NCBI GenBank assembly: GCA_900113385.1
Contig: FOPE01000011.1
Coordinates: 1-64,000, forward strand
Length of the DNA: 64,000 bases
Direction of reading: 5' to 3'
DNA from: Lachnospiraceae bacterium C7
Lineage (GTDB): Bacteria > Bacillota > Clostridia > Lachnospirales > Lachnospiraceae
Part shown: one piece after another, positions 1 through 64,000 of the stretch
Numbering within the stretch: the first letter of the stretch is position 1
Layout of the letters: every line of letters starts with the position of its first letter
Notes under the pieces: model-generated
What the model was told of the DNA's origin: nothing
The model's database searches: none
Seen by the model: the letters and a program-made list of their open reading frames with translations, nothing else
Position numbers and translations under genes: made by a program

Positions 1-196
1 CGTTTGCACAGTCTTTACCAAGATAATACGTATTATGGATATAAGTTCTATTTTCCTTGATTTCATGTGCAACTGTGGAAGGATGTCTACCGATTAATTT
101 TGCTATCTTTTTAAGGGAATCTTTGTTGTGTATTCCAGTTTCAATCGCAAGTCGATCCGACAAATCCATTTGTCCTTTATTTCTGTAGTAGTTCAT
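1..196 (-). CDS. IS30-family transposase, N-terminal part (runs off window start)
   Basis: The reverse strand reads MNYYRNKGQMDLSDRLAIET and then a helix-turn-helix segment (KIAKLIGRHPSTVAHEIK), which is the N-terminal DNA-binding region of IS30-type transposases. About 65 residues are visible and the frame is open to the window edge, so the DDE catalytic domain lies outside. The ATG at 196-194 follows an AGGAG at about 202-207. That ribosome site sits in a small hairpin and is duplicated upstream (see the 47-bp repeat). The family call rests on the HTH alone, and whether the full gene is intact cannot be seen. Confidence 0.7.
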   Translation of the reverse strand, partial: MNYYRNKGQMDLSDRLAIETGIHNKDSLKKIAKLIGRHPSTVAHEIKENRTYIHNTYYLGKDCAN

Positions 197-287
197 ATCT
201 GCTCCTTTCCAGCAGATAGTAATCGATATCTTTACTATATCATATCTGCTCCTTTCCAGCAGATAGTAATCGATATCTTTACTATAT
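194..287. repeat. Perfect 47-bp tandem duplication covering the transposase start region
   Basis: Positions 194-240 and 241-287 are identical. Each unit carries the start codon, ribosome site and upstream AT-rich DNA of the transposase gene. Inside each unit, ATCTGCT and AGCAGAT (197-203/211-217 and 244-250/258-264) form a 7-bp stem around a 7-nt loop that holds part of the Shine-Dalgarno sequence. Translation from the upstream copy would stop at once (ATG ATA TAG). From 288 to 456 I see only AT-rich DNA. Confidence 0.9.
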
Positions 288-456
288 CATCTCTGCTAGA
301 AGAAGCCGTTGCAAAAGTAAACTAGACTTTTTTAGCCATTTTCAGTTGTCAAAGTACAGGTTTAATTTTTCATTCTAGGCACTTTTGAAGAAGTATTTAC
401 ACAAACTTCTTTACACAATCTATAAATATTAGAAATAATATTAAAAATAATATTAG

Positions 457-485
457 AAAAGACATGACTCTTAGTCATGTCTTTT
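457..485. terminator. Intrinsic terminator
   Basis: A perfect 13-bp stem (AAAAGACATGACT / AGTCATGTCTTTT) has a 3-nt loop. It lies 155 bp downstream of the minus-strand NlpC/P60 gene and could work in both directions. Confidence 0.75.
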
Positions 486-639
486 CATATCTAGGTATTG
501 CATTTATATTCATTCGGTCGTCCACGTTCAAATATTTTAATGAAGGAGAGTACTTTCTTCACTTGATTATTCTGCAATTATAATCTATATTCGATTGTGT
601 ATGTCCTCTATATGATAGGGGAAAGTATGCATCTCTGCA

Positions 640-1761
640 CTAAAGGACACGACGTACCGCAATGATCGGTTTGTAATTAACTGAACAATATGTAATGCCT
701 TTTTTTGAATTTAAGGCACTAAGTAATCGTCCATTACCAGCGTATATTCCAACATGTCCGCTATAGCAAACAATGTCACCTGGTTGCATATCAGATTTGC
801 TAATTGATCTACCTACTCCACGCATTGCAGCTGAGCTATGTGGTAAACTTACGCCATATTTTCTAAATACTGACATAACAAATCCTGAACAGTCTGCTCC
901 GTTTGTAAGACTTGTACCGCCCCAAACGTATCTGTTTCCAACAAACTGAGAAGCGTAACTAAGTGCTGCCTGATTGCCATGTGTTCTAGCATATTCTGCA
1001 GCGGCTGCTTCTTCAGCTGCCTTTTTTTCTGCTTCAGCTCTTGCAGCTTCAGCTTCGACTCTAGCTTTTTCTTCTTCTAAAGTCTCTCCATATGTATATT
1101 CTTTAGCAACTTCAACATATTGGCTTGAAACATATCCTTCACCTGATGATGTATTAATTTTAACCCATCCATCTGTCTGATCATCAGTTACTACATATTC
1201 CTCATCGATTGCAAGTAATGTAATAACTTTTGCTTCTTCTGAAGGTGTTTCACGAAGCTTTAATGTATCTGTAACTACTTTTGCCGTTTTCTTTGATGCT
1301 TTTTCTACAAGCTCTTTGTCTTTGCTAATAGCCTCAGCTTTAACAAAACCTTTTAAATTTCTAGATGTAATGTTGTACCATCCATCTTTTTCACTTTCTA
1401 TTGTAACTACATTATTGTTATATAACTTTCCTAATTCCTGTCCTTTTTCATCTGCTGTTGCTCTTACTACAACATTTTGTTCTGTTGTTTGCACAACTGC
1501 CATATTCTTGGCTAACTTGTCATTAGCACTTGGAGTCTCGTTATCAGATTTGTTGTTTCCAGTCTTGTCTTTGTTGTTTTCATCTAATACTGATGAGACT
1601 GCAAGTGAAACGCCTGCAATTGGTAAATTCTCACTTCTTGTAACTTGGCTGCTAACCTTACTCTCTGATGATTTAGCCGCCTTAGTTGTTGTTGAAGAGA
1701 AACCAAATACTAATGTCGCAGCAATAATGCAAGTCGCTACTCTTGTAACTTTTCTGTACAT
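640..1761 (-). CDS. Secreted NlpC/P60 peptidoglycan endopeptidase with two SH3 domains
   Basis: A 373-residue cell-wall hydrolase expected to cut stem-peptide bonds outside the cell. An N-terminal signal peptide (residues 1-28, hydrophobic CIIAATLVFGF) is followed by a Ser/Asn-rich stretch, SH3-like domains at about 87-146 and 158-218, a Glu/Ala/Arg-rich helix (226-258) and a C-terminal NlpC/P60 domain (263-373). The catalytic Cys lies in NGADCSGFV (C291) and the His in YSGHVGIY (H336). At the usual third His position (GNG..IHA) I read Ser348, which is unusual for the family. I chose the ATG at 1761, with GGAGGA at 1766-1771, over a longer reading that starts 24 codons upstream and would precede the signal peptide. 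The gene is monocistronic with its own strong promoter. Confidence 0.9.
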   Translation of the reverse strand: MYRKVTRVATCIIAATLVFGFSSTTTKAAKSSESKVSSQVTRSENLPIAGVSLAVSSVLDENNKDKTGNNKSDNETPSANDKLAKNMAVVQTTEQNVVVRATADEKGQELGKLYNNNVVTIESEKDGWYNITSRNLKGFVKAEAISKDKELVEKASKKTAKVVTDTLKLRETPSEEAKVITLLAIDEEYVVTDDQTDGWVKINTSSGEGYVSSQYVEVAKEYTYGETLEEEKARVEAEAARAEAEKKAAEEAAAAEYARTHGNQAALSYASQFVGNRYVWGGTSLTNGADCSGFVMSVFRKYGVSLPHSSAAMRGVGRSISKSDMQPGDIVCYSGHVGIYAGNGRLLSALNSKKGITYCSVNYKPIIAVRRVL

Positions 1762-1792
1762 GATGTCCTCCAATTTTTCATTTTTCGCAAAT

Positions 1793-1809
1793 GTTACAAA
1801 GTTGTTACA
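1793..1809 (-). promoter_or_regulatory. Candidate WalR (YycF) box in the NlpC/P60 5' region
   Basis: The minus strand reads TGTAAC-AACTT-TGTAAC, an exact fit to the WalR direct repeat TGTWAH-N5-TGTWAH. A third TGTAAC lies 3 bp upstream (1813-1818). WalR controls wall hydrolases in Firmicutes, so the target fits. The box lies at or just downstream of the predicted transcription start, a position more typical of repression. Binding is inferred. Confidence 0.5.
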
Positions 1810-1823
1810 TTTGTTACAAAAGT

Positions 1824-1852
1824 ATAGTATCACAAGGATATGGCGGTGTCAA
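1824..1852 (-). promoter_or_regulatory. Sigma-A promoter of the NlpC/P60 gene
   Basis: TTGACA (1852-1847), a 17-bp spacer and TACTAT (1829-1824) on the minus strand, about 65 bp upstream of the chosen start codon. The rest of 1853-2173 holds no gene. It contains AT-rich DNA and an 8-bp inverted repeat TGGGGGTG/CACCCCCA (1903-1910 and 1955-1962). Confidence 0.7.
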
Positions 1853-2173
1853 CCAATTATTCCTAAAAAAATGTGGGTATTTTGTGTTTTTCTATTTTTT
1901 CTTGGGGGTGTTTTTTCTTTTTTCCTTATTCTCTCACATTTATCCCCCTTTAATCACCCCCACAAAATAATTTTACAAAATTTAATTGTAACTTTTTTGT
2001 AATATTTTTCTACTGCTAAATTATATTTTTTTTCACAGCTTTTCTCCCTTAAATTAACCAGATTTTTTCTGAATATTCATCAGCTTTTCTGTTATTTTTT
2101 CATCTTTAACTTTATTTTATCTAAACTAATCTGTTTTTTTAAACAAATACAACAATAGTTTTTTCTCAACTTA

Positions 2174-2202
2174 TTGAAATACTACGTAATCTATGATATA
2201 TT
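2174..2202 (+). promoter_or_regulatory. Promoter of the DUF2752-DUF4234 genes, possibly giving a leaderless mRNA
   Basis: TTGAAA (2174-2179), a 17-bp spacer and TATATT (2197-2202). A start about 7 nt downstream would put the transcript's first base only about 3 nt before the ATG at 2212, which has no Shine-Dalgarno sequence. Confidence 0.5.
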
Positions 2203-2211
2203 TATTTTCAT

Positions 2212-2622
2212 ATGAAAAAGAAACTTTATACTTTATTTATTTATTCATTGGGCGTTTGTTTTATTGGACTTATTTTACACATTACCAATATTGGTTGCCC
2301 AATAAAATTTGTTACAGGATGTTCATGTCCTGGATGTGGAATGACTAGAGCGTGGCTTAATGTATTACATTTTAATTTCAGCACAGCTTTTTATTACCAT
2401 CCTCTATTTTGGGTACTTCCACTTTTAATACCTATCATGCTTTTTCAAGATAGAATAAATCCCAAAATTTACAAATTTATTTTATTTTTAGTTTTATTGC
2501 TTTTTATAGTAGTTTATTTTTATCGTCTTTTTGACCCTAATAATACTATTGTAGAAATAAATTTTTCAAAGGGGTGTATATATCACCTTATATTTTTTAT
2601 AGGAGGACTTTTTTATGATTAA
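2212..2622 (+). CDS. DUF2752 membrane protein
   Basis: A 136-residue integral membrane protein of the DUF2752 family. The family signature is present near residues 29-46: a Cys-rich loop ending CPGCGMTRAWL. Membrane segments lie at about 6-25, 60-80, 87-107 and 118-136. The function of DUF2752 is not established, and the conserved cysteines suggest metal binding or disulfide chemistry. The last 8 nt overlap the next gene, whose AGGAGG lies inside this reading frame, so translation is probably coupled. The start has no ribosome site and may be leaderless. Confidence 0.8.
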   Translation: MKKKLYTLFIYSLGVCFIGLILHITNIGCPIKFVTGCSCPGCGMTRAWLNVLHFNFSTAFYYHPLFWVLPLLIPIMLFQDRINPKIYKFILFLVLLLFIVVYFYRLFDPNNTIVEINFSKGCIYHLIFFIGGLFYD

Positions 2623-3034
2623 TCAAAACAGATCTTTTATCAAGTTTTTGTTACTTTCTATAATCACATTCGGACTTTATGGATTGTATTTCATGACTAC
2701 ATTAACTTCAGATGTAAATACAGTATGTGAAGGTGATAACGAAAGTACAACTAACTTTTTTATCATGATCTTACTAGGTTGTATTACTTGTGGCCTTTAC
2801 CCATTTTGGTGGTATTACAAATTAGGTAACAGACTTAATAAAGCTGGTCACATTTTTGGTGTTGATATTCCAGATAGTGGTACTACTTTCATTTTTTATG
2901 CAATATTATCGCCATTTACTTTTGGTTTAATCTCATTACTATTATTCTACAGAATGATAGATGATGTAAACAAACTTTCAGCCGCTTACAATGCTCGTAA
3001 TTATGGAGCTACATTCAATAACAATCAATACTAA
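2615..3034 (+). CDS. DUF4234 membrane protein
   Basis: A 139-residue DUF4234 protein. It opens with a short polar segment (NQNRSFIKF), then a hydrophobic hairpin containing FGLYGLYFM. It repeats a motif of the type ITCGLYPFWWYYK near residues 60-75 and ends with a third hydrophobic region and a polar tail (DDVNKLSAAYN). The function of DUF4234 is unknown. AGGAGG lies at 2601-2606. It is a paralogue of the next gene, and the two probably form a homologous membrane pair co-expressed with DUF2752. Confidence 0.8.
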   Translation: MINQNRSFIKFLLLSIITFGLYGLYFMTTLTSDVNTVCEGDNESTTNFFIMILLGCITCGLYPFWWYYKLGNRLNKAGHIFGVDIPDSGTTFIFYAILSPFTFGLISLLLFYRMIDDVNKLSAAYNARNYGATFNNNQY

Positions 3035-3058
3035 TTTTTGTTTATCAGGAGGATTATT

Positions 3059-3676
3059 ATGATTCAACAGGAAAGATCATTTATCAAATATTTACTTTTA
3101 TCTCTTATTACATGTGGTATCTATTCACTGTTTTTCTATTATGATCTTATTCGTGATATAAATACTGCTTGTGCAGGTGACAATGAGCACACACCTGGAT
3201 TATTAGAATTTATTCTTTTATCTATTGTTACTTGTGGTATTTACGGTATCTACTGGAGATATAAAGTTGCATGCAGAATTTACAAAAATAGCATTCGTTA
3301 CGGTGTATTAACTAACGATTCACCTTCTGCAGTTCTTGTTTTATGTATTTTAGGACCTTTCGTTGGTAACATCACTACTTTAGTAGCTGAATACATCATT
3401 ATCAGTAACTTTAATAACCTTGCTGCTGCTTACAACCAAACAGTTATGGGTGGTGGTTACAATAACGGTTATAACAACGGCTTTAATAACGGCTATAACA
3501 ACAATAACTTCAACAATGGTTATAACAATGGTAACTTTAATAACGGTTATGATAACAATGGTTACAACAATGGTAACTTTAATAACGGTTATGACAACAA
3601 TAACTTTAATAATAGTTATGATAACAACTCAACTAACAACAATAACCAGTTCAACGACGATGATTTCAACAAATAA
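3059..3676 (+). CDS. DUF4234 membrane protein with long Asn/Gly/Tyr-rich C-terminal tail
   Basis: A 205-residue protein. Residues 1-120 are a DUF4234 domain closely resembling the upstream protein (QERSFIKYLLLS, CGIYGIYWRYK, NNLAAAYN). From about 133 to the end is a low-complexity tail built from repeats such as YNNG, FNNG, YDNN and NNNF, ending in an acidic NDDDFNK. The tail is almost free of hydrophobic residues other than Tyr and Phe, so it should be disordered and prion-like. The ATG at 3059 follows AGGAGG at 3047-3052. An in-frame ATG at 3038 lacks a ribosome site. The tail repeats are imperfect at DNA level but could vary by slippage. No function is known. Confidence 0.8.
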   Translation: MIQQERSFIKYLLLSLITCGIYSLFFYYDLIRDINTACAGDNEHTPGLLEFILLSIVTCGIYGIYWRYKVACRIYKNSIRYGVLTNDSPSAVLVLCILGPFVGNITTLVAEYIIISNFNNLAAAYNQTVMGGGYNNGYNNGFNNGYNNNNFNNGYNNGNFNNGYDNNGYNNGNFNNGYDNNNFNNSYDNNSTNNNNQFNDDDFNK

Positions 3677-3747
3677 TTGTATAAAATAAAACCTTATCCA
3701 CTTTGATTTCAACACTTAGCGGATAACCTTTAATTTGCTGAATTTAA

Positions 3748-3787
3748 AAAAGGCAAGTAAGATGATTTTTCATTTTACTTGCCTTTT
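3748..3787 (+). terminator. Intrinsic terminator after the DUF4234 genes
   Basis: AAAAGGCAAGTAA pairs with TTACTTGCCTTTT (3748-3760/3775-3787), with four more inner pairs and a 6-nt loop. It also serves the convergent adenine deaminase end. Confidence 0.8.
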
Positions 3788-3889
3788 ATTGACTATTTTC
3801 CAATTGGATTATCTTCATTGTAAAAATCCATTGTAAATTCCAAAACTATGTAGTTGTAAAATCTTTGTATAATTTAGGTGAAATTTTTT

Positions 3890-5695
3890 CTAAACTTCAC
3901 ACAAAGCAACTGCTTCTACTTCAACTGAAATGAACTCTAAATTTGTTACATCAAAAAGTCCTTTATCTGTAAGTTTAACCTCTGGTATTACTGGAAGAGC
4001 CATAAATGCTAATGACATAATGCCATCTACACCTTCTTTTACTCCAACTTCCTTTTTAATAATTTTATACATATTTTCTAGTTTTTCCATAAGAACTTCA
4101 CCGCTTTCATCACTCATTAAACCTGCAATCTTAAGTGGTAACGCATTGTAAATCTTCTTATTCTTAGTTACTACAACTCCACCTTGCTGTTTTATAAGTT
4201 CATTTATGGCAAATTCTATTTCTTCATTACTAGTTCCCACTGCAATAATATTATGGGAATCATGAGCTATTGTTGATGCAATGGCTCCATGTTTTATTCC
4301 AAATCCTCGAAGATATCCTACACCTACATCTCCTCTTCCATGATGACGCTCTGCTACCACAAGTTTGGCTACATCTTCTTTTTCATCAAAAACGAAATCT
4401 CCTTTTTCATTGATTTCTACTACTGCTTCTCCTTTAGAAGTAACTATACTTCCTGGTGTAAGGTCTATAACATTTACTTTTACTAATCCTCGTTCTTTTT
4501 CAATTCTAAGTCTATCTATAGAAAAGTCTTTTACATGTACACTTCCTGAAACTGCACTTGAATCAATTCTTTGAACATGACATAAGTATTCTCCATTGTG
4601 TGCAACATGTTTTCCCTCTATAAATACATCTTTCATTTTAAAATCATTTAAATCTTCTACTAAGCAAATATCCGCTCTTTTACCTATTGCAATTGCTCCT
4701 CTGTCCGTTAAACCATAACACTCTGCTGCATTAATGGTTGCCATTTGAATTGCTATAATTGGATCTATTTTTTCTTCTACACAAATTCTAAGATGCTCGT
4801 CTAAATCTCCATTTTTAAGTATGCTAACAGGTTGTCTATCATCTGAACAAAGCAAACATCTTCTAGAATTGCCTTCATTTACTCCTTTTAAAAGTGCTCG
4901 TAAATTTTTGCATGCTGAACCTTGTCTAAGTAGCACATACATTCCTTTTCTTAGACGTTCTTGCATTTCTTCAACAGTTTGACATTCATGATCTGTCATT
5001 ATTCCTGATGCAATATATGCACTTAATTCCTTACCGGTTATTCCTGGAGAATGTCCATCCACTGGAGCATTTCTTTCATTAGAATACAAGACTTTCTTTA
5101 AAGCATCTTCATCACACCCTATGATTCCAGGTGCATTCATAAATTCTCCTAGACCTAAAACTCTATCATCTTCTAGAATTTCTTTTACGTCCTCAGAGTC
5201 TAAAACCGCTCCACTATTTTCAAATGGTGTAGCTGGTACGCAGGATGGCACCATATACTTAATATCAAGAGGCGCTACTTCACCTGCATCAAGCATATAT
5301 TTCATTCCTGCTTTTCCGCATACATTTACGATTTCATGTGGATCTGCAATTATTGTTGTTGTACCATGTGGAACAATAAGTCTAGATATCTCTTCTGGTG
5401 TAACAAAAGATGACTCAATATGAATATGACCTTCTATAAGCCCTGGAATCGCATAGTTGCCTTTGGCATCTACTACTTTTTTAGCTAATTTTACAGAGTT
5501 GTCTTCTTCATTAGCAGGGCTGTTTTCTAAGCTAATCTCCTCAATGTCTACTATTACGTTGTCTGTTACGTAAATATCTGCTCCATAGATTTCTCTAGTT
5601 AATACATTTACTAACTTACAATTTCTAATAAGTAAATCTGCTTTCTCTCTTCCGCTTGCTACTGCAATTCTCTGTTTTAAATTCTCAATTTTCAT
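3890..5695 (-). CDS. ade: Adenine deaminase
   Basis: A 601-residue enzyme that deaminates adenine to hypoxanthine and ammonia for purine salvage. It has the amidohydrolase layout of bacterial Ade: metal-binding GLIEGHIHIESS (about residues 84-95), ADPHEIVNVCG, GEFMNAPG, VDGHSPG, DHE and SDDRQP, then the C-terminal Ade domain (HHGRGDVGVGYLRGFG, AHDSHN). Length is within the usual 570-600 range and no key residue is missing. It is monocistronic. No purine riboswitch was recognised in its leader. Confidence 0.95.
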   Translation of the reverse strand: MKIENLKQRIAVASGREKADLLIRNCKLVNVLTREIYGADIYVTDNVIVDIEEISLENSPANEEDNSVKLAKKVVDAKGNYAIPGLIEGHIHIESSFVTPEEISRLIVPHGTTTIIADPHEIVNVCGKAGMKYMLDAGEVAPLDIKYMVPSCVPATPFENSGAVLDSEDVKEILEDDRVLGLGEFMNAPGIIGCDEDALKKVLYSNERNAPVDGHSPGITGKELSAYIASGIMTDHECQTVEEMQERLRKGMYVLLRQGSACKNLRALLKGVNEGNSRRCLLCSDDRQPVSILKNGDLDEHLRICVEEKIDPIIAIQMATINAAECYGLTDRGAIAIGKRADICLVEDLNDFKMKDVFIEGKHVAHNGEYLCHVQRIDSSAVSGSVHVKDFSIDRLRIEKERGLVKVNVIDLTPGSIVTSKGEAVVEINEKGDFVFDEKEDVAKLVVAERHHGRGDVGVGYLRGFGIKHGAIASTIAHDSHNIIAVGTSNEEIEFAINELIKQQGGVVVTKNKKIYNALPLKIAGLMSDESGEVLMEKLENMYKIIKKEVGVKEGVDGIMSLAFMALPVIPEVKLTDKGLFDVTNLEFISVEVEAVALCEV

Positions 5696-5914
5696 TATTC
5701 TCTTCCTTGCCTATTATCATAATATTTCCAATCCATAGCGCAACTATTTAAGTAAATTATTTTACATTAGTTTTGCTTATGTAGTGTATCACGTTTTCTT
5801 ATATTGCTATATATTATGCATGAAAACATATTATTATGCAAGGACTTTTTTCAGATTTTTTTATTTTTTTATAATAATTTTTATTTTTTTTCAAGATTAT
5901 TTTTCTATAAATCA

Positions 5915-5960
5915 AAAAATCCTGTAAACCGGCTAAATTACCAGTTTACAGGACTTTTTT
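5915..5960. terminator. Bidirectional terminator downstream of nadA
   Basis: TCCTGTAAAC pairs with GTTTACAGGA (5920-5929/5944-5953), flanked by A and T runs on both sides, so it gives a U tract on either strand. The rest of 5696-6056 is AT-rich with no gene visible. Confidence 0.8.
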
Positions 5961-6056
5961 GTGTAGATGACTCGCATACGCGACTCAGACTCTATTTTAA
6001 CATAACATGAACATAATTCAAAGATTTTTTTGGTATTTTAGCCATTTTTTAGGCTT

Positions 6057-6974
6057 TTAACCCCCTAATTCTATCATCTTATCTATACAACGTTGCGCAC
6101 CTTCTCTTGTGGCATCGTCAATTTCAATTTCTGCTCCGCCTTGACCCATCATTGTATTGTAAACATCCATAAGTGTAGTTGCTCTCATGTTTGGACATAC
6201 ACATTCCTTAGACAATGGATAAAACTTCTTATCTGGATGATCAAACTGCAAATGCTGTACTATACTATTTTCTGTACCTATAACAAATTCCTTTTCATCA
6301 CTATTCTCTACATAGTTCATAATTCCTGTAGTACTTCCCGCATAATCTGCTAAGGCTGTCACCTCTTTTTTACATTCTGGGTGAACTAAAATCTTAACAT
6401 TTGGATGTTTTTCTTTTGCTACTTCAACATCATTTGTTGTTATACGTAAATGAGTTGGACATCCTCCATGGAAAAACATAAATTTTTTCTCTGGAATCTG
6501 TTTTTCTACCCAACTTCCTAAATTGCAATCGGGGATAAATAATATTTTATCATTCTTAATGTTTTTAATAATTTTTACAGCTGAAGATGAAGTTACACAT
6601 ACATCTACTGCAGTTTTCAAATCTGAAGTGGTGTTAATATATGCCACAATTGTGTAATCTGGATACTGCTCACGAAGTGCCTCCACTTGAATTCTATCCA
6701 TTTGCTCTGCCATTGGACAATAGGCATTTTCATTAGCTATGAAAACTCTCTTTTCTGGTGAAAGTACTTTAACTGTTTCCGCCATAAATCTAACACCACA
6801 CATTATTATGTTTTTCTGTGGCGCATTTTTAGCCTTTACACTTAAGCCATATGAATCTCCAGTGAAATCAGCAACTTCTAAAATGTCCTGACTTTGATAT
6901 GCATGGACTAAAAGACAAATATCTTTTTCTTTTTTTAACTGAATTATTTTATCTTGTAATTCTCGTGTAGTCAT
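6057..6974 (-). CDS. nadA: Quinolinate synthase NadA
   Basis: A 305-residue [4Fe-4S] enzyme that condenses iminoaspartate with dihydroxyacetone phosphate to quinolinate, the second step of NAD synthesis. The three cluster ligands are visible as C86 (NAYCPMA), C172 (GGCPTH) and the CVCPNM cysteines near 258-260. Length matches the short NadA class. I chose the ATG at 6974, preceded by AGGAG at 6983-6987; a longer reading from 7037 would run into the operator. It is divergent from nadB-nadC-niaR and probably shares the operator. Confidence 0.95.
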   Translation of the reverse strand: MTTRELQDKIIQLKKEKDICLLVHAYQSQDILEVADFTGDSYGLSVKAKNAPQKNIIMCGVRFMAETVKVLSPEKRVFIANENAYCPMAEQMDRIQVEALREQYPDYTIVAYINTTSDLKTAVDVCVTSSSAVKIIKNIKNDKILFIPDCNLGSWVEKQIPEKKFMFFHGGCPTHLRITTNDVEVAKEKHPNVKILVHPECKKEVTALADYAGSTTGIMNYVENSDEKEFVIGTENSIVQHLQFDHPDKKFYPLSKECVCPNMRATTLMDVYNTMMGQGGAEIEIDDATREGAQRCIDKMIELGG

Positions 6975-7031
6975 GAATTTTTCTCCTATTTTTAAATGAT
7001 TAGTTACCATTATAGAAAAATGAGTTGTCAC

Positions 7032-7075
7032 TGTCAAGACAAATGTAAAGTTTTATATTTACAACTGTCTTGTCA
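7032..7075. promoter_or_regulatory. Candidate NiaR operator between nadA and nadB
   Basis: TGTCAAGACAAATGTAAA (7032-7049) and TTTACAACTGTCTTGTCA (7058-7075) form an imperfect palindrome matching at 15 of 18 positions. Each arm carries a smaller TGTC-NN-GACA-like dyad. It sits between the divergent nadA and nadB, and the same operon ends with niaR, the nicotinate-responsive repressor. Assignment to NiaR is inferred from position and symmetry. Confidence 0.6.
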
Positions 7076-7185
7076 GTAAAGAAAAAATGTGATACACTTT
7101 TAGTCAAATAAAATTTATGCCTATGCCGTAATAGCTTTTTTACAACAAGCGACATTAAATTGGCAAAGAAAGAAGATTATTTAAA

Positions 7186-8490
7186 ATGAAAACAGATATT
7201 TTAATAGTTGGAAGCGGCTGTTCTGGATTATATGCAGCTATGCAACTTCCTAGAGACAAAAAAATTACAATAATAACTAAGTCCGATGTTGAGAGTAGTG
7301 ATTCATATCTTGCTCAAGGTGGAATTTGCATGCTTAAAAATAACGCAGATTATGACAGCTATTTTGAAGACACTATGAAGGCTGGTCATTATGAAAATGA
7401 TGAAAAATCTGTTGATATTATGATTCGTTCATCTCAAGACACTATCAAGGATTTACTTTCTTACGGAGTAGACTTTAAACGTGAAGCTGATGGTTCTCTT
7501 GCTTTTACAAGAGAAGGTGCTCATTCCGATAAGAGAATCCTTTTTCACGAAGATATTACTGGTGAAGAAATTACTAGCCACATTTTGGCTGCTGTAAAAA
7601 AACTTCCAAATGTAAAAATCTACGAATATACAACACTTGTAGATATTATCGAACATGACAACACTTGCTACGGTGCTATTTGTAGAAACGATGACGATGA
7701 TATTTTCACAATTGAAGCTGACTATACACTTTTAGCTTGTGGTGGAATTGGTGGACTTTATCGTCATTCTACTAACTTTAGACATCTTACAGGAGATGCT
7801 CTTGCTATATCACTTAAGCACAATATTAAACTTCAAAACGTAAACTATGTTCAAATTCACCCAACTACTTTTTACAATAAAGATTCAAAAGATCGTTCAT
7901 TTTTAATTTCTGAATCTGTTCGTGGTGAAGGCGCTAAGCTTTATGACAAAAACATGAACCGTTTTGTAAATGAGCTTTTACCTAGAGATTTACTTACTGA
8001 AGCTATAAAAAAACAAATGAAAAAAGATGGCACAGACTTTGTTTGGGAAGACCTTAGAACAATTCCTTCTGATGAATTAAATGAGCATTTTCCAAATATT
8101 GTAGCTTATTGTAAAAAAATGGGTTATGATCCTGAGAAAGAATGCATCCCTGTTGTTCCTGCCCAACACTATTTTATGGGTGGAATTAAGGTTAATCATG
8201 AGAGCAAAACTTCTATGAATCAACTTTACGCTATTGGTGAAACTGCTTGTAATGGTGTTCACGGTCGCAATAGACTTGCAAGTAACTCCCTTCTAGAAAG
8301 CCTTGTTTTTGCTAAACGAGCTGCTTTTGATTTAATGGGTTCTTACGTTTCACTAAAGAAAGATTCTACTTTTGTCAACAACATTGATTTAAGCAAATAT
8401 GAAGATTCTGCTGCTCTTGAAGAAGAATACAAACAATTAGTTCTTGATGAAATTGCTCACGAAAACGCCAAAATGGTTGCCACAGCTTAA
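7186..8490 (+). CDS. nadB: L-aspartate oxidase NadB (short form)
   Basis: A 434-residue FAD flavoprotein of the succinate dehydrogenase/fumarate reductase family that oxidises L-aspartate to iminoaspartate for NadA. The FAD-binding VGSGCSGLYAA is at the N-terminus. SYLAQGGICM, LLACGGIGGLY, QIHPTTF, ESVRGEGA, HYFMGGIKV and RNRLASNSLLESL follow in the family order. It is about 80-100 residues shorter than E. coli NadB because the C-terminal helical domain is nearly absent. Under anaerobic conditions fumarate is the likely electron acceptor. The ribosome site is weak (AGAAAGAAG). First gene of nadB-nadC-niaR. Confidence 0.92.
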   Translation: MKTDILIVGSGCSGLYAAMQLPRDKKITIITKSDVESSDSYLAQGGICMLKNNADYDSYFEDTMKAGHYENDEKSVDIMIRSSQDTIKDLLSYGVDFKREADGSLAFTREGAHSDKRILFHEDITGEEITSHILAAVKKLPNVKIYEYTTLVDIIEHDNTCYGAICRNDDDDIFTIEADYTLLACGGIGGLYRHSTNFRHLTGDALAISLKHNIKLQNVNYVQIHPTTFYNKDSKDRSFLISESVRGEGAKLYDKNMNRFVNELLPRDLLTEAIKKQMKKDGTDFVWEDLRTIPSDELNEHFPNIVAYCKKMGYDPEKECIPVVPAQHYFMGGIKVNHESKTSMNQLYAIGETACNGVHGRNRLASNSLLESLVFAKRAAFDLMGSYVSLKKDSTFVNNIDLSKYEDSAALEEEYKQLVLDEIAHENAKMVATA

Positions 8491-8588
8491 TTGTCATTTT
8501 TTATTTTTGGCAACGCTGAGTTTTGTGCCATTTAAGGCAATACTGGCAAATCATAGGCTTAAAATATTAATATACTAGGAGAAAAATT

Positions 8589-9443
8589 ATGTTTGATCAA
8601 AACACACTTAAATTAAATGTGGATCCTTTAATCGAAAGCGCACTTAGAGAGGATATTACAAGCGAAGATGTTTCCACAAATGCAGTAATGCCAGAGCCTT
8701 GTTTAGGGGAAGTAGATTTAATCTGCAAACAAGACGGTATTATATGTGGTCTTCAGATTTTTGAAAGAGTATTTAAATTACTTGATGATTCAACAAAGGT
8801 AACTTTTTTTGTTAAAGACGGAGATTTTGTAAAAAATAAAACTTTAATGGCTAAAGTCACAGGTGATATCCGTGTTCTACTTTCTGGAGAACGTGTAGCT
8901 CTTAACTACTTACAACGCATGAGTGGAATTGCAACTTATACTAATAGCGTTGCTAAGCTTTTAGGTGACTCACCTATTAAACTATTAGACACTCGCAAAA
9001 CTACTCCTAACAACAGAATTTTCGAAAAATACTCTGTTGTAGTTGGTGGTGGACACAATCACAGATACAACTTATCTGACGGTGTTCTTTTAAAGGATAA
9101 CCACATTGGTGCAGCAGGCAGCGTTACAAAAGCAATAAAAATGGCTAAAGATTATGCTCCTTTCGTTAGAAAAATCGAAATTGAAGTTGAAAATCTTGAT
9201 ATGGTAAAAGAAGCTGTTGACGCTGGAGCTGACATTATAATGCTTGACAACATGTCTCACGAAGAAATGAAACAAGCTGTTGACCTTATTAATGGTCGTA
9301 CCGAAATTGAAGTTTCTGGTAATGTTACAAAAGAAAATATTGCCAAACTAGTTGATTTAGGTGTAAATTATATATCTAGTGGTGCACTTACTCACTCTGC
9401 ACCTATCATGGATATTTCTTTAAAGAATCTCCATGCATTATAA
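8589..9443 (+). CDS. nadC: Nicotinate-nucleotide pyrophosphorylase NadC
   Basis: A 284-residue quinolinate phosphoribosyltransferase that converts quinolinate and PRPP to nicotinate mononucleotide with release of CO2. Family motifs run in order: ALREDI, GERVALNYLQRMSGIAT, LDTRKTTPNNR, GGGHNHRYNLSDGVLLKDNH, EVENL, IMLDNM and VSGNVT. Length is normal. It lies 98 bp after nadB with an AGGAG just upstream, and 22 bp before niaR. The three genes are almost certainly one operon. Confidence 0.95.
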   Translation: MFDQNTLKLNVDPLIESALREDITSEDVSTNAVMPEPCLGEVDLICKQDGIICGLQIFERVFKLLDDSTKVTFFVKDGDFVKNKTLMAKVTGDIRVLLSGERVALNYLQRMSGIATYTNSVAKLLGDSPIKLLDTRKTTPNNRIFEKYSVVVGGGHNHRYNLSDGVLLKDNHIGAAGSVTKAIKMAKDYAPFVRKIEIEVENLDMVKEAVDAGADIIMLDNMSHEEMKQAVDLINGRTEIEVSGNVTKENIAKLVDLGVNYISSGALTHSAPIMDISLKNLHAL

Positions 9444-9465
9444 GATATAAAAGGGGGCACTGTTT

Positions 9466-10011
9466 GTGACTGGAAAAGAACGAAGGCAACTAATCATACA
9501 AGAATTGCAAAACCGGGAAATGCCTATCTCAGGCTCTGCCTTAGCCAAAACTTTAAAGGTAAGTAGACAAATCGTAGTGCAAGACATTGCTCTAATGCGT
9601 GCTGAGGGAATTGATATTCATTCCACCAACCGCGGATATATCCTTAACAGCGCTAAAGAAATGGCTCGTGTTTTTAAAGTTATTCATTCTGATGATGAAA
9701 TGGAAGAAGAATTAACAATGATTGTCGATTTAGGTGGAAAAATCGAAGATGTATTTGTTTATCATAAGGTATATGGTTTAGTTCGTGCTGAGTTAAATAT
9801 TAAATCAAGACTTGATATCAAAAACTATATGAAAGAAATTCATAGTGGTAAATCTGCTCCACTTAAAAATATTACATCTGGCTATCATTATCACACTATT
9901 AAAGCTGATAATGCTGATATACTTGATTTAATCCAAGATTCCTTACAAGAAAGAGGATTTCTTGCAAAACTTCAAGATTACGAACCTGTTAATTTTTGGA
10001 AAGAGAAATAA
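9466..10011 (+). CDS. niaR: Transcriptional repressor NiaR (niacin-responsive)
   Basis: A 181-residue regulator with an N-terminal winged helix (about 5-60; GSALAKTLKVSRQIVVQDI) and a C-terminal 3H ligand-binding domain whose three histidine patches are VYHKVYG, EIHSGKS and YHYHTI. NiaR proteins bind nicotinic acid and repress NAD synthesis and niacin uptake genes. The start is GTG at 9466, preceded by a G-rich ribosome site (AAGGGGG). Its place at the end of the nad operon, with a palindrome upstream of nadB, fits autoregulation. Confidence 0.93.
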   Translation: MTGKERRQLIIQELQNREMPISGSALAKTLKVSRQIVVQDIALMRAEGIDIHSTNRGYILNSAKEMARVFKVIHSDDEMEEELTMIVDLGGKIEDVFVYHKVYGLVRAELNIKSRLDIKNYMKEIHSGKSAPLKNITSGYHYHTIKADNADILDLIQDSLQERGFLAKLQDYEPVNFWKEK

Positions 10012-10013
10012 TT

Positions 10014-10071
10014 AAAAAGCTAGGACATGTTGGGATGGCTACACCGTCGTCCCACACTTCCTAGCTTTTTT
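10014..10071 (+). terminator. Intrinsic terminator of nadB-nadC-niaR
   Basis: AAAAAGCTAGGA pairs with TCCTAGCTTTTT around an inner GGGA/TCCC stem, followed by a T run. Just beyond (10072-10115), three copies of a TTTATCTTTTT unit encode the Lys/Asn-rich tail of the convergent gene. Confidence 0.8.
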
Positions 10072-10091
10072 ATCTTTTTTATTTATCTTTT

Positions 10092-11747
10092 TTATTTATC
10101 TTTTTTATTTATTTGTTTTTCTTTATTTTTTTGACTGCATTTTTTTAGCCTTGTAATTTCACATTCAATCATTTCTGTCATTTCTTTTTTGCTTCGAACT
10201 AGCGTTATTCTATTTCCACCTGTTTTTTTACTATAATACATGGCTTCATCTGCTACTGAAGTAAAATCCCACAATTTATTATCCTCCTCTGGGATATTGT
10301 TGCATATTCCTTGAGATATGGTAAATTTTGGGAAATCGTTTTCCTCTAATAATGTTTTCAATTTATTTTTAATGACTAATGCTGTTTCTATAATTTGGTC
10401 ATCTGTATATCCTTTATATATAAGCATAAACTCATCGCCACCATATCTAGCGCAAAAAAGATTGTCATTTTCAACACTTTTTAACACATCCGCAAGTAAC
10501 ACTAGACAACTATCTCCCATTGCATGGCCATATGTATCATTGATTTCCTTAAAGTTGTCAATATCTATCATCTCAACTGCAAATCTATTACCTCTAATAC
10601 AAATGTTTTCAAAAGCATTATCTGCTTCTTCACTAAGTTTTCTTCTATTTGCAATTTGAGTAAGTTCATCTTTTCCAACACTTTCTTGCAAAAGCATATT
10701 GGTATGTTTAGAAATCATAAGAGAATTTTTAAGTTCTACTATCATTTTCATAATTTTCAAATCAAATTGATTTTGTTGTTCTCTCTTTAGATAATAATCT
10801 TGCAATGCATCGACTAATTCTTCTGTTCTATTTTGCTTTTTTAACAAATCAATTTTAAAACTTAAAATTCTTGTCTGCAAATAAGGAAAAAAATCATGAA
10901 TATATTTTTCCATTTCCTTAACTACGATTTCTAAAGTATCTAGCCTTTCTTCTTCCCACAAAAAAGCCATGAATTCTACACAACTCCAAAAAAAATCAAT
11001 TTTATATTTACATTTAAAAAAGGCTTTTATAGTTTTTTTAACGCATTTTTCTTCTAGTTGCTTATCTTGTATAAAATTCGCCCAAACTGTTTCTAAAAGA
11101 GCGTAATCTAAGCCTAATTCTTCATTTTCCACATCATTAAACTCATATCTTAACTCTTCTATATATCTACTTGCTTCATCTTTTCGACCAATTTTAATGG
11201 AAACACGTGACAATACTATTAATACTGCCTTGCATATATTTTTATACCTAGGTGTATTTTTAATAAAATCGCAATGGGCTTTGCTTAATTCTCCATACTT
11301 TAATGCTGAATCAAAATTATTTGTTCTGTTACACATCTCACTATAATTAGCATAAACCATGGCGCCTAAATAATGTATTTCATATTTTTCTACTATTTTC
11401 ATAGCTTCTTGAAAACATTCTAAAGAATTAACTATATTTCCTTGATATGTAAAAAGAATTCCTAATAAATTATAGCATTCTCCTAACATTTTATGATTAT
11501 TTACTTTATTAAATTTTGCTATAGCTTTCTTTATATGCATCAAACAATTGTCACCGTTACACAATGTATAATACGCATCACCTATATAAAATTCTGCGTA
11601 ACCTATCAAATTATCATCACTTACACGGTTTGCATATTTTAAAATTTCTTTTGAAATTATTATAACCTCTTTGGGCTGGTCAAAACGTATCCGCCCTATT
11701 GTATCTAACATGTTTCGGACTTCATTGTCATACCCAGATTTATCCAT
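10092..11747 (-). CDS. Cytoplasmic diguanylate cyclase with N-terminal TPR repeats
   Basis: A 551-residue protein with no membrane segment. Residues 1-330 are helical tetratricopeptide-like repeats (for example AEFYIGDAYYTL, ECYNLLGILFTYQGN, ANYSEMCNRTNN). A GGDEF domain follows at about 360-530, with DELTQIANRR and an intact RYGGDEF active site, so it should make c-di-GMP from two GTP. The RxxD inhibitory site normally just upstream of GGDEF is absent (NDNL is there instead), so product inhibition at that site is unlikely. The C-terminus is a Lys/Asn tail encoded by short repeats. The signal sensed by the TPR part is unknown. Confidence 0.88.
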   Translation of the reverse strand: MDKSGYDNEVRNMLDTIGRIRFDQPKEVIIISKEILKYANRVSDDNLIGYAEFYIGDAYYTLCNGDNCLMHIKKAIAKFNKVNNHKMLGECYNLLGILFTYQGNIVNSLECFQEAMKIVEKYEIHYLGAMVYANYSEMCNRTNNFDSALKYGELSKAHCDFIKNTPRYKNICKAVLIVLSRVSIKIGRKDEASRYIEELRYEFNDVENEELGLDYALLETVWANFIQDKQLEEKCVKKTIKAFFKCKYKIDFFWSCVEFMAFLWEEERLDTLEIVVKEMEKYIHDFFPYLQTRILSFKIDLLKKQNRTEELVDALQDYYLKREQQNQFDLKIMKMIVELKNSLMISKHTNMLLQESVGKDELTQIANRRKLSEEADNAFENICIRGNRFAVEMIDIDNFKEINDTYGHAMGDSCLVLLADVLKSVENDNLFCARYGGDEFMLIYKGYTDDQIIETALVIKNKLKTLLEENDFPKFTISQGICNNIPEEDNKLWDFTSVADEAMYYSKKTGGNRITLVRSKKEMTEMIECEITRLKKCSQKNKEKQINKKDK

Positions 11748-11838
11748 AAACTTTCTCCATATTTCTGAATTACCTATTTATTTTCCGTTCAACTTACCTT
11801 TTTATAGCCTACCACGAATCTATGAATTATACAACAAA

Positions 11839-11874
11839 AAAGACCTCTTATTCTCTTTCAAATATGAGGTCTTT
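11839..11874 (-). terminator. Terminator of the glutathione peroxidase gene
   Basis: AAAGACCTC pairs with GAGGTCTTT (11839-11847/11866-11874), with inner pairs; the minus strand follows it with TTTTTTG. Confidence 0.75.
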
Positions 11875-11942
11875 CTATTATTATTTATGCCACAAATCCA
11901 TTATTTAATTTACTTTTATCATTACTTCTGTGCCAAAATCAA

Positions 11943-12494
11943 TTATTTGCCACCCATTAATTTTGCTACACATTCCTCTACCTTTTTCATATCTTCTGTA
12001 GGTTCAAATCTTGCTACTACCTGGCCATTTTGATCTACAATGAATTTAGTGAAATTCCATTTAATTTCTGAATTATTCTTATAATCCTTATCAATTTTTT
12101 TCAACATCACACCCATTGCTAATGCTTTAGGTCCTTTTCCAAATCCCTCAAAACCTTTTTGTTCTTTGAGATATTTAAAAAGTGGAATAGCATCTTCACC
12201 ATTTACATCTGATTTTTTCATTTGTGGGAACTGAGTATTGTACTTTAATGAACAAAATTCATGAATTTCCTCATCTGTTCCTGGAGTCTGTCCAGCAAAC
12301 TGATTACATGGTACATCAATAATTTCAAATCCTGCATCATGATATTTCTCGTACATTGCTTCCATTGGCTCGTAGTGTGGTGTAAATCCACAACCTGTTG
12401 CAGTATTAACTACCATAACTACCTTTCCTTTAAAATCACTCATGTGTACTTCTTCGCCTTTTGCATTTAATACTGATAAATCGTAAAATCCCAT
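11943..12494 (-). CDS. gpx: Glutathione peroxidase-family thiol peroxidase
   Basis: A 183-residue thioredoxin-fold peroxidase. The peroxidatic site is a Cys (NTATGCGFT, C35) where animal enzymes carry selenocysteine. The conserved VPCNQF (C63) supplies the likely resolving Cys, and KWNFTKF is the C-terminal family motif. Bacterial members of this type usually take electrons from thioredoxin rather than glutathione and reduce hydroperoxides, so a role in oxygen defence of an anaerobe is likely. AGGAGG precedes the ATG. Transcribed alone, divergent from the hybrid kinase gene. Confidence 0.93.
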   Translation of the reverse strand: MGFYDLSVLNAKGEEVHMSDFKGKVVMVVNTATGCGFTPHYEPMEAMYEKYHDAGFEIIDVPCNQFAGQTPGTDEEIHEFCSLKYNTQFPQMKKSDVNGEDAIPLFKYLKEQKGFEGFGKGPKALAMGVMLKKIDKDYKNNSEIKWNFTKFIVDQNGQVVARFEPTEDMKKVEECVAKLMGGK

Positions 12495-12710
12495 AATTTT
12501 ATCCTCCTATATTATAGTTTATTTCGGTTGTTGTAGTATGTTGTATTATTTTTGATTGTTCGCAATCTAATTGTATCAAATATATCTTTAATGTCAATAC
12601 TATTTTTTTAATTTATTGTTTTTTAATATTTTGTTCGGATATATCCATTATTTTTTCCGATATAAATTTTATAGTGTACTATAAATTTATTAGGAAGTGA
12701 GGATTCTTTA

Positions 12711-15287
12711 ATGGATAGATTACTTAAATATTCAATTATATTTTTTGATATTGCCGCTCTTTTTTATGACATTATACTTTTTACCAATCTTTCTCTTAAA
12801 TATAATGGCAAAACTAAATCAAGTGTTATGTTTAAAAAACTTGTTTATTATATTATTTTTGCTACTTTATTCGATATTTCTAGTTCCATCATAATTATAA
12901 ATTTTCCTGATTTATATTTTGGAGTTGCTCTTATAATGATAAGTTGTAAATCAGTTTTAACCATATTTATTTCTTACTATGTTTCACTTTATATTGCGTC
13001 ATATACCTATGACGATATTTTAAATGCGCCTTTCCATAAATTTAATAAGATTTTTTTATATTTTGTACTAATAAATTTAAATGTTTATATCGTTAGTACA
13101 CTTTTATTTAATTATCGACCTACTGCTCATATTTATATGGATTATCCTCTAGATTTTCTTGTAAATACACTTACACCTATTTATTTTTTTATATATTCAG
13201 GCAGATTATTATATGTTAAAAGAAGTCAAATCACAAAAAAAATGTTTATTATACTTATAATTTCATATTTCTTTTTTATATTTGGCATAATCGGTGAGGT
13301 TTTTTCCCCTCACTCTACTAAGTTTGGATATCTTGGTATTTCCCTTGGCATCTATATATTGTATTTTACAATTGAATTTCCTGACTACCAAAGACTTGTT
13401 TCTACAATGTCTGAACTTTCTATTGCAAAAGAAGCCGCAAATCAAGCTAATGAGGCTAAAACAAATTTTTTATCAAATATGTCACATGAAATTAGGACCC
13501 CTCTTAATGCTATTTTGGGTTTAGATGAAATCATTATTAGGCAAAGTAAAGAAGATGAAATAAAAAACTATGCTAAGGATATTCAAAACGCCAGTGAATC
13601 CCTTCTTAGCATAATCAACGATATCCTAGATTTTTCTAAAATCGAAGCACAAAAGCTAGAACTTTTTCCTAATGACTATTCAATTATCACTATGGTAAAT
13701 GACTTAAAAAATATGATTATGCCTAGAGTTACTAAAAAAGCTTTAAAATTTGAAATTGATATAGATCCTAATATTCCAAGATTATTACATGGAGATTCTG
13801 TGCGCATAAAACAGGTTATTGTAAATTTATTGACTAACGCCGTTAAGTATACTCATTCTGGTGTTATTCTTTTTTCAATATCAGCTCAAGACACTACCGA
13901 TTCCACTACTATCCTTATGGTTTCCGTCAAAGACACTGGAATTGGAATGAAAAGAAGTGAATTAGACAAATTATTTTTACCTTTCGAACGACTAGAAGAA
14001 AATAAAAATAAAACCATAGAAGGAAGCGGGCTTGGAATGGCCATTGTAAAACAACTTCTATCTATGATGAATTCTAATCTTATAGTTAAAAGTGTCTATG
14101 GAGAAGGCAGTGAATTTTCTTTTAAACTAGAACAAATTGTTGTTGATACTAGACCTATTGGCAATTTGTCCGAAATTCATTCTACGGCTGAAAGCAATGT
14201 ATCTGTGTACAACGTTTCCTTTACTGCACCAAAAGCAAAAATCCTTGTTGTAGACGATACTGAAATGAATCTTTTAGTTTTCAAAGGTTTACTTAAGGAC
14301 ACTAAAATGCAAATTGATACTGTTACAAATGCAAATGAAATGTTTGCAAGAATCAAATCTACTAAATATGACCTTATATTTATAGATCATCGTATGCCTG
14401 TTATGGATGGTGTTGAGGCTTTACACTATATGAAGACTTTTACCCACCAATGCTTAGATACTCCTTGCATTGCCCTTACTGCTAATGTTTTGCAAGGCGC
14501 TAGAGAATATTATATTGAGGAGGGATTTAGGGATTACCTTTCAAAACCTGTTAATTCCAAAAAACTTGAGGAATGTATTACCCAGTATCTCCCACCTAGC
14601 CTAATTATAAAGACCTCAGAAGATGTTATTTTTTCTGAAAAAAATATTAAATATAATCCTCCCGCCGTTGAGACTAGTAACAATGGTGCCGATACTATAC
14701 AAGAGAGATATAGTGATAAAGTTTTTGGTATCAATTTTGATATAGCACAAACAAATTGTGTTACAACAGAATTGTGGGAAGAAAGTGCAAAAAATTTCTA
14801 CAAGATGATTCCTACTATTTCCCAGGAGATTCAAGAATATTTTGCTGTAAAAGATTATGAAAATTACACTATAAAAGTACACGCTCTAAAAAGTTCCGCT
14901 CGACTTATTGGAGCCATGGAACTATCTGACTTAGCAGCCCAACTTGAGAAATATGGTGATTCAAAAGAAATTGAACAGATTGAATTACTTACTCCTACCC
15001 TTATACATTCTCTAGAAGCCTACACTCAAAATCTTTTCTATTTAATGCCTTCAGTAAATGAGAACTCTAAACCAGAGCTTATTGAGGATGATTTTGAAAG
15101 TGCGATGGATGACCTTTCTGAATGTATAGAGGCCTTTGATTTTAACACCGCAGAGCGTATTATTGTCTCTCTTGATAACTATAGAATTCCAGATGACAAA
15201 AAGGAATTTTACCAGCAAATCTCCGATGCTATACTTCAGGTTGACAGAGATTTAGCGAAAAAATTATTTGAAGATAGGATGAAATAA
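12711..15287 (+). CDS. Membrane hybrid histidine kinase (HisKA-HATPase-REC-HPt)
   Basis: An 858-residue multistep phosphorelay kinase. Residues 1-225 carry about six to seven membrane helices with no large outside domain. A linker leads to HisKA with H259 (SNMSHEIRTPLNA), HATPase_c (N376, DTGIGM, GSGLGMAIVKQLL), a receiver domain (510-625; VVDDTEMN, phospho-acceptor D559 in FIDHRMPVMDG) and an HPt domain (H724 in KVHALKSSARLIG). All four phosphorylation or catalytic sites are intact. It lies 1 nt before the response regulator gene, its likely partner. The ligand is unknown. Confidence 0.93.
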   Translation: MDRLLKYSIIFFDIAALFYDIILFTNLSLKYNGKTKSSVMFKKLVYYIIFATLFDISSSIIIINFPDLYFGVALIMISCKSVLTIFISYYVSLYIASYTYDDILNAPFHKFNKIFLYFVLINLNVYIVSTLLFNYRPTAHIYMDYPLDFLVNTLTPIYFFIYSGRLLYVKRSQITKKMFIILIISYFFFIFGIIGEVFSPHSTKFGYLGISLGIYILYFTIEFPDYQRLVSTMSELSIAKEAANQANEAKTNFLSNMSHEIRTPLNAILGLDEIIIRQSKEDEIKNYAKDIQNASESLLSIINDILDFSKIEAQKLELFPNDYSIITMVNDLKNMIMPRVTKKALKFEIDIDPNIPRLLHGDSVRIKQVIVNLLTNAVKYTHSGVILFSISAQDTTDSTTILMVSVKDTGIGMKRSELDKLFLPFERLEENKNKTIEGSGLGMAIVKQLLSMMNSNLIVKSVYGEGSEFSFKLEQIVVDTRPIGNLSEIHSTAESNVSVYNVSFTAPKAKILVVDDTEMNLLVFKGLLKDTKMQIDTVTNANEMFARIKSTKYDLIFIDHRMPVMDGVEALHYMKTFTHQCLDTPCIALTANVLQGAREYYIEEGFRDYLSKPVNSKKLEECITQYLPPSLIIKTSEDVIFSEKNIKYNPPAVETSNNGADTIQERYSDKVFGINFDIAQTNCVTTELWEESAKNFYKMIPTISQEIQEYFAVKDYENYTIKVHALKSSARLIGAMELSDLAAQLEKYGDSKEIEQIELLTPTLIHSLEAYTQNLFYLMPSVNENSKPELIEDDFESAMDDLSECIEAFDFNTAERIIVSLDNYRIPDDKKEFYQQISDAILQVDRDLAKKLFEDRMK

Positions 15288-15288
15288 G

Positions 15289-16041
15289 ATGGCGAGAAAA
15301 ATTCTTTTTTTAGGCGAGACCAAAAGTTTTATGGTTAATGCCCTTCTTAATGAGTTAACTGAAAATGGATATGATTTTGATATAAGCGATTTTACCCTGC
15401 GTGCACTTATGGATATTAACGCTTTTTATAAATCATGTCTTGTTTACTTGAAGGTAATTGATGACACATCTCTCGCTGCGTTAAAATATCTTGGTACTAT
15501 TTATGATGAAAAGCACATCCAAATCTTTTTAATAGGAAGTAAAAACGATTTAGAGGAAGCTTATTTTACTTTGCCAAAATCTAAAATTGCAAAATCTTTT
15601 GTGCGCCCTCTTAATGTTGCAGAACTTGCCCATGAGCTTGATAAAGTTTATGAATCGCAAGTTGAAGAAATGAAAATGAAAAAGATTTTGATTGTAGACG
15701 ATGACGCTACTATGCTTCGTTCTATGCGTAATCTTCTATCAACCAAATATGCCACATATATAGTAAGTTCAGGGGCTGATGCTATAAAATTTTTAGATAA
15801 TATCCCTGTTAATCTAATTTTATTAGATTACGAAATGCCAGAAATGTCTGGTCCTGAGGTTCTTGAAAAATTAAAAAGCAATGCAATGACAAAATCCATT
15901 CCGGTAATGTTTTTAACTGCAAAACAGGATTCTGAAAGTGTAAAAACTGCAGCTGCACTTAAACCCGAGAAATATCTGTTAAAATCCCTACCCTCAGATG
16001 TAATTCTCGCCACTGTAGACACTTTTTTGAAAAACTTATAG
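15289..16041 (+). CDS. Response regulator with degenerate and intact receiver domains
   Basis: A 250-residue protein. The N-terminal 120 residues have the receiver-like pattern (RKILFLGETKSF ... FLIGSK ... KSFVRPLN) but lack the acidic pocket and phospho-Asp. Residues 131-250 are a complete receiver with VDDDA, D180 in LLDYEMPEMSG, T in FLTAK, and K. There is no DNA-binding or enzymatic output domain, so it probably acts by protein contacts or as a phosphate relay or sink for the upstream kinase. The gap of 1 nt to the kinase gene suggests coupled translation. Confidence 0.88.
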   Translation: MARKILFLGETKSFMVNALLNELTENGYDFDISDFTLRALMDINAFYKSCLVYLKVIDDTSLAALKYLGTIYDEKHIQIFLIGSKNDLEEAYFTLPKSKIAKSFVRPLNVAELAHELDKVYESQVEEMKMKKILIVDDDATMLRSMRNLLSTKYATYIVSSGADAIKFLDNIPVNLILLDYEMPEMSGPEVLEKLKSNAMTKSIPVMFLTAKQDSESVKTAAALKPEKYLLKSLPSDVILATVDTFLKNL

Positions 16042-16082
16042 ATTGTTACTTATTATTTTTTTCATTTTCTTTACTCCATTAG

Positions 16083-16119
16083 GTAGGTTGCTACTTCATG
16101 ATAGCAGCCTACTTTTTTT
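16083..16119 (+). terminator. Intrinsic terminator of the kinase/regulator pair
   Basis: An 11-bp stem GTAGGTTGCTA / TAGCAGCCTAC with an 8-nt loop, followed by seven T. Confidence 0.9.
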
Positions 16120-16216
16120 CTTGTATAATATTCACAAATAAATTAAAATATTATATAGATGCATAGGCTAAATGCTTATGATTTTTATTCCTACAAAAGT
16201 AAAGGACGATTAAAAA

Positions 16217-17104
16217 ATGGAAAAACAAAAGATTACCAGAGCAAATTCTAGCTCGTTAAGAGCCAAGCGACGTAGAAAAAAGAGGATTTTACGCCGTATA
16301 GTTATTGTAACCTATTACTCATTATGGGTTTTATTTTTTGCATTAATCATTTACTTCGGTTCTTCTTTTATACGCAGTCATTTCTTTGATAGTTCCGACA
16401 GTATTTCTGCAGAATCAAAAATCATAATGTACAAAGGCAACAACAACACCCTAGACACCTCACCTACAACCCATAAATCTGATTCTTCTACTAAAGCTAA
16501 ACTTGAAGAAAACAAAGATCCTGCCCTTAAGCAAAAAATTACAGATGACGGCAAATTAATTGTCTGTATAGATGCCGGACATGGAGGAAATGATAAAGGA
16601 TGCAACACTAAAAAAAGAAATGAAAAAACAGATACCCTTAAAGTTGCATTAGAAGTCAAAAAATATTTATCCCAAAAAGACGTTAAGGTTATTCTGACTA
16701 GAAGTAGTGATAAATATTTATCCCTTGAAGAAAGAGTTAAAATTGCAAAAAAAAATAAATGTGATTACTTTGTTTCAATTCATAGGAACTGTGGAGCAGG
16801 TTCTGGCTTTGAGACTTGGCATTATAGCACACCTACCAAGGAAGCTGAGTCTCTTTCCCAAAATGTTCACAACAATATTGTAAAATATGGAGTAAGCAAA
16901 GATCGTGGTGTTAAAGGTGGTACCCAAGAAGATCCAACAACAGATTACTACGTATTACGTAACACAACTATGCCTTCTTGCTTAGTTGAACTTGGATTTT
17001 TAAATCAATATCGTGACAATTTATATTTCGATGAAAAATATAAAGACTACGCTCAAGCTATTGGCGATGCAATTCTTGATACCTACAAGCAATATCACAA
17101 ATAG
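16217..17104 (+). CDS. N-acetylmuramoyl-L-alanine amidase (Amidase_3), membrane-anchored
   Basis: A 295-residue wall hydrolase that cuts the amide bond between N-acetylmuramic acid and L-alanine. A basic N-terminus (RAKRRRKKRILRR) precedes one membrane helix (about 29-51) and a Ser/Thr/Lys-rich spacer. The zinc amidase domain starts near 113. Zinc ligands are H122 (DAGHGG), E136 and H189 (SIHRN), and the catalytic Glu is E258 (LVELGFL). The positively charged start orients the enzyme to the outside. The TetR gene follows 51 bp downstream, so the two may share a transcript. Confidence 0.93.
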   Translation: MEKQKITRANSSSLRAKRRRKKRILRRIVIVTYYSLWVLFFALIIYFGSSFIRSHFFDSSDSISAESKIIMYKGNNNTLDTSPTTHKSDSSTKAKLEENKDPALKQKITDDGKLIVCIDAGHGGNDKGCNTKKRNEKTDTLKVALEVKKYLSQKDVKVILTRSSDKYLSLEERVKIAKKNKCDYFVSIHRNCGAGSGFETWHYSTPTKEAESLSQNVHNNIVKYGVSKDRGVKGGTQEDPTTDYYVLRNTTMPSCLVELGFLNQYRDNLYFDEKYKDYAQAIGDAILDTYKQYHK

Positions 17105-17155
17105 AAACTATAGATATATAACAAAGATTTATAAGGTATTACGAGGTATAACATT

Positions 17156-17746
17156 ATGGAAACAAAAGAATTATCAAAAACTATTACATCAAAAGATTCT
17201 ATAAAATTTCGCTTAGCTAATGCAATGAAAGAATGTTTAGCTACTACTTCATTAGAAAACATCACTGTAAAGCAACTTACTGAAACCTGTGGAGTATCCC
17301 GCCAAACTTTTTATAGAAATTTTTTAGATAAATATGATTTAATCAATTGGTATTTTGATATTCTTTTAGCAAATTCTTTTGATGAAATGGGCAGTACAGA
17401 AACAGTATATGAGGGACTAATAAAAAAATTTAACTATATAAATAATGAAAAATTATTTTTCTCTGCTGCCTTTAAATCAGATTCACAAAACAATCTAAAA
17501 GAACATGACTATGAAATGATTTTTAATTTTTACACCAATTTATTGTTTAGAAAAACAGGCACTTTACTTTCTATGATAGATGAATCCATATTAGATATGT
17601 ACTGCCACTCATCTATTTACATGACAGTTAAATGGGTAACTGAAGATTTACCTTACTCACCAGAACTACTTGCAAAGCTTCTTATTTCCGCATTGCCTGT
17701 TCGCTTAGAAAAACTTTTTAAACAAAATGGTTTATTAGAAAAATAG
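17156..17746 (+). CDS. TetR/AcrR-family transcriptional regulator
   Basis: A 196-residue regulator. The N-terminal HTH (about 14-60) contains ITVKQLTETCGVSRQTFYRNFLDKYDL, and the all-helical C-terminal part resembles the DhaS-type TetR_C domain. It lies 150 bp upstream of the fucO-like gene on the same strand, and a direct repeat TTTTAGTCAA flanks the fucO promoter, so it may control that gene. The effector is unknown and the target is an inference from position. Confidence 0.85.
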   Translation: METKELSKTITSKDSIKFRLANAMKECLATTSLENITVKQLTETCGVSRQTFYRNFLDKYDLINWYFDILLANSFDEMGSTETVYEGLIKKFNYINNEKLFFSAAFKSDSQNNLKEHDYEMIFNFYTNLLFRKTGTLLSMIDESILDMYCHSSIYMTVKWVTEDLPYSPELLAKLLISALPVRLEKLFKQNGLLEK

Positions 17747-17776
17747 CAAATATCAAACACAAAAATTATTTTTTTC

Positions 17777-17812
17777 AAGTTACACTTTAAATTAAGTGTA
17801 ACTTATTTTTTT
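17777..17812 (+). terminator. Intrinsic terminator of the TetR gene
   Basis: AAGTTACACTT / AAGTGTAACTT (17777-17787/17794-17804), a perfect 11-bp stem with a 6-nt loop, then a T-rich run. Confidence 0.85.
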
Positions 17813-17895
17813 AGTCAATTCTATTATAATTATAAATAGGAAATGAAATATTTTAGTCAAAATACACAACAAAGGAATTTAAAGGAGATAGAATT

Positions 17896-19041
17896 ATGGC
17901 AAATCGTATATCTTTAAACGGCACATCATATCATGGTGCTGGTGCAATTAACGAAATCGTAAACGAGGTAAAAGGACATGGCTTTAAAAAAGCTTTTATT
18001 AGTTCTGATCCTGACTTAGTAAAATTTGGAGTTACAAAAAAAGTTACAGATCTTTTAGATGCTGCTAACCTTCCATACGAAGTATACTCTGACATCAAAC
18101 CAAATCCAACTATCGAAAACGTAAAAAATGGTGTAGAAGCATTTAAAGCTTCTGGTGCAGACTATATCATCGCTATTGGTGGTGGTTCTTCTATGGATAC
18201 ATCAAAAGCAATTGGTATTATCATCACTAACCCTGAGTTTGCTGATGTTCGTTCTCTTGAAGGAGTTGCTCCTACAAAGAACCCATGCGTACCTATTATC
18301 GCAGTTCCAACAACTGCTGGTACAGCTGCAGAAGTTACAATTAACTACGTTATTACAGATGTAGAAAAACAAAGAAAATTCGTTTGTGTTGATACACATG
18401 ATATGCCAATCGTAGCTGTTGTTGATCCAGAAATGATGTCAACAATGCCAAAAGGACTTACAGCTGCAACTGGTATGGATGCTTTAACACATGCTATTGA
18501 AGGATACACAACAAAAGCTGCTTGGGAAATGACAGATATGTTCCACCTTGAGGCTATCAGACTTATTTCTGAAAACCTTCGTGACGCAGTAGCTAATACA
18601 AAAGAGGGCCGTGAGGGAATGGCTCTTGGACAGTACATTGCAGGAATGGGATTCTCAAATGTAGGTCTTGGAATCGACCATTCAATGGCTCACACATTAA
18701 GTGCTCATTATGACACTCCACATGGTGTAGCTTGTGCTATGTTATTACCAATTTCAATGGAATTCAACCGTGAATATACTGGAGATAAATATAAAAACAT
18801 CGCTAAAGCTATGGGCGTTGAAGGTGTTGACAATATGTCTCAGGACGAATATCGTCAGGCTGCTATTGATGCTGTTAAAAAGCTTTCTAAAGATGTTGGA
18901 ATTCCTGAAAAGAATGAGCGCATCAAAGAAGAAGACCTTGATGTTCTTGCAACAGATGCATTAAATGATGCTTGCTATCCTGGTAATCCAAGAGAAGCAA
19001 CAAAAGAACAAGTTATTGAGATGTTTAGACAGTTAATGTAA
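17896..19041 (+). CDS. fucO: Iron-containing alcohol dehydrogenase, lactaldehyde reductase type
   Basis: A 381-residue group III alcohol dehydrogenase, closest to L-1,2-propanediol oxidoreductase (FucO), which reduces lactaldehyde with NADH during deoxysugar fermentation. The nucleotide site GGGSSMDTSK is at 95-104, PTTAGT at 138-143, and the metal ligands are D195, H199, H262 and H276. Length is typical. The preferred synonymous codons are used more strictly than in neighbours, suggesting high expression. AAAGGAG precedes the start. No fucose genes are adjacent, so another aldehyde substrate (for example acetaldehyde) is possible. Confidence 0.88.
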   Translation: MANRISLNGTSYHGAGAINEIVNEVKGHGFKKAFISSDPDLVKFGVTKKVTDLLDAANLPYEVYSDIKPNPTIENVKNGVEAFKASGADYIIAIGGGSSMDTSKAIGIIITNPEFADVRSLEGVAPTKNPCVPIIAVPTTAGTAAEVTINYVITDVEKQRKFVCVDTHDMPIVAVVDPEMMSTMPKGLTAATGMDALTHAIEGYTTKAAWEMTDMFHLEAIRLISENLRDAVANTKEGREGMALGQYIAGMGFSNVGLGIDHSMAHTLSAHYDTPHGVACAMLLPISMEFNREYTGDKYKNIAKAMGVEGVDNMSQDEYRQAAIDAVKKLSKDVGIPEKNERIKEEDLDVLATDALNDACYPGNPREATKEQVIEMFRQLM

Positions 19042-19161
19042 TGTTAATTCTATAAATTAACTGCTTTACATAGAAGATATGATCTTCAAGAAATATGTTT
19101 TTTCAATATTTTAACACAGGATATATCCTGAAATAATTAATTTAACCAATTTGCCAATCAT

Positions 19162-19209
19162 AAAAAGCCCACGCTAAAGAATACTAAATTTCTCTAGTGT
19201 GGGCTTTTA
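19162..19209 (+). terminator. Intrinsic terminator of fucO
   Basis: AAAAGCCCACGCTAAAGA pairs imperfectly with TCTCTAGTGTGGGCTTTT, with A and T runs on both sides. It can also serve the convergent cellulase gene. Confidence 0.85.
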
Positions 19210-19293
19210 AATTATAAAGATTATTTATTAATGATTTTTCTATAAAAAATGTTTGTCTACAAGTTATTTACTTGTTAGATATTTGCCTATAAA

Positions 19294-20847
19294 CTATTCA
19301 CTAATGGCTTTTTTAAACCATTTACCTGTGTCAGACAAATCATCATCTGTCCATCCACTCTTCTTGTTACAACTAGGTTTAATAAGTGCTGAGCTTTCAT
19401 TTTTATTACATAAACTCCATGCAACAAAACTTACATCGTTTTTATTTAATAGAGATAACCATTTATTAGCTGAATCATAATCAATTCCGCCATTTCCTGA
19501 TGCATCTGTAATGCTACACTCACTTACAAATACTGGAACTCCAGCATCTATAGCTCTTTGCATCTTATTTCTTAAATCATCTCTATGTGTGCTTGCATAA
19601 AAATGTAAAACATACATTACATTTTTGTCATCTAATTGATTTCCAATTACCTGATCTACATCCTGTGACCATGTATTAGTACCAACTAAAATTACTGCAT
19701 TTTTGTCGTTTGCTCTAATTGTTTTTACAACATCTGTTGCATAAGGTTTAATTACAGAATTCCAATCTGATCCCTGTGGTTCATTACAAATTTCGTATAA
19801 AACATTTTCATGGTTTGCATATTTTCTAGACATTTCGTCAAAGAATTTTAATGCTTCACCTTTATTTATATTTGGATTTCCGTCACTTAAAATATGCCAA
19901 TCAATAATAACATACATTCCGTTATCAGTTGCATATTTAACACCTTGGTCTACTAAGTTCTTTAAATATTCTTTATTTCCACCGCTACAATAACCGTTAT
20001 ATTCATTTGTATACATAGCTATACGAAATACATTTGCATTCCAATCATTCTTTAATGTTTTTAACGCATCTGCATTAACAAATTCTGGGAACCATGCAAT
20101 ACCATGTGAACTAACACCTTTAAGCTGTACTACTTTTCCTTTACTATCTACAAGTTTTGTTCCTTGAACATGTAATCTTCCAGTAGGTACTGTTGTTTTT
20201 TCTTGTTTCTGTGAATCGTCTTTTTTAGAATCATCTTTCTTTGAATCGTCTTTCTTTGGCTCTTCTTTTTTTGAATCATCTTTTTTTGGTTCTTCTTTTT
20301 TTGAGTCATCTTTCTTTGAATCATCTTTTTTATCAGTTTTTTGACCTGCACCATTTACTGTCTCTGTTGTTCCATCACTATATTTAACAGTTACAGATTT
20401 AATTTCCATTCTATCCTTTGATGCTGCGCTTGCTATAATTCCAATATCCTGCTGCGCATTTTTACTTGCAATTTTATTATTATATGAAAGTGGTGTAACT
20501 TCATAAACATCTCCGCTTTCTTTAATGTTTGAATTCCAGTTCTGCTCTACTTTACTACCATTTTTCTTTAAATCTACACTCCAATTAGTAACTTCCTTGT
20601 CGCTATCATTGTGAATTGCCATTGCATATTGTGTGTATGTTCTCTCTCCACTTTGCCATCCATTATTGGCTTTTAATTCTGCATAAATACTTGATTTTCC
20701 ACCATTTGATTTTTCTGTCGAACCTGCACCTTGAACGTCTTTATTAGTACCTCCCACTCCGCAAGAGCATGCTAATAAACATCCTAAAACTAGAGTTGCA
20801 ATATACATTCCTAGTTTTGCAATTTTTTTGCTTTTAAACTGTGTCAT
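19294..20847 (-). CDS. Lipoprotein endoglucanase, CBM2-like module plus GH5 catalytic domain
   Basis: A 517-residue secreted glycoside hydrolase family 5 enzyme (subfamily 2-like) expected to cut beta-1,4-glucan. A signal peptide ends in a lipobox (LLAC, C27), so it is probably lipid-anchored. Residues 51-160 form a carbohydrate-binding-like beta domain (WQSG.., NWSVDL, NWNSNI). A linker at 171-216 consists of near-perfect KKDDS and KKEEP repeats. GH5 covers 222-517: RIAMYTNEY, IIDWHILSDGN, acid/base E356 (CNEPQG), LHFYA and nucleophile E443 (FVSECS). AGGAGG precedes the ATG. The Lys/Asp linker replaces the usual Ser/Thr/Pro type. A structured leader precedes it. Confidence 0.93.
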   Translation of the reverse strand: MTQFKSKKIAKLGMYIATLVLGCLLACSCGVGGTNKDVQGAGSTEKSNGGKSSIYAELKANNGWQSGERTYTQYAMAIHNDSDKEVTNWSVDLKKNGSKVEQNWNSNIKESGDVYEVTPLSYNNKIASKNAQQDIGIIASAASKDRMEIKSVTVKYSDGTTETVNGAGQKTDKKDDSKKDDSKKEEPKKDDSKKEEPKKDDSKKDDSKKDDSQKQEKTTVPTGRLHVQGTKLVDSKGKVVQLKGVSSHGIAWFPEFVNADALKTLKNDWNANVFRIAMYTNEYNGYCSGGNKEYLKNLVDQGVKYATDNGMYVIIDWHILSDGNPNINKGEALKFFDEMSRKYANHENVLYEICNEPQGSDWNSVIKPYATDVVKTIRANDKNAVILVGTNTWSQDVDQVIGNQLDDKNVMYVLHFYASTHRDDLRNKMQRAIDAGVPVFVSECSITDASGNGGIDYDSANKWLSLLNKNDVSFVAWSLCNKNESSALIKPSCNKKSGWTDDDLSDTGKWFKKAISE

Positions 20848-20877
20848 TGTTTTTCCTCCTTAGAACTTACTACATTT

Positions 20878-20935
20878 TACTTAAGTCACAACGCGCAGTA
20901 TCTGCGCTAAATTCGGGTCTGTGTAGCCCCAAGTA
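20878..20935 (-). promoter_or_regulatory. Structured 5' leader of the endoglucanase gene (unassigned)
   Basis: On the minus strand TACTT (20935-20931) can pair with AAGTA (20882-20878). This closes a junction with a GGG/CCC hairpin (20929-20927/20917-20915) and a GCGCAG-ATA-CTGCGC hairpin (20907-20893). The GC-rich block is out of character with the AT-rich surroundings, and AGGAGG follows about 20 nt downstream. I could not match it to c-di-GMP, preQ1 or other riboswitch consensuses I know. It may be a regulatory RNA or an operator region. Confidence 0.35.
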
Positions 20936-21085
20936 CTCTCAATGTTCCAATTTCTGATATTAAATACACCTAGATTTTAAATATTAATCATAATATCGCA
21001 TAATATATCGACAGACGATGTTACAACTTTATAAAAATTTTGTAATTTGCTATAATACTTTTAAAAAATATAAAGGAGATTTGAT

Positions 21086-21817
21086 ATGAATAAAACCGCT
21101 ATTATTACTGGTGCTTCTCGTGGAATTGGCGCTGCTATTGCAACTGAATTTGCAAAAAATGGCTATAATCTTAGCATTTGTTGCCACAATTCTAAAGATG
21201 CATTGCTTACCCTTGCAGAATCTTTAAGAAAAGATTACCACGTTGAAGTTTTGACCTTTATTGGAGATATGTGCAACTACGATTTCGTTGAAAAATTTAT
21301 TACAGATACTATTAACCATTTTGGAAACGTTAATGTACTTGTAAATAATGCTGGAATTGCTCACATCGGATTACTATCAGATATGAGCATCACTGAATGG
21401 AATCATATGATTAGCAACAACCTTACTAGTGTTTTTGCTACTAGTAAACTTGTAATACCATCTATGGTTTCTGCAAAACAAGGAAAAATCATAAATATTT
21501 CCTCTGTTTGGGGAAACGTTGGTGCTTCTTGCGAAGTTGCTTATTCAGCTTGTAAAGGTGGAATTAATTCCTTTACAAAAGCTCTTGGAAAAGAACTTGC
21601 TCCTAGCAATATTCAAGTTAATGCTATTGCCTGTGGCTGTATTGATACTTCTATGAACAATTGCTTTGATGAAGCTGAAAAACAAAGTCTTGCAGAAGAA
21701 ATACCCGCTGGCAGATTTGGTAAACCTGAAGAAGTTGCACATCTTGCGCTTCAAATCGCCACAGGTAATGAATATCTAACTAGCCAAATTATTACATTAG
21801 ACGGAGGCTGGATTTAA
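21086..21817 (+). CDS. SDR-family oxidoreductase (FabG-like or EF-P 5-aminopentanone reductase, YmfI-like)
   Basis: A 243-residue classical short-chain dehydrogenase. TGASRGIG (residues 8-15) binds NAD(P), NNAGI is present, the catalytic Ser is in INISSVWG, and the Tyr/Lys pair is in AYSACKGG. The C-terminus LTSQIITLDGGWI is typical of FabG-like proteins. It is a stand-alone gene, not in a fatty acid cluster. Similar solitary proteins in this group are sometimes annotated as the YmfI-type reductase that finishes EF-P modification, so the substrate is open. AAGGAG lies upstream of the start. Confidence 0.85.
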   Translation: MNKTAIITGASRGIGAAIATEFAKNGYNLSICCHNSKDALLTLAESLRKDYHVEVLTFIGDMCNYDFVEKFITDTINHFGNVNVLVNNAGIAHIGLLSDMSITEWNHMISNNLTSVFATSKLVIPSMVSAKQGKIINISSVWGNVGASCEVAYSACKGGINSFTKALGKELAPSNIQVNAIACGCIDTSMNNCFDEAEKQSLAEEIPAGRFGKPEEVAHLALQIATGNEYLTSQIITLDGGWI

Positions 21818-22266
21818 TCCAGCTTCATTGTTCCCTTTGGTGTAATAATATAATAACTATTGTTTTTTACCATTACTTGATAGTTATCAAATACATAAAT
21901 TCTATATCTACTATCTTGAATATTCTTTTCTCCAACCTCAGTACTTCCCCTACATAAGTCTTTAGTTGAAACTTGATTTTCTTCTAATCCTTTTTTCAGT
22001 GAAACTTTTTTTCCATTAATTTTTCTTATTTTAGGCATTTTCATATTGTATGTATAAATTATTTTCCCATCTACATGTGCAATCTCATTAAGATTACTAT
22101 CATTTACTTGAACTTCAAGTCTTTTTGCATTGCCTCGAAAATTATATTGTTTGAAAAAATACACCATAAAACCTACTAAAAGTGTGCTTACAATCACACC
22201 TAGCGTACATATTATGCCTAAAGCGACTAAATTTATCTCCTTACGGTTTTCTGGAACTTTATTCAT
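21814..22266 (-). CDS. Hypothetical single-pass membrane protein
   Basis: A 150-residue protein with one membrane helix near residues 11-37 (INLVALGIICTLGVIVST), followed by a polar domain of beta character (YRIYVFDNYQVMVKNNSYYIITPKG). I recognise no family. I chose the ATG at 22266, because the longer reading starts with TTG at 22299 directly next to a TATAAT (22309-22304) that is probably the promoter. Its stop overlaps the end of the convergent SDR gene by 4 nt. Confidence 0.65.
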   Translation of the reverse strand: MNKVPENRKEINLVALGIICTLGVIVSTLLVGFMVYFFKQYNFRGNAKRLEVQVNDSNLNEIAHVDGKIIYTYNMKMPKIRKINGKKVSLKKGLEENQVSTKDLCRGSTEVGEKNIQDSRYRIYVFDNYQVMVKNNSYYIITPKGTMKLD

Positions 22267-22384
22267 ATCTAAAATACCTTTCTTCAAAATATTTAGCAAT
22301 ATGATTATAACACACTACTTCAATTATTAAAACGTTTCTAAATTAATTCGGCAAAATGGCACAAATATAATTTTTTTCAAAAAA

Positions 22385-22418
22385 AATCCTTGAAGTTTTC
22401 TACAAAACCTCAAGGATT
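22385..22418 (-). terminator. Terminator of the glycogen debranching gene
   Basis: AATCCTTGAAGTTTT and AAAACCTCAAGGATT pair at 14 of 15 positions around a 4-nt loop. The minus strand continues with eight T. Confidence 0.9.
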
Positions 22419-22425
22419 ATATTTT

Positions 22426-24624
22426 TTATTTTGCAATTAAAATAATTGCTGAACGCGCTGCAATACGAAAAGTACTTGGACCAAAAATCTCTGTAAAAGC
22501 GCCAAAATCTTTTCCATCTGCATATTCACAATTTGTATTTATTGCAACATACCAGTCCATATTAATTGGTGGATCTGGAAGCTGTATAGTTTGTGGTTCC
22601 CAATAAGTATTTAAAGCAAAAAATACTATATCATCTTCTGTATTATCTTCATTTCTTCCTGCATACATAATTCCTATAACATGAGTATCATAATCTGTTT
22701 GTTCTCTGAAGGGATAACCATTATGAGTACTTATCTCAGGGAAGCCACATGATGCTGGTTTGGTAGTTTTCCTTAAAATTGGATGATCTTTTCTAAACTT
22801 AATCATAAATCTTGCGAAATCATGTATTTCTTTATATTCATCTAATCTATTCCAATCGAGCCAAGAAATAATATTATCCTGACAATATGCATTATTATTA
22901 CCAAACTGCGTATTACAGAATTCGTCTCCTGCAAAAAACATTGCTGGGCCTCTGCTGCACATAAGCGTTGCAAAGGCATTTTTTATAAGTCTACGCCTTA
23001 GGCCATCTATTACTGGATTGTTTGTCTCGCCTTCTACTCCACAATTCCAACTATTGCCATTATTATCTCCATCTGTATTATCCCATCCATTATTTTCATT
23101 ATGTTTTGTATTATACGAATACAAATCGTAGAGTGTAAAACCATCATGGCAAGTTAAAAAGTTAACTGAAGCGCTATTACCTCTATACATTGGATCATAC
23201 AAATCTTTTGATCCTGTAATTCTTGTAATGGCATCTCCTGCTACTCCTGAATCTCCTTTTAGAAATCTTCGCATATCATCTCTATAACGTCCATTCCACT
23301 CTGCCCATCTACTCCATGAAGGGAAGCTTCCTACCTGATATAAACCACCTGCATCCCATGCCTCAGCAATTAATTTTACTTTTCCTAATACTGCATCAAA
23401 TGCCATTTCCTCTAGTATTGGTGGATTTGCCATTGGTGCACCATTTTGGTCTCTACTAAGTATTGATGCAAGATCAAATCTAAATCCATCTACACGATAT
23501 TCTACTACCCAATGTCTCAAACAATCGATAATAAATCTTCTAACTATTGGATGATTACAATTTAATACGTTTCCACAACCACTAAAATTATAATAATATC
23601 CATCCGGTGTAAGCATGTAGTAAACATTATTATCTATACCTTTAAAAGAAAAACATGGTCCATTTTCATTTCCTTCTGCTGTATGGTTAAATACAACATC
23701 TAAGATTACTTCTATTCCATTTTTCTTTAAATCATATATTAATTGTTTTAATTCTACACCTTCTCTATTATGTTCTACTCGAGATGCATAACTTGTATTA
23801 GGTGCAAAAAAGCATACTGTATTGTATCCCCAATAATTATATAATTGCACATCATTTACTACTCTAGCACTTTCCATTTCATCAAATTCAAAAATAGGCA
23901 TAAGTTCTATTGCATTTATTCCTAAATCTTTTAAATATGGTATCTTCTGTCTTATTCCTTCAAAGGTACCTCTTACATCTTCTTTTAATCCTGATGATTT
24001 ATCTTTTGTAAATCCTCTTACATGAGTCTCATAAATAACTAAGTCTTCAAATGGTAATTCTAGTTGTTTTACATCCATCCAATCAAAATTACTTTTTACT
24101 ACACGAGCTTTATATTCAAATGGCTTACCGCCTTCTTCTGCTTCTCCCCAATGTCTTTGGCCTGTAACGGCTCTAGCATAGGGATCTAAAATTATATTAT
24201 CCTTATTAAATATTTTTCCTTTTTTAGGATCATATGGTCCATCAAACTCAAAAGCATATTCAAACTCATCAATTTTAATCCCATATACCAACATAGAATA
24301 TGTATTACCTATATGACAATTCTCTGGAAATGGAATTTTAACAAATGGCTCTGATTCTCTTGGATGAAATAGCAAAAGCGTACAGCTAGTTGCTCCATGT
24401 GAGTTAATAGTAAAACTTACTCCATGTGATGTCTCAGTTGCACCTGACATTCTATAATATCCTGGGCGCACCATGTATCCTGACACCTCATTTAATGGCG
24501 GCAGTTTGCCATTTTCGTCCTTAAACAATTCTTTAAATTTATTTTCTGATGGCAAATTTGTCGTTACTGTTTTCCCATCTTTTCTCTTGACTGTATTAAC
24601 CAGTCTATTGTCCCTCCAACCCAT
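22426..24624 (-). CDS. glgX: Glycogen debranching enzyme / isoamylase-type GH13
   Basis: A 732-residue alpha-1,6-glucosidase of the GlgX/isoamylase group (GH13_11) that removes branches from glycogen or limit dextrin. An N-terminal beta-sandwich (about 40-165) precedes the (beta/alpha)8 barrel with VIYETHVRGFT, ILDVVFNHTAEGN, YRVDGFRFDLAS (nucleophile Asp), LIAEAWDAGG (acid/base Glu) and TCHDGFT. A C-terminal beta domain begins near 640. AGGAGG lies 6 nt before the ATG. Length fits. No other glycogen genes are nearby. Cytoplasmic, as no signal peptide is present. Confidence 0.92.
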   Translation of the reverse strand: MGWRDNRLVNTVKRKDGKTVTTNLPSENKFKELFKDENGKLPPLNEVSGYMVRPGYYRMSGATETSHGVSFTINSHGATSCTLLLFHPRESEPFVKIPFPENCHIGNTYSMLVYGIKIDEFEYAFEFDGPYDPKKGKIFNKDNIILDPYARAVTGQRHWGEAEEGGKPFEYKARVVKSNFDWMDVKQLELPFEDLVIYETHVRGFTKDKSSGLKEDVRGTFEGIRQKIPYLKDLGINAIELMPIFEFDEMESARVVNDVQLYNYWGYNTVCFFAPNTSYASRVEHNREGVELKQLIYDLKKNGIEVILDVVFNHTAEGNENGPCFSFKGIDNNVYYMLTPDGYYYNFSGCGNVLNCNHPIVRRFIIDCLRHWVVEYRVDGFRFDLASILSRDQNGAPMANPPILEEMAFDAVLGKVKLIAEAWDAGGLYQVGSFPSWSRWAEWNGRYRDDMRRFLKGDSGVAGDAITRITGSKDLYDPMYRGNSASVNFLTCHDGFTLYDLYSYNTKHNENNGWDNTDGDNNGNSWNCGVEGETNNPVIDGLRRRLIKNAFATLMCSRGPAMFFAGDEFCNTQFGNNNAYCQDNIISWLDWNRLDEYKEIHDFARFMIKFRKDHPILRKTTKPASCGFPEISTHNGYPFREQTDYDTHVIGIMYAGRNEDNTEDDIVFFALNTYWEPQTIQLPDPPINMDWYVAINTNCEYADGKDFGAFTEIFGPSTFRIAARSAIILIAK

Positions 24625-24711
24625 GGAAAGCCTCCTAACAGTATTTATAGATATACACCTCTATATTTATATCGACAATTTCTTGCTATAATTATAACAT
24701 ATATAAAAATA

Positions 24712-24741
24712 GCAGTGAAGTTTCTTAAAATACCTCACTGC
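24712..24741 (-). terminator. Terminator after the 60-residue gene
   Basis: GCAGTGA / TCACTGC (24712-24718/24735-24741) with partial inner pairing; the minus strand follows with TATTTTTA. Confidence 0.65.
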
Positions 24742-24753
24742 CTCTACGACCTC

Positions 24754-24936
24754 TTATTCCGTTAATTCAAATAAGCCAAATTCATTGACTCCTACTAGCA
24801 TTCCTTCTTCTAAACCTAAAGGCAGTTTATATTTTGGAACACTCTTTTTTTCTTCTTGAAATGATACATTAATAAGCTGTATCTCTCTACTACCAATTGC
24901 GTCTACTCGATAAATAGTTCTTTCTTCGTTTTGCAT
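24754..24936 (-). CDS. Small hypothetical protein (60 aa)
   Basis: A 60-residue acidic protein without membrane segments. It starts MQNEERTIYRVDAIGSREI and ends VGVNEFGLFELTE. The beta-rich pattern is compatible with a compact single domain, but I recognise no family. It is supported as a gene by a clean reading frame and its own terminator (24712-24741). Upstream, 24937-25137 contains only AT-rich DNA. Confidence 0.55.
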   Translation of the reverse strand: MQNEERTIYRVDAIGSREIQLINVSFQEEKKSVPKYKLPLGLEEGMLVGVNEFGLFELTE

Positions 24937-25137
24937 TTTTCTTACCTACTAATCTTTCAATTCCCCAAAGCTTACGCTTAAAAGGGTTGTATTATAGAAT
25001 ACTCTAAATACTCCGCTCTATAAAATAAAATACACCTTACGTTACTCTACGGCATATAGTTTACCAAAAAATCGGTATTTATTCAAGTCTAGCCACCATA
25101 TAATTTTCAAACACACCATGCCTTCCCCCTTGATTTT

Positions 25138-26766
25138 TCACTGTTTTTCACTTTTTAAGGCATTTTTATTTTTATACATCATCTCATCTGCTCTATCTCT
25201 AGTATCTTCTAAAGTTTCGTCTATTTTAGGATCATAAGTTGCATATCCTATTGCAATATGTAGTTCCATCTTTGGCCCCTTTTGATTGTAACTTTCTTCT
25301 AATGCCCTAAATACCATAATTGTTTTACTCATTGGCATTGTTAATTTTTCCGTTATAATAGTGCAAAATTCATCTCCACCAATTCTATAATTAGTTCCTT
25401 TTTTATCAAAAATTACACTAATTATTCTTCCCGCTTCTACAATGTGCATATCCCCTTCTTTATGTCCTAAAGTATCATTTGTTTTCTTTAAATCATTTAA
25501 ATCATAGACTACAACCGTAACGTTTTCTTTTCTTTGACGTTCTTTCATCCAGTTTTCATAAGCATTACGATTTCTTAATCCTGTTAAAACATCTATTTCC
25601 GCTAAATTATAGTAATATTTTAGTCTTTGATTTTCTTCTATTTTTTTAATTTTCTTCTGAGATAGCTTATACCACATAACTCCACTATATACTAACAGTG
25701 TACTCATGGTATACACAAAAGTATCTGTTATCTGCAAATAATATATGGCAATTATTATAATTACACTTACCATTATTGTTGCAAATTCTACAAAATCCGA
25801 ATAATTAAAACGGTTATGTCTTATATTTCTCTTAATGGTTATTTTCATTACGCTACACATATATATAAGAATTGCCACAAACAAACTATGAGTAAATACA
25901 ACTAGCTGATGTAACTGAAATACATTTGTTGCTTGAAACAATAAACTTCCTATGATATTTACAACATATAATATTCCCATTACTGATGTAAATATATTCT
26001 CTTCTATCTCATAATAACTATTTATAAATAATAGCAACGGGTAGGGAATCAACATGATTAAAGTGTAGCCTATAAAATATGCCGCTACCCTATTTCCGAA
26101 AAACATTGTAGCTATGTGGCTTTGGTTAATTGCCCACATTCCTGCTAATGTCATTACAATGCCATAATAAAAATGGTATTCTCTTTGACCTAGTTCATAT
26201 TCTACTAAAGCATATTTAACTACAGAATAAATTCCCATTAAAGAAATTATTAAAGTCAACACAAATTCAAGGGAGTACTTTATCAAAAAATGTTCCACTA
26301 AAACACTTTTATTTCCAATATAAAAACTAGTCTTTTGTTCTGCATTAATCCTTGGTTCTGCAATTTCTTTTATCGTTAATACCGAAGCATACGAACTAAC
26401 TTCTATTTGATTCCAAGCACTTCCTGTTGTATTTCCATATTTTGTTTCTGTAGCTTTTCTGTGAAATATTTTTTTGCCATCTAAGTAAGCAATAACCTCA
26501 TTTTTATCTGAAAAAAAAGCAATAGAGTCCCCACTTTTTAATATATCTTCCACTCTAAATCGATAGACTTTCATTCTATCCTTTAATTCAAATTCATTTT
26601 TAGGTTCTATGGTCTGTATGTTGATATGCAAAAAGGATTTCCTTTTTTCTGAAAATTGACCAGGAAAATAGAGATTTGATACGATAAGAAGTACTCCAAC
26701 TATAGCTGCTACTGATAGTTGGAAAATATATAATACTTTTCTTGCTTTTTTAAAATCAAGTCGCAT
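25138..26766 (-). CDS. Membrane diguanylate cyclase (7TM + GGDEF)
   Basis: A 542-residue protein: one N-terminal membrane anchor, an outside beta-type domain (about 40-155; contains GNTTGSAWNQIEV), seven membrane helices (about 165-370) and a C-terminal GGDEF domain (DVLTGLRNRNAY, RIGGDEFC). The layout is that of 7TMR-DISM-like sensors. It should synthesise c-di-GMP in response to an extracellular signal. The active-site GGDEF is intact. The start is the ATG at 26766 with AGGAGG at 26773-26778. It is paralogous to the protein at 29694-31307, sharing the same plan and the W-containing outside motif. Confidence 0.9.
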   Translation of the reverse strand: MRLDFKKARKVLYIFQLSVAAIVGVLLIVSNLYFPGQFSEKRKSFLHINIQTIEPKNEFELKDRMKVYRFRVEDILKSGDSIAFFSDKNEVIAYLDGKKIFHRKATETKYGNTTGSAWNQIEVSSYASVLTIKEIAEPRINAEQKTSFYIGNKSVLVEHFLIKYSLEFVLTLIISLMGIYSVVKYALVEYELGQREYHFYYGIVMTLAGMWAINQSHIATMFFGNRVAAYFIGYTLIMLIPYPLLLFINSYYEIEENIFTSVMGILYVVNIIGSLLFQATNVFQLHQLVVFTHSLFVAILIYMCSVMKITIKRNIRHNRFNYSDFVEFATIMVSVIIIIAIYYLQITDTFVYTMSTLLVYSGVMWYKLSQKKIKKIEENQRLKYYYNLAEIDVLTGLRNRNAYENWMKERQRKENVTVVVYDLNDLKKTNDTLGHKEGDMHIVEAGRIISVIFDKKGTNYRIGGDEFCTIITEKLTMPMSKTIMVFRALEESYNQKGPKMELHIAIGYATYDPKIDETLEDTRDRADEMMYKNKNALKSEKQ

Positions 26767-26939
26767 CAAATTCCTCCTTTTTACTATATTTAAATTTCTG
26801 CTTAGAAATGTGCCTCCTCTATACTATCTAAAGGCTGTTATTTGTGCTGTTACATCTTCAAGTTTATCACATGAATTTTACTTATATTTTCCCTTCTAAA
26901 TAAAATCTAATTTGAAAAGCAAAATTTCCTATATTATAT

Positions 26940-27158
26940 TTATCGACTTTTTTTCATAATATATTCTATTAAACTAGAATCTCCTTGTACTTCTAGTCTG
27001 CCCCAACAAGACCCTGTATTCAATTCAGCTAAACATTGGTTTTTTAACAAGCCAAACGATGCAATAAAATTAAAAAGATATTTAATTTTAAGAAACTCTT
27101 GTGTAATATAACATAATATAATATAATGTAGCACAACAACTTTTGCTAGATCTAACAA
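26940..27158 (-). other. Possible gene remnant or small ORF
   Basis: A 72-codon frame whose second half (ASFGLLKNQCLAELNTGSCW and then GRLEVQGDSSLIEYIMKK) has protein-like composition, while the first half looks like translated AT-rich noise. It has no good ribosome site. I recognise no family. It may be the 3' end of a decayed gene. The remainder of 26767-27261 shows no other feature. Confidence 0.2.
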
Positions 27159-27261
27159 AATGAAGTTACAAAAGAAAATCTACTCATGATAAACATACAA
27201 AAAAAAGACCTGGCAGAAGTTCAGAAAAGAAAAAACAAAAGAAAGGTTGGAAAAATAGAAA

Positions 27262-27795
27262 ATGATAACATTATTAAAAGATAAAATAGCAGAAATCTAT
27301 TCAGGCGGAGAAGATTTCACTGTTGGAAAATGTATTTTAGATTCTGATGATGCAGTTCTAATAGAAGCACTTGATTTACAAGGAAAATGGGACGGCTTTT
27401 ATTGGATGAAAAAAAACACTTTAACTGAAGTCATCTATGATTCAGAATATATTGATAAAATGAAATTATATGTAGAGTATTGGAACAATAAAAAAGAGCA
27501 AAGTGATAACCATCCTACTATTCCATATTCTGAACTTTCTGCAAATATTAATGACTTACTCAAATTAGCTAATCAAAAAAAATCACTCATTACTATTATG
27601 AGAAATGATGAAGAAGAACTAGATACAGGATTTATTAAATCAATTGAAAATGATAAGTTCACTTTAGAGTGTGTTGATATATCATCAGCTAAAATGCTTG
27701 AAATACTTGAAGTAAAAACTGATGAAGTTGTATTCGCAGAAATTGATGGTATAGACAATAGATTACTCGAATATGCGTATTCAAAAAACAAATAA
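27262..27795 (+). CDS. Hypothetical cytoplasmic protein (177 aa)
   Basis: A 177-residue acidic soluble protein. It has two halves of beta type: residues 1-75 (FTVGKCILDSDDAVLIEALD, KWDGFYWMKK, YDSEYIDKMKLY) and 105-177 (TGFIKSIENDKFTLECVD, EVVFAEIDGIDNRLLEYAY). The second half resembles the small-barrel pattern of RNA- or protein-binding folds. I recognise no named family. AAAGGTTGG lies upstream as a weak ribosome site. Transcribed alone, with its own terminator downstream. Confidence 0.65.
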   Translation: MITLLKDKIAEIYSGGEDFTVGKCILDSDDAVLIEALDLQGKWDGFYWMKKNTLTEVIYDSEYIDKMKLYVEYWNNKKEQSDNHPTIPYSELSANINDLLKLANQKKSLITIMRNDEEELDTGFIKSIENDKFTLECVDISSAKMLEILEVKTDEVVFAEIDGIDNRLLEYAYSKNK

Positions 27796-27837
27796 ATTTA
27801 AATAATTTGTATTCGTAAAATTGCTAATTTAAAATAA

Positions 27838-27900
27838 AAAGGTAACTCTTTTATTATTTGAGGAATCACCTCATTTTTATCAAAGAGTTACCTTTATTTT
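27838..27900. terminator. Bidirectional terminator
   Basis: AAAGGTAACTCTTT pairs with AAAGAGTTACCTTT, with an inner TGAGG/CCTCA stem, flanked by A and T runs. It serves the 177-residue gene and the convergent ABC-F gene. Confidence 0.85.
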
Positions 27901-27993
27901 TTTTACTTTTTTATTACTTCGTCCTTATCAAAATAGAGAGTGTCTTACTTTCTTCAAATATAATTCCCTCTAAAATCACGGTTTCAGAAGATA

Positions 27994-29679
27994 CTATCTG
28001 ATTTCTGTCATCTGAACTGTTATGTCTTCTAACTCATCACACAGTTTTTGTGCCTTAGAAAACTCATCTTTTAAAAGATGTTGTTCAATACGTCTTTCTA
28101 CTTCTTTTTTCTTTTGTTCAAGTAAAAGATAATCTTTATTAAAGTGCTTAGAATAAATCATCTTTCTAAAAGCTCTATTACTCATTTGGCGAATCGAACC
28201 ATTTTCTACCAATAACACTCTATCGGCTAAAGTCGCTATAGTATAAAAATCATGGGATACAAATAGTACAGCTCCGTTATATTCTTTTAAAGCTCTCTCC
28301 AACGACTCTTGTGCATATATGTCAAGGTGATTCGTTGGCTCATCTAAAATTAAAACATTTGGTTTTTTAGCTGCTACTTCTTTTACCTGGTTCATGTTTT
28401 TTTCTCCACCAGACATTTTTTGTTCATCCTCTAATTGCTCTAAATCATCTCTTGTCTGAGACAAGATAGATATAGTTGCATTTGGTGAAAACGAAATGTC
28501 TCCCTCAAAGTTTTTATCCTCACTTCTAGATGAACCATTTGCAACTCCCATTATTCTATTAAGAAGTGTAGTTTTTCCTGTTCCATTAGCTCCAACGATG
28601 GCAACTTTTTCCTGTCCTTTTATATCAAATTCTACATTTTCTAATAGTGTTTTTTCAAAAGAAACTCCAAAATCAGACACTTTAATTGCAACTTCTTCCA
28701 CTTCTAATGATTCAGAAGGCTCTATTTGAATATCATACACTGGTGTTTCTAAAAATGGCGACTTGATCTTATTCATTTTTAATCTTTCTAAGTAGCTTAC
28801 TCTAGCTTTTAACTGCCTTCCACGAGATGCTGAATCAATAACAGTTGCAGTAGCTCTTAACTTCTTAACCATCTGCTCATTTTTTTCTATCTCTTCGTCT
28901 TGCTGTTTTTCAATTTGTCTGTTTTCTAATTTGGTTTCTAATCTCATAAGATTATACTCTATAAAATTGCCGACAAACTGTTGAACTTCACAGTTTTCAA
29001 TCTGCAAAATTTGATTAAAGCAATGATTTAATAGGAATCTGTTGTGTGTGATAACTAACATCGTCTTAGGGTATGTTTTTATTAATTCTACTAAACCATT
29101 TAAATTCTTAAAATCCAAAAATACATCTGGCTCATCCATAATTAGTAAATCCGGCTTCATAAGCATTGCCTTTATTACTTGTACTAATTTAAACTCTCCA
29201 CCTGAAATATCCTTAATTTGCAAATCACATTTTTCGAAAAGTCCGGCATCCTTCAAGCTTTTATAAATATTAGTAGATGAATGTTCTCCATCTAAAGCTG
29301 CATATTCATCTAAAAGTTCTTGATATCTTTCAAAGAGATTTTCTATATCCTCTCCTGTTGCCATATCTTCACAAACTTGCTCTGTTTCTTTTAACAATTT
29401 CACAAAATATTCATTTAAATAATCAAAAACTGTGGTATTACACGCTTTATCATGAACTTCAAATTGTTTTACATAGCCAATTCTTTTTCCTTCTAGTCCC
29501 GTGATTTTACCGTCATATAAATATTTATCTGGATTAATCATCATGTCTACAAGTGTTGTCTTTCCTGTTCCGTTACTTCCAATAAATGCACAATGCATTC
29601 CATCTTCTATTGTAAAAGATACGTCATCATACAAATCTTTTTCTGGAAATGAATAGGATAAATTTGTTACTTCTATCAT
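27994..29679 (-). CDS. ABC-F family ATP-binding protein
   Basis: A 561-residue soluble protein with two ABC ATPase domains and no membrane helices, as in ribosome-acting ABC-F proteins (translation factors or antibiotic-protection proteins). NBD1 has GSNGTGKTTL, ISGGEFKLVQ and LLIMDEPDVFLD. NBD2 has GANGTGKTTLL, MSGGEKNMNQV, LILDEPTNHLD and FVSHD. Between them lies a charged helical linker (about 235-300). The Walker A to signature distance of NBD2 is short (about 70 residues), and a basic helical C-tail of about 60 residues follows. It lies 14 bp after a GGDEF gene in the same direction. No substrate can be named. Confidence 0.88.
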   Translation of the reverse strand: MIEVTNLSYSFPEKDLYDDVSFTIEDGMHCAFIGSNGTGKTTLVDMMINPDKYLYDGKITGLEGKRIGYVKQFEVHDKACNTTVFDYLNEYFVKLLKETEQVCEDMATGEDIENLFERYQELLDEYAALDGEHSSTNIYKSLKDAGLFEKCDLQIKDISGGEFKLVQVIKAMLMKPDLLIMDEPDVFLDFKNLNGLVELIKTYPKTMLVITHNRFLLNHCFNQILQIENCEVQQFVGNFIEYNLMRLETKLENRQIEKQQDEEIEKNEQMVKKLRATATVIDSASRGRQLKARVSYLERLKMNKIKSPFLETPVYDIQIEPSESLEVEEVAIKVSDFGVSFEKTLLENVEFDIKGQEKVAIVGANGTGKTTLLNRIMGVANGSSRSEDKNFEGDISFSPNATISILSQTRDDLEQLEDEQKMSGGEKNMNQVKEVAAKKPNVLILDEPTNHLDIYAQESLERALKEYNGAVLFVSHDFYTIATLADRVLLVENGSIRQMSNRAFRKMIYSKHFNKDYLLLEQKKKEVERRIEQHLLKDEFSKAQKLCDELEDITVQMTEIR

Positions 29680-29693
29680 TACCTAAGTCCTTC

Positions 29694-31307
29694 CTAATTC
29701 TTGGTTTTAAACATTCTCTTGTTAGAATACATCATCTTATCTGCTCTAGAAAATGTACTATCTAAGTCACCATCATAAACCTTAGAATATATAGCATACC
29801 CCACAGCAAACTCTAGTGGAGTTCCTGTTTGTCTATTATTATAATCCATTTGTATCTGGGTTAAATCATTAAGTAAAGTTTCTATTTCTAATTCTTTTGA
29901 CCTCTTAATTATAACGCAAAACTCATCTCCACCAATTCTATAACATTGTCCTAAGTTTTCAAAAACATCTTTTATACAGTTAGCTGCTGCAATAATAAAT
30001 CTGTCTCCAGCTTTGTGCCCTTGTGTATCATTGCAGTATTTTAAATTATTTAAATCAAAAACTAAAACGGCATAACCTTCATAAACTTTGTTATTTCTCA
30101 TGAATATTTCAAAACTATTTCTGTTTTTCATGTTCGTAAGGACATCATATTCAGCTTGTGAGCGATATATTTCTATACGTTTATTTTCTTCATCTATTAT
30201 AATTTCATGTTTCGTGATATTATACCATAATCCTGCACTGTATGCTAGCATTACAAAGTCTACATATACGTTAGTTGCACGTTCTGAAAACCTATAACCT
30301 ATCAACGCTAATATAGTACCTGCAACTACAAGAATAGTTTCCGATACTATCCTAGCAACATACATGGTGTCTACTGATCTTCTAAGAATTATAAATAAAG
30401 CAAACAAAAAATAAATTATTGTAATAACAATAATTCCTTGAATATAATCCAACATCATTCGAAACTCTAAAATTCCAGTCAACTGAAGTATAGTACACAC
30501 AGTCGTTGAAATAACAGAAATTCCTTTTACTATTTCCGACACTATATTTTTTCGTACATTATAATAACTATCTACAAACAGTACTGCCATATACGGGCCT
30601 AAAAGAAGCATTTCATATTCCATAAAATATACAGATGGCTTATTATCTAACACTGCCTTTGATATATCTGCTTCAAGCGTTGACCACGTTCCCACTATCA
30701 TTAGCAATGCAGAATAATACAACACATATGAACGTTTTTTCTTTTTTCTTCCTACAAACATATAATTTAAAAATGTATATCCACCTAACAAAATTTCTAA
30801 CAGTGTGCAAATCTGCTCTAATAATCCATCTAAAATAAAATCATAGAACATTATAGCCTCATCACCTGTATAAAATTTCATTACATTGTCGTCAATATCT
30901 TTAAAATCATTTTTTAAACTTACTACTACATTTCCTCCTATTTCATCATCTATTTCTACAAAATTCCACACATCTCCTGAATTTCTTCCAAAAGGGGATT
31001 TTGATTTTTTTCTTTCATAGAGTAATTCTGAATCGGCAGAAACCTGTATCTGTTTATAAACCGTATAAAATTTTAGACAGCCTCCGGCCTTTTTTATTTG
31101 ACTATTAGAAAAATAATAATATTTTGTACTACTATCTATTGATTCTACATAATTAGGTTCTATAACTTCTATATCTGTACTTTTACTGTACCTATTATAT
31201 AAACTAATATCAGAAAAGATTACAGAAGATCCTATCCACATAAACACAGTAAAGAGTGAGACTAACAAAATAAACATTTTATCATGTGTATCTAATATTT
31301 TTCGCAT
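29694..31307 (-). CDS. Membrane diguanylate cyclase (7TM + GGDEF)
   Basis: A 537-residue paralogue of the cyclase at 25138-26766: N-terminal anchor, outside domain with GRNSGDVWNFVEI, seven membrane helices (about 165-355) and GGDEF (DVLTNMKNRNSF, RIGGDEFC). The site is intact, so c-di-GMP synthesis is expected. GGAGAGGG precedes the ATG at 31307. It is flanked by an MCP upstream and ABC-F downstream, all in one direction with short gaps, suggesting a co-transcribed signalling set. Confidence 0.9.
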   Translation of the reverse strand: MRKILDTHDKMFILLVSLFTVFMWIGSSVIFSDISLYNRYSKSTDIEVIEPNYVESIDSSTKYYYFSNSQIKKAGGCLKFYTVYKQIQVSADSELLYERKKSKSPFGRNSGDVWNFVEIDDEIGGNVVVSLKNDFKDIDDNVMKFYTGDEAIMFYDFILDGLLEQICTLLEILLGGYTFLNYMFVGRKKKKRSYVLYYSALLMIVGTWSTLEADISKAVLDNKPSVYFMEYEMLLLGPYMAVLFVDSYYNVRKNIVSEIVKGISVISTTVCTILQLTGILEFRMMLDYIQGIIVITIIYFLFALFIILRRSVDTMYVARIVSETILVVAGTILALIGYRFSERATNVYVDFVMLAYSAGLWYNITKHEIIIDEENKRIEIYRSQAEYDVLTNMKNRNSFEIFMRNNKVYEGYAVLVFDLNNLKYCNDTQGHKAGDRFIIAAANCIKDVFENLGQCYRIGGDEFCVIIKRSKELEIETLLNDLTQIQMDYNNRQTGTPLEFAVGYAIYSKVYDGDLDSTFSRADKMMYSNKRMFKTKN

Positions 31308-31355
31308 TGTCTCACCCTCTCCTTTTTTTATGTTATATATTTTCTTTCGTATTTT

Positions 31356-32852
31356 TTAAGTATATTTTTCTAATTTAGATGATTCTTTTGTAATGTCCTC
31401 TAAGAAGCTTTTCGTTTTATCCGTTTGCTCTAGATTTTCTTCACTTAAAGCATGAGCTTGGTCTGAACTTGCTGTTACTTCTTCAGTTGTAGCTGATAAC
31501 TGCATTATATTATCAACGATATGATTATTAGCATCTGATAAACTGTGAATCATTGAGTCAATCTCTCCAATATTTACTGTTAACTGATCCACTTTTTCAT
31601 TCATGCTATCAAAGCTAACAGATGCATCTTGTATAAGTTGTTCTTGTATATTCGTTGCCGCCATAGAATCTTCAACTGCTGATGCTGCTGTATCTGCATT
31701 ATTTGAAAGCTCATCTAACAATGTTGCAATTGTTTCTGTCTCTGCTCGTGTTTTTTCTGCTAATTCTCTGATTTCTTCTGCTACTACTGCAAAACCTTTA
31801 CCTGCTTCACCTGCCCTTGCACTTTCAATTGATGCATTTAAAGCAAGTAAGTTTGTTTGATTAGATATTGCAAAAATTGTATCTGCTATTCCTTTTACGT
31901 TTTCTGCTTTTTCTTGTAAATCTTTCATTGTTTTTGCTACGTGATTATTTGTTGTTTGAATTGTCTTGCCTTGTGCAGTTAACTTATCCATTGTTTCTTT
32001 ATTATTTGCATTAATTTCTTCTGCACTTTCTGCTATTTCTACCATATCTTTTGCATATCTTAAGGTCTCATCGATTGAATTTTGGATATTTTGTGTCATG
32101 ACTGTTTGAGTTTGAATATTTTCTGCTGTAGTAAGATTACTTGTTGCAATATCAGACACTGCATTTGTTACTACTCTAGTTGATTCATTTAGATGTTGCA
32201 TAATTCCCATAGCACCATCTGTTTTTTCTTTTACATTTACGGCTACTCCAACGATTTCTTCTAACATATCTTCGGTTTTCTCTTTTTCATAGCTCATTTG
32301 ACCGAACATATCTATTTGGAATTCCCCACCTATTTTTACTGCCAAAAAGGCTATTAACATTACCATTCCTACTGCTGCAACTATAAAAATACTGTCTATA
32401 AGATCTGTTCCTTTATTTATTTTTAAAACATAACCTTTTACAAAAGCATTTATTGCATTTACCAAAAACGTAGCCGATGCAGCAATAAATTCGAATTTCA
32501 AATCATAATATACTATGCAACCTACTAACGGCATTATTACCATAACAGGTATACATGTTAAATTATAAACTGTAGATATAACTACTTGAATTAGTAAAAG
32601 CCCTCCTAAAGATAGATATCGTAATCTAATAGGATTTTTATCTAATTTCAGATCTAAAATTAAGCACACTAAAACAAGAGCTGTACATGCATCTACATTT
32701 AAAACAACTTTTAAAGTTCCTATTCCTGCTAAGTAATTAACTAGCCCCATTAACATAATAAAAATCAAAAACAAACCAAAGCCTATTACTAAGGCTCTAT
32801 TCATTCGTTCTAATTGTTTATTTTTATCTGCGTATACAAATTTTTCTTCCAT
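31356..32852 (-). CDS. Methyl-accepting chemotaxis protein without periplasmic sensor domain
   Basis: A 498-residue chemoreceptor. Residues 18-185 hold about six membrane helices with only short loops, so sensing is within the membrane. No HAMP domain is evident. The cytoplasmic signalling helices carry the conserved hairpin ([40 protein letters not shown]). Helical heptads on both sides match the usual MCP signalling domain. It should feed CheA/CheW. Located 44 bp after rpiB and 48 bp before a GGDEF gene. Confidence 0.92.
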
Positions 32853-32896
32853 ACACCCACACTTTTAATGGTAGAAACCATTTCCTTTCATTCACA

Positions 32897-33358
32897 CTAT
32901 TTTACTGGTACACAATGTTTATTATTAATTTCCTCTACTTTTTTAACTCTTCTTCTATATTTTTCGTCCGTAAGTGCTTCTGTTGCCATCCAATCTTTTA
33001 CGATTTCCATGGCAATCATACTTCCTATAATCTTTGCACCTAAGCACAATACATTTGAATCTGTATGCCATCTTGCAAGTTTTGCACAGTATGTATCTTG
33101 GCATACTGCTGCATAAATACCATTTATTTTATTTGCAATTAAAGCACTTCCGTATCCCACTCCATCTACAAAAATACCTCTTTCGCATTCACCTTTTGCT
33201 ACTGCAAGAGATGCTGGATATACAAAATCAGATAAATCGCATGAATCTTCGTCATATGTTCCAAAGTCCACAACTTCGTGTCCTTGTTCCTCTAAATATT
33301 TTTTAATTTCGTCTTTTAATTTTGTTCCTGCATGATCATTGGCCATTGCAATTTTCAT
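32897..33358 (-). CDS. RpiB/LacA/LacB-family sugar-phosphate isomerase, active-site variant
   Basis: A 153-residue member of the RpiB family, which interconverts ribose-5-phosphate and ribulose-5-phosphate (or related 6-phosphate sugars). The N-terminal NDHAG, the NKINGIYAAVC region and RWHTDSNVLCLG with the ring-opening His98 are present. At the position of the E. coli catalytic Cys66 (ICGTGVG), this protein reads VDGVGYG, with Asp65. The Cys is therefore missing, and the reaction or substrate may differ from ribose-5-phosphate isomerase. Followed by an MCP gene. Confidence 0.82.
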   Translation of the reverse strand: MKIAMANDHAGTKLKDEIKKYLEEQGHEVVDFGTYDEDSCDLSDFVYPASLAVAKGECERGIFVDGVGYGSALIANKINGIYAAVCQDTYCAKLARWHTDSNVLCLGAKIIGSMIAMEIVKDWMATEALTDEKYRRRVKKVEEINNKHCVPVK

Positions 33359-33397
33359 CTTAATTACCTCCTGTCACAATTCAACTATACATTTAGT

Positions 33398-33976
33398 TTA
33401 TCGGTATTTTTCTATCTTTTTTACAACTTCTGATAAAATTTCTATGTTTTTTAAAACATCTTTAGTTTCAAGAGAATGATTAGCTTCTTCTATAACTACT
33501 TTATCAAGCTTTGCTTCTTTTGTAAGTCTAAGAATCTCTTCATGCTCTACCCAAGGATCTTTTGTTCCTGTAAAAATTATTCCATTTTCACTTGTTACAT
33601 ATTTATAGGTTTCTGCTAAAGGTGTCATATAAATTTGAGAAATGTGGGTGTATGTTTTTTCATTTTGCTGTTTGTTTTTGTTTAAAGTTTTCTCATACCA
33701 TGCAGCTGCAACTGTGCCTATACTTTTAGACACAAATACTATTTTATCATATGCGTCAAAATTAATTATATTTAAAGTCTCCATTGTCTGCTTCTTTACT
33801 ATCTCAAAAGACTGTTTCATCTTTTCTTCGTTTCCTTTTACATTTATTGGAAAACCACTAAATTTCAACTGTACTACTTCATATCCAGCTTCCTTAAAAA
33901 ATTTTCCTGCAAAATAAAGTAAAGGTTTGTCACAATGATATCCAATTCCTGGAAATAAAACTGCTATTTTTTTCAT
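33398..33976 (-). CDS. Alpha/beta hydrolase
   Basis: A 192-residue cytoplasmic hydrolase of the small alpha/beta type. An N-terminal strand and oxyanion region (AVLFPGIGYHCDKPLLYFA), a nucleophile elbow FVSKSIGTVAA (Ser), an Asp in GTKDPWVEH and a His in EANHSLET complete a plausible triad. The substrate is unknown. It is separated by 1 nt from the DUF4186 gene upstream, so the two are probably translated together. Confidence 0.8.
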   Translation of the reverse strand: MKKIAVLFPGIGYHCDKPLLYFAGKFFKEAGYEVVQLKFSGFPINVKGNEEKMKQSFEIVKKQTMETLNIINFDAYDKIVFVSKSIGTVAAAWYEKTLNKNKQQNEKTYTHISQIYMTPLAETYKYVTSENGIIFTGTKDPWVEHEEILRLTKEAKLDKVVIEEANHSLETKDVLKNIEILSEVVKKIEKYR

Positions 33977-33977
33977 A

Positions 33978-34739
33978 TTAATTCTCCATTTCTTTTTTTA
34001 TCCACGCCATTATAACGTTACACACATAGTTTTGCTCTTCTGCGTCTAAGGCCTTATTCTGTGGAATTCTATGCCATTTTTCAAGACAACCTCTACAACA
34101 TGTTCCTGTGGCATGTTGAGCTAAAAATACTGGATGCCCATTTAATGGTGTTTGTCTGCCATCCCTTTTAGGGTTCTTTGGCGCTAATCTTTTTTCTATA
34201 AAATCATGGGCATGACTATTTATCGTCTCTTCACCTTTTTCTCCATAATAGTCCTTATCCTTTTGAGACATTTTAAATTTACTTCTAAACTTTGACTTTG
34301 CAAGTCTTTCCCACAAAGTTTCTTCCTCATATATCTCTTTATCCACCTGGCTTATAAAATAATCCACTTTTGCTTTTTTAGCTTGCTCTTTACCTACTCC
34401 TTTTGGAATATGATACACCTTTCCATTCATTTTAAAAAGACGTCCTGTATCTCTAAAAATAAAATTTTTATTTAATTTCACACAATCATCTCTTATTTTT
34501 AAAACTTTGTCAAAATCACACTCTAGTGGTTCTTCCTTGCCATCTCCTGCGCAAATAACTGCATCTATTTTCGATAAAGCTTCTTCATCTATTTGGGTTA
34601 ACTCAATTTCATCACTTAATGGAAAAATCATAAGAACATTTTTTATGGAATGTTTATATTTTTTCATAATATTAGATTGAATACTTTTGGTATTACTACA
34701 GACTATGAAATTTATGTTATTTTCGCTTACATTTTTCAT
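33978..34739 (-). CDS. DUF4186 protein with N-terminal extra domain
   Basis: A 253-residue protein. The C-terminal 115 residues are a DUF4186 domain (LWERLAKSKFRSKFKMSQKD, LAPKNPKRDGRQTPLNGHPV, HATGTCCRGCLEKWHRIP). Its CCRGC-KWH cluster and several His residues suggest metal binding. The first 130 residues are a separate region with AVICAGDGKEEPLE and RDTGRLFKMNGKVYHIPKG, resembling the tail of DUF5131/Gp37-like proteins, so this looks like a fusion. The function of both parts is unknown. Translation is likely coupled to the downstream hydrolase. Confidence 0.75.
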   Translation of the reverse strand: MKNVSENNINFIVCSNTKSIQSNIMKKYKHSIKNVLMIFPLSDEIELTQIDEEALSKIDAVICAGDGKEEPLECDFDKVLKIRDDCVKLNKNFIFRDTGRLFKMNGKVYHIPKGVGKEQAKKAKVDYFISQVDKEIYEEETLWERLAKSKFRSKFKMSQKDKDYYGEKGEETINSHAHDFIEKRLAPKNPKRDGRQTPLNGHPVFLAQHATGTCCRGCLEKWHRIPQNKALDAEEQNYVCNVIMAWIKKEMEN

Positions 34740-34859
34740 CCTTAATTTAAGCCTTTCTAATTTTTTCTTATTCTTTTTATTTTTTAGATTATTTATACTC
34801 CTTTTAATTTTTTGTTTTTAGTCATTCTTTTTTTAGTATATCACTCTAGTTACAAAAAA

Positions 34860-34911
34860 AAATACCCTAGCAAAATTTTTAGCTTATATGCTATCTTTTG
34901 CTAAGGTATTT
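34860..34911 (-). terminator. Terminator of the thi operon
   Basis: AAATACC-TAGCAAAA pairs with TTTTGCTA-AGGTATTT around a 20-nt loop; the minus strand continues with a run of T. It lies about 100 bp after thiC. Confidence 0.85.
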
Positions 34912-35007
34912 GTTACTATGGTATAGTTTGTTATCTATTTTTAAATATGGTTATTTATTTTTTTACTAATATTGTTATCTAATTTTTTTACCTAGTATTC
35001 TTTTATA

Positions 35008-36333
35008 TTATTCGCAATCTGCAGTTACAACTTCAAATTCTACTTTTTTACCTGCTAAAATTCTATTTGTTGTTCTTACAGCGCACATTTTTCCGCACAT
35101 TGAACATGAATGTCTATCTTCTGGTGGTGTGCTCTCAAAATATTCACGAGCCTTATCACTATCCATTGCTACTTTAAACATTCCTTCCCAATCAAGTCTA
35201 TGACGTGCATCTGCCATTGCTCTATCTTGATCTAATGCTCCTGGTAAACCGTTTGAAATATCTGCTGCATGAGCTGCAATCTTACTTGCAATAATTCCTT
35301 CTTTTACATCGTTGATATCTGGAAGTCTTAAGTGCTCTGCTGGTGTTACATAACATAAGAAGTTTGCACCGTTTGCTGCTGCAATTGCTCCACCAATTGC
35401 TGATGTAATATGGTCATATCCTGGTGCAATATCTGTTACGATAGGTCCAAGTACATAGAATGGAGCATTGTGACAAATTCTCTTTTCAACTTGCATATTT
35501 GCTGCAATCTCATTCATAGCCATGTGTCCTGGTCCTTCAATCATTACCTGTACATCTTTTTCCCATGCTCTTTGAGTTAATGCTCCAAGTTCAATTAACT
35601 CTGAAATCTGTCCTGCATCTGTACTATCCTCTAAACATCCAGGACGGAGGGCATCTCCAAGAGAAATTGTTACATCATATTCTCTTAAAATATCCAATAA
35701 TTCATCAAAGTGCTCATAGAATGGGTTTTCATTTCCTGTCATTTCCATCCAAGCAAAAAGAAGTGAGCCACCTCTTGAAACGATATTCATTTTACGTTTG
35801 TCACGTTTAAAAGCTTCAACGGCTCTCTTATTAATTCCCGCATGGATTGTCATAAAGTCAACACCTTCTTTGGCATGAGCTTCTACAACTTTAAGGAAAT
35901 CTTCTGCTTTAATTTCAAGTAAATCTTTTTCAAGATATCCAATTGCATCATACATTGGAACTGTACCAATCATTGCTGGTGATTTTTCAATTAGTTTCTC
36001 TCTAAAAGTATTTGTTTTACCGTAGTTACTTAAATCCATAATAGCTTCAGCATGATATTTAATCGCTAAATCTACTTTCTTCATTTCATTTTCGTAATTC
36101 TTGCAATCTCCTGAAATTCCAAGGTTTACATTAATTTTTGTTTTTAAACCATTACCGATTCCTTCTGGTGAAATTGATTTATGATTAATATTACATGGAA
36201 TTGCAACTTCTCCTTTTGCAACCTTTTCTCTAATTATATCTGGAGTTAAGTTTTCCTTTTCTGCTACAATCTCCATTTCTTTTGTAATAATGCCTTTTTT
36301 TGCTGCTTCCATTTGAGTTTTGTAATTTCTCAT
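35008..36333 (-). CDS. thiC: Phosphomethylpyrimidine synthase ThiC
   Basis: A 441-residue radical SAM enzyme that rearranges aminoimidazole ribotide to HMP phosphate, the thiamine pyrimidine. The family core is clear ([82 protein letters not shown]). The C-terminal cluster motif is CSMCGKMC, spaced C-x2-C-x3-C, rather than the C-x2-C-x4-C of proteobacterial ThiC. The protein lacks the long N-terminal domain of the proteobacterial form. Last gene of the TPP-regulated operon. Confidence 0.95.
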
Positions 36334-36434
36334 AATAAATATTACCCTTCTTCTAATTATTTTTTAAATAATTGCTACTTATATTTTAATTTTTTATTTT
36401 AAACTTTATTAACTTTTATTATCCTAATGAATTG

Positions 36435-37028
36435 TTATAATTTTTCTTGCATTGCATAACTCATTATGCAACTTCCTTTAGCTCCTGTACTTAAAACTTG
36501 TTTTAATTTTTCAGGTTCCATATTTATACCACCTATTCCAAAAACTGGTATATCCACGGATTTAACTACTTTTCCCAAAAAATCAAGTCCCCTAGGAGCT
36601 AAGCCTTTTTTACAATCTGTGGCAAATACATGACCTGCAGTTATATAATTTGCTCCTAAATTTCTTGCAAGAATTGCATCTTCTACACTATGACAAGATG
36701 CACCTATAGTTGTAAAATACGCTTTTTCTTCATCGGATAATTTTTTTAATTTTTCTAGTGGCATGTGGATGCTTTTGCATCCAAGCTCTTTTGCCACTTT
36801 AGAAAAACTATGTAATACACATAAAACATTACTTTCCTTGCAGATTTCTAGGACTTTTGCGGCTAAACAAAAATATTCTTTTTCTGATAAATCTTTTTCC
36901 CTTAATACAATTGCATATGGTTTTTTTGATGCTATATATTTTATTCTCTGCAAAAAATCTTCTGTTTCGTTGTTACTTACTTTTTTTACTAATTTCCTAT
37001 TTGTAATAAAAATAATATTTTTATACAT
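36435..37028 (-). CDS. thiE: Thiamine phosphate synthase ThiE (or TenI-like)
   Basis: A 197-residue TIM-barrel protein of the ThiE/TenI family. ThiE couples HMP-PP with thiazole phosphate. Motifs include FITNRKLV at the start, AIVLREKDLSEKEYF, GASCHSVEDAILARNLGANY, GHVFATDCKKG and VFGIGGIN. The sequence is rather divergent and TenI-like, so a thiazole aromatase role is possible. It overlaps the 3' end of thiH. ATG codons at 37040 and 37028 are both possible; I used the latter, because the next residues (YKNIIFITNR) are the first barrel strand. Confidence 0.82.
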   Translation of the reverse strand: MYKNIIFITNRKLVKKVSNNETEDFLQRIKYIASKKPYAIVLREKDLSEKEYFCLAAKVLEICKESNVLCVLHSFSKVAKELGCKSIHMPLEKLKKLSDEEKAYFTTIGASCHSVEDAILARNLGANYITAGHVFATDCKKGLAPRGLDFLGKVVKSVDIPVFGIGGINMEPEKLKQVLSTGAKGSCIMSYAMQEKL

Positions 37029-38274
37029 AAAGATAGTCATTTAAAACAGGTTGCATTCCTTCATTTTCCATGTCTGAATACATATTGTCGATGCTTCGTG
37101 TATCACTAATTTCAAACTGTTCATCGCCTTCGTCTGCTCCTGTTTCCTTTCCTGTATATTTGCTTTCATGATCGCCGATTCCTGTTGATACACCTGCAGA
37201 AACCTTTGTTGCTGCGATTTTTACAATACCATTTCTAAATTCCTTTGTTTCTCTCGATGAAACTGTAATTCCAGCAAATGGTAGGAAAATTCTATATGCA
37301 CATATAATCTGACACAATTGTTTTTCATGAACATCAAGTGGATTAATTTTGTCATTATTTACAATTGGTCTAAGTCTTGGACATGAAATTGACATTTCTG
37401 CATGTGGATATTTTCTCTGTAAATAATAAACATGTAATGCAGTTGCAAGAGCATCTTTTCTAAAATTGTCTAATCCTAACAATGCTGAAAATGCTACACC
37501 TCGCATTCCACCCATAAGTGCTCTTTCCTGAGATTCAAATCTGTATGGCCATACTCTTTTATGTCCCATAAGATGAAGTGTTTCGTATTTTTTTACATTA
37601 TATGTTTCTTGGAAAACAGTAACATAATCGGCTCCACATTCTCTGAAATATCTGTAGTCATCTGAGTTAACTGGATATACTTCAAGTCCTACATTTTTGA
37701 AATATTTTTTTGCGAGTTTACAAGCTTCTCCTATATATTCAATGCTACTTTTTGCTTTGCTTTCTCCAGTTAGAATTAAGATTTCTTCCATTCCAGAGTC
37801 TGCAATAACTTTCATTTCATGTTCTATTTGTTCTTTGTTTAACTGCATTCTTTTTATGTGGTTATAACAATTAAATCCACAATAAACACAATAGTTTTCG
37901 CAATAATTTGCTATATACAATGGTGTAAAAAGATATACTGTATTACCAAAATGTTTTTGTGTTTCAAGTCTTGCTTTTTGAGCCATTTGCTCTAAAAATG
38001 GTTCTGCAGCTGGTGACAAAAATGCTTTTAAATCTTCGATACTACACCTATCATGTCTTAAAGCTCTTGCCACATCTACTGCTGTATATTGATCTGGATC
38101 ATAGTTATTCATTTCTGTTATAACTTTTTCCATTACATCTGATTTAATTCGCTCCATATTTGGAAAATATTCCATTGGATCTGTTCTTTTAGATGGATCA
38201 TTTTCAAGTTCATGTTTTTTCTGTAAAGCTGCTTCGCTTAAATATTCTGAATCAATAAGAAATTGATTTTCCAC
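37021..38274 (-). CDS. thiH: 2-iminoacetate synthase ThiH
   Basis: A 417-residue radical SAM lyase that cleaves tyrosine to dehydroglycine for thiazole synthesis. It is the oxygen-sensitive alternative to ThiO and marks an anaerobe. The cluster Cys are C125, C129 and C132 (CENYCVYCGF), followed by ILILTGESKAK, CGADYVTVFQETYN, HLMGHKRVWPYRFE and MSISCPRLRP. The N-terminal region is about 40 residues longer than in E. coli ThiH. It overlaps thiE and follows thiG by 95 bp. Confidence 0.94.
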   Translation of the reverse strand: MENQFLIDSEYLSEAALQKKHELENDPSKRTDPMEYFPNMERIKSDVMEKVITEMNNYDPDQYTAVDVARALRHDRCSIEDLKAFLSPAAEPFLEQMAQKARLETQKHFGNTVYLFTPLYIANYCENYCVYCGFNCYNHIKRMQLNKEQIEHEMKVIADSGMEEILILTGESKAKSSIEYIGEACKLAKKYFKNVGLEVYPVNSDDYRYFRECGADYVTVFQETYNVKKYETLHLMGHKRVWPYRFESQERALMGGMRGVAFSALLGLDNFRKDALATALHVYYLQRKYPHAEMSISCPRLRPIVNNDKINPLDVHEKQLCQIICAYRIFLPFAGITVSSRETKEFRNGIVKIAATKVSAGVSTGIGDHESKYTGKETGADEGDEQFEISDTRSIDNMYSDMENEGMQPVLNDYLYV

Positions 38275-38369
38275 TTTCTATTCCTTCTTTCCCTCGTTAC
38301 GTTTGCATTAGTCATTTAACATTATCGCCTTTTGACCTGTTAATCATTTCCTTTTAATTTAATATGTAT

Positions 38370-39185
38370 TTAATTTCTTAAAAAACCAGTAAGTGGATCT
38401 GAACTTTCTGCTCCTCTTGAAAGAACTCTTCCAAGTCCTGCACGATATGCCATACGTCCTGCTTCAATTGCATTTTTAAATGCTTTTGCCATCATAGGAA
38501 TATCTCCTGCTGTTGCAAGGGCTGTATTTGCCATAATTGCTGCTGCTCCCATTTCCATTGCTTCGCATGCCTGTGATGGACTACCAATTCCAGCATCAAC
38601 AATAATAGGCAAATCAATTTCATCTATCAAAATCTGAATAAACTCTTTTGTTGCAAGACCTTTATTTGATCCAATTGGTGAAGCTAGTGGCATAATACAA
38701 GCAGCTCCCGCATCTACTAAATCCCTTGCTGCATTTAAATCTGGATACATATATGGCATTACTACAAATCCATCTGCAGCAAGTTCTCTAGTTGCTTTAA
38801 TTGTTTCTTCATTATCTGGTAAAAGATATTTTGTATCTCTCATGATTTCAACTTTTACGAAATTTCCACAACCTAATTCTCTAGCAATTTTTGCAATTCT
38901 TACTGCTTCTTTTGCGTTTCTTGCTCCTGATGTATTTGGTAAAAGAGTTACATTCTTTGGAATGTAATCTAAAATATTTTCATGTTCCTTTGTATTTGCA
39001 CGTCTTACTGCAAGTGTAATAATTTCTGCTCCTGCATTTTCTACTGCTGCATTAATTAAATTTAATGAATACTTTCCTGACCCTAAAATAAAACGTGAAT
39101 TAAATTCTTTTCCCCCAATAATCAAAGGATCATTTTGTTTTGTTACTTCTACATCAAAGTTTTTTGTAACTGTTTTCTCTTCCAT
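38370..39185 (-). CDS. thiG: Thiazole synthase ThiG
   Basis: A 271-residue barrel enzyme that builds the thiazole phosphate ring from DXP, ThiS-thiocarboxylate and iminoacetate. Typical motifs are [34 protein letters not shown] (the Schiff-base Lys lies in this strand), [22 protein letters not shown] and [10 protein letters not shown]. The N-terminus carries about 15 extra residues before LIIGGKEF. Part of the TPP-regulated operon between thiF and thiH. Confidence 0.95.
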
Positions 39186-39252
39186 CTCTTAATTCCTCTT
39201 TCTTAGTGTAGTGTTAATATTTATATTTATATTCTGAATTGGTTATTTCATT

Positions 39253-39918
39253 TTACAACTCATCTTTTCCTGCTATAAGTCTAATAACTGTCATAGCTTG
39301 ATGTGATGCACATGTGCAAACTCGTGGAGCAAAAAGTCCATCGCCTTCTGCTAAATCACTGATTTGGTCCCCACACAAGTAAAAATTTTTGCCAATTCTT
39401 TTTGTCTTTATACTATTAGAACTATCTATTCCTGCCATACCTGATGCAGCAACTAGCTTTTTTTTAGGAAAATTCATTAATACATTTTCCACAAGCATTG
39501 CTTTTTGGTCTGGTCTATCAAAAGCTTCGCAAATTATGGCATCATCTTTTAAAAGATTCTGTACATTTTCTGGTGTAATTTTTATATAATCTAGTTTTAA
39601 TTCTACGTATGGATATATCATTTCTAAGGTTTTAGCTAAAGCCTTTGGTTTTGGTTCTCCTAATTGATTTACAAAATATTGTTGTCTATTTAAATTAGAA
39701 ATATCTACATCATCAAAATCAATTAAATGTAAATGTCTAATTCCTGCTCTTGCAAGCATTACAGCAATATTAGAACCTAATCCTCCTAACCCGCAAATAG
39801 CCACTTTAGCTTCACTTAATTTTTTTTGAAGTTCTGCTCCATGACGTTTAGCTAAAGCCTCATCTAGGACTTCTTTTGTAATGTTCTTTGTTTGCTTTAT
39901 TGTGTTTATTTCTTCCAT
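39253..39918 (-). CDS. thiF: ThiS adenylyltransferase ThiF
   Basis: A 221-residue E1-like enzyme that adenylates the C-terminal glycine of ThiS. A nucleotide-binding loop (AICGLGGLGSNIAVMLARAG), HLIDFDDVDISNLNRQQYF with the conserved Arg, and a late CTCASHQ motif are visible. It is shorter than MoeB and lacks the CxxC zinc pairs of longer E1 proteins, as in the clostridial ThiF group. Two nt separate its start from the end of thiS, so translation is probably coupled. Confidence 0.93.
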   Translation of the reverse strand: MEEINTIKQTKNITKEVLDEALAKRHGAELQKKLSEAKVAICGLGGLGSNIAVMLARAGIRHLHLIDFDDVDISNLNRQQYFVNQLGEPKPKALAKTLEMIYPYVELKLDYIKITPENVQNLLKDDAIICEAFDRPDQKAMLVENVLMNFPKKKLVAASGMAGIDSSNSIKTKRIGKNFYLCGDQISDLAEGDGLFAPRVCTCASHQAMTVIRLIAGKDEL

Positions 39919-39920
39919 TA

Positions 39921-40115
39921 TCAGCCTCCGCCTACAAAGCTTATTACTTCTACTACATCTCCGGCCTGTAAAAGTGTTTCACCGTATGTATCCTTAGAAA
40001 CAATTTCTTCATTTCTTTCTACTACAACTCTAGCAGAATCAAAATTCATTTCCTCTAATACAACAGATATACTTTTTCCCTCTATGGCCTTTTTTTCTCC
40101 ATTGATTGTAACCAT
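39921..40115 (-). CDS. thiS: Sulfur carrier protein ThiS
   Basis: A 64-residue ubiquitin-fold carrier. It ends VISFVGGG, giving the C-terminal glycines that are adenylated by ThiF and turned into a thiocarboxylate. The ATG at 40115 follows AGGAG at 40122-40126. A longer reading from 40157 would overlap the leader terminator and is rejected. First gene of the operon. Confidence 0.93.
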   Translation of the reverse strand: MVTINGEKKAIEGKSISVVLEEMNFDSARVVVERNEEIVSKDTYGETLLQAGDVVEVISFVGGG

Positions 40116-40134
40116 ATTTTTCTCCTTTTCCCTA

Positions 40135-40172
40135 TAAAAAAAGCACTCCAAAATCAAACTTCTGGGGTGCTA
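40135..40172 (-). terminator. Second leader terminator, directly before thiS
   Basis: On the minus strand AGCACCCCAGAA pairs with the TTTGGAGTGCT side (11 bp, one mismatch), followed by seven T and then the thiS ribosome site. Its 5' arm AGCACCC is exactly complementary to GGGTGCT at the 5' end of the TPP aptamer (40413-40407). Confidence 0.7.
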
Positions 40173-40234
40173 ATTTTTGCATTTTCTTTAAAACGTCTAC
40201 CATTTTCTATCACATTACTTAGAGCCTAACAAAT

Positions 40235-40269
40235 AAAAAAACGCTAGGCCCCAATTTCGGTTCCTAGCG
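40235..40269 (-). terminator. First leader terminator of the thi operon
   Basis: CGCTAGG / CCTAGCG stem with a 14-nt loop, followed by seven T on the minus strand. It lies about 55 nt after the TPP aptamer and is the expected expression platform. Between them (40281-40320), ATGTAGATT/AATCTACAT form a stem capped by an inner TAGC-GAAA-GCTA hairpin. Confidence 0.85.
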
Positions 40270-40324
40270 CTGTATTACAATGTAGATTATTTAGCTTTCG
40301 CTATTCCTTGAATCTACATATTCA

Positions 40325-40416
40325 ATGCATGTTATTTCCCTACGTTGGCATTATCCAAATCAGGTTATAGGTTTAAGCTTTCGCTTTCTCTCAGCCCATT
40401 ACTATGAGCACCCTTT
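40325..40416 (-). ncRNA. TPP riboswitch
   Basis: The minus strand carries the THI-box core: GGGTGCTC, then GGGCTGAGA, then ACCTGAT-TTGGATAATGCCA and CGTAGGGAAATAACATGC. All conserved internal-loop bases of the TPP aptamer are recognisable. It precedes thiS-thiF-thiG-thiH-thiE-thiC, which TPP should switch off through premature termination. Confidence 0.96.
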
Positions 40417-40434
40417 TTTATTTAATTCTAAATT

Positions 40435-40462
40435 ATTATATCATATTTCAAAATATTTTCAA
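40435..40462 (-). promoter_or_regulatory. Promoter of the thi operon
   Basis: TTGAAA (40462-40457), a 16-bp spacer and TATAAT (40440-40435), ending about 20 nt before the TPP aptamer. From 40463 to 40670 no gene is visible. Confidence 0.75.
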
Positions 40463-40670
40463 TAGTTTATCACTATTTTCTGTCATTTTCTATTGTTTTT
40501 TTAAAAATCCACAGATGATAAACCTGCTTTATGTTAATCACGCAACACAAGATAATTCCTATTATGCATGTTCGTATATAATCTGACTGACGTGGCTTAA
40601 GATCTGGGATTATAACTTTATCTAATTATCATTGTAAACATATGTTATTTTGACATCCATGTCTAAAAGC

Positions 40671-40703
40671 AAAAAACCACCCTAGGATTTCTCCTAAGAT
40701 GGC
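40671..40703 (-). terminator. Terminator of the phosphoketolase gene
   Basis: GCCATCTTAGGA pairs with TCCTAGGGTGGT through G-U wobbles around a GAAA loop, then a T run on the minus strand. Confidence 0.8.
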
Positions 40704-40806
40704 TTCTTACTTTTCCCTAAATTCTTTTTTATTACCTTAAATTTCTTTATAATATAATATTAATTCTTTTCATTATTGTTTAGAAATCACAACTGATTAC
40801 ACCAAA

Positions 40807-43197
40807 TTAGTTTTGGCCTTCCCATTTCCAGTTAGCAACTTCTGGAAGATCTAAGCCATACTCGTGGATGTACTGTTTGTGCTCTACAAGTTTGTCGCTC
40901 ATCTTCTGATATAAATATGTTCCCTTGTTTCCAAGCTGTGGTAACTGAAGTAATACATCTTGTACTAAGTGGAAACGATCTACATCGTTTTGTACTCTTA
41001 CATCGAATGGCGTTGTAATTGTACCTTCTTCTTTATATCCTTCTACGTGAAGGTTTCTATTGTGACGACGATATGTTAACTCGTGGATAAGTGTTGGATA
41101 TCCGTGGAAGTTGAAGATAATTGGTTTATCTTTTGTGAATAACATATCGTATTCAGCGTCTGTTAAGCCGTGTGGATGCTCATCGTGTGGCTGTAATTTG
41201 AATAAGTCAACTACGTTGATTACACGAATCTTAAGTTCTGGCATTTCTTTGTTTAAGATAGAAACTGCTGCCAATGTCTCAAGTGTTGGTGTCTCACCTG
41301 CACATGCCATAACAACATCTGGTTCCTGACCTTGATCATTTGAAGCCCAATCCCAAACACTGATACCTTGTGAACAATGTTTAACTGCCTGCTCCATTGT
41401 TAACCATTGTGGTCTTGGATGTTTAGAAGCAACGATTACGTTTACATAGTTACGGCTACGTAAGCAGTGATCCATTGTTGATAATAAGCAGTTAGCATCT
41501 GGTGGAAGATATAAACGAACAACATCTGCTTTTTTGTTAGCGATGTGATCCATGAATCCTGGATCCTGATGTGTAAATCCGTTATGATCCTGCTGCCATA
41601 CTGTTGAGCTTAAGATTAAGTTAAGTGAAGAAATTTTCTCTCTCCATGGTAACTGGTTACATACTTTTAACCATTTAGCGTGCTGAGCAACCATTGAATC
41701 AATGATTCTCATGAATGCTTCGTAACTAGCGAAGAATCCGTGACGACCTGTTAATAAGTATCCTTCTAACCAACCTTCACATAAGTGCTCTGAAAGCATT
41801 GAATCCATTACACGACCATCTGTCTCTAAGAATTCATCTGTATCTAATGTCTTAGCATTCCAAACTCTGTTTGTAGCCTCAAAGATGTGGTTCAAACGGT
41901 TTGATAATGTTTCATCTGGTCCGAATACACGGAAGTTTCTTTCATCTTTATTTAATTTGATAACGTCACGGATGAAGTTACCAAGTTCGATCATATCCTG
42001 TCCGTCTTTTGCACCTGGAGCTGTTACGTCAAATGCATATTTACGGAAGTCTGGCATACGAAGATCACGACGTAATAATCCACCATTAGCGTGTGGGTTA
42101 GAACCAAGTCTTCTATCTCCAACTGGAGTTAACTCTTTAAGTTCTGGAATTAAACGACCTTTTTCATCGAATAATTCTTCTGGTTTATAGCTCTTTAACC
42201 AATCTGTTAAGATCTGTAAGTGCTCTGGTTTATCCATCATGATAGGTACCTGGTGAGCACGGAAGCTATTTTCAATCTGAAGTCCGTCTACTACCTTAGG
42301 ACCTGTCCATCCCTTAGGAGTACGAAGAATAACCATTGGCCATTGTGGACGAGTTGAATCGCCAGTTGTACGAGCATGCTCTTGAATAGCTTTGATTTCT
42401 TCGATTACTGTATCCAATGTTTCTGCCATCTTGCGGTGCATTGTCATTGGATCGTCGCCTTCTACGAAGTATGGTTTCCAACCACATCCTTCGAAGAATT
42501 TCTCAACTTCCTCGTGTGACATACGAGCAAATACTGTTGGGTTTGCAATTTTATATCCATTCATGTGTAAGATAGGCAATACTGCACCATCTGAGATTGG
42601 ATTTAAGAATTTATTTGACTGCCATGAAGTTGCAAGTGGGCCAGTCTCAGCTTCACCATCACCTACTACTACTGTAGCAATTAAATCTGGGTTATCAAAT
42701 ACAGCTCCGAATCCGTGAGCGATTGAGTAACCTAACTCACCACCTTCGTTGATTGAACCTGGTGTTTCAGGTGCACAGTGGCTTGGTACTCCGCCTGGGA
42801 ATGAGAATTGTTTACATAATTTCTGTAAACCATCCATATCCTCGCTGATATTTGGATAAACTTCGCTATATGAACCTTCAAGGTATGTATTAGCGATAAA
42901 GAAGTTTCCGCCGTGTCCTGGACCTGATAATAAAATCATGTCTAAGTCATAACGTTTAATTTCTCTGTTTAAGTGTGTATAAATAAAGTTCTGTCCTGGT
43001 ACTGTTCCCCAATGACCTACGATCTTCTTTTTAATGTCATCCATTGTTAATTCTCTTCTGAGAAGTGGATCGTCTAATAAGTATAACTGAGCAGCTGATA
43101 AATAGTTTGCTGCACGCCAGTAGGCGTTCATCTTTGTAAGGAGTTCGTCTGTAATTGGTCCTTGCTCTTCACAAGTAATTTTCTTTGTTTCTTCCAT
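40807..43197 (-). CDS. xfp: Xylulose-5-phosphate/fructose-6-phosphate phosphoketolase
   Basis: A 796-residue TPP enzyme that splits xylulose-5-phosphate (or fructose-6-phosphate) with phosphate into acetyl phosphate plus glyceraldehyde-3-phosphate (or erythrose-4-phosphate). Family motifs include [17 protein letters not shown], the TPP site [50 protein letters not shown] and [17 protein letters not shown]. Full length. Codon use is strongly biased toward preferred codons, which suggests high expression. Its cofactor is the product of the neighbouring thi operon. The gene is monocistronic with its own promoter. Confidence 0.97.
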
Positions 43198-43242
43198 TGT
43201 TGTTTAGCCTTTCCTAAAATATTTTAACTTTTTTTCAAATAC

Positions 43243-43270
43243 ATTGTATCATGTTTTGGGAATTAATCAA
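43243..43270 (-). promoter_or_regulatory. Promoter of phosphoketolase
   Basis: TTGATT (43270-43265), a 16-bp spacer and TACAAT (43248-43243) on the minus strand. AGGAAAGG is the ribosome site. Confidence 0.65.
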
Positions 43271-43669
43271 TAGAAATATTAAAAACAATTTTATTTTGTT
43301 AGAATTGAACAATTTTCCAGATTTTTTTTGACTATTTTTTCCAAAATAAATTGAAGTATTTTGCTTTTTTATAGTTGTTTTCAAATTATTTTAGTTTTTA
43401 TTATAAGCATAACTAATACTTCTATAATATATTCTTTTAGATTTTTTTAAAATTAATCAATTTTAATTCTTGTTTTTTAGTTATATTTTGTTTTTTCTCC
43501 ATATTATGTTTTTAAAAATCTAATTTGTATTATTATTTACTTATTAAAAGCGGTTAGGGGGAGTTTCCATTTTTATATTTTTTTAATGGTTTTTATTTAT
43601 CTTTTATAAAACGGTTTTAAGCGCTAATATTTTTGCTATTTTTAGTTAATTTTTTTTATTAAAACCTTT

Positions 43670-43730
43670 TTGTCATTTTTTTGTCAATTTTGTCAAGTCT
43701 ATTGACAGTTTCCTTTAATTTTTATATTCT
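43670..43730 (+). promoter_or_regulatory. Promoter of the RiPP operon with upstream TTGTCA direct repeats
   Basis: TTGACA (43702-43707), a 17-bp spacer and TATTCT (43725-43730). Upstream, TTGTCA occurs at 43670, 43681 and 43690, about one helical turn apart, ending just before the -35 box. This looks like an activator site. The rest of 43271-43669 is very AT-rich with no gene. Confidence 0.6.
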
Positions 43731-43801
43731 ATTTCTATACTAGTTTTTATGAATATTCATGTAGGATATTGCTAGTAAATAAAAATTAGGAGGACACTAT
43801 T

Positions 43802-43927
43802 ATGAAAAACTTAAACAATAATCTTTGGACAGATATTTCTGTAGAAGAAATGGAGACAAGAGAAGAATTTTGTTTCTGGAATGGATGTTTTAATTTTTCT
43901 TGCTTCTGTTTCACATTTAATTGGTAA
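43802..43927 (+). CDS. RiPP precursor peptide with four Cys-Phe pairs (41 aa)
   Basis: A 41-residue peptide gene too short for ordinary gene finding, with a strong AGGAGG at 43788-43793. Residues 1-22 form a polar acidic leader (LWTDISVEEMETREE). Residues 23-41 are FCFWNGCFNFSCFCFTFNW: four Cys (24, 29, 34, 36), each followed by Phe, with seven Phe and two Trp in 19 residues. The leader/core division and the location just upstream of a radical SAM/SPASM enzyme, a membrane protease and an exporter mark it as a ribosomally made, modified peptide. Cys are the likely sites of thioether linkage. I know no named precursor family with this pattern. Confidence 0.82.
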   Translation: MKNLNNNLWTDISVEEMETREEFCFWNGCFNFSCFCFTFNW

Positions 43928-43979
43928 TCATTTTACCTTTTAACACTCAACACTAACGACATTAAAAATGTCTATTTTT

Positions 43980-44015
43980 ATCTGTCGCCAAATTCTTCAT
44001 TTTTTGGCGACAGAT
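43980..44015 (+). terminator. Intercistronic hairpin between precursor and maturase
   Basis: A perfect 13-bp stem ATCTGTCGCCAAA / TTTGGCGACAGAT (43980-43992/44003-44015) with a 10-nt loop. Only a weak T stretch follows, so it may act as a leaky terminator or a 3' stabiliser that raises precursor over enzyme levels. Such hairpins are common after RiPP precursor genes. Confidence 0.75.
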
Positions 44016-44077
44016 TTATGCCTAGTAGGGCATATTTCTATGTTAATCACAAATCAATTTTTATCGAGGAATTTTTT

Positions 44078-45472
44078 ATGACTACATTTACCAAATATTT
44101 TTTATTATATAGAATAAAAGACGACAACCATCTATTAATCAATACTTTTACTGGAGCACTTGATATTGTAGATGATAAAGCTGCTAAGCAAATTGAGGAG
44201 TTTTCTAATGGAGATTTATCTGCTATAGCACCTTCAGATCCACTTTTTAACCAGTTAAAGCAGCGTGGATACCTATTCACTGAAAAAGATGGCGAGAAAA
44301 AACTTATTGCTAAAGCAAAGGCCTATGATGATTTTTTGTATGATCAATCTTTCTGTGGTGAATTCATTATTTTACCTACCCTAGGTTGTAACTTGCGATG
44401 CACCTACTGCTTCGAAGATAATGACCAACATATTAATCTTAAAGAAATGTCTATGGAGCAACTTCACACAATATTAGACTATATTTCCCAAGTCAAAAAA
44501 GAAAACCACCTTAAGCTAAAAAACAAAAATCAAAAATTAAAAATTCGTATTTTTGGTGGAGAACCTCTTTTACCAAAAAATCGCAATATTGTAGAAGAAA
44601 TTTTACGTTTTAGCAAGGCTAATGATATTGAAGTAAACATCGTATCCAACGGTACTCTTATTGACTTTTATATGGATCTTTTAACTGAATATCGTGACGT
44701 TTTAAATATCCAAATCACTTTAGATGGTCAAAAAGAAATACATGATTGTCGCCGTATAAAGGCTGATGGTTCTGGTACTTTTGACATGATTTGTAAAAAT
44801 ATAAATAAATTAATTGCCAACAATATTAGAATAGCTTTACGTGTAAATGTTGATGCAGACAATATTAACGGATTGCCTGATCTTTATAAAATTATTCAAG
44901 AAAACGGTTGGGATAAATCTGCTCATATTTTGCCTTACGCATCTCCTGTAGTAGATTTTTCTAGTCAATCCACTACTACCTTAGAGGAATCTGAGCTTTT
45001 AGATGGATTAATCCGCAATGGCTATAAAACCGATGGTTCTGGTATTATAAAATTTGTTGTATCACCTTGTATTGGATACCTAAATCAATTTTTTAATCCA
45101 GCTTCCAAAAACAACTTTTGTAAAACTCATTACTGTGGTGCTACTTCAAAAACTGAGCTTTGCTTTTCACCTGATGGCTTAATCACTAGTTGCCTTACCT
45201 ACAGTGGCAAAGGGAAGCACAGTATCGGACATTTCGATGAAAATGGGGTTTATTTCGACAAAAACAGCTACGATAAATGGACAAAACGTTCTGTATTTAA
45301 CATTCCAAAATGTAAAGAATGCAAATACGCTTTTGTTTGTGGTGGCGGTTGTCCTATTAAAGCTCTTGATCAAAATGGATCTATGGATGACACAGTTTGT
45401 AGCGATATAAAAAATACAATCGACTTATATGTCAAAAAAATTATTATTAAACAATTAGAAAAACGCTTATAA
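44078..45472 (+). CDS. Radical SAM/SPASM peptide maturase
   Basis: A 464-residue enzyme expected to install radical crosslinks, most likely Cys thioethers, in the adjacent precursor. Residues 1-75 are a small RRE-like domain. The SAM cluster Cys are C104, C108 and C111 (CNLRCTYC), with FGGEPLL at 159-165. The SPASM domain is complete: C353-x13-G-x4-C372, then C412-x2-C415-x5-C421-x3-C425, then C441, enough for two auxiliary clusters, plus an extra C362. The ATG at 44078 follows GAGGA (44066-44070). An in-frame ATG at 44018 overlaps the hairpin and lacks a ribosome site. The complete SPASM set distinguishes it from the YydG epimerase. Confidence 0.9.
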   Translation: MTTFTKYFLLYRIKDDNHLLINTFTGALDIVDDKAAKQIEEFSNGDLSAIAPSDPLFNQLKQRGYLFTEKDGEKKLIAKAKAYDDFLYDQSFCGEFIILPTLGCNLRCTYCFEDNDQHINLKEMSMEQLHTILDYISQVKKENHLKLKNKNQKLKIRIFGGEPLLPKNRNIVEEILRFSKANDIEVNIVSNGTLIDFYMDLLTEYRDVLNIQITLDGQKEIHDCRRIKADGSGTFDMICKNINKLIANNIRIALRVNVDADNINGLPDLYKIIQENGWDKSAHILPYASPVVDFSSQSTTTLEESELLDGLIRNGYKTDGSGIIKFVVSPCIGYLNQFFNPASKNNFCKTHYCGATSKTELCFSPDGLITSCLTYSGKGKHSIGHFDENGVYFDKNSYDKWTKRSVFNIPKCKECKYAFVCGGGCPIKALDQNGSMDDTVCSDIKNTIDLYVKKIIIKQLEKRL

Positions 45473-45521
45473 CCAATTAAAAGACACAATAAAAGTATAA
45501 TATTAAATAAAGGGTATATTT

Positions 45522-46721
45522 ATGGATTATAACTATTTAAAAGGAAAAAAATACACTATTTCAGATTGTGATAATTCTGCTAAGCGGATAATGTCCTTTA
45601 GCAAAGAACACCATGTAAAAATATCTTCCACTGCCAAATTAATTTTTGATTGTTTTGATGGTGAAAATTCTTTAGATGACATAATAAATATTTTAGCTCT
45701 TAATGAAATAGATATTTCAAAAGAAGAACTTATAGATATTATTGATAAGGTATTTTTACCTAACAATATGTTTGAAGGCCAAGCTTATCAGCGAAAAAAC
45801 GATTCTTTACTGTGGTTTAAAATTAATTTAATTGAATCAGATAAACTTGCTAGTTTTTTCAGTAGGCTTACCTTCTTATACAAAAAAACTTTTGCACTCC
45901 CTATAATTTTTTTAATTATTACATCAATCGTTTTATCTGGGTGGCAAATGTTTGATAGAGGATTATCAACATCATATACTAACAGCTTAAAAGTCCTTCT
46001 TATCGTATATATAGATATGATTATTCACGAATTTGGACATATTATTGCAGCATATTTTTTTAATATCCCTGTGGGGAAAATTGGTATGGGGATATACTTG
46101 TTTTACCCTGTAATGTTTGTGGATATGTCAAACACTTGGCGTGCCTCTAACAAACAAAGGGTACTTGTTGATATAGGTGGTATTTACTTTCAAATGATGC
46201 TACTAATTCCCCTTACAGCTCTTGGTTTTATTACAAAGGATACCACTTTTTTTGTTACTAATATTTCAATTGCCGTTGCTGTTGTAATTAATCTATTGCC
46301 TATTTTAAAACTTGATGGCTATTGGCTGTTTTGCGATGGCTTAGGCTTAGATAATCTATCCCAACATGCATTTGAAAAAATATTAGGTAAAGGAAAAAAT
46401 GCATCACGAAAATATGTATTTTTTTCTTGGTTATATGTAATAACTATTTTTGTATCAGTTGCCATGGCCCTCATATATTCTATAAGTATATTTAAAAATA
46501 TAGATTATGTGGCTTTGCAACTCAAAAAAATAATTTATATGTTGACAAATAACGATATTTATAATGGCCTTGATGCTTTCAACAATATTTTTATTTATAT
46601 ATTGCCACTTTTATTTTTAAGCTTCATGGCTATAAGTATTTTATTTAACGTAATTGCAGGTTTTATTAAAGGTATTTTTAATTTCTGCGATTTGAAATTT
46701 AAAGGAGAGGTAAATGATTAA
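45522..46721 (+). CDS. M50-type membrane metalloprotease with N-terminal PqqD/RRE-like domain
   Basis: A 399-residue membrane protein. Residues 25-85 (VKISSTAKLIFDCFDGENSL, then DDIINIL) match the PqqD-like fold that binds RiPP leaders. Then come about eight membrane helices. The zinc site is HEFGH (169-173) with the third ligand in LKLDGYW (D265), the layout of site-2/M50 peptidases and of YydH. It probably removes the leader or releases the modified peptide at the membrane. It lies 49 bp after the maturase and overlaps the ATPase gene by 8 nt. Fusion of a recognition domain to the protease is the notable feature. Confidence 0.85.
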   Translation: MDYNYLKGKKYTISDCDNSAKRIMSFSKEHHVKISSTAKLIFDCFDGENSLDDIINILALNEIDISKEELIDIIDKVFLPNNMFEGQAYQRKNDSLLWFKINLIESDKLASFFSRLTFLYKKTFALPIIFLIITSIVLSGWQMFDRGLSTSYTNSLKVLLIVYIDMIIHEFGHIIAAYFFNIPVGKIGMGIYLFYPVMFVDMSNTWRASNKQRVLVDIGGIYFQMMLLIPLTALGFITKDTTFFVTNISIAVAVVINLLPILKLDGYWLFCDGLGLDNLSQHAFEKILGKGKNASRKYVFFSWLYVITIFVSVAMALIYSISIFKNIDYVALQLKKIIYMLTNNDIYNGLDAFNNIFIYILPLLFLSFMAISILFNVIAGFIKGIFNFCDLKFKGEVND

Positions 46722-47394
46722 ACTTGAACACATTAGCAAAACTTTTAAAACTGGATCTACTTCACAAAAGGTTTTAGATAACGTAAATTTTCAAATTAAT
46801 GATAATGATTTTATAACTATAAAAGGGCCTTCTGGCTGTGGAAAGTCAACTCTTTTAGGTATTACATCTTTGTTACTTTCACCAGATCATGACATACGAA
46901 GTGCCCTCTACTACGACGATTTCAAAGTGAATTTTAAAAAAGAAAAACAACTTGAATCCCTTCGCATGCACAACATTGGTATGGTTTTTCAATCAACCAA
47001 CCTAATTAGCTCTTTATCAGTTCTAGAGAATGTACTTTTACCAGTGGATTATAAAATTATTCCTAGACGTGACGCCATTGAAAAAGCTAAATTACTTCTT
47101 ACAAAAGTAGGATTACGTGAAAAAAAGAATTTTAAAATTTCTTTATTATCAGGTGGTGAAGCACAACGTGTATCTATTGTTCGTGCTTTAATGAATGATC
47201 CTAAAGTTTTATTTTGTGATGAACCTACAGGTGCCTTAGACAAAGAAACTAGTTCTGAAATTTTAGAACTTTTACTTGAATTTTCAAAAGAAAACAATTC
47301 TGCTCTTGTAATTGTAACTCACGATAATGATATTTGGATGTCCGGTAAACGCAAAGTCATTTTAGAGGGAGGTCGCTTAATTGAGAACCCTTAA
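46714..47394 (+). CDS. ABC transporter ATP-binding protein (MacB/LolD type)
   Basis: A 226-residue ATPase: Walker A GPSGCGKST (about 37-45), Q-loop FQSTNL, signature LSGGEAQRV, Walker B VLFCDEPTGALD and the H-loop THD. This type pairs with FtsX-like permeases. GGAGAGG lies inside the protease gene. With the next gene it should export the mature peptide or give immunity to it. It overlaps the permease gene by 14 nt. Confidence 0.92.
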   Translation: MIKLEHISKTFKTGSTSQKVLDNVNFQINDNDFITIKGPSGCGKSTLLGITSLLLSPDHDIRSALYYDDFKVNFKKEKQLESLRMHNIGMVFQSTNLISSLSVLENVLLPVDYKIIPRRDAIEKAKLLLTKVGLREKKNFKISLLSGGEAQRVSIVRALMNDPKVLFCDEPTGALDKETSSEILELLLEFSKENNSALVIVTHDNDIWMSGKRKVILEGGRLIENP

Positions 47395-49753
47395 TATTTT
47401 TACCAGTTATAACTTAAAACAATTTAAATCTAGCAAAATTTTATATTTTTTTATCTGCATCTCCGTGACTATAGCTACTTGCATGGCATTGTCCGTTCCT
47501 GTAATAATCAATACAATGACTACTGCTTCAGAAAAAAGCCAAAAACGCATTAATGGTGCTGACATTAAAATTGAGATGAATTATAAATCCCAAAATGTCT
47601 GCGACAAGCTAGATTCACTAGTGGATAGTGGCGTAATTAAAAATTACACTTATAAACAAGCTTACAATGCTTCTATACACCACCAAAAAAACGATTACTA
47701 CATTGACCTAGTAACCGAAGATAATCTTGCTGATAACGAAGCTACTGTTTCTAGTACAACTGCTGAAAAATTAAATTTACATTTAAAAGATAAGATAAGT
47801 GTTTTAGGAGAAAATTACACTATAAAATCTATTGATGATTTAAACTTTGGCGTATCATCTCAAGCATCACAATTGGGGTACGTAAAGCTAAACTCTAAGA
47901 ATATATCCATCGATACAAAGCCGTATGCCCATTTATACCTTATAAATGCCAAAAGTGATTCTTCTTCAAAAATAAAATCTCTTAAAGCTCAACTAAAAAA
48001 AGACTTTAAAAAAGATTTTAATTCTAATTGCCTAATTAGTTCAACTGAAGATGTAGCTAAGGAAAATGCTGAAAAAATAAATAGCACTGTCTTAATTATA
48101 AACATGTTAAATACTATCGTATTTTTATTTACACTTTTTGCAATTATTTCATGTTTAAATATGATTTTATCCTTACGCAACAAAGACATTGCAGCTATGA
48201 AACTTTCAAATATTCCTTCAAAAAATATTAAAAATGCCTTTTTGTTGGAATTTTTTAGTACCACAACTTTAGGTATAATTTTAGGAGCCATTCTTAGTAA
48301 TAAAATCAGCTTTCTAATGCTAAAATACAATGGAATAACTTCTAAAAACACCTTTAGTATTAACTCTGCTTTAACAATATTTGTAGGTTGCATTTTGTTT
48401 GAAATCATCTATATTTTATATGGTTTTACTCTAGCAAAAAAAATTAAACATTTAAAGCCTCTAGCTGTTATAAAAGGAGATGAACCTGCTACCTTTAAAA
48501 GACGCCATGGTTTTTCAATGATTTTGATAACCATAATCTCCATGTTTGTGTATTCGATCTATGTTGGAACTATAACTGCATTTATTAGTAGCGTAATTAT
48601 TTTTATAGTTTTACTTTTACTTTTTGTTGTTTCAATTTTGCTAATATATATTTTGTCATCTATCCCGCTTTCATGGAAATGTGGCAACTATACCTTCAAA
48701 AAAATCAAAAGCAGAAAATGCTCAAATGCTCTTGTTGTTGTATCACTAGTGTTTATGAGCTCCTTTATCCTCTTTGGTTTTAGACTTCCACAAGGGCTTA
48801 CAGACAGCTATTCTAAGGGACTAAACGACACTTTACCTTATAATCACATAGCTTTTGTTTCTGCGAAAAAAGATTTTAACCCTATCAAAAAAATAACTTA
48901 TTCTAAATTTGATGTAAACTTTGATTGCACAACTATAGACCCAAGTAACAACTCATTAGTACCTGTTATATTTGCTAAAACATCTGAGGAGAATTATGGT
49001 CTTAAATATAAAATTAAATCTGGAGTTAATCTTTTTGAAGGTTCAGGTGTTCTAATTTCAGATGTATTTGCTAAAGACCATAATTTAAATCTTAGAGACA
49101 ACTTAACTATTTCCTATAATGACATTTCTGCTTCATTTAAAATAAAAGGTATTTATGTTTCAAAAAATATAAATCCAACAATTATTTTATCTGATAACAC
49201 AAGTAATGTTTTAACTGATGCTAAAGAATCATTTTCCAAGGAAATGTACTTAATGAACTGTGATTCTGCTACCATTACAGCTGAAGCTAAATCCCTAAAG
49301 GGTGCTATGTTTTTAAATATAAGTGATTTAAATGATGCCTTACTTAGCTTACTTGACGGCTATGTAAAAATGCTTAGACTATTATCTATCATTTGTATAA
49401 TTGTAGCTATTATATTTGGTTTAAATATTTGTCAATTATTTAGCATAAAAGATGGTAAAGAATACGCTATAATACGCGGTTTAGGACTTACTAAAGGATT
49501 TTTAACTTGTAGTAATGCTTTAGAATTAATTCAGATAGATTTTATCTCTTCTGTTCTTTCTATAGCCTTTTACTACACGGTATCCACTTTATTGTCCACC
49601 AATTTATTTAAAGAGACTTTCGTTTTTTCTGTTTTTGACGGATTTTTAATTATACTTTTAAACACCTTAATTGCTTTTATAATTTTCAGCAAAAGGCAGA
49701 TTCATATCCAAAAGAAATCAAACGATTTTACATTACTAAAGGATTACGACTAA
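47381..49753 (+). CDS. FtsX-type ABC transporter permease
   Basis: A 790-residue permease with two FtsX-like halves: a membrane helix at 18-38, a large outside domain (about 45-230), helices at about 245-375, a central set (about 390-470), a second outside domain (480-660) and three terminal helices. The start is TTG at 47381, supported by GAGGGAGG 8 nt upstream inside the ATPase gene; no closer ATG has a site. Partner of the preceding ATPase and last gene of the RiPP operon. MacB-like large-domain permeases often act in peptide export or resistance. Confidence 0.88.
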   Translation: MRTLNIFTSYNLKQFKSSKILYFFICISVTIATCMALSVPVIINTMTTASEKSQKRINGADIKIEMNYKSQNVCDKLDSLVDSGVIKNYTYKQAYNASIHHQKNDYYIDLVTEDNLADNEATVSSTTAEKLNLHLKDKISVLGENYTIKSIDDLNFGVSSQASQLGYVKLNSKNISIDTKPYAHLYLINAKSDSSSKIKSLKAQLKKDFKKDFNSNCLISSTEDVAKENAEKINSTVLIINMLNTIVFLFTLFAIISCLNMILSLRNKDIAAMKLSNIPSKNIKNAFLLEFFSTTTLGIILGAILSNKISFLMLKYNGITSKNTFSINSALTIFVGCILFEIIYILYGFTLAKKIKHLKPLAVIKGDEPATFKRRHGFSMILITIISMFVYSIYVGTITAFISSVIIFIVLLLLFVVSILLIYILSSIPLSWKCGNYTFKKIKSRKCSNALVVVSLVFMSSFILFGFRLPQGLTDSYSKGLNDTLPYNHIAFVSAKKDFNPIKKITYSKFDVNFDCTTIDPSNNSLVPVIFAKTSEENYGLKYKIKSGVNLFEGSGVLISDVFAKDHNLNLRDNLTISYNDISASFKIKGIYVSKNINPTIILSDNTSNVLTDAKESFSKEMYLMNCDSATITAEAKSLKGAMFLNISDLNDALLSLLDGYVKMLRLLSIICIIVAIIFGLNICQLFSIKDGKEYAIIRGLGLTKGFLTCSNALELIQIDFISSVLSIAFYYTVSTLLSTNLFKETFVFSVFDGFLIILLNTLIAFIIFSKRQIHIQKKSNDFTLLKDYD

Positions 49754-49837
49754 GTCTTTAAATCCCCCTCGTAAGATTTACCCTGGGATTTACCTATGCT
49801 TTAATTAAAAACAAAATACCCCGTCTAAGATATAAAA

Positions 49838-49877
49838 AAAGCTCATCAGCTTCTCCCCTTTGAAACTGATGAGCTTT
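49838..49877. terminator. Bidirectional terminator closing the RiPP operon
   Basis: AAAGCTCATCAG pairs with CTGATGAGCTTT (49838-49849/49866-49877), with A and T runs. Also serves the convergent symporter gene. Confidence 0.88.
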
Positions 49878-49952
49878 ATTAGTCTTTAATATCTCTTAAT
49901 AAGAATATTATTTAACATTAATCCCCTGAATAATATTCTTAACAATATTTAA

Positions 49953-51359
49953 TTATTTTAAAATACCAATAGACTGCATAAATAAAATTACAAACACAAC
50001 TGGTGCAACGTATTTAATCATAATACGATAAACCATTTTTCGTTTGAATTTTTCCCCGTTTTTTTGTACTTCATCTGTAACCCAATCTGGTCCAACTACC
50101 CAACCTATTAAAATAGCTGAAAGCAATGAAATAAGTGGCATTAAGAAGCTATTGCTCACATAATCCATTATATCTAAAAGCTGTCCAACTGAACCGTTTG
50201 GTAGCTTAAATTCGAAATAAAATACATTGTATCCTAAACAAATTACTACAGACGCAACTGTATAAATTATAGTAAGGATGCAAGTTATTTTTTTCCTTGT
50301 GACATGGAATAGCTCCATGCAATTTGCTACTAATGTCTCTAACACTGATATACATGATGACAATGCTGCAAAAAATACCATTACAAAGAATACTAATCCA
50401 ACTAATTTTCCCGGCAATCCCATAGCCTTAAACACTTTTGGCAATGAGATAAATACCAAACCTGGTCCTGCTGACATTCCTTCGATTCCTGAAAAAACAT
50501 AGATGCTAGGAATGATCATCATACCAGCTAAAAATGCTGCAATTGTATCAAATATTTCTATCTGTGTAATAGATTTATTCATGTCAACTTTGTCATCTAC
50601 ATATGAGCCATATGTAATCATAATTCCCATAGATACACTTAATGAGAAAAATAATTGACTCATTGCATCTAATAAAATTTGTAAAAATCTTTGAATCGTC
50701 ATACCTTTAAAATCTGGTATAACGTACACTTTTAGGCCCTCTAAACCTGTTCTAACAACCGCTTTTCCCGAAGCATCTTTTCCCGAAAATTCCAATGTTA
50801 ATGAATAAACTGCAATAATTATTATGATTATAAACAACCCTGGCATAATAATTTTTGAAAATTTTTCAATCCCCTTTTCAACTCCCAAAAAGACTATAAG
50901 AGATGTAATAGCCATAAAAATAAACATAAAAGCTATTGGTGCAACATTTGATGTAATAAACCCTGTAAAATATCCATCTTTTGTAGCTTCATCTCCACTA
51001 TTAGTCAAGTAAATTGTTACATACTTTGTAATCCATCCTCCGATTACTGCATAATAAGTCATAATAAGTGCTGGAACAATGAATGTTAAAACCCCCAAAA
51101 ACTTCCATCCCTTTTTCATTTTTCCATATGCATAAATTGAACTTTTTTTCGTTTTTCTTCCAATGGCAAGATCACTAGTAAGTAAAGTAAATCCGAATGT
51201 GATTACTAGTATAAAATACACTAATAAAAATATTCCACCGCCGTCTTTTGCAGTAAGATATGGGAATCTCCATATATTTCCCAATCCTACTGCACTTCCT
51301 GCTGCTGCCATTACAAAACCAAGTTGCCCACTAAATCCACCTTTTTTCTTATGTTTCAT
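49953..51359 (-). CDS. Neurotransmitter:sodium symporter family transporter
   Basis: A 468-residue membrane transporter of the NSS/SNF family, which in bacteria takes up amino acids with Na+. The helix 1 signature GSAVGLGNIWRFPYL (residues 16-30) is intact, followed by about eleven more helices. The family residue pattern in helix 6 and 8 regions (LFFSLSVSMGIMITYGSY, ALSSCISVLETLVANCMELF) is recognisable. It is the second of two tandem paralogues with a 22-bp gap, so probably one transcript. The substrate cannot be read from sequence. Confidence 0.92.
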   Translation of the reverse strand: MKHKKKGGFSGQLGFVMAAAGSAVGLGNIWRFPYLTAKDGGGIFLLVYFILVITFGFTLLTSDLAIGRKTKKSSIYAYGKMKKGWKFLGVLTFIVPALIMTYYAVIGGWITKYVTIYLTNSGDEATKDGYFTGFITSNVAPIAFMFIFMAITSLIVFLGVEKGIEKFSKIIMPGLFIIIIIIAVYSLTLEFSGKDASGKAVVRTGLEGLKVYVIPDFKGMTIQRFLQILLDAMSQLFFSLSVSMGIMITYGSYVDDKVDMNKSITQIEIFDTIAAFLAGMMIIPSIYVFSGIEGMSAGPGLVFISLPKVFKAMGLPGKLVGLVFFVMVFFAALSSCISVLETLVANCMELFHVTRKKITCILTIIYTVASVVICLGYNVFYFEFKLPNGSVGQLLDIMDYVSNSFLMPLISLLSAILIGWVVGPDWVTDEVQKNGEKFKRKMVYRIMIKYVAPVVFVILFMQSIGILK

Positions 51360-51381
51360 AATTATTCTCCTATCATATTTT

Positions 51382-52749
51382 TTAGATATGTATAATATTT
51401 AATGCATTCAATACAGAACTTACTAAAATTACTACTAATAATATAATAGATAAATATTTCATTACAAAATTATAAATAAACTTTCTTCTAAACTTCGATG
51501 TACTTGTAATTTCCTCTTCGATTTTCTCTAATCCTACAACTTTAAGAATTAATACACATGTTGCAATAGCTGCAATCGGCATCATAACTGAGTTTGTTAA
51601 GAAATCAAAGAAATCAAGGAAACTCATACCTAATGGTGTTACTCCTGATAACACATTAAACCCTAATGCTGATAATAAACCTAATACAATAATAATTGTT
51701 CCCGTTAATACTGCAGCTTTTCTTCTAGATAAATGTAATTCATCTTCAAATGTCGAAACAACACTTTCTGCAAGTGCTACAGAACTTGTTAATGCTGCAA
51801 ACATAACTAACATAAAGAATAAAACACCAATAATTGTTCCAAGTCCCATGCTATTAAACACGTTTGGTAATGAAACAAACATTAAACTTGGACCTGCATT
51901 TAAAGTTGCTTTTGAACCACCATTAAATGCAAATACTGCTGGAATAATCATAAGTCCAGCTAAAATAGCAATGGCTGTGTCAAAAATTTCAACTTGCTCT
52001 GTTGAGCCTTCAATATCAATATCTTTTTTCATATAAGAACCAAATGTAAATAAAATACCCATAGCAATAGATAATGAGTAAAACATCTGTCCTAACGCTG
52101 CTACTACTGTCATTAATGAAAAATCCTTGAAATTTGGAATTAGAAAATACTTAACTCCTTCTATAGCTCCAGGTCTAGTAACTGAATAAATTACAACGAT
52201 TACTGCTAAAACAACTAAAACTGGCATCATAAACTTCGATACCTTCTCAATACCATTTTGTACTCCTGCAAAAATGATAATAATCGTAATCAATGAAAAA
52301 ATTAAAAACCAAATTACTTGTTGCTGACTTGAACCTATAAAATTAGTAAATGTGTCTTTGTGGGATAATTCTTTGCCATGACCTGTTGCATAACCAACGA
52401 AATATCTCATAACCCAACCACCGATTACTGAATAATAAGGTACGATTAATAATGGAATAATTGCGTTCATCCATCCACCAATATTAAGAATTGGCCCTAC
52501 TTTGAAATGCTTAAATGCTCCTACTGGACTTTTGTTAGTCATTCTACCTAATGTGGATTCTGACATAATCATTGTGTAACCAAATGTAAAAGCTAAAATT
52601 AAATATACTAATAGAAAAATTCCTCCACCATACTTTGCTGCAAGGTATGGAAATCTCCAAATATTACCTAAACCAACTGCGCTTCCGGCTGCAGCTAATA
52701 CAAAACCTAATTTGCCAGAAAACTTGCTTCTTTTTTTCTTCTTGTCCAT
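51382..52749 (-). CDS. Neurotransmitter:sodium symporter family transporter
   Basis: A 455-residue NSS paralogue of the downstream gene: GSAVGLGNIWRFPYL at residues 18-32, about twelve membrane helices, and FYSLSIAMGILFTFGSY and AALTSSVALAESVVSTFEDEL in the helix 6 and 8 regions. Basic residues open the N-terminus (KKKKRSKFSG). It is first in the pair and has its own promoter with a cre-like site. The pair probably imports related amino acids. Confidence 0.92.
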   Translation of the reverse strand: MDKKKKRSKFSGKLGFVLAAAGSAVGLGNIWRFPYLAAKYGGGIFLLVYLILAFTFGYTMIMSESTLGRMTNKSPVGAFKHFKVGPILNIGGWMNAIIPLLIVPYYSVIGGWVMRYFVGYATGHGKELSHKDTFTNFIGSSQQQVIWFLIFSLITIIIIFAGVQNGIEKVSKFMMPVLVVLAVIVVIYSVTRPGAIEGVKYFLIPNFKDFSLMTVVAALGQMFYSLSIAMGILFTFGSYMKKDIDIEGSTEQVEIFDTAIAILAGLMIIPAVFAFNGGSKATLNAGPSLMFVSLPNVFNSMGLGTIIGVLFFMLVMFAALTSSVALAESVVSTFEDELHLSRRKAAVLTGTIIIVLGLLSALGFNVLSGVTPLGMSFLDFFDFLTNSVMMPIAAIATCVLILKVVGLEKIEEEITSTSKFRRKFIYNFVMKYLSIILLVVILVSSVLNALNIIHI

Positions 52750-52891
52750 TAATAATGTTTCCTTTCTACAATCTCTTCCTAAAAAAAAGCTTCATGTAAT
52801 CTGTAGAAAATGTTGTTGCACGCTTTATATTTCGTACATCTTCTTTAATATAACCACATATTATAATTACATATTCACTTCATTTGTTTAA

Positions 52892-52920
52892 ATTATAAAT
52901 GTAAACGTTTCAAATGTCTA
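52892..52920 (-). promoter_or_regulatory. Promoter of the NSS pair with overlapping cre-like site
   Basis: TAGACA (52920-52915), a 17-bp spacer and TATAAT (52897-52892) on the minus strand. The spacer is TTTGAAACGTTTACA plus two bases. It fits the CcpA cre consensus with one mismatch, so glucose repression is possible. Elsewhere in 52750-53144 I see no gene. Confidence 0.5.
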
Positions 52921-53144
52921 CTAAAAAATACCAATTTTGACGATTTTTGTATACTATGAGCATAATTCTTATGTCTTTTTTTGTATCTTTAGTATATATT
53001 AATTATTTTTTATGGTTATATATTCTTTTTTTCCCTGTCGTTTTCGAGCAAAATTTTTAATATTTGGATTCTACTTCTACCTACTGGTATTTTTGTATTG
53101 TTTTTTTAGAAAAAAACATACTATCATTGCTACTTCTCCATTTT

Positions 53145-53198
53145 TGATAGTACCAAATAATGTTTCTTTTGATTTCCACAAATCATTTGATACTATCA
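53145..53198 (-). terminator. Likely terminator of the ABC exporter operon
   Basis: TGATAGTA / TACTATCA (53145-53152/53191-53198) with further inner CAAAT/ATTTG pairing. The minus strand follows with only a short T/A run, so strength is uncertain. Confidence 0.5.
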
Positions 53199-53218
53199 CT
53201 TTATTTTAATTAACTTTT

Positions 53219-53956
53219 TTAATTAACATCTTTTTTCATTAATAAAATATTGCCTAAAAAAACAGCAATAATTATATAACATAAAATATATTTCCATAAA
53301 TCTGACACAAATTTTTGTTGAGAAAAACAAGTGTCCACAACTGAAAAAATATTGTTTTTTACAATTTTTCTAAAAATTGGATTTGAGATCTGTGAACCTA
53401 TCTTTGAAATAAATACTCCTAGATTTCCTGAGAAAAAAACAAGTTGTATGATTAATGAAATTGTATATTTTTTAGTTACTATATTCAAAAACATTGCTGT
53501 TACGGCAAACACCAAATCAATACATATAAACACTAGGATTGACTCAACTATGTCACGCATGTTGATTGCACTATTTGTTTTATATTTAACAATAATTTCT
53601 AGTCCAAGATAAATTCCTCCTAATATAAAACTACACAATATATTAGCAATTAATTTTTCAAAATAAATCATATATTTAGGAATTTGTGACGTAAAAACTA
53701 TTTTTCTACTTGCTGATATGTAATCACATGCAAAAACTTCACAACTTATCATTAACAATAGGACCTTAAAATATACCCCATAGCTCAATAATAAAATTGT
53801 AATGATTTCATTTAATGAAAAATCCATAAACCCTCTCTTTGGAATATTCCACGCCATAACTATCACAAGTAGTCCTACTAAAATATAAAATATCATCGTT
53901 TTACTTTTTACTAAATGTTTAAAATCTTTTTTTAAAATTTCTAACTCTTTACTCAT
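53219..53956 (-). CDS. ABC-2 type permease (immunity-like exporter)
   Basis: A 245-residue membrane protein with about six helices, typical of the small EG-type permeases of lantibiotic/bacitracin immunity exporters. The N-terminus reads MSKELEILKKDFKHLVKSK before the first helix. I chose the ATG at 53956 (TGGAG 8 nt upstream) over upstream in-frame starts that lie deeper inside the preceding gene. It overlaps that gene by 8 nt. It partners with the ATPase at 54686-55582. The substrate is unknown. Confidence 0.75.
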   Translation of the reverse strand: MSKELEILKKDFKHLVKSKTMIFYILVGLLVIVMAWNIPKRGFMDFSLNEIITILLLSYGVYFKVLLLMISCEVFACDYISASRKIVFTSQIPKYMIYFEKLIANILCSFILGGIYLGLEIIVKYKTNSAINMRDIVESILVFICIDLVFAVTAMFLNIVTKKYTISLIIQLVFFSGNLGVFISKIGSQISNPIFRKIVKNNIFSVVDTCFSQQKFVSDLWKYILCYIIIAVFLGNILLMKKDVN

Positions 53957-54683
53957 CTTGTTGGTCTCCATTAACTCTAGAAAAATCACTTTTTTGTTCT
54001 ATAATCAATCCTAACAACATATAAACTAGGGATATCCCTAAAATAACTGTAACATCTGCGACTCGTATATCTGCATTTCTAACCCTAGCTCTCAAACGCC
54101 AAATAGGCATTTTTTCTATTAAATCTACGCTTTTCCATAAACTTTTTACCATTACATAGGCATATGGAAAAACTAGTGTGTACAATGCAACAAATATCAC
54201 AGTTGATTTGTAATTTAAAAACAATTCTGATAACAAATATGATACTTGTGATATGTAAAACGCTAAAATAATAAAAAATATAAACGTTCCAGTCATGTCC
54301 GAAACATTGACTTTTTCTTTTCCAACAATTGTCCATACAGCATAACATCCTATAGCTATGAATCCCATAAATGCTGAAGTCATTACAACAGAAAGTGTTC
54401 TACCAATTATAAAACTAAATGAATTCATATTTGATGTTGCCAATTGTTTATACATACCATTTGAAAACTCATTTGCAAACATATAGGCTGCAACAAAATT
54501 AATATATATATTGCACAGTACCACAAACATCAAAAACGTTCCGCTTGCATTTTTATTAACTCCTAATTGTCTTACTATTCCACATACAAATACAAAAAGC
54601 GAAAACAACAAAAAATACAATGTGCTTTTTTGTTTTAAGTTCTCTTTAAATTTAAATATTCCAACAAATAATATTCTGTCCAT
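53949..54683 (-). CDS. ABC-2 type permease (immunity-like exporter)
   Basis: A 244-residue membrane protein with six helices (about 19-38, 52-72, 97-118, 128-155, 160-180, 212-232). It contains MFANEFSNGMYKQLATSNMN, the cytoplasmic loop typical of ABC-2 permeases of the bacitracin/lantibiotic group. It starts 2 nt after the ATPase gene ends and overlaps the second permease gene, so all three are translated together. Confidence 0.8.
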   Translation of the reverse strand: MDRILFVGIFKFKENLKQKSTLYFLLFSLFVFVCGIVRQLGVNKNASGTFLMFVVLCNIYINFVAAYMFANEFSNGMYKQLATSNMNSFSFIIGRTLSVVMTSAFMGFIAIGCYAVWTIVGKEKVNVSDMTGTFIFFIILAFYISQVSYLLSELFLNYKSTVIFVALYTLVFPYAYVMVKSLWKSVDLIEKMPIWRLRARVRNADIRVADVTVILGISLVYMLLGLIIEQKSDFSRVNGDQQDE

Positions 54684-54685
54684 TT

Positions 54686-55582
54686 TTATGCTCCCATCAC
54701 CTTATTATATTTTTCTTCTAGCTTTTCTTTTTTATGATACATTCCTTTAACAAATATACCTTTGCTTATTAATTGCGGTAAAACTTTTTGTAATTCTTCT
54801 TCTTTAATGTCCACTTCTAAATGATTTTCTATAATTTTTGCATTAAATCCTAATTTTTTCAATTCTGTTTCTGTTTCTTTTAACTGATCTGTTTCTATTA
54901 CATATTTAGGTAATTGTCTTTCTTCTCTTATATTATTTTCTTCAAGTACATGTCCCTTCTTTATAAAAACAATTTCATCACATACTATCTCTAATTCGGA
55001 TAAAATATGACTTGAAACTAATACTGCCATACCAAGAGTTTGAGCTGCATATTTTATTATTTCCCTTACAGCTGGTGTTGCACTTGGATCTAATCCATTT
55101 GTTGGCTCATCTAAAATTAGGACTTGTGGTTTTCCCAAAAGAGCCATGCAAATTCCAAGTTTTTGTTTCATACCTAACGAATAATTTTTTGCTTTCTTTT
55201 TCAAATCCTTTGTTAAATTTAGCTTTTTGGCATATTCATCGATTTGATTTTTAGAATAATTTCCAGACAATTTTGCGGCGAACTTCATATTTTCTAGTCC
55301 TGTGCTTTCTGGATAAAATCCTGGACTTTCTATTAAACAACCAATTTCTTTTTTGTTACTTTTAATCTTTCTTACATCTTTACCATTTAATAATACTTGG
55401 CCTGTATAATTACTAATTAATCCACAGATTATTTTCATAATAGTACTTTTTCCAGCACCGTTTGGTCCTACTAATCCAACAACCTTACCACTTGTTAAAT
55501 TAAAACTAACATCTTCTAGTGCCACCTCATTTTTGTATTTTTTAGAAACGTTCTTTACCTGTAGTATTTTTTCTTCCTTCAT
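54686..55582 (-). CDS. ABC transporter ATPase, bacitracin/lantibiotic-immunity type
   Basis: A 298-residue ATPase: Walker A GPNGAGKST, Q-loop near LIESPGFYP, signature YSLGMKQKLGI, Walker B VLILDEPTNGLDP and H-loop SSH. It has a C-terminal regulatory extension of about 90 residues, as in BcrA/LanF proteins. The IESP[GA]FYP stretch is characteristic of this group. The ATG at 55582 follows GGAAGGA. With the two permeases it likely gives resistance to, or exports, a membrane-active peptide. It lies about 5 kb from the RiPP operon on the other strand. Confidence 0.88.
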   Translation of the reverse strand: MKEEKILQVKNVSKKYKNEVALEDVSFNLTSGKVVGLVGPNGAGKSTIMKIICGLISNYTGQVLLNGKDVRKIKSNKKEIGCLIESPGFYPESTGLENMKFAAKLSGNYSKNQIDEYAKKLNLTKDLKKKAKNYSLGMKQKLGICMALLGKPQVLILDEPTNGLDPSATPAVREIIKYAAQTLGMAVLVSSHILSELEIVCDEIVFIKKGHVLEENNIREERQLPKYVIETDQLKETETELKKLGFNAKIIENHLEVDIKEEELQKVLPQLISKGIFVKGMYHKKEKLEEKYNKVMGA

Positions 55583-55659
55583 TATGCTATCCTTCCTTGT
55601 TGTATAATTCTCTAACATTGTTCACCTGATAAATTTTTCTTAATTTATCATCTCCCTTC

Positions 55660-55691
55660 ACAAACGACACTTTTTTTTTACAAATAACACT
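55660..55691. promoter_or_regulatory. Direct repeats upstream of the immunity-like ABC operon
   Basis: ACAAACGACACT (55660-55671) and ACAAATAACACT (55680-55691) are in register 20 bp apart. A third copy, ACGAACGACACT, is at 55843-55854. Two-turn spacing suggests a response-regulator operator controlling the ABC genes. Otherwise 55583-55900 shows no gene. Confidence 0.4.
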
Positions 55692-55900
55692 CTAATGTAA
55701 ACGATATACATTCTTGGCTTACTTTAATATAATTTTTCACATAGGAATAGTTAACATTAAAATTTATGTACTTTGCTAAATTCCTATACTATTCAATTTT
55801 GTAAATATACTACTTTCCACTCTATTTGTCTACCTTTTTTTTACGAACGACACTCTTTTTTTCACTATAAATATTTTTTTCATAACTCATTTAACATAAT

Positions 55901-55966
55901 AAAAAAGTGTCCCCTTCAGTACATCTTTCATTTCAATAAGATATATTCCCTTAGGAAACACTTTTT
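55901..55966 (-). terminator. Terminator of the pantothenate operon
   Basis: On the minus strand AAAAAGTGTTTCC pairs with GGGGACACTTTTT (two G-U pairs) across a loop of about 39 nt, ending in a T run. It lies about 100 bp after panD. Confidence 0.65.
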
Positions 55967-56063
55967 CACTAAATAAACACTATTTTTTATTTACCCCATT
56001 TATTTTGTAACACATTTTGCAATCACATTGTTCTACACAATTTGTGTTATATTTTTTAATAAT

Positions 56064-56456
56064 TTATTTCATATCTTCTAATCTTCCATGTTTTTCGTAG
56101 CATGTTTTTCTTGAAATATGATTTTTTTCATCCACAAATACTACTTGTGGTTTGTGTTCTTTTATTTCTTTTTCATCTACAGATGCATAACACATGATTA
56201 TCACATGGTCATTTACCTGAACTTCCCTTGCTGCTGCTCCGTTAAGGCAAATCATTCCACTTCCTCTTTCGCCTGCAATAGTATATGTTTCAAAACGATT
56301 GCCATTTTCTACATCTGCGATATGAACCATCTCATATTCATTAATCCCTGCTGCGTCTAATAAATCAGCATCAATTGTAATGCTTCCAACATAATCTAAT
56401 GCTGCCTGTGTAACTACTGCTCTATGGATTTTTCCCTTTAACATTGTAAGATTCAT
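56064..56456 (-). CDS. panD: Aspartate 1-decarboxylase proenzyme PanD
   Basis: A 130-residue pyruvoyl enzyme that makes beta-alanine for pantothenate. The self-cleavage site is G24-S25 (YVGSITID), with K9 (KGKIHRA), [23 protein letters not shown] and a [11 protein letters not shown] strand in the family positions. Length is typical. Last gene of the pantothenate set, 111 bp after panC. Confidence 0.95.
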
Positions 56457-56567
56457 TTCTTTGCCTCCGTATATCTTTGTATCTTATTTTTAATTTATAT
56501 ATCATATTTCATATAAATAGCTTTAATATGAATAGCTTTATCTACATCATTTTTGACGTCTTATCTA

Positions 56568-57434
56568 CTAAACCATCTCTATAACCATTGAGTTTTCAAC
56601 AATAAAATTGTCAATAAGTCTGACCTTTCCAATATATACAGCCACCGCCATAAGAATTGGTCCATCTATTTTTTCTACTTTTTGTAATTCATTCCAGTCT
56701 ACAATTTCTACGTAATCAACTTTTGCAAGTGGCTCTGATTCTATGATATCACGAACTACTTTTACCACTTTATTTGCGTCTGTTTCTCCGTCTCTTACCA
56801 TTCTTTCACCTTCAGATAATGCTTTATGTAAAATTGTAGCTTTTTCTCTTTCATCTGGTTTAAGATATGTATTTCTTGAGCTTTTAGCAAGACCATCTTC
56901 TTCTCGAATAATTGGACATCCTACAATTGTAATATTGTAATTTAAATCCCTTACCATTCTTCTTACAATAGCAAGCTGTTGTGCATCTTTTTGTCCAAAA
57001 TAAGCTCTATCGGCTTCTGTAATATTAAACAATTTTGTTACTACTGTGCAAACACCGTTAAAATGAATTGGTCTAGTTTTACCACATAATCCTTCAGACA
57101 ATGTATTTACTCCTACATATGAATGAAAATCCCCTTCATACATTTCTGATGGTTCTGGATGAAAAATAAGATCTGCTCCAATTCCCTCACATAATTTACA
57201 ATCAGCTTCAAAATCTCTAGGATATGTTCCTAAATCTTCTTTTGGTCCAAATTGAATTGGGTTAACAAAATCTGAAACTATAACTTTATCATTTTCTTCT
57301 CTTGCTTTTTTTATTAAACTTGCGTGGCCTTCATGTAAATATCCCATTGTTGGAACTAATCCAATTGAAAGTCCTGCTTTTTTCCATTTTCTAACATTTT
57401 CTTTTACTTCGCTAATTTTTCCTGTTTTAATCAT
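56568..57434 (-). CDS. panC: Pantothenate synthetase PanC
   Basis: A 288-residue ATP-dependent ligase joining pantoate and beta-alanine. VPTMGYLHEGHASLI at about 28-42 carries the HxGH nucleotide site, and DFVNPIQFGPKED, YFGQKDAQQLAIVRRMVRDL and SSRNTYL follow. In the usual SIFVNPTQF motif this protein reads VSDFVNPIQF. Fifteen bp after panB, so co-transcribed. Confidence 0.95.
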   Translation of the reverse strand: MIKTGKISEVKENVRKWKKAGLSIGLVPTMGYLHEGHASLIKKAREENDKVIVSDFVNPIQFGPKEDLGTYPRDFEADCKLCEGIGADLIFHPEPSEMYEGDFHSYVGVNTLSEGLCGKTRPIHFNGVCTVVTKLFNITEADRAYFGQKDAQQLAIVRRMVRDLNYNITIVGCPIIREEDGLAKSSRNTYLKPDEREKATILHKALSEGERMVRDGETDANKVVKVVRDIIESEPLAKVDYVEIVDWNELQKVEKIDGPILMAVAVYIGKVRLIDNFIVENSMVIEMV

Positions 57435-57449
57435 TTTCTTTTCTCCTAT

Positions 57450-58340
57450 CTAAACTCTCTCTGCACGATTTACTTCAAACTCTACTTCTTTGGCATGCTC
57501 TTCTTTGCACTCTTCTTCTAAAGCTTCCATAACCTCATCACTTATCTTAAAGCAATGTTCTTCTGCTGGATATGCTGTTGATTTTACTTCTTCGTCATAT
57601 GCCTTAAATGCGCTCTTCATTTCTTCACCAATATTTGCAAAATGTTTTACAAATTTTGGTTTAAGACCTGAAAACATATTTAACATATCCTGGTAAACTA
57701 AAATTTGACCGTCACATCCATTTCCTGCTCCAATTCCAATAGTTGGAATTGTAAGTTCTTCACTGATTAATGTAGCAAGTTTAGCTGGTACACATTCTAA
57801 TGTAACCATAAACGCTCCTGCTTTTTCTACTGCTTTTGCGTCCTCTAATAACTGCTTTGCTCTGTCAATATTTTTTCCCTGTACCTTAAATCCACCAAAT
57901 GCATTAATAGATTGTGGTGTAAGTCCAATATGTGCAACTACTGGAATATCTGATTTTACAATTGCTTCAATTTGTTTACATACACTAGCTCCTCCTTCTA
58001 ATTTTACTGCTTGTGCATGTCCTTCTTTTATTAATCTACCAGCATTTTTTACTGCATCATAAACTGATGTCTGATATGACATAAATGGCATGTCAGCTAC
58101 TAAAAATGTATCTTTCAATCCTCGAGACACACTTGCACAATGGTGAATAATATCATCAACTGTAACTGGTAATGTATCATCATATCCCATCATCGTCATT
58201 CCTAATGAATCTCCGATTAAAATTCCATTTATCCCTGCTTCTTCCATTAAACACGCTGTTGTATAGTCGTAGCATGTTAACATGCTGATTTTTTTTCCTT
58301 CATTTTTCATCTTTTGCAATGTTGTTACTGTGTTTTTCAT
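57450..58340 (-). CDS. panB: 3-methyl-2-oxobutanoate hydroxymethyltransferase PanB
   Basis: A 296-residue barrel enzyme that transfers a formaldehyde unit from methylene-THF to ketoisovalerate, giving ketopantoate. Motifs are [52 protein letters not shown] and [14 protein letters not shown]. About 20 extra acidic residues at the C-terminus are seen in many clostridial versions. Thirty-six bp after the DUF2520 reductase gene. Confidence 0.95.
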
Positions 58341-58376
58341 TTTCAGATTCTCCTTCTCATTTCTTAAACTTTTTAT

Positions 58377-59225
58377 TTAATTACATAAATTTAATATTTT
58401 TTCCATTTGGCTATAATTACAATTTTGATTCTTAACTTCGGCTAGTTCTAATGTTCTGCTAGACAAAATTTCATACACTATTTTATTTATTCCATCTAGT
58501 GTTTCTAAATGTTTTTTTATAGTGCCTACATCATTTCTTTCTATTGGACCTGTTAATGATTCCTTTGTCCCTTTTTTCAAAACATTTTCAACATTTCCTT
58601 TGATCAAAGGGGCTAACGCCATTTTGGCTCCTTCATCTGAAAAGCCACATTTTTTTAACTCTTCTTGAGCCGCATCAATTAATCCAACAATTAAATTTGA
58701 GCTCATAACTGCTGCTGCATGATACCTTGTTTTTACCTTTTGATCAATAATCTCTACTTTAATACCGCAATCCTTAAAAAGTTTTTTAGCTTCCTGGATT
58801 TTTTCTTTGCTTCCCTCTATTGTAAATAATGCCTTTGGAATTTCCTGGTACGATTTGTATCTATCCGATACTGCCAGTAATGGATGGATTGAGTAACCAT
58901 ATGCTTTGGTTTTCTCAATATCTGAAAAAATGGTCGAAGATAACGACCCGCTGCAATGACATATCATTTTGTTAGCTAATGGATACTGTTTTATCTGCTG
59001 CCAAACTGTCTCTATGGCATCATCTGGCACAGTCAAAAACAGAATATCACTGTCTTTTACTAATTTTTCTAACTCTAAATATTGCATTGTTTTGGTAAAT
59101 TCTGCCGCTTTTTCTGCGGAAATTGGATTACGGCTATAATAGCCTATGACATCTTTGCCATGGTCTGCAAGCATTTTTCCAATAGAAAAACCTACTTTGC
59201 CTGCTCCTATAAAACCAATTTTCAT
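58377..59225 (-). CDS. Rossmann/DUF2520 reductase, probable ketopantoate reductase (PanG-like)
   Basis: A 282-residue NAD(P)-dependent protein: GFIGAGKVGFSIGKML (residues 3-18) binds the nucleotide, the N-terminal Rossmann domain runs to about 125 and the C-terminal DUF2520 helical domain contains HPLLAV, HAAAVMSSNL and TGPIERND. No panE is seen next to panBCD, and a DUF2520-type reductase named PanG has been shown in other bacteria to reduce ketopantoate. Its place directly upstream of panB supports that role here. AGGAGG precedes the ATG. First intact gene of the operon. Confidence 0.8.
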   Translation of the reverse strand: MKIGFIGAGKVGFSIGKMLADHGKDVIGYYSRNPISAEKAAEFTKTMQYLELEKLVKDSDILFLTVPDDAIETVWQQIKQYPLANKMICHCSGSLSSTIFSDIEKTKAYGYSIHPLLAVSDRYKSYQEIPKALFTIEGSKEKIQEAKKLFKDCGIKVEIIDQKVKTRYHAAAVMSSNLIVGLIDAAQEELKKCGFSDEGAKMALAPLIKGNVENVLKKGTKESLTGPIERNDVGTIKKHLETLDGINKIVYEILSSRTLELAEVKNQNCNYSQMEKILNLCN

Positions 59226-59470
59226 GATACCACCTCCTTTATGCTTTTAAAAGATAGGTGATAAAAGTCCCGTTCAACGAAATGATACGAGCTATATTCA
59301 TGCAGTTTTATACCTTTTTCCCTATGAAGTCTCTCACAAATATTTAAAACTAGTGTTGATTGTAATAAATTTCATGTTCCCTATAAACTCTTCATAAAAT
59401 AAAATTGGTATAGTTTCTTCCGAATACCATCCAACTCTAAATATATCATTTTGAAATAATAAAGTAAACC
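59222..59470 (-). pseudogene. Possible frameshifted gene remnant upstream of the DUF2520 gene
   Basis: On the minus strand a frame from about 59470 reads FRVGWYSEETIPILFYEEF and continues to a stop at 59334. A second frame, open from 59371, reads CERLHREKGIKLHEYSSYHF, then VERDFYHLSF, and ends with TGA at 59222, overlapping the ATG of the DUF2520 gene as ATGA. Joined by one frameshift they give about 83 protein-like codons. I recognise no family; it could be chance. The remaining part of 59226-59631 has only the terminator below. Confidence 0.25.
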
Positions 59471-59474
59471 AAAA

Positions 59475-59518
59475 AATCGCACTATTGTTGTTTTTTTCAA
59501 CATACAGTGCGACTTTTT
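59475..59518. terminator. Bidirectional terminator
   Basis: TCGCACT and AGTGCGA, with inner TGTTG/CAACA pairing, are flanked by A and T runs. It lies about 115 bp downstream of the YczE-like gene. Confidence 0.85.
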
Positions 59519-59631
59519 ATTTTTATATATTTTTGTACTATATTTGTGTACTATATTTGCTGTACTATATTTTCCGTAATATGTTATGTCTCTATAATAT
59601 ATTTCTTCTCAATATTGTACCACAAATATAA

Positions 59632-60327
59632 TTACGCTTCTTCTTGAATTTCTTTTCTGCTTAAACTTTTAAACCAGTCGTCTAGTTTTCCTAAAGGAAT
59701 ATTAATATAATTAACAATAACTCCTACTAGAATTGCTGATGCTAATGTTCCTTCTCGAACACCTACTACTTTTCCTAAGAATAACCATGAGAAAATTGCT
59801 GCAAGTGTAACAAGTGCCACATCCATTATAACCTTTATTGTTTCAAATTTAATTGGTGTCACTTGACTAATTGCAACATCGATACCCTCTCCTGCAAGAG
59901 TAACTACATCTGCAATTATCTCTGCACTTACTCCAATTGCTACTAATACAATTCCTATCATACATAAAATCCACTGTTGTGCATAGTTGTTATATGTAAT
60001 ATTACACACATCTTTTACTATATATAAAGCAAAATCATTCATGTACCCAAAAATAAAAGCTACAGGAAGCTGTAATAACTGAATAACTTGGTATTTTTTT
60101 CTCAAAATCAAAATCTGAGAAATAATAAAAATACAATGCATCATAATAGTTAAATTGCCTACTGTCCATTTAACATTTGGTACACAACTTAACACATATG
60201 GTGGACTAGAAAGTGGACTTGTCCCTAGATCTGCAACTATGGAAAGTGCGATTCCAAAAGCCATAATAAATAATCCTACAATTAAAAAAGTCCATCTTGC
60301 TACCAATTCTCTAACGGTTCGTTTCAT
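59632..60327 (-). CDS. YczE/YitT-like multi-pass membrane protein
   Basis: A 231-residue integral membrane protein with about five to six helices. The N-terminal GLFIMAFGIALSIVADLGTS and the later DVVTLAGEGIDVAISQ and EGTLASAILVGVIVNYI belong to the YczE/YyaS/YitT group. Function is not established. It follows the YibE/F genes by 85 bp on the same strand and may be in the same transcript. Confidence 0.8.
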   Translation of the reverse strand: MKRTVRELVARWTFLIVGLFIMAFGIALSIVADLGTSPLSSPPYVLSCVPNVKWTVGNLTIMMHCIFIISQILILRKKYQVIQLLQLPVAFIFGYMNDFALYIVKDVCNITYNNYAQQWILCMIGIVLVAIGVSAEIIADVVTLAGEGIDVAISQVTPIKFETIKVIMDVALVTLAAIFSWLFLGKVVGVREGTLASAILVGVIVNYINIPLGKLDDWFKSLSRKEIQEEA

Positions 60328-60412
60328 ATTGCACCTCTAAATAATAAAATTTCATAGCCTTTCAAAAGGTTATTTCATCCATTTTATCATCATTTATTTT
60401 GCAATACAATAC

Positions 60413-61204
60413 CTAATTTTTCTGTTCTAAATTGCCATATTTGTTGCTTTTTTTTACAAAATTCAGAATATTTGCCATAACCACAGAAGTTAATGGAATA
60501 ATAGCTAAGCATCCAATACTTGAAATTACCACCATTAACATTGCTTGCATAAATGATTTTGAATTTAAAATTCCTTCTATATCATATTTTCTTCTTATAA
60601 AGAGAATCCAGATACAGAATGAATCTCCAAATTGAGCAAACAATAATGTGTTAATTGTTGTTCCTAAAATATCTTTTCCAACATTATTTCCAGCTTCTAT
60701 CAATTTAGCAATAGGCAAATCTTTGTTGTTATTAAACACTTCGTATTCTACAGTTGCCACTGACAATGCTGTATCACATATGGCACCTATTCCACCTAAA
60801 ATACATGCACTTGTAAACAGATCATTTGCATTAACTCCAATTCTATTTTTCAAAAATGCAATGTCTTCATCGAAAGTATATAATTCTCCAAATCCACCTA
60901 ATGCGTATCTATTAACTACTATATATCCTATTACAACTAAAATAAGCATTACTGCTGCAATAGATATCATAGAAGAAATTGTTTTTACATTTACACCATT
61001 TTGGGCAAACAGCGTAATCACTAAGAATAATATTCCACACACAAATGTAATAACATATATATTATATCTACCTGCAAATAAATATAGTGATATTACTAAT
61101 AAAACTATATTTCCTATAATTGCAAAAAAGGCTCTAATTCCTCTTTCATCAGCTATTGCCGACATTAAAAGAAATAAAATTATTGATAATGCTAATATAA
61201 TCAT
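60413..61204 (-). CDS. YibE/F-family membrane protein
   Basis: A 263-residue membrane protein with about seven helices. The family region GGIGAICDTALSVATVEYEV, followed by GKDILGTTINTLLFAQFGDS, is present. The transport role of YibE/F is predicted but not proven. The ATG overlaps the stop of the upstream YibE/F gene by 1 nt (TAATG), so the two proteins are made together and probably form a complex. Confidence 0.85.
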   Translation of the reverse strand: MIILALSIILFLLMSAIADERGIRAFFAIIGNIVLLVISLYLFAGRYNIYVITFVCGILFLVITLFAQNGVNVKTISSMISIAAVMLILVVIGYIVVNRYALGGFGELYTFDEDIAFLKNRIGVNANDLFTSACILGGIGAICDTALSVATVEYEVFNNNKDLPIAKLIEAGNNVGKDILGTTINTLLFAQFGDSFCIWILFIRRKYDIEGILNSKSFMQAMLMVVISSIGCLAIIPLTSVVMANILNFVKKSNKYGNLEQKN

Positions 61205-62343
61205 TATTTATCCTCCTTTTTTGCTTTGAATCCTTTATGATTTACTAATACTGCAATTACTCCAGATACTGGAATAGCTAACACAATTCCTAAAGCTCCA
61301 ACTAGGAATCTAATAATTTCAAATTCCTCACCATTTTTCATAATCTCTATAAATGAGTAACCATTAAGCATTTTTAATACGTATACTGGAATTTCTCCAC
61401 AAATAAATGTAAAGAATACTACATTTATCATTGTTCCCATAATATCATATGCAATCTCTTGAATTGAATTTATGAGTTTTTTCATTGTAAGTGTAGTTGA
61501 TACTCTAATAAGCTCGCATACTGCTGCATTGATTGTAATAGCAACGTCCATTACGGCTCCTAAAATACCAAATAAAAGACCTGTATCATATAAAACTTCT
61601 ATATTTTCAAATCCAATTGTATATGGTACATATTCATAATTTAATTCTGGACTAAAATATACAATTATCGCATAAATTAAAGCTACTATTGCAACCGTTC
61701 CTATTGAAGAAAAGATTGTTCCTATTGATTTCCTTGAAAAACCAAACAATAAGATTACAGTAGCAAAAATAAATACTAATGTAAGTATTGCAGTTAAATG
61801 TATTAAATTTTTTCCTGCTGCATATCCATTTAGACCAATTGTAAATACAACTATATTTAATCCCACAGAAAGCAAAATTAAGATAGTTTGTCTTTTTGCT
61901 ACATATATTGTAAAAGCAATAAATAACGCTATTAAAAATATGGTTATATAATCCAACTTGACCTTTTGCACACTAGCTTTACTAATATCACCTGATCCCG
62001 ATGTATTTAAAAATACATCTTGTCCCTTAGAATATCCGGTAGTTTGAAACCTAGACTGGGTATATTTATTCTTTACAGTTATAACTTTTCCTTTGTTACT
62101 TGTATTTTTTATTTTAATCTTTAACGTTTGAACATACGCTTTTTCTATATCTTTTTTCCCACTTGTAACTTTTTCTTCACATGAAATCACTCGACCTATA
62201 GGAGTTTTATACATTCCATAATCATTTTTAGCTACAAATGTAACGGCCAACACCATTACCGCTAGTACAATAATTTTTATTAGATTCTGTTTTTTCTTCA
62301 AATCCTGTGTTGTGTCTTTTTTAGTTTCCTCATTGACAAACAT
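61204..62343 (-). CDS. YibE/F-family membrane protein with outside N-terminal domain
   Basis: A 379-residue protein. One helix (about 23-39) leads to an outside beta domain (45-130; GRVISCEEKVTSGKK, VITVKNKYTQSRF), then seven helices. The YibE/F signature reads LGAVMDVAITINAAVCELIR and then DIMGTMINVVFFTFICGE. It is the larger partner of the next gene. It resembles a two-subunit membrane complex of unknown substrate. First gene of the unit. Confidence 0.85.
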   Translation of the reverse strand: MFVNEETKKDTTQDLKKKQNLIKIIVLAVMVLAVTFVAKNDYGMYKTPIGRVISCEEKVTSGKKDIEKAYVQTLKIKIKNTSNKGKVITVKNKYTQSRFQTTGYSKGQDVFLNTSGSGDISKASVQKVKLDYITIFLIALFIAFTIYVAKRQTILILLSVGLNIVVFTIGLNGYAAGKNLIHLTAILTLVFIFATVILLFGFSRKSIGTIFSSIGTVAIVALIYAIIVYFSPELNYEYVPYTIGFENIEVLYDTGLLFGILGAVMDVAITINAAVCELIRVSTTLTMKKLINSIQEIAYDIMGTMINVVFFTFICGEIPVYVLKMLNGYSFIEIMKNGEEFEIIRFLVGALGIVLAIPVSGVIAVLVNHKGFKAKKEDK

Positions 62344-62600
62344 ACTTTTCTCCTTTTTCAGTCCTTATCAACTCGTTTTATATACACATGTTAAATATTT
62401 TAGCACATGAAATTTTCATTGTAAATTCAATACTGTGAACATTTTATGACAAAATGGCGATAATTTCATTTCAAACCTGTCCACTATTTAATTTGCGTAT
62501 ATCAGCTATATTTTATGCGTATATCAAGCACTGTCTTTTATATGAAGTTATGTTTTTAGTTTCCTTTTTATTTTCTTTTTACTTTTCTTTTAACTTTTTT

Positions 62601-62680
62601 CACCTTACTTTTCACCTTACTTTTTTTACCTTACTTTTTTCACCTTACTTTTTTTACCTTACTTTTCACCTTACTTTTAC
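62601..62680. repeat. Tandem CACCTTACTTTT repeats
   Basis: About six copies of a 12-14 bp unit (CACCTTACTTTT or TACCTTACTTTTTT) lie in the gap between the YibE/F genes and the FecE-like gene. On the minus strand each copy reads AAAGTAAGGTG. A plus-strand frame through them is a repeat artefact. The rest of 62344-62600 shows no gene. Confidence 0.8.
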
Positions 62681-62684
62681 CTAT

Positions 62685-63452
62685 CTATAATTCTGGCAAA
62701 AACTGAACTTGTAGTTTTCCCGTCCTCTCATTTCTTTCAACAATACTATCTATTTCAAAGAGTTGATAAATTAGTTTTTCTGTAATCACATCATCCACTG
62801 CTCCATCTGCCACTACTTTACCATTTTTCATTGCTATTATTCTGTCACAATATAAAGTAGCTATATTAAGATCATGTACCGTTGTTAAAACAGTTATATT
62901 TTCTTTTTTTAAAATATTCATTATTTGATACTGATATTTTATATCTAAATGATTAGTCGGTTCATCTAAAATTATAAATTCTGTTTCTTGCGCTAAGGCT
63001 CTTGCTAGTAAAACTCTTTGTTTTTCTCCACCAGACAAGCTTAAAAAACTTCTATTTTCAAATCCACAAAGTCCCACTTTTTTTATAACCTTTTCAACAA
63101 TTTCCTTGTCTTCTTTTGTGGAACCTTGTAAAAAATTTTTATGTGCATATCTTCCTAAAAGTATCATATCTATTACTGGCATATCAAATTCGATTGTATT
63201 CTCCTGAGACATTACCGCGATTTCTTTTGCAAATTTCTTACTTTTTATATTTTTCACATTATTATCATCTAAAAACACACACCCTGCTGTAGGTTTGTAA
63301 ACTCTGTATATATTTTTTAATAATGTGGATTTTCCACATCCATTTGGACCTATTACCCCTACAAATTGTCCTTTTCCCACTTTAAAGTCTATTTTTTCCA
63401 AAATAGGCTTATTATTTATATTGTAATCTAATTTTTTTATTTCTAATCCCAT
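62685..63452 (-). CDS. FecE-type ABC importer ATPase (iron-siderophore, heme or cobalamin)
   Basis: A 255-residue ATPase of the BtuD/FecE group: Walker A GPNGCGKSTLL (residues 33-43), Q-loop MSQENTIEF, signature LSGGEKQRVLLARAL, Walker B FIILDEPTNHLD and H-loop TVHD. It drives a FecCD permease, encoded just upstream. The short C-tail is usual. The substrate cannot be separated among siderophore, heme and B12. AAAGG is a weak ribosome site. Confidence 0.92.
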   Translation of the reverse strand: MGLEIKKLDYNINNKPILEKIDFKVGKGQFVGVIGPNGCGKSTLLKNIYRVYKPTAGCVFLDDNNVKNIKSKKFAKEIAVMSQENTIEFDMPVIDMILLGRYAHKNFLQGSTKEDKEIVEKVIKKVGLCGFENRSFLSLSGGEKQRVLLARALAQETEFIILDEPTNHLDIKYQYQIMNILKKENITVLTTVHDLNIATLYCDRIIAMKNGKVVADGAVDDVITEKLIYQLFEIDSIVERNERTGKLQVQFLPEL

Positions 63453-63475
63453 GTTTTTAAACCTTTTACTTTAAT

Positions 63476-63579
63476 ACCGTGCCTTTGTTAATATTGCGAC
63501 TTTTTTTACATTTATTCTCCTTTACCGCCGTGACTTTGTTTAACAATATAACTTTATTTTCCGCCATGACTTTGTTTAA
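63476..63579. repeat. Triplicated 3' end of the FecCD permease gene
   Basis: CCGCCATGACTTTGTTTAA (63561-63579, within the coding end), CCGCCGTGACTTTGTTTAA (63525-63543) and the worn copy ACCGTGCCTTTGTTAA (63476-63491) are spaced 36 and about 47-49 bp. The segment coding KQSHGGK has been duplicated past the stop codon. Confidence 0.75.
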
Positions 63580-64000
63580 TCATCCACAAGAAAAATGGTG
63601 CTCCAAACATTGCTGTTAACACTCCTACTGGCAACTCTTCTGGTGCTACCACAACTCTCGATAGTAAATCACATAGCATCATAAACACACCACCTATTAA
63701 AATAGATGCTGGAATCAATCTACCATGTTTTGAACCAACTATACCGCGTGTTATATGTGGAATAATCAATCCTATGAAACCTATAACTCCGCTAACCGAC
63801 ACAATACTTCCTGTTAAAATAGTACAAATTGCTATTGTACCAATTTTTATGGTCATTAAATCTAATCCTAACGTAATTGCTGCTTCATCTCCTAACATTA
63901 GTACGTCTAAGCTTGTCGAAAGAAATGTTATGACTATTACACATATCACAAATATAACGAAAACAAAGCCTACTTTTGTCCATGTTGCGCCGTTTAAGGA
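63554..64000 (-). CDS. FecCD-family ABC importer permease, C-terminal part (runs off window end)
   Basis: About 148 C-terminal residues of a permease for iron-siderophore, heme or cobalamin uptake. From the edge the frame reads SLNGATWTKVGFVFVIFVIC, the W-x-x-GSL-x-x-x-x-W region, then GDEAAITLGLD, SVSGVIGFIGLIIPHITRGI (the family loop), LLSRVVVAPEELPVGVLTAM and FGAPFFLWMI. The frame is open to the window boundary, so the real start is outside; a GTG at 63949 is internal. It pairs with the downstream FecE-type ATPase. Confidence 0.93.
   Translation of the reverse strand, partial: SLNGATWTKVGFVFVIFVICVIVITFLSTSLDVLMLGDEAAITLGLDLMTIKIGTIAICTILTGSIVSVSGVIGFIGLIIPHITRGIVGSKHGRLIPASILIGGVFMMLCDLLSRVVVAPEELPVGVLTAMFGAPFFLWMIKQSHGGK

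Follow-up and report, generated by a model that had tools for sequence, protein, structure and literature searches.

Sequence analysis and family searches revealed a compact plus-strand operon of five contiguous genes at positions 43802-49753 of the window (the whole stretch of 64,000 nucleotides that was analysed), in the order precursor peptide, radical SAM/SPASM maturase, M50-like protease, ABC ATPase and FtsX-type permease (Table 1). All five genes named in the original prediction were found where it had placed them, and its assignment of the locus to the RiPP-type operons was borne out, as the leader and the Cys-Phe (CF) core of the precursor recur in two further operons, L133 and L134. 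The arrangement of a RiPP system, namely a modifying enzyme next to a short precursor whose leader is conserved and whose core varies, was recognized in the window, in L133, in L134 and in more distant loci.

Table 1. Genes and other features of the operon and its flanks
Feature	Position	Strand	Basis
Promoter-like site before the precursor gene, TTGACA-17-TATTCT	43702..43730	+	Consensus scan, weak evidence
Precursor gene, 41 aa	43802..43927	+	Precursor homologues in both L133 and L134
Two hairpins between precursor and maturase genes	43980..44034	+	Folding against shuffles, z -6.1 and z -7.7
Radical SAM/SPASM maturase, 464 aa	44078..45472	+	Pfam/NCBIfam searches, alignments
M50-like (site-2 type) membrane protease, 399 aa	45522..46721	+	Pfam/NCBIfam searches
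ABC transporter ATPase, 226 aa	46714..47394	+	Pfam/NCBIfam; 43% identical to L133 ATPase
FtsX-type permease, 790 aa	47381..49753	+	Two FtsX stretches (Pfam); 27% identical to L133 permease
Possible terminator behind the operon, inverted repeat AAAGCTCATCAG / CTGATGAGCTTT then ATT	49838..49880	+	By eye, unscored

The precursor consists of a leader (about residues 1-22) and a core (about residues 23-41, FCFWNGCFNFSCFCFTFNW), the boundary being approximate. Its cysteines at positions 24, 29, 34 and 36 are each followed by Phe (4/4), and nine of the 19 core residues are aromatic and none is charged, in agreement with the earlier description of four Cys-Phe pairs in an extremely aromatic core. The sequence AGGAGG lies 8 nt upstream of the ATG, and of the 382 window open reading frames with 30 aa or more only the precursor contains three or more CF dipeptides. 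Four CF dipeptides arose in 0.9% of the shuffles of the 19-residue core, and the six of the L133 core in 0.013%. The small frame is short, and searches with it returned nothing from Pfam or NCBIfam at E <= 1 or from PADLOC at E <= 0.001, as would be the case for a chance reading frame adjoining an orphan maturase. Hardly any weight can be given to this explanation, because the same leader and CF core are present in both further operons; in addition, the codon changes between the L133 and L134 precursors are mostly synonymous, and a chance frame was ruled out on these grounds.

L133 and L134 are located in another genus of the same phylum and encode relatives of all five proteins, with identities to the window of 44% (maturase), 33% (protease), 43% (ATPase) and 27% (permease). 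The precursor gene stands last in these two loci and first in the window. The leader motif LWTDxSVExxETREE is common to the three precursors, and Phe follows every core cysteine in L133 (6/6) and in L134 (6/6); conserved CF pairs, proposed as a check on the original prediction, are thus kept in the two closest loci, and its counter-case, homologous loci devoid of the small frame, was not encountered. Compared position by position, the window and L133 cores show an identity of only marginal significance (P 0.02-0.08). The 42-codon precursors of L133 and L134 differ at six codons, five of them synonymous, and the single non-synonymous change affects residue 2; since these loci are near-copies, the CF rule is represented by two independent cores. 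Genes for a LytTR regulator and a GHKL kinase lie upstream in L133.

The promoter-like site ahead of the precursor gene has 10 of 12 consensus matches, and eight such sites occur in the region against 6.6 expected; its -35 element also forms one half of the inverted repeat TGTCAA-5-TTGACA at 43691-43707. Between the precursor and the maturase genes the first hairpin pairs without mismatch over 13 bp (43980-43992 with 44003-44015), and the second (44017-44034) resembles a terminator, its stem being followed by a T-rich stretch. They are probably an attenuator or an mRNA stabiliser, and the hairpin behind the precursor gene would probably keep the precursor mRNA in excess. Intergenic folds were computed for seven chosen loci and were weak in L128 and L134, where 9/200 and 7/200 shuffles folded equally well. 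For the maturase the most likely start is 44078, with GAGG upstream, rather than 44018, which adjoins strong hairpins; the permease starts with TTG at 47381, preceded by AGAGGGAGG.

The maturase carries CxxxCxxC at residues 104-111 and seven SPASM cysteines (C353, C372, C412, C415, C421, C425 and C441), the full set that had been noted earlier. All of these are conserved without exception in alignments of 3, 5 and 7 enzymes, and a stricter SPASM motif with an added Gly, missed in 6/38 enzymes, is present in the window maturase. A PqqD domain was detected by Pfam scan in none of seven maturases, and two single-sequence structure predictions were poor (mean pLDDT 42.2 and 49.9). No curated cut-off was passed among the 25 best NCBIfam matches, all of which remained far below; tight clustering with a characterised family whose precursors share the CF pattern was not seen. 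The best of these matches was CefB (188 bits, cut-off 600), and the top scores, CefB, rSAM_vs_C_rich, Clo7bot, geopeptide and PapB, all belong to maturases of Cys-rich or thioether peptides; the model NF047865 for PapB-type ranthipeptides (freyrasin) gave 119.5 bits against a cut-off of 340, and the SCIFF model TIGR03974 85.5 against 425. A viperin-like defence enzyme was also considered and rejected: the scores (PADLOC pVip 58 bits; NCBIfam viperin 56.6 bits against 180) were taken as general radical SAM similarity.

With the maturase family profile the closest solved relative was 5wgg (E 5e-39; next 7.5e-23), which we take to be CteB, a thioether-forming SCIFF maturase; the alignment starts near its N-terminus. 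As 5wgg is the nearest solved relative by sequence, thioether crosslinking is our best guess for the reaction of the maturase. Such a bond would run from Cys to a non-alpha carbon in a ranthipeptide and to an alpha carbon in a sactipeptide. Carbon-carbon or aryl crosslinks on Phe or Trp, cyclophane-like, with the cysteines ending as disulfides or free thiols, would suit the aromatic-rich core, and the window enzyme also matches DynA (99.6 bits), ryptide (81) and the cyclophane maturase YhhB (76), the ryptide and DynA models ranking 4th and 5th for the L133 maturase. Nevertheless the Cys-rich/thioether models and 5wgg score higher, 5v1q (presumably a SuiB-like chain) was matched with E 2e-8 only, and the conserved core residues are Cys as much as Phe, hence we regard such crosslinks as an unlikely outcome. 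A further point in their favour is the linker cysteine Cys331, found in all three CF enzymes and in 0/4 others of the seven-enzyme alignment, which resembles that of the carbon-carbon cyclase SuiB (available parts of PMC6231123 and PMC8326336). According to the available part of PMC6231123 the linker cysteine of SuiB ligates Aux I, while CteB has an open site; by analogy, Cys331 could ligate Aux I as in SuiB, and its presence in the CF enzymes argues against a strictly CteB-like active site.

In a maturase tree that included 15 of at least 30 loci of the order-level search and five enzymes labelled SCIFF-type (L131 left out), the CF maturases of the window, L133 and L134 group together in a single clade (support 98/93). 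The SCIFF-type enzymes stand beside it on a long branch without firm support (93/89). The SCIFF/CteB systems are similar in the 5wgg match, the SPASM cysteines and the Cys-rich core after a leader; they differ in that the window maturase has the extra Cys331 and its operon includes M50, ABC and FtsX genes, and the neighbours in the SCIFF-type loci examined were unlike those of the window. CefA/CefB is similar in that CefB is the top NCBIfam match and cysteines 24, 29 and 34 are five residues apart, but the every-fifth spacing fits only 3/4 window cysteines and is absent in the L133 and L134 cores. Among the matches listed, 0/392 genomes of the order exceeded the cut-off of 600 of the CefB model NF038107, and membership was rejected on the 188 bits reached against 600 together with the L133/L134 spacing.

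The protease was predicted to be of the M50 type with an RRE-like domain. The motifs HEFGH and NLLPILKLDG uphold the first part, although the Pfam M50 score (23.4) is under the curated cut-off of 27.2; of the second part there is a weak PqqD-like match at residues 30-70 (E 0.034), and across the protease family weak PqqD matches appear in 2/5 members (best E 0.014). The best NCBIfam match is the daptide protease NF041824, 92.8 bits against a cut-off of 300. The gene order had been said to copy yydFGHIJ; in the available part of PMC7026026 the epipeptide loci yydFGHIJ/epeXEPAB consist of a precursor, a radical SAM enzyme, an M50-type protease and an ABC pair, thus the likeness of order stands as an analogy, but the YydG model TIGR04078 (cut-off 300) has no match at the window locus at E <= 1. 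This model likewise had no match at the operons of four other genomes, and 0/5 genomes were over its cut-off, against 1/14 in the control. An enzyme that changes residues by epimerisation or in some other way but forms no crosslinks, as in the epipeptides with their D-amino acids, would be in line with that gene order and with the 62 bits of the protease in the YydH/LiaK model NF058609. It is very improbable, given the missing YydG match and the YydH/LiaK cut-off of 225; furthermore, the window core is Cys-rich and its SPASM maturase has 464 aa against 309 positions of the YydG model. Membership in the epipeptides was ruled out, no YydG-model match being present.

We favour, as the somewhat more probable reading, a complete operon for a Cys- and Phe-rich RiPP, with a thioether-forming maturase, a leader-removing protease, an exporting or protecting ABC/FtsX pair and a product directed against related bacteria. 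The N-terminal part of the maturase, and perhaps that of the protease as well, would bind the leader (LWTD...ETREE). The core would then be modified by the radical SAM/SPASM enzyme, most likely by Cys thioether crosslinks, and the leader removed by the membrane protease, possibly in this order; EpeP is a precedent for an M50 protease that removes a leader (available part of PMC10885120). The ABC/FtsX pair may export the product, protect the producer, or both. The product would be an uncharged aromatic peptide, probably membrane-active judging from its composition, with a putative antimicrobial role. With the same biosynthesis the product might instead act as a signal or bind metal, for which its clustered cysteines could be suited; regulator genes lie near L133 (LytTR, GHKL) and L041 (AgrB, GHKL). 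Agr-type genes, however, also often control antimicrobial peptides, and no such regulator was recognised beside the window operon, where the SNF symporter was scanned of the two direct neighbours; a signalling or metal-binding product is in our opinion improbable.

More tentatively, and with considerable doubt, a new RiPP class of Cys-Phe pairs may be envisaged, in which the CF maturase with its linker cysteine would treat every Cys-Phe dipeptide as one unit, join the thiol to a neighbouring Phe and form a compact, uncharged thioether ladder. In subtilosin A Cys-Phe bonds join distant residues, and a ladder of neighbours, if true, would be unlike it. It would be distinct, too, from the rings between Cys and Asp, Thr or Asn in the available part of PMC8326336. 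The CF rule itself (4/4, 6/6 and 6/6) states concretely what the maturase may recognise. Since the CF pattern is found in two other bacteria as well, the operon may represent an as yet undescribed type of modified peptide. Judged by titles and abstracts, the wider literature searches yielded reviews and other families; no radical SAM or thioether peptide with Cys-Phe or CFCF was found in the literature searched, and neither 'Cys-every-fifth' nor CefB with radical SAM occurred in it, most subscription journals lying outside its scope; this cluster may already be among those collected in the radical SAM RiPP atlas of Clark and Seyedsayamdost (2022).

Phage or plasmid cargo was rejected as an origin: tblastn matched the window maturase to 73 plasmid and 27 phage records, the L133 maturase to 159 plasmid records and the protease to 63 plasmid records, all below 60% identity. 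The L133 precursor had no plasmid match at E <= 10, and a comparable precursor was not seen in three inspected hits besides L044 (Sarcina, Rhodococcus and a faecal phage scaffold). The window maturase had no match in viral contigs, where a three-row profile gave four distant loci; a genome contig search gave one partial 30% match, apparently from another radical SAM family.

Eleven further loci (L041, L098, L099, L128-L132 and L144-L146) encode related leaders and M50 genes with other Cys-rich cores. L045 was not counted, its frame lengths and starts being the same as part of L044, and neither were the weaker protease relatives L046-L051 and L100-L106, which were filtered for small frames with at least three Cys. 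In the precursor alignment of 21 rows (L130 and L131 precursors left out) the leader of this wider family ends near E(E/N/T)R(D/E/P/T)E ahead of the core, which differs from the CF cores in showing LCCWNCCFQI, C-x4-C or GCWxYC, and the aligned maturases are 26-33% identical to that of the window. These loci suggest that one kind of leader and protease serves several Cys-rich cores, which could help to predict the substrate choice of radical SAM maturases. A maturase gene stands alongside except in L098, and L099 and L128 have the gene order of the window plus one extra maturase; near L041, genes for AgrB and a GHKL kinase were observed.

The operon of the window is real and it comes with a precursor family. 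The five contiguous plus-strand genes of the original prediction were found in place (see the table), and their packing is like that of one transcription unit: the end of the protease gene shares 8 nt with the ATPase gene, which in turn shares 14 nt with the permease gene. The precursor (41 aa, with an AGGAGG site) has Phe after all four of its Cys, as had been described, and it is the sole one among the 382 window ORFs of at least 30 aa with at least three Cys-Phe (CF) dipeptides. The maturase passed the Radical_SAM Pfam cut-off and carries CxxxCxxC together with seven SPASM cysteines; the ATPase and the permease passed those for ABC_tran and FtsX. The protease, described earlier as an M50 enzyme, carries the HEFGH and NLLPILKLDG motifs. 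With 23.4 against Pfam M50 it falls short of the cut-off (27.2), and the RRE-like domain of that description corresponds to a weak N-terminal PqqD match.

Conservation of the CF pairs in homologous loci had been proposed as a check, and it was borne out at L133 and L134, two loci in another genus of the same phylum, where 6/6 precursor Cys precede Phe. Their gene order is that of the window (maturase, protease, ATPase, permease), but with the precursor last. L133 and window are 44%, 33%, 43% and 27% identical in these four proteins, respectively, and share 12 of 16 leader residues from LWTD to REE(F/Y). L133 and L134 are near-copies (synonymous/non-synonymous codon differences: precursor 5/1, maturase 60/20), thus the CF rule has two independent cores as its base. 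Position by position, 7/16 core residues are identical between window and L133, which is marginal (P 0.02 to 0.08); judged from these sequences, it is the dipeptide rule that is conserved, not a ring map.

Protease searches, the window's own genome counted, matched 7/397 genomes of the family (E <= 1e-6), 7/391 of the class and 6/398 of the phylum (both E <= 1e-15). In one genus of the phylum (genomes mostly 5-8 Mb) 15 of 100 genomes matched at E <= 1e-20, eight of them below 1e-70, two of which hold L133 and L134. A maturase search in the family of that genus gave 7 matches at E <= 1e-60 among 148 genomes, and no CF-type locus besides L133 and L134 was among them. A close maturase was absent from 35 other genomes of the window's genus (best E 5.6e-22; several genomes incomplete), therefore the operon looks accessory there.

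Epipeptide membership was rejected by the YydG model, and SCIFF, PapB, Cef and daptide were rejected because the curated NCBIfam cut-offs were missed. Among the best 25 of 72 NCBIfam families, the best scores of the window maturase are all far below cut-off (bits/cut-off: CefB 188/600, rSAM_vs_C_rich 161/525, Clo7bot 129/600, geopeptide 122/400, PapB 120/340). Six of seven precursors had no NCBIfam match at E <= 1; the L146 precursor had two, one at E 0.0009 with 19 bits where the cut-off is 91, the other at E 0.17, and both were read as chance. A tree built from 38 maturases groups the three CF enzymes in a single clade (98/93), the rows nearest the window's being L133 and L134, and the SCIFF-type enzymes adjoin this clade on a long branch, without firm support (93/89). 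The models and literature searched hold no name for the precursor family, an earlier description being possible, and there is a realistic chance of new chemistry in the CF operon.

In a search of solved structures with a profile built from seven family maturases, 5wgg, which we take to be CteB, came first (E 5e-39), followed by an anaerobic sulfatase-maturating enzyme (7.5e-23), 8vpo (2.6e-20) and ChlB (9e-16), and further down by SkfB (4.7e-14), MoaA (9e-12) and 5v1q (2e-8), presumably SuiB. The maturase N-terminal region, where the Pfam scan found no PqqD domain, aligns with that of 5wgg in the profile alignment and probably holds the leader. Our best guess from the relatives of the maturase is that the core would be modified by thioether formation. 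Cys331, present in 3/3 CF maturases and 0/4 other enzymes of the seven-enzyme alignment, speaks against a strictly CteB-like mechanism, since the excerpt of PMC6231123 describes Aux I as completed by a linker cysteine in SuiB and as having an open site in CteB. The leader might be removed by the M50-like protease, for which EpeP is a precedent (PMC10885120, in excerpt). The ABC pair may serve export or immunity; in the epipeptide system the contribution of YydIJ to resistance was minor (PMC7026026, in excerpt).

The hairpin region near the alternative maturase ATG folds much more stably than shuffles (z -6.1 and -7.7 in two cuts). When the region 3' of the precursor was folded for six other loci, z ranged from -1.7 to -3.2 (weak in 2/6), and such a fold is possibly a shared device that would hold precursor mRNA in excess.

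Coordinates and features of the window operon and of the related loci
Locus	Positions	Strand	Feature
Window	43198-43801		intergenic, 604 bp, 5' of operon; A+T 81% vs 69% in whole window; overlapping TGTCAA/TTGACA inverted repeats at the promoter-like site
Window	43802-49753	plus	five-gene operon
Window	44078		maturase start, best placement
Window	44018		alternative ATG, adjoining two hairpins
L099, L128			core ACINLCCWNCCFQI; a maturase pair followed by protease, ATPase and permease
L144			core LCFNCTICCDNCCWNCCIQF
L145, L146			core WCIDCCFQI
L041, L129-L132			tandem precursors, many C-x4-C
L098			four precursors, 3/4 with GCWxYC
L098, L135 (genome G962)	~4.42 Mb		the four precursors and protease
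L098, L135 (genome G962)	~3.45 Mb		maturase in two pieces, another ORF in between
L101	5322-5576, 11203-11436	minus	small ORFs, leader-like LSITEMENRLEF and Cys-Asp repeats CDGICDGICDKICD; maturase and M50 relative nearby
L044 (CP061010.1)	8871-18812		radical SAM maturase, small precursor ORF, M50 gene
L133	3523-5525		LytTR response regulator and GHKL kinase, immediately 5' of operon
L041	7322-9293		AgrB and GHKL kinase near operon

Precursors with a related leader and other cores were found at eleven further loci. Five of these (L099, L128, L144, L145, L146) have two tandem maturases each, the pairs being split into two separate clades of the tree, and perhaps they perform two different modifications on one precursor. 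The G962 operon looks scattered by insertion elements, and the L101 Cys-Asp ORFs are possibly another core type of this wider family.

CF pairs also occur on L044, an unannotated mobilizable Muribaculaceae plasmid with the precursor ECFTCTLCFTCGEFL, whose leader is less similar; its maturase stands elsewhere in the tree on a long branch, so these pairs need not share their origin with the CF clade. The same ORFs lie on L045, a short contig in a genome that belongs to the same family as the window, by contamination or transfer. Quorum-sensing control of the L133 and L041 operons is possible from the neighbouring regulator genes.
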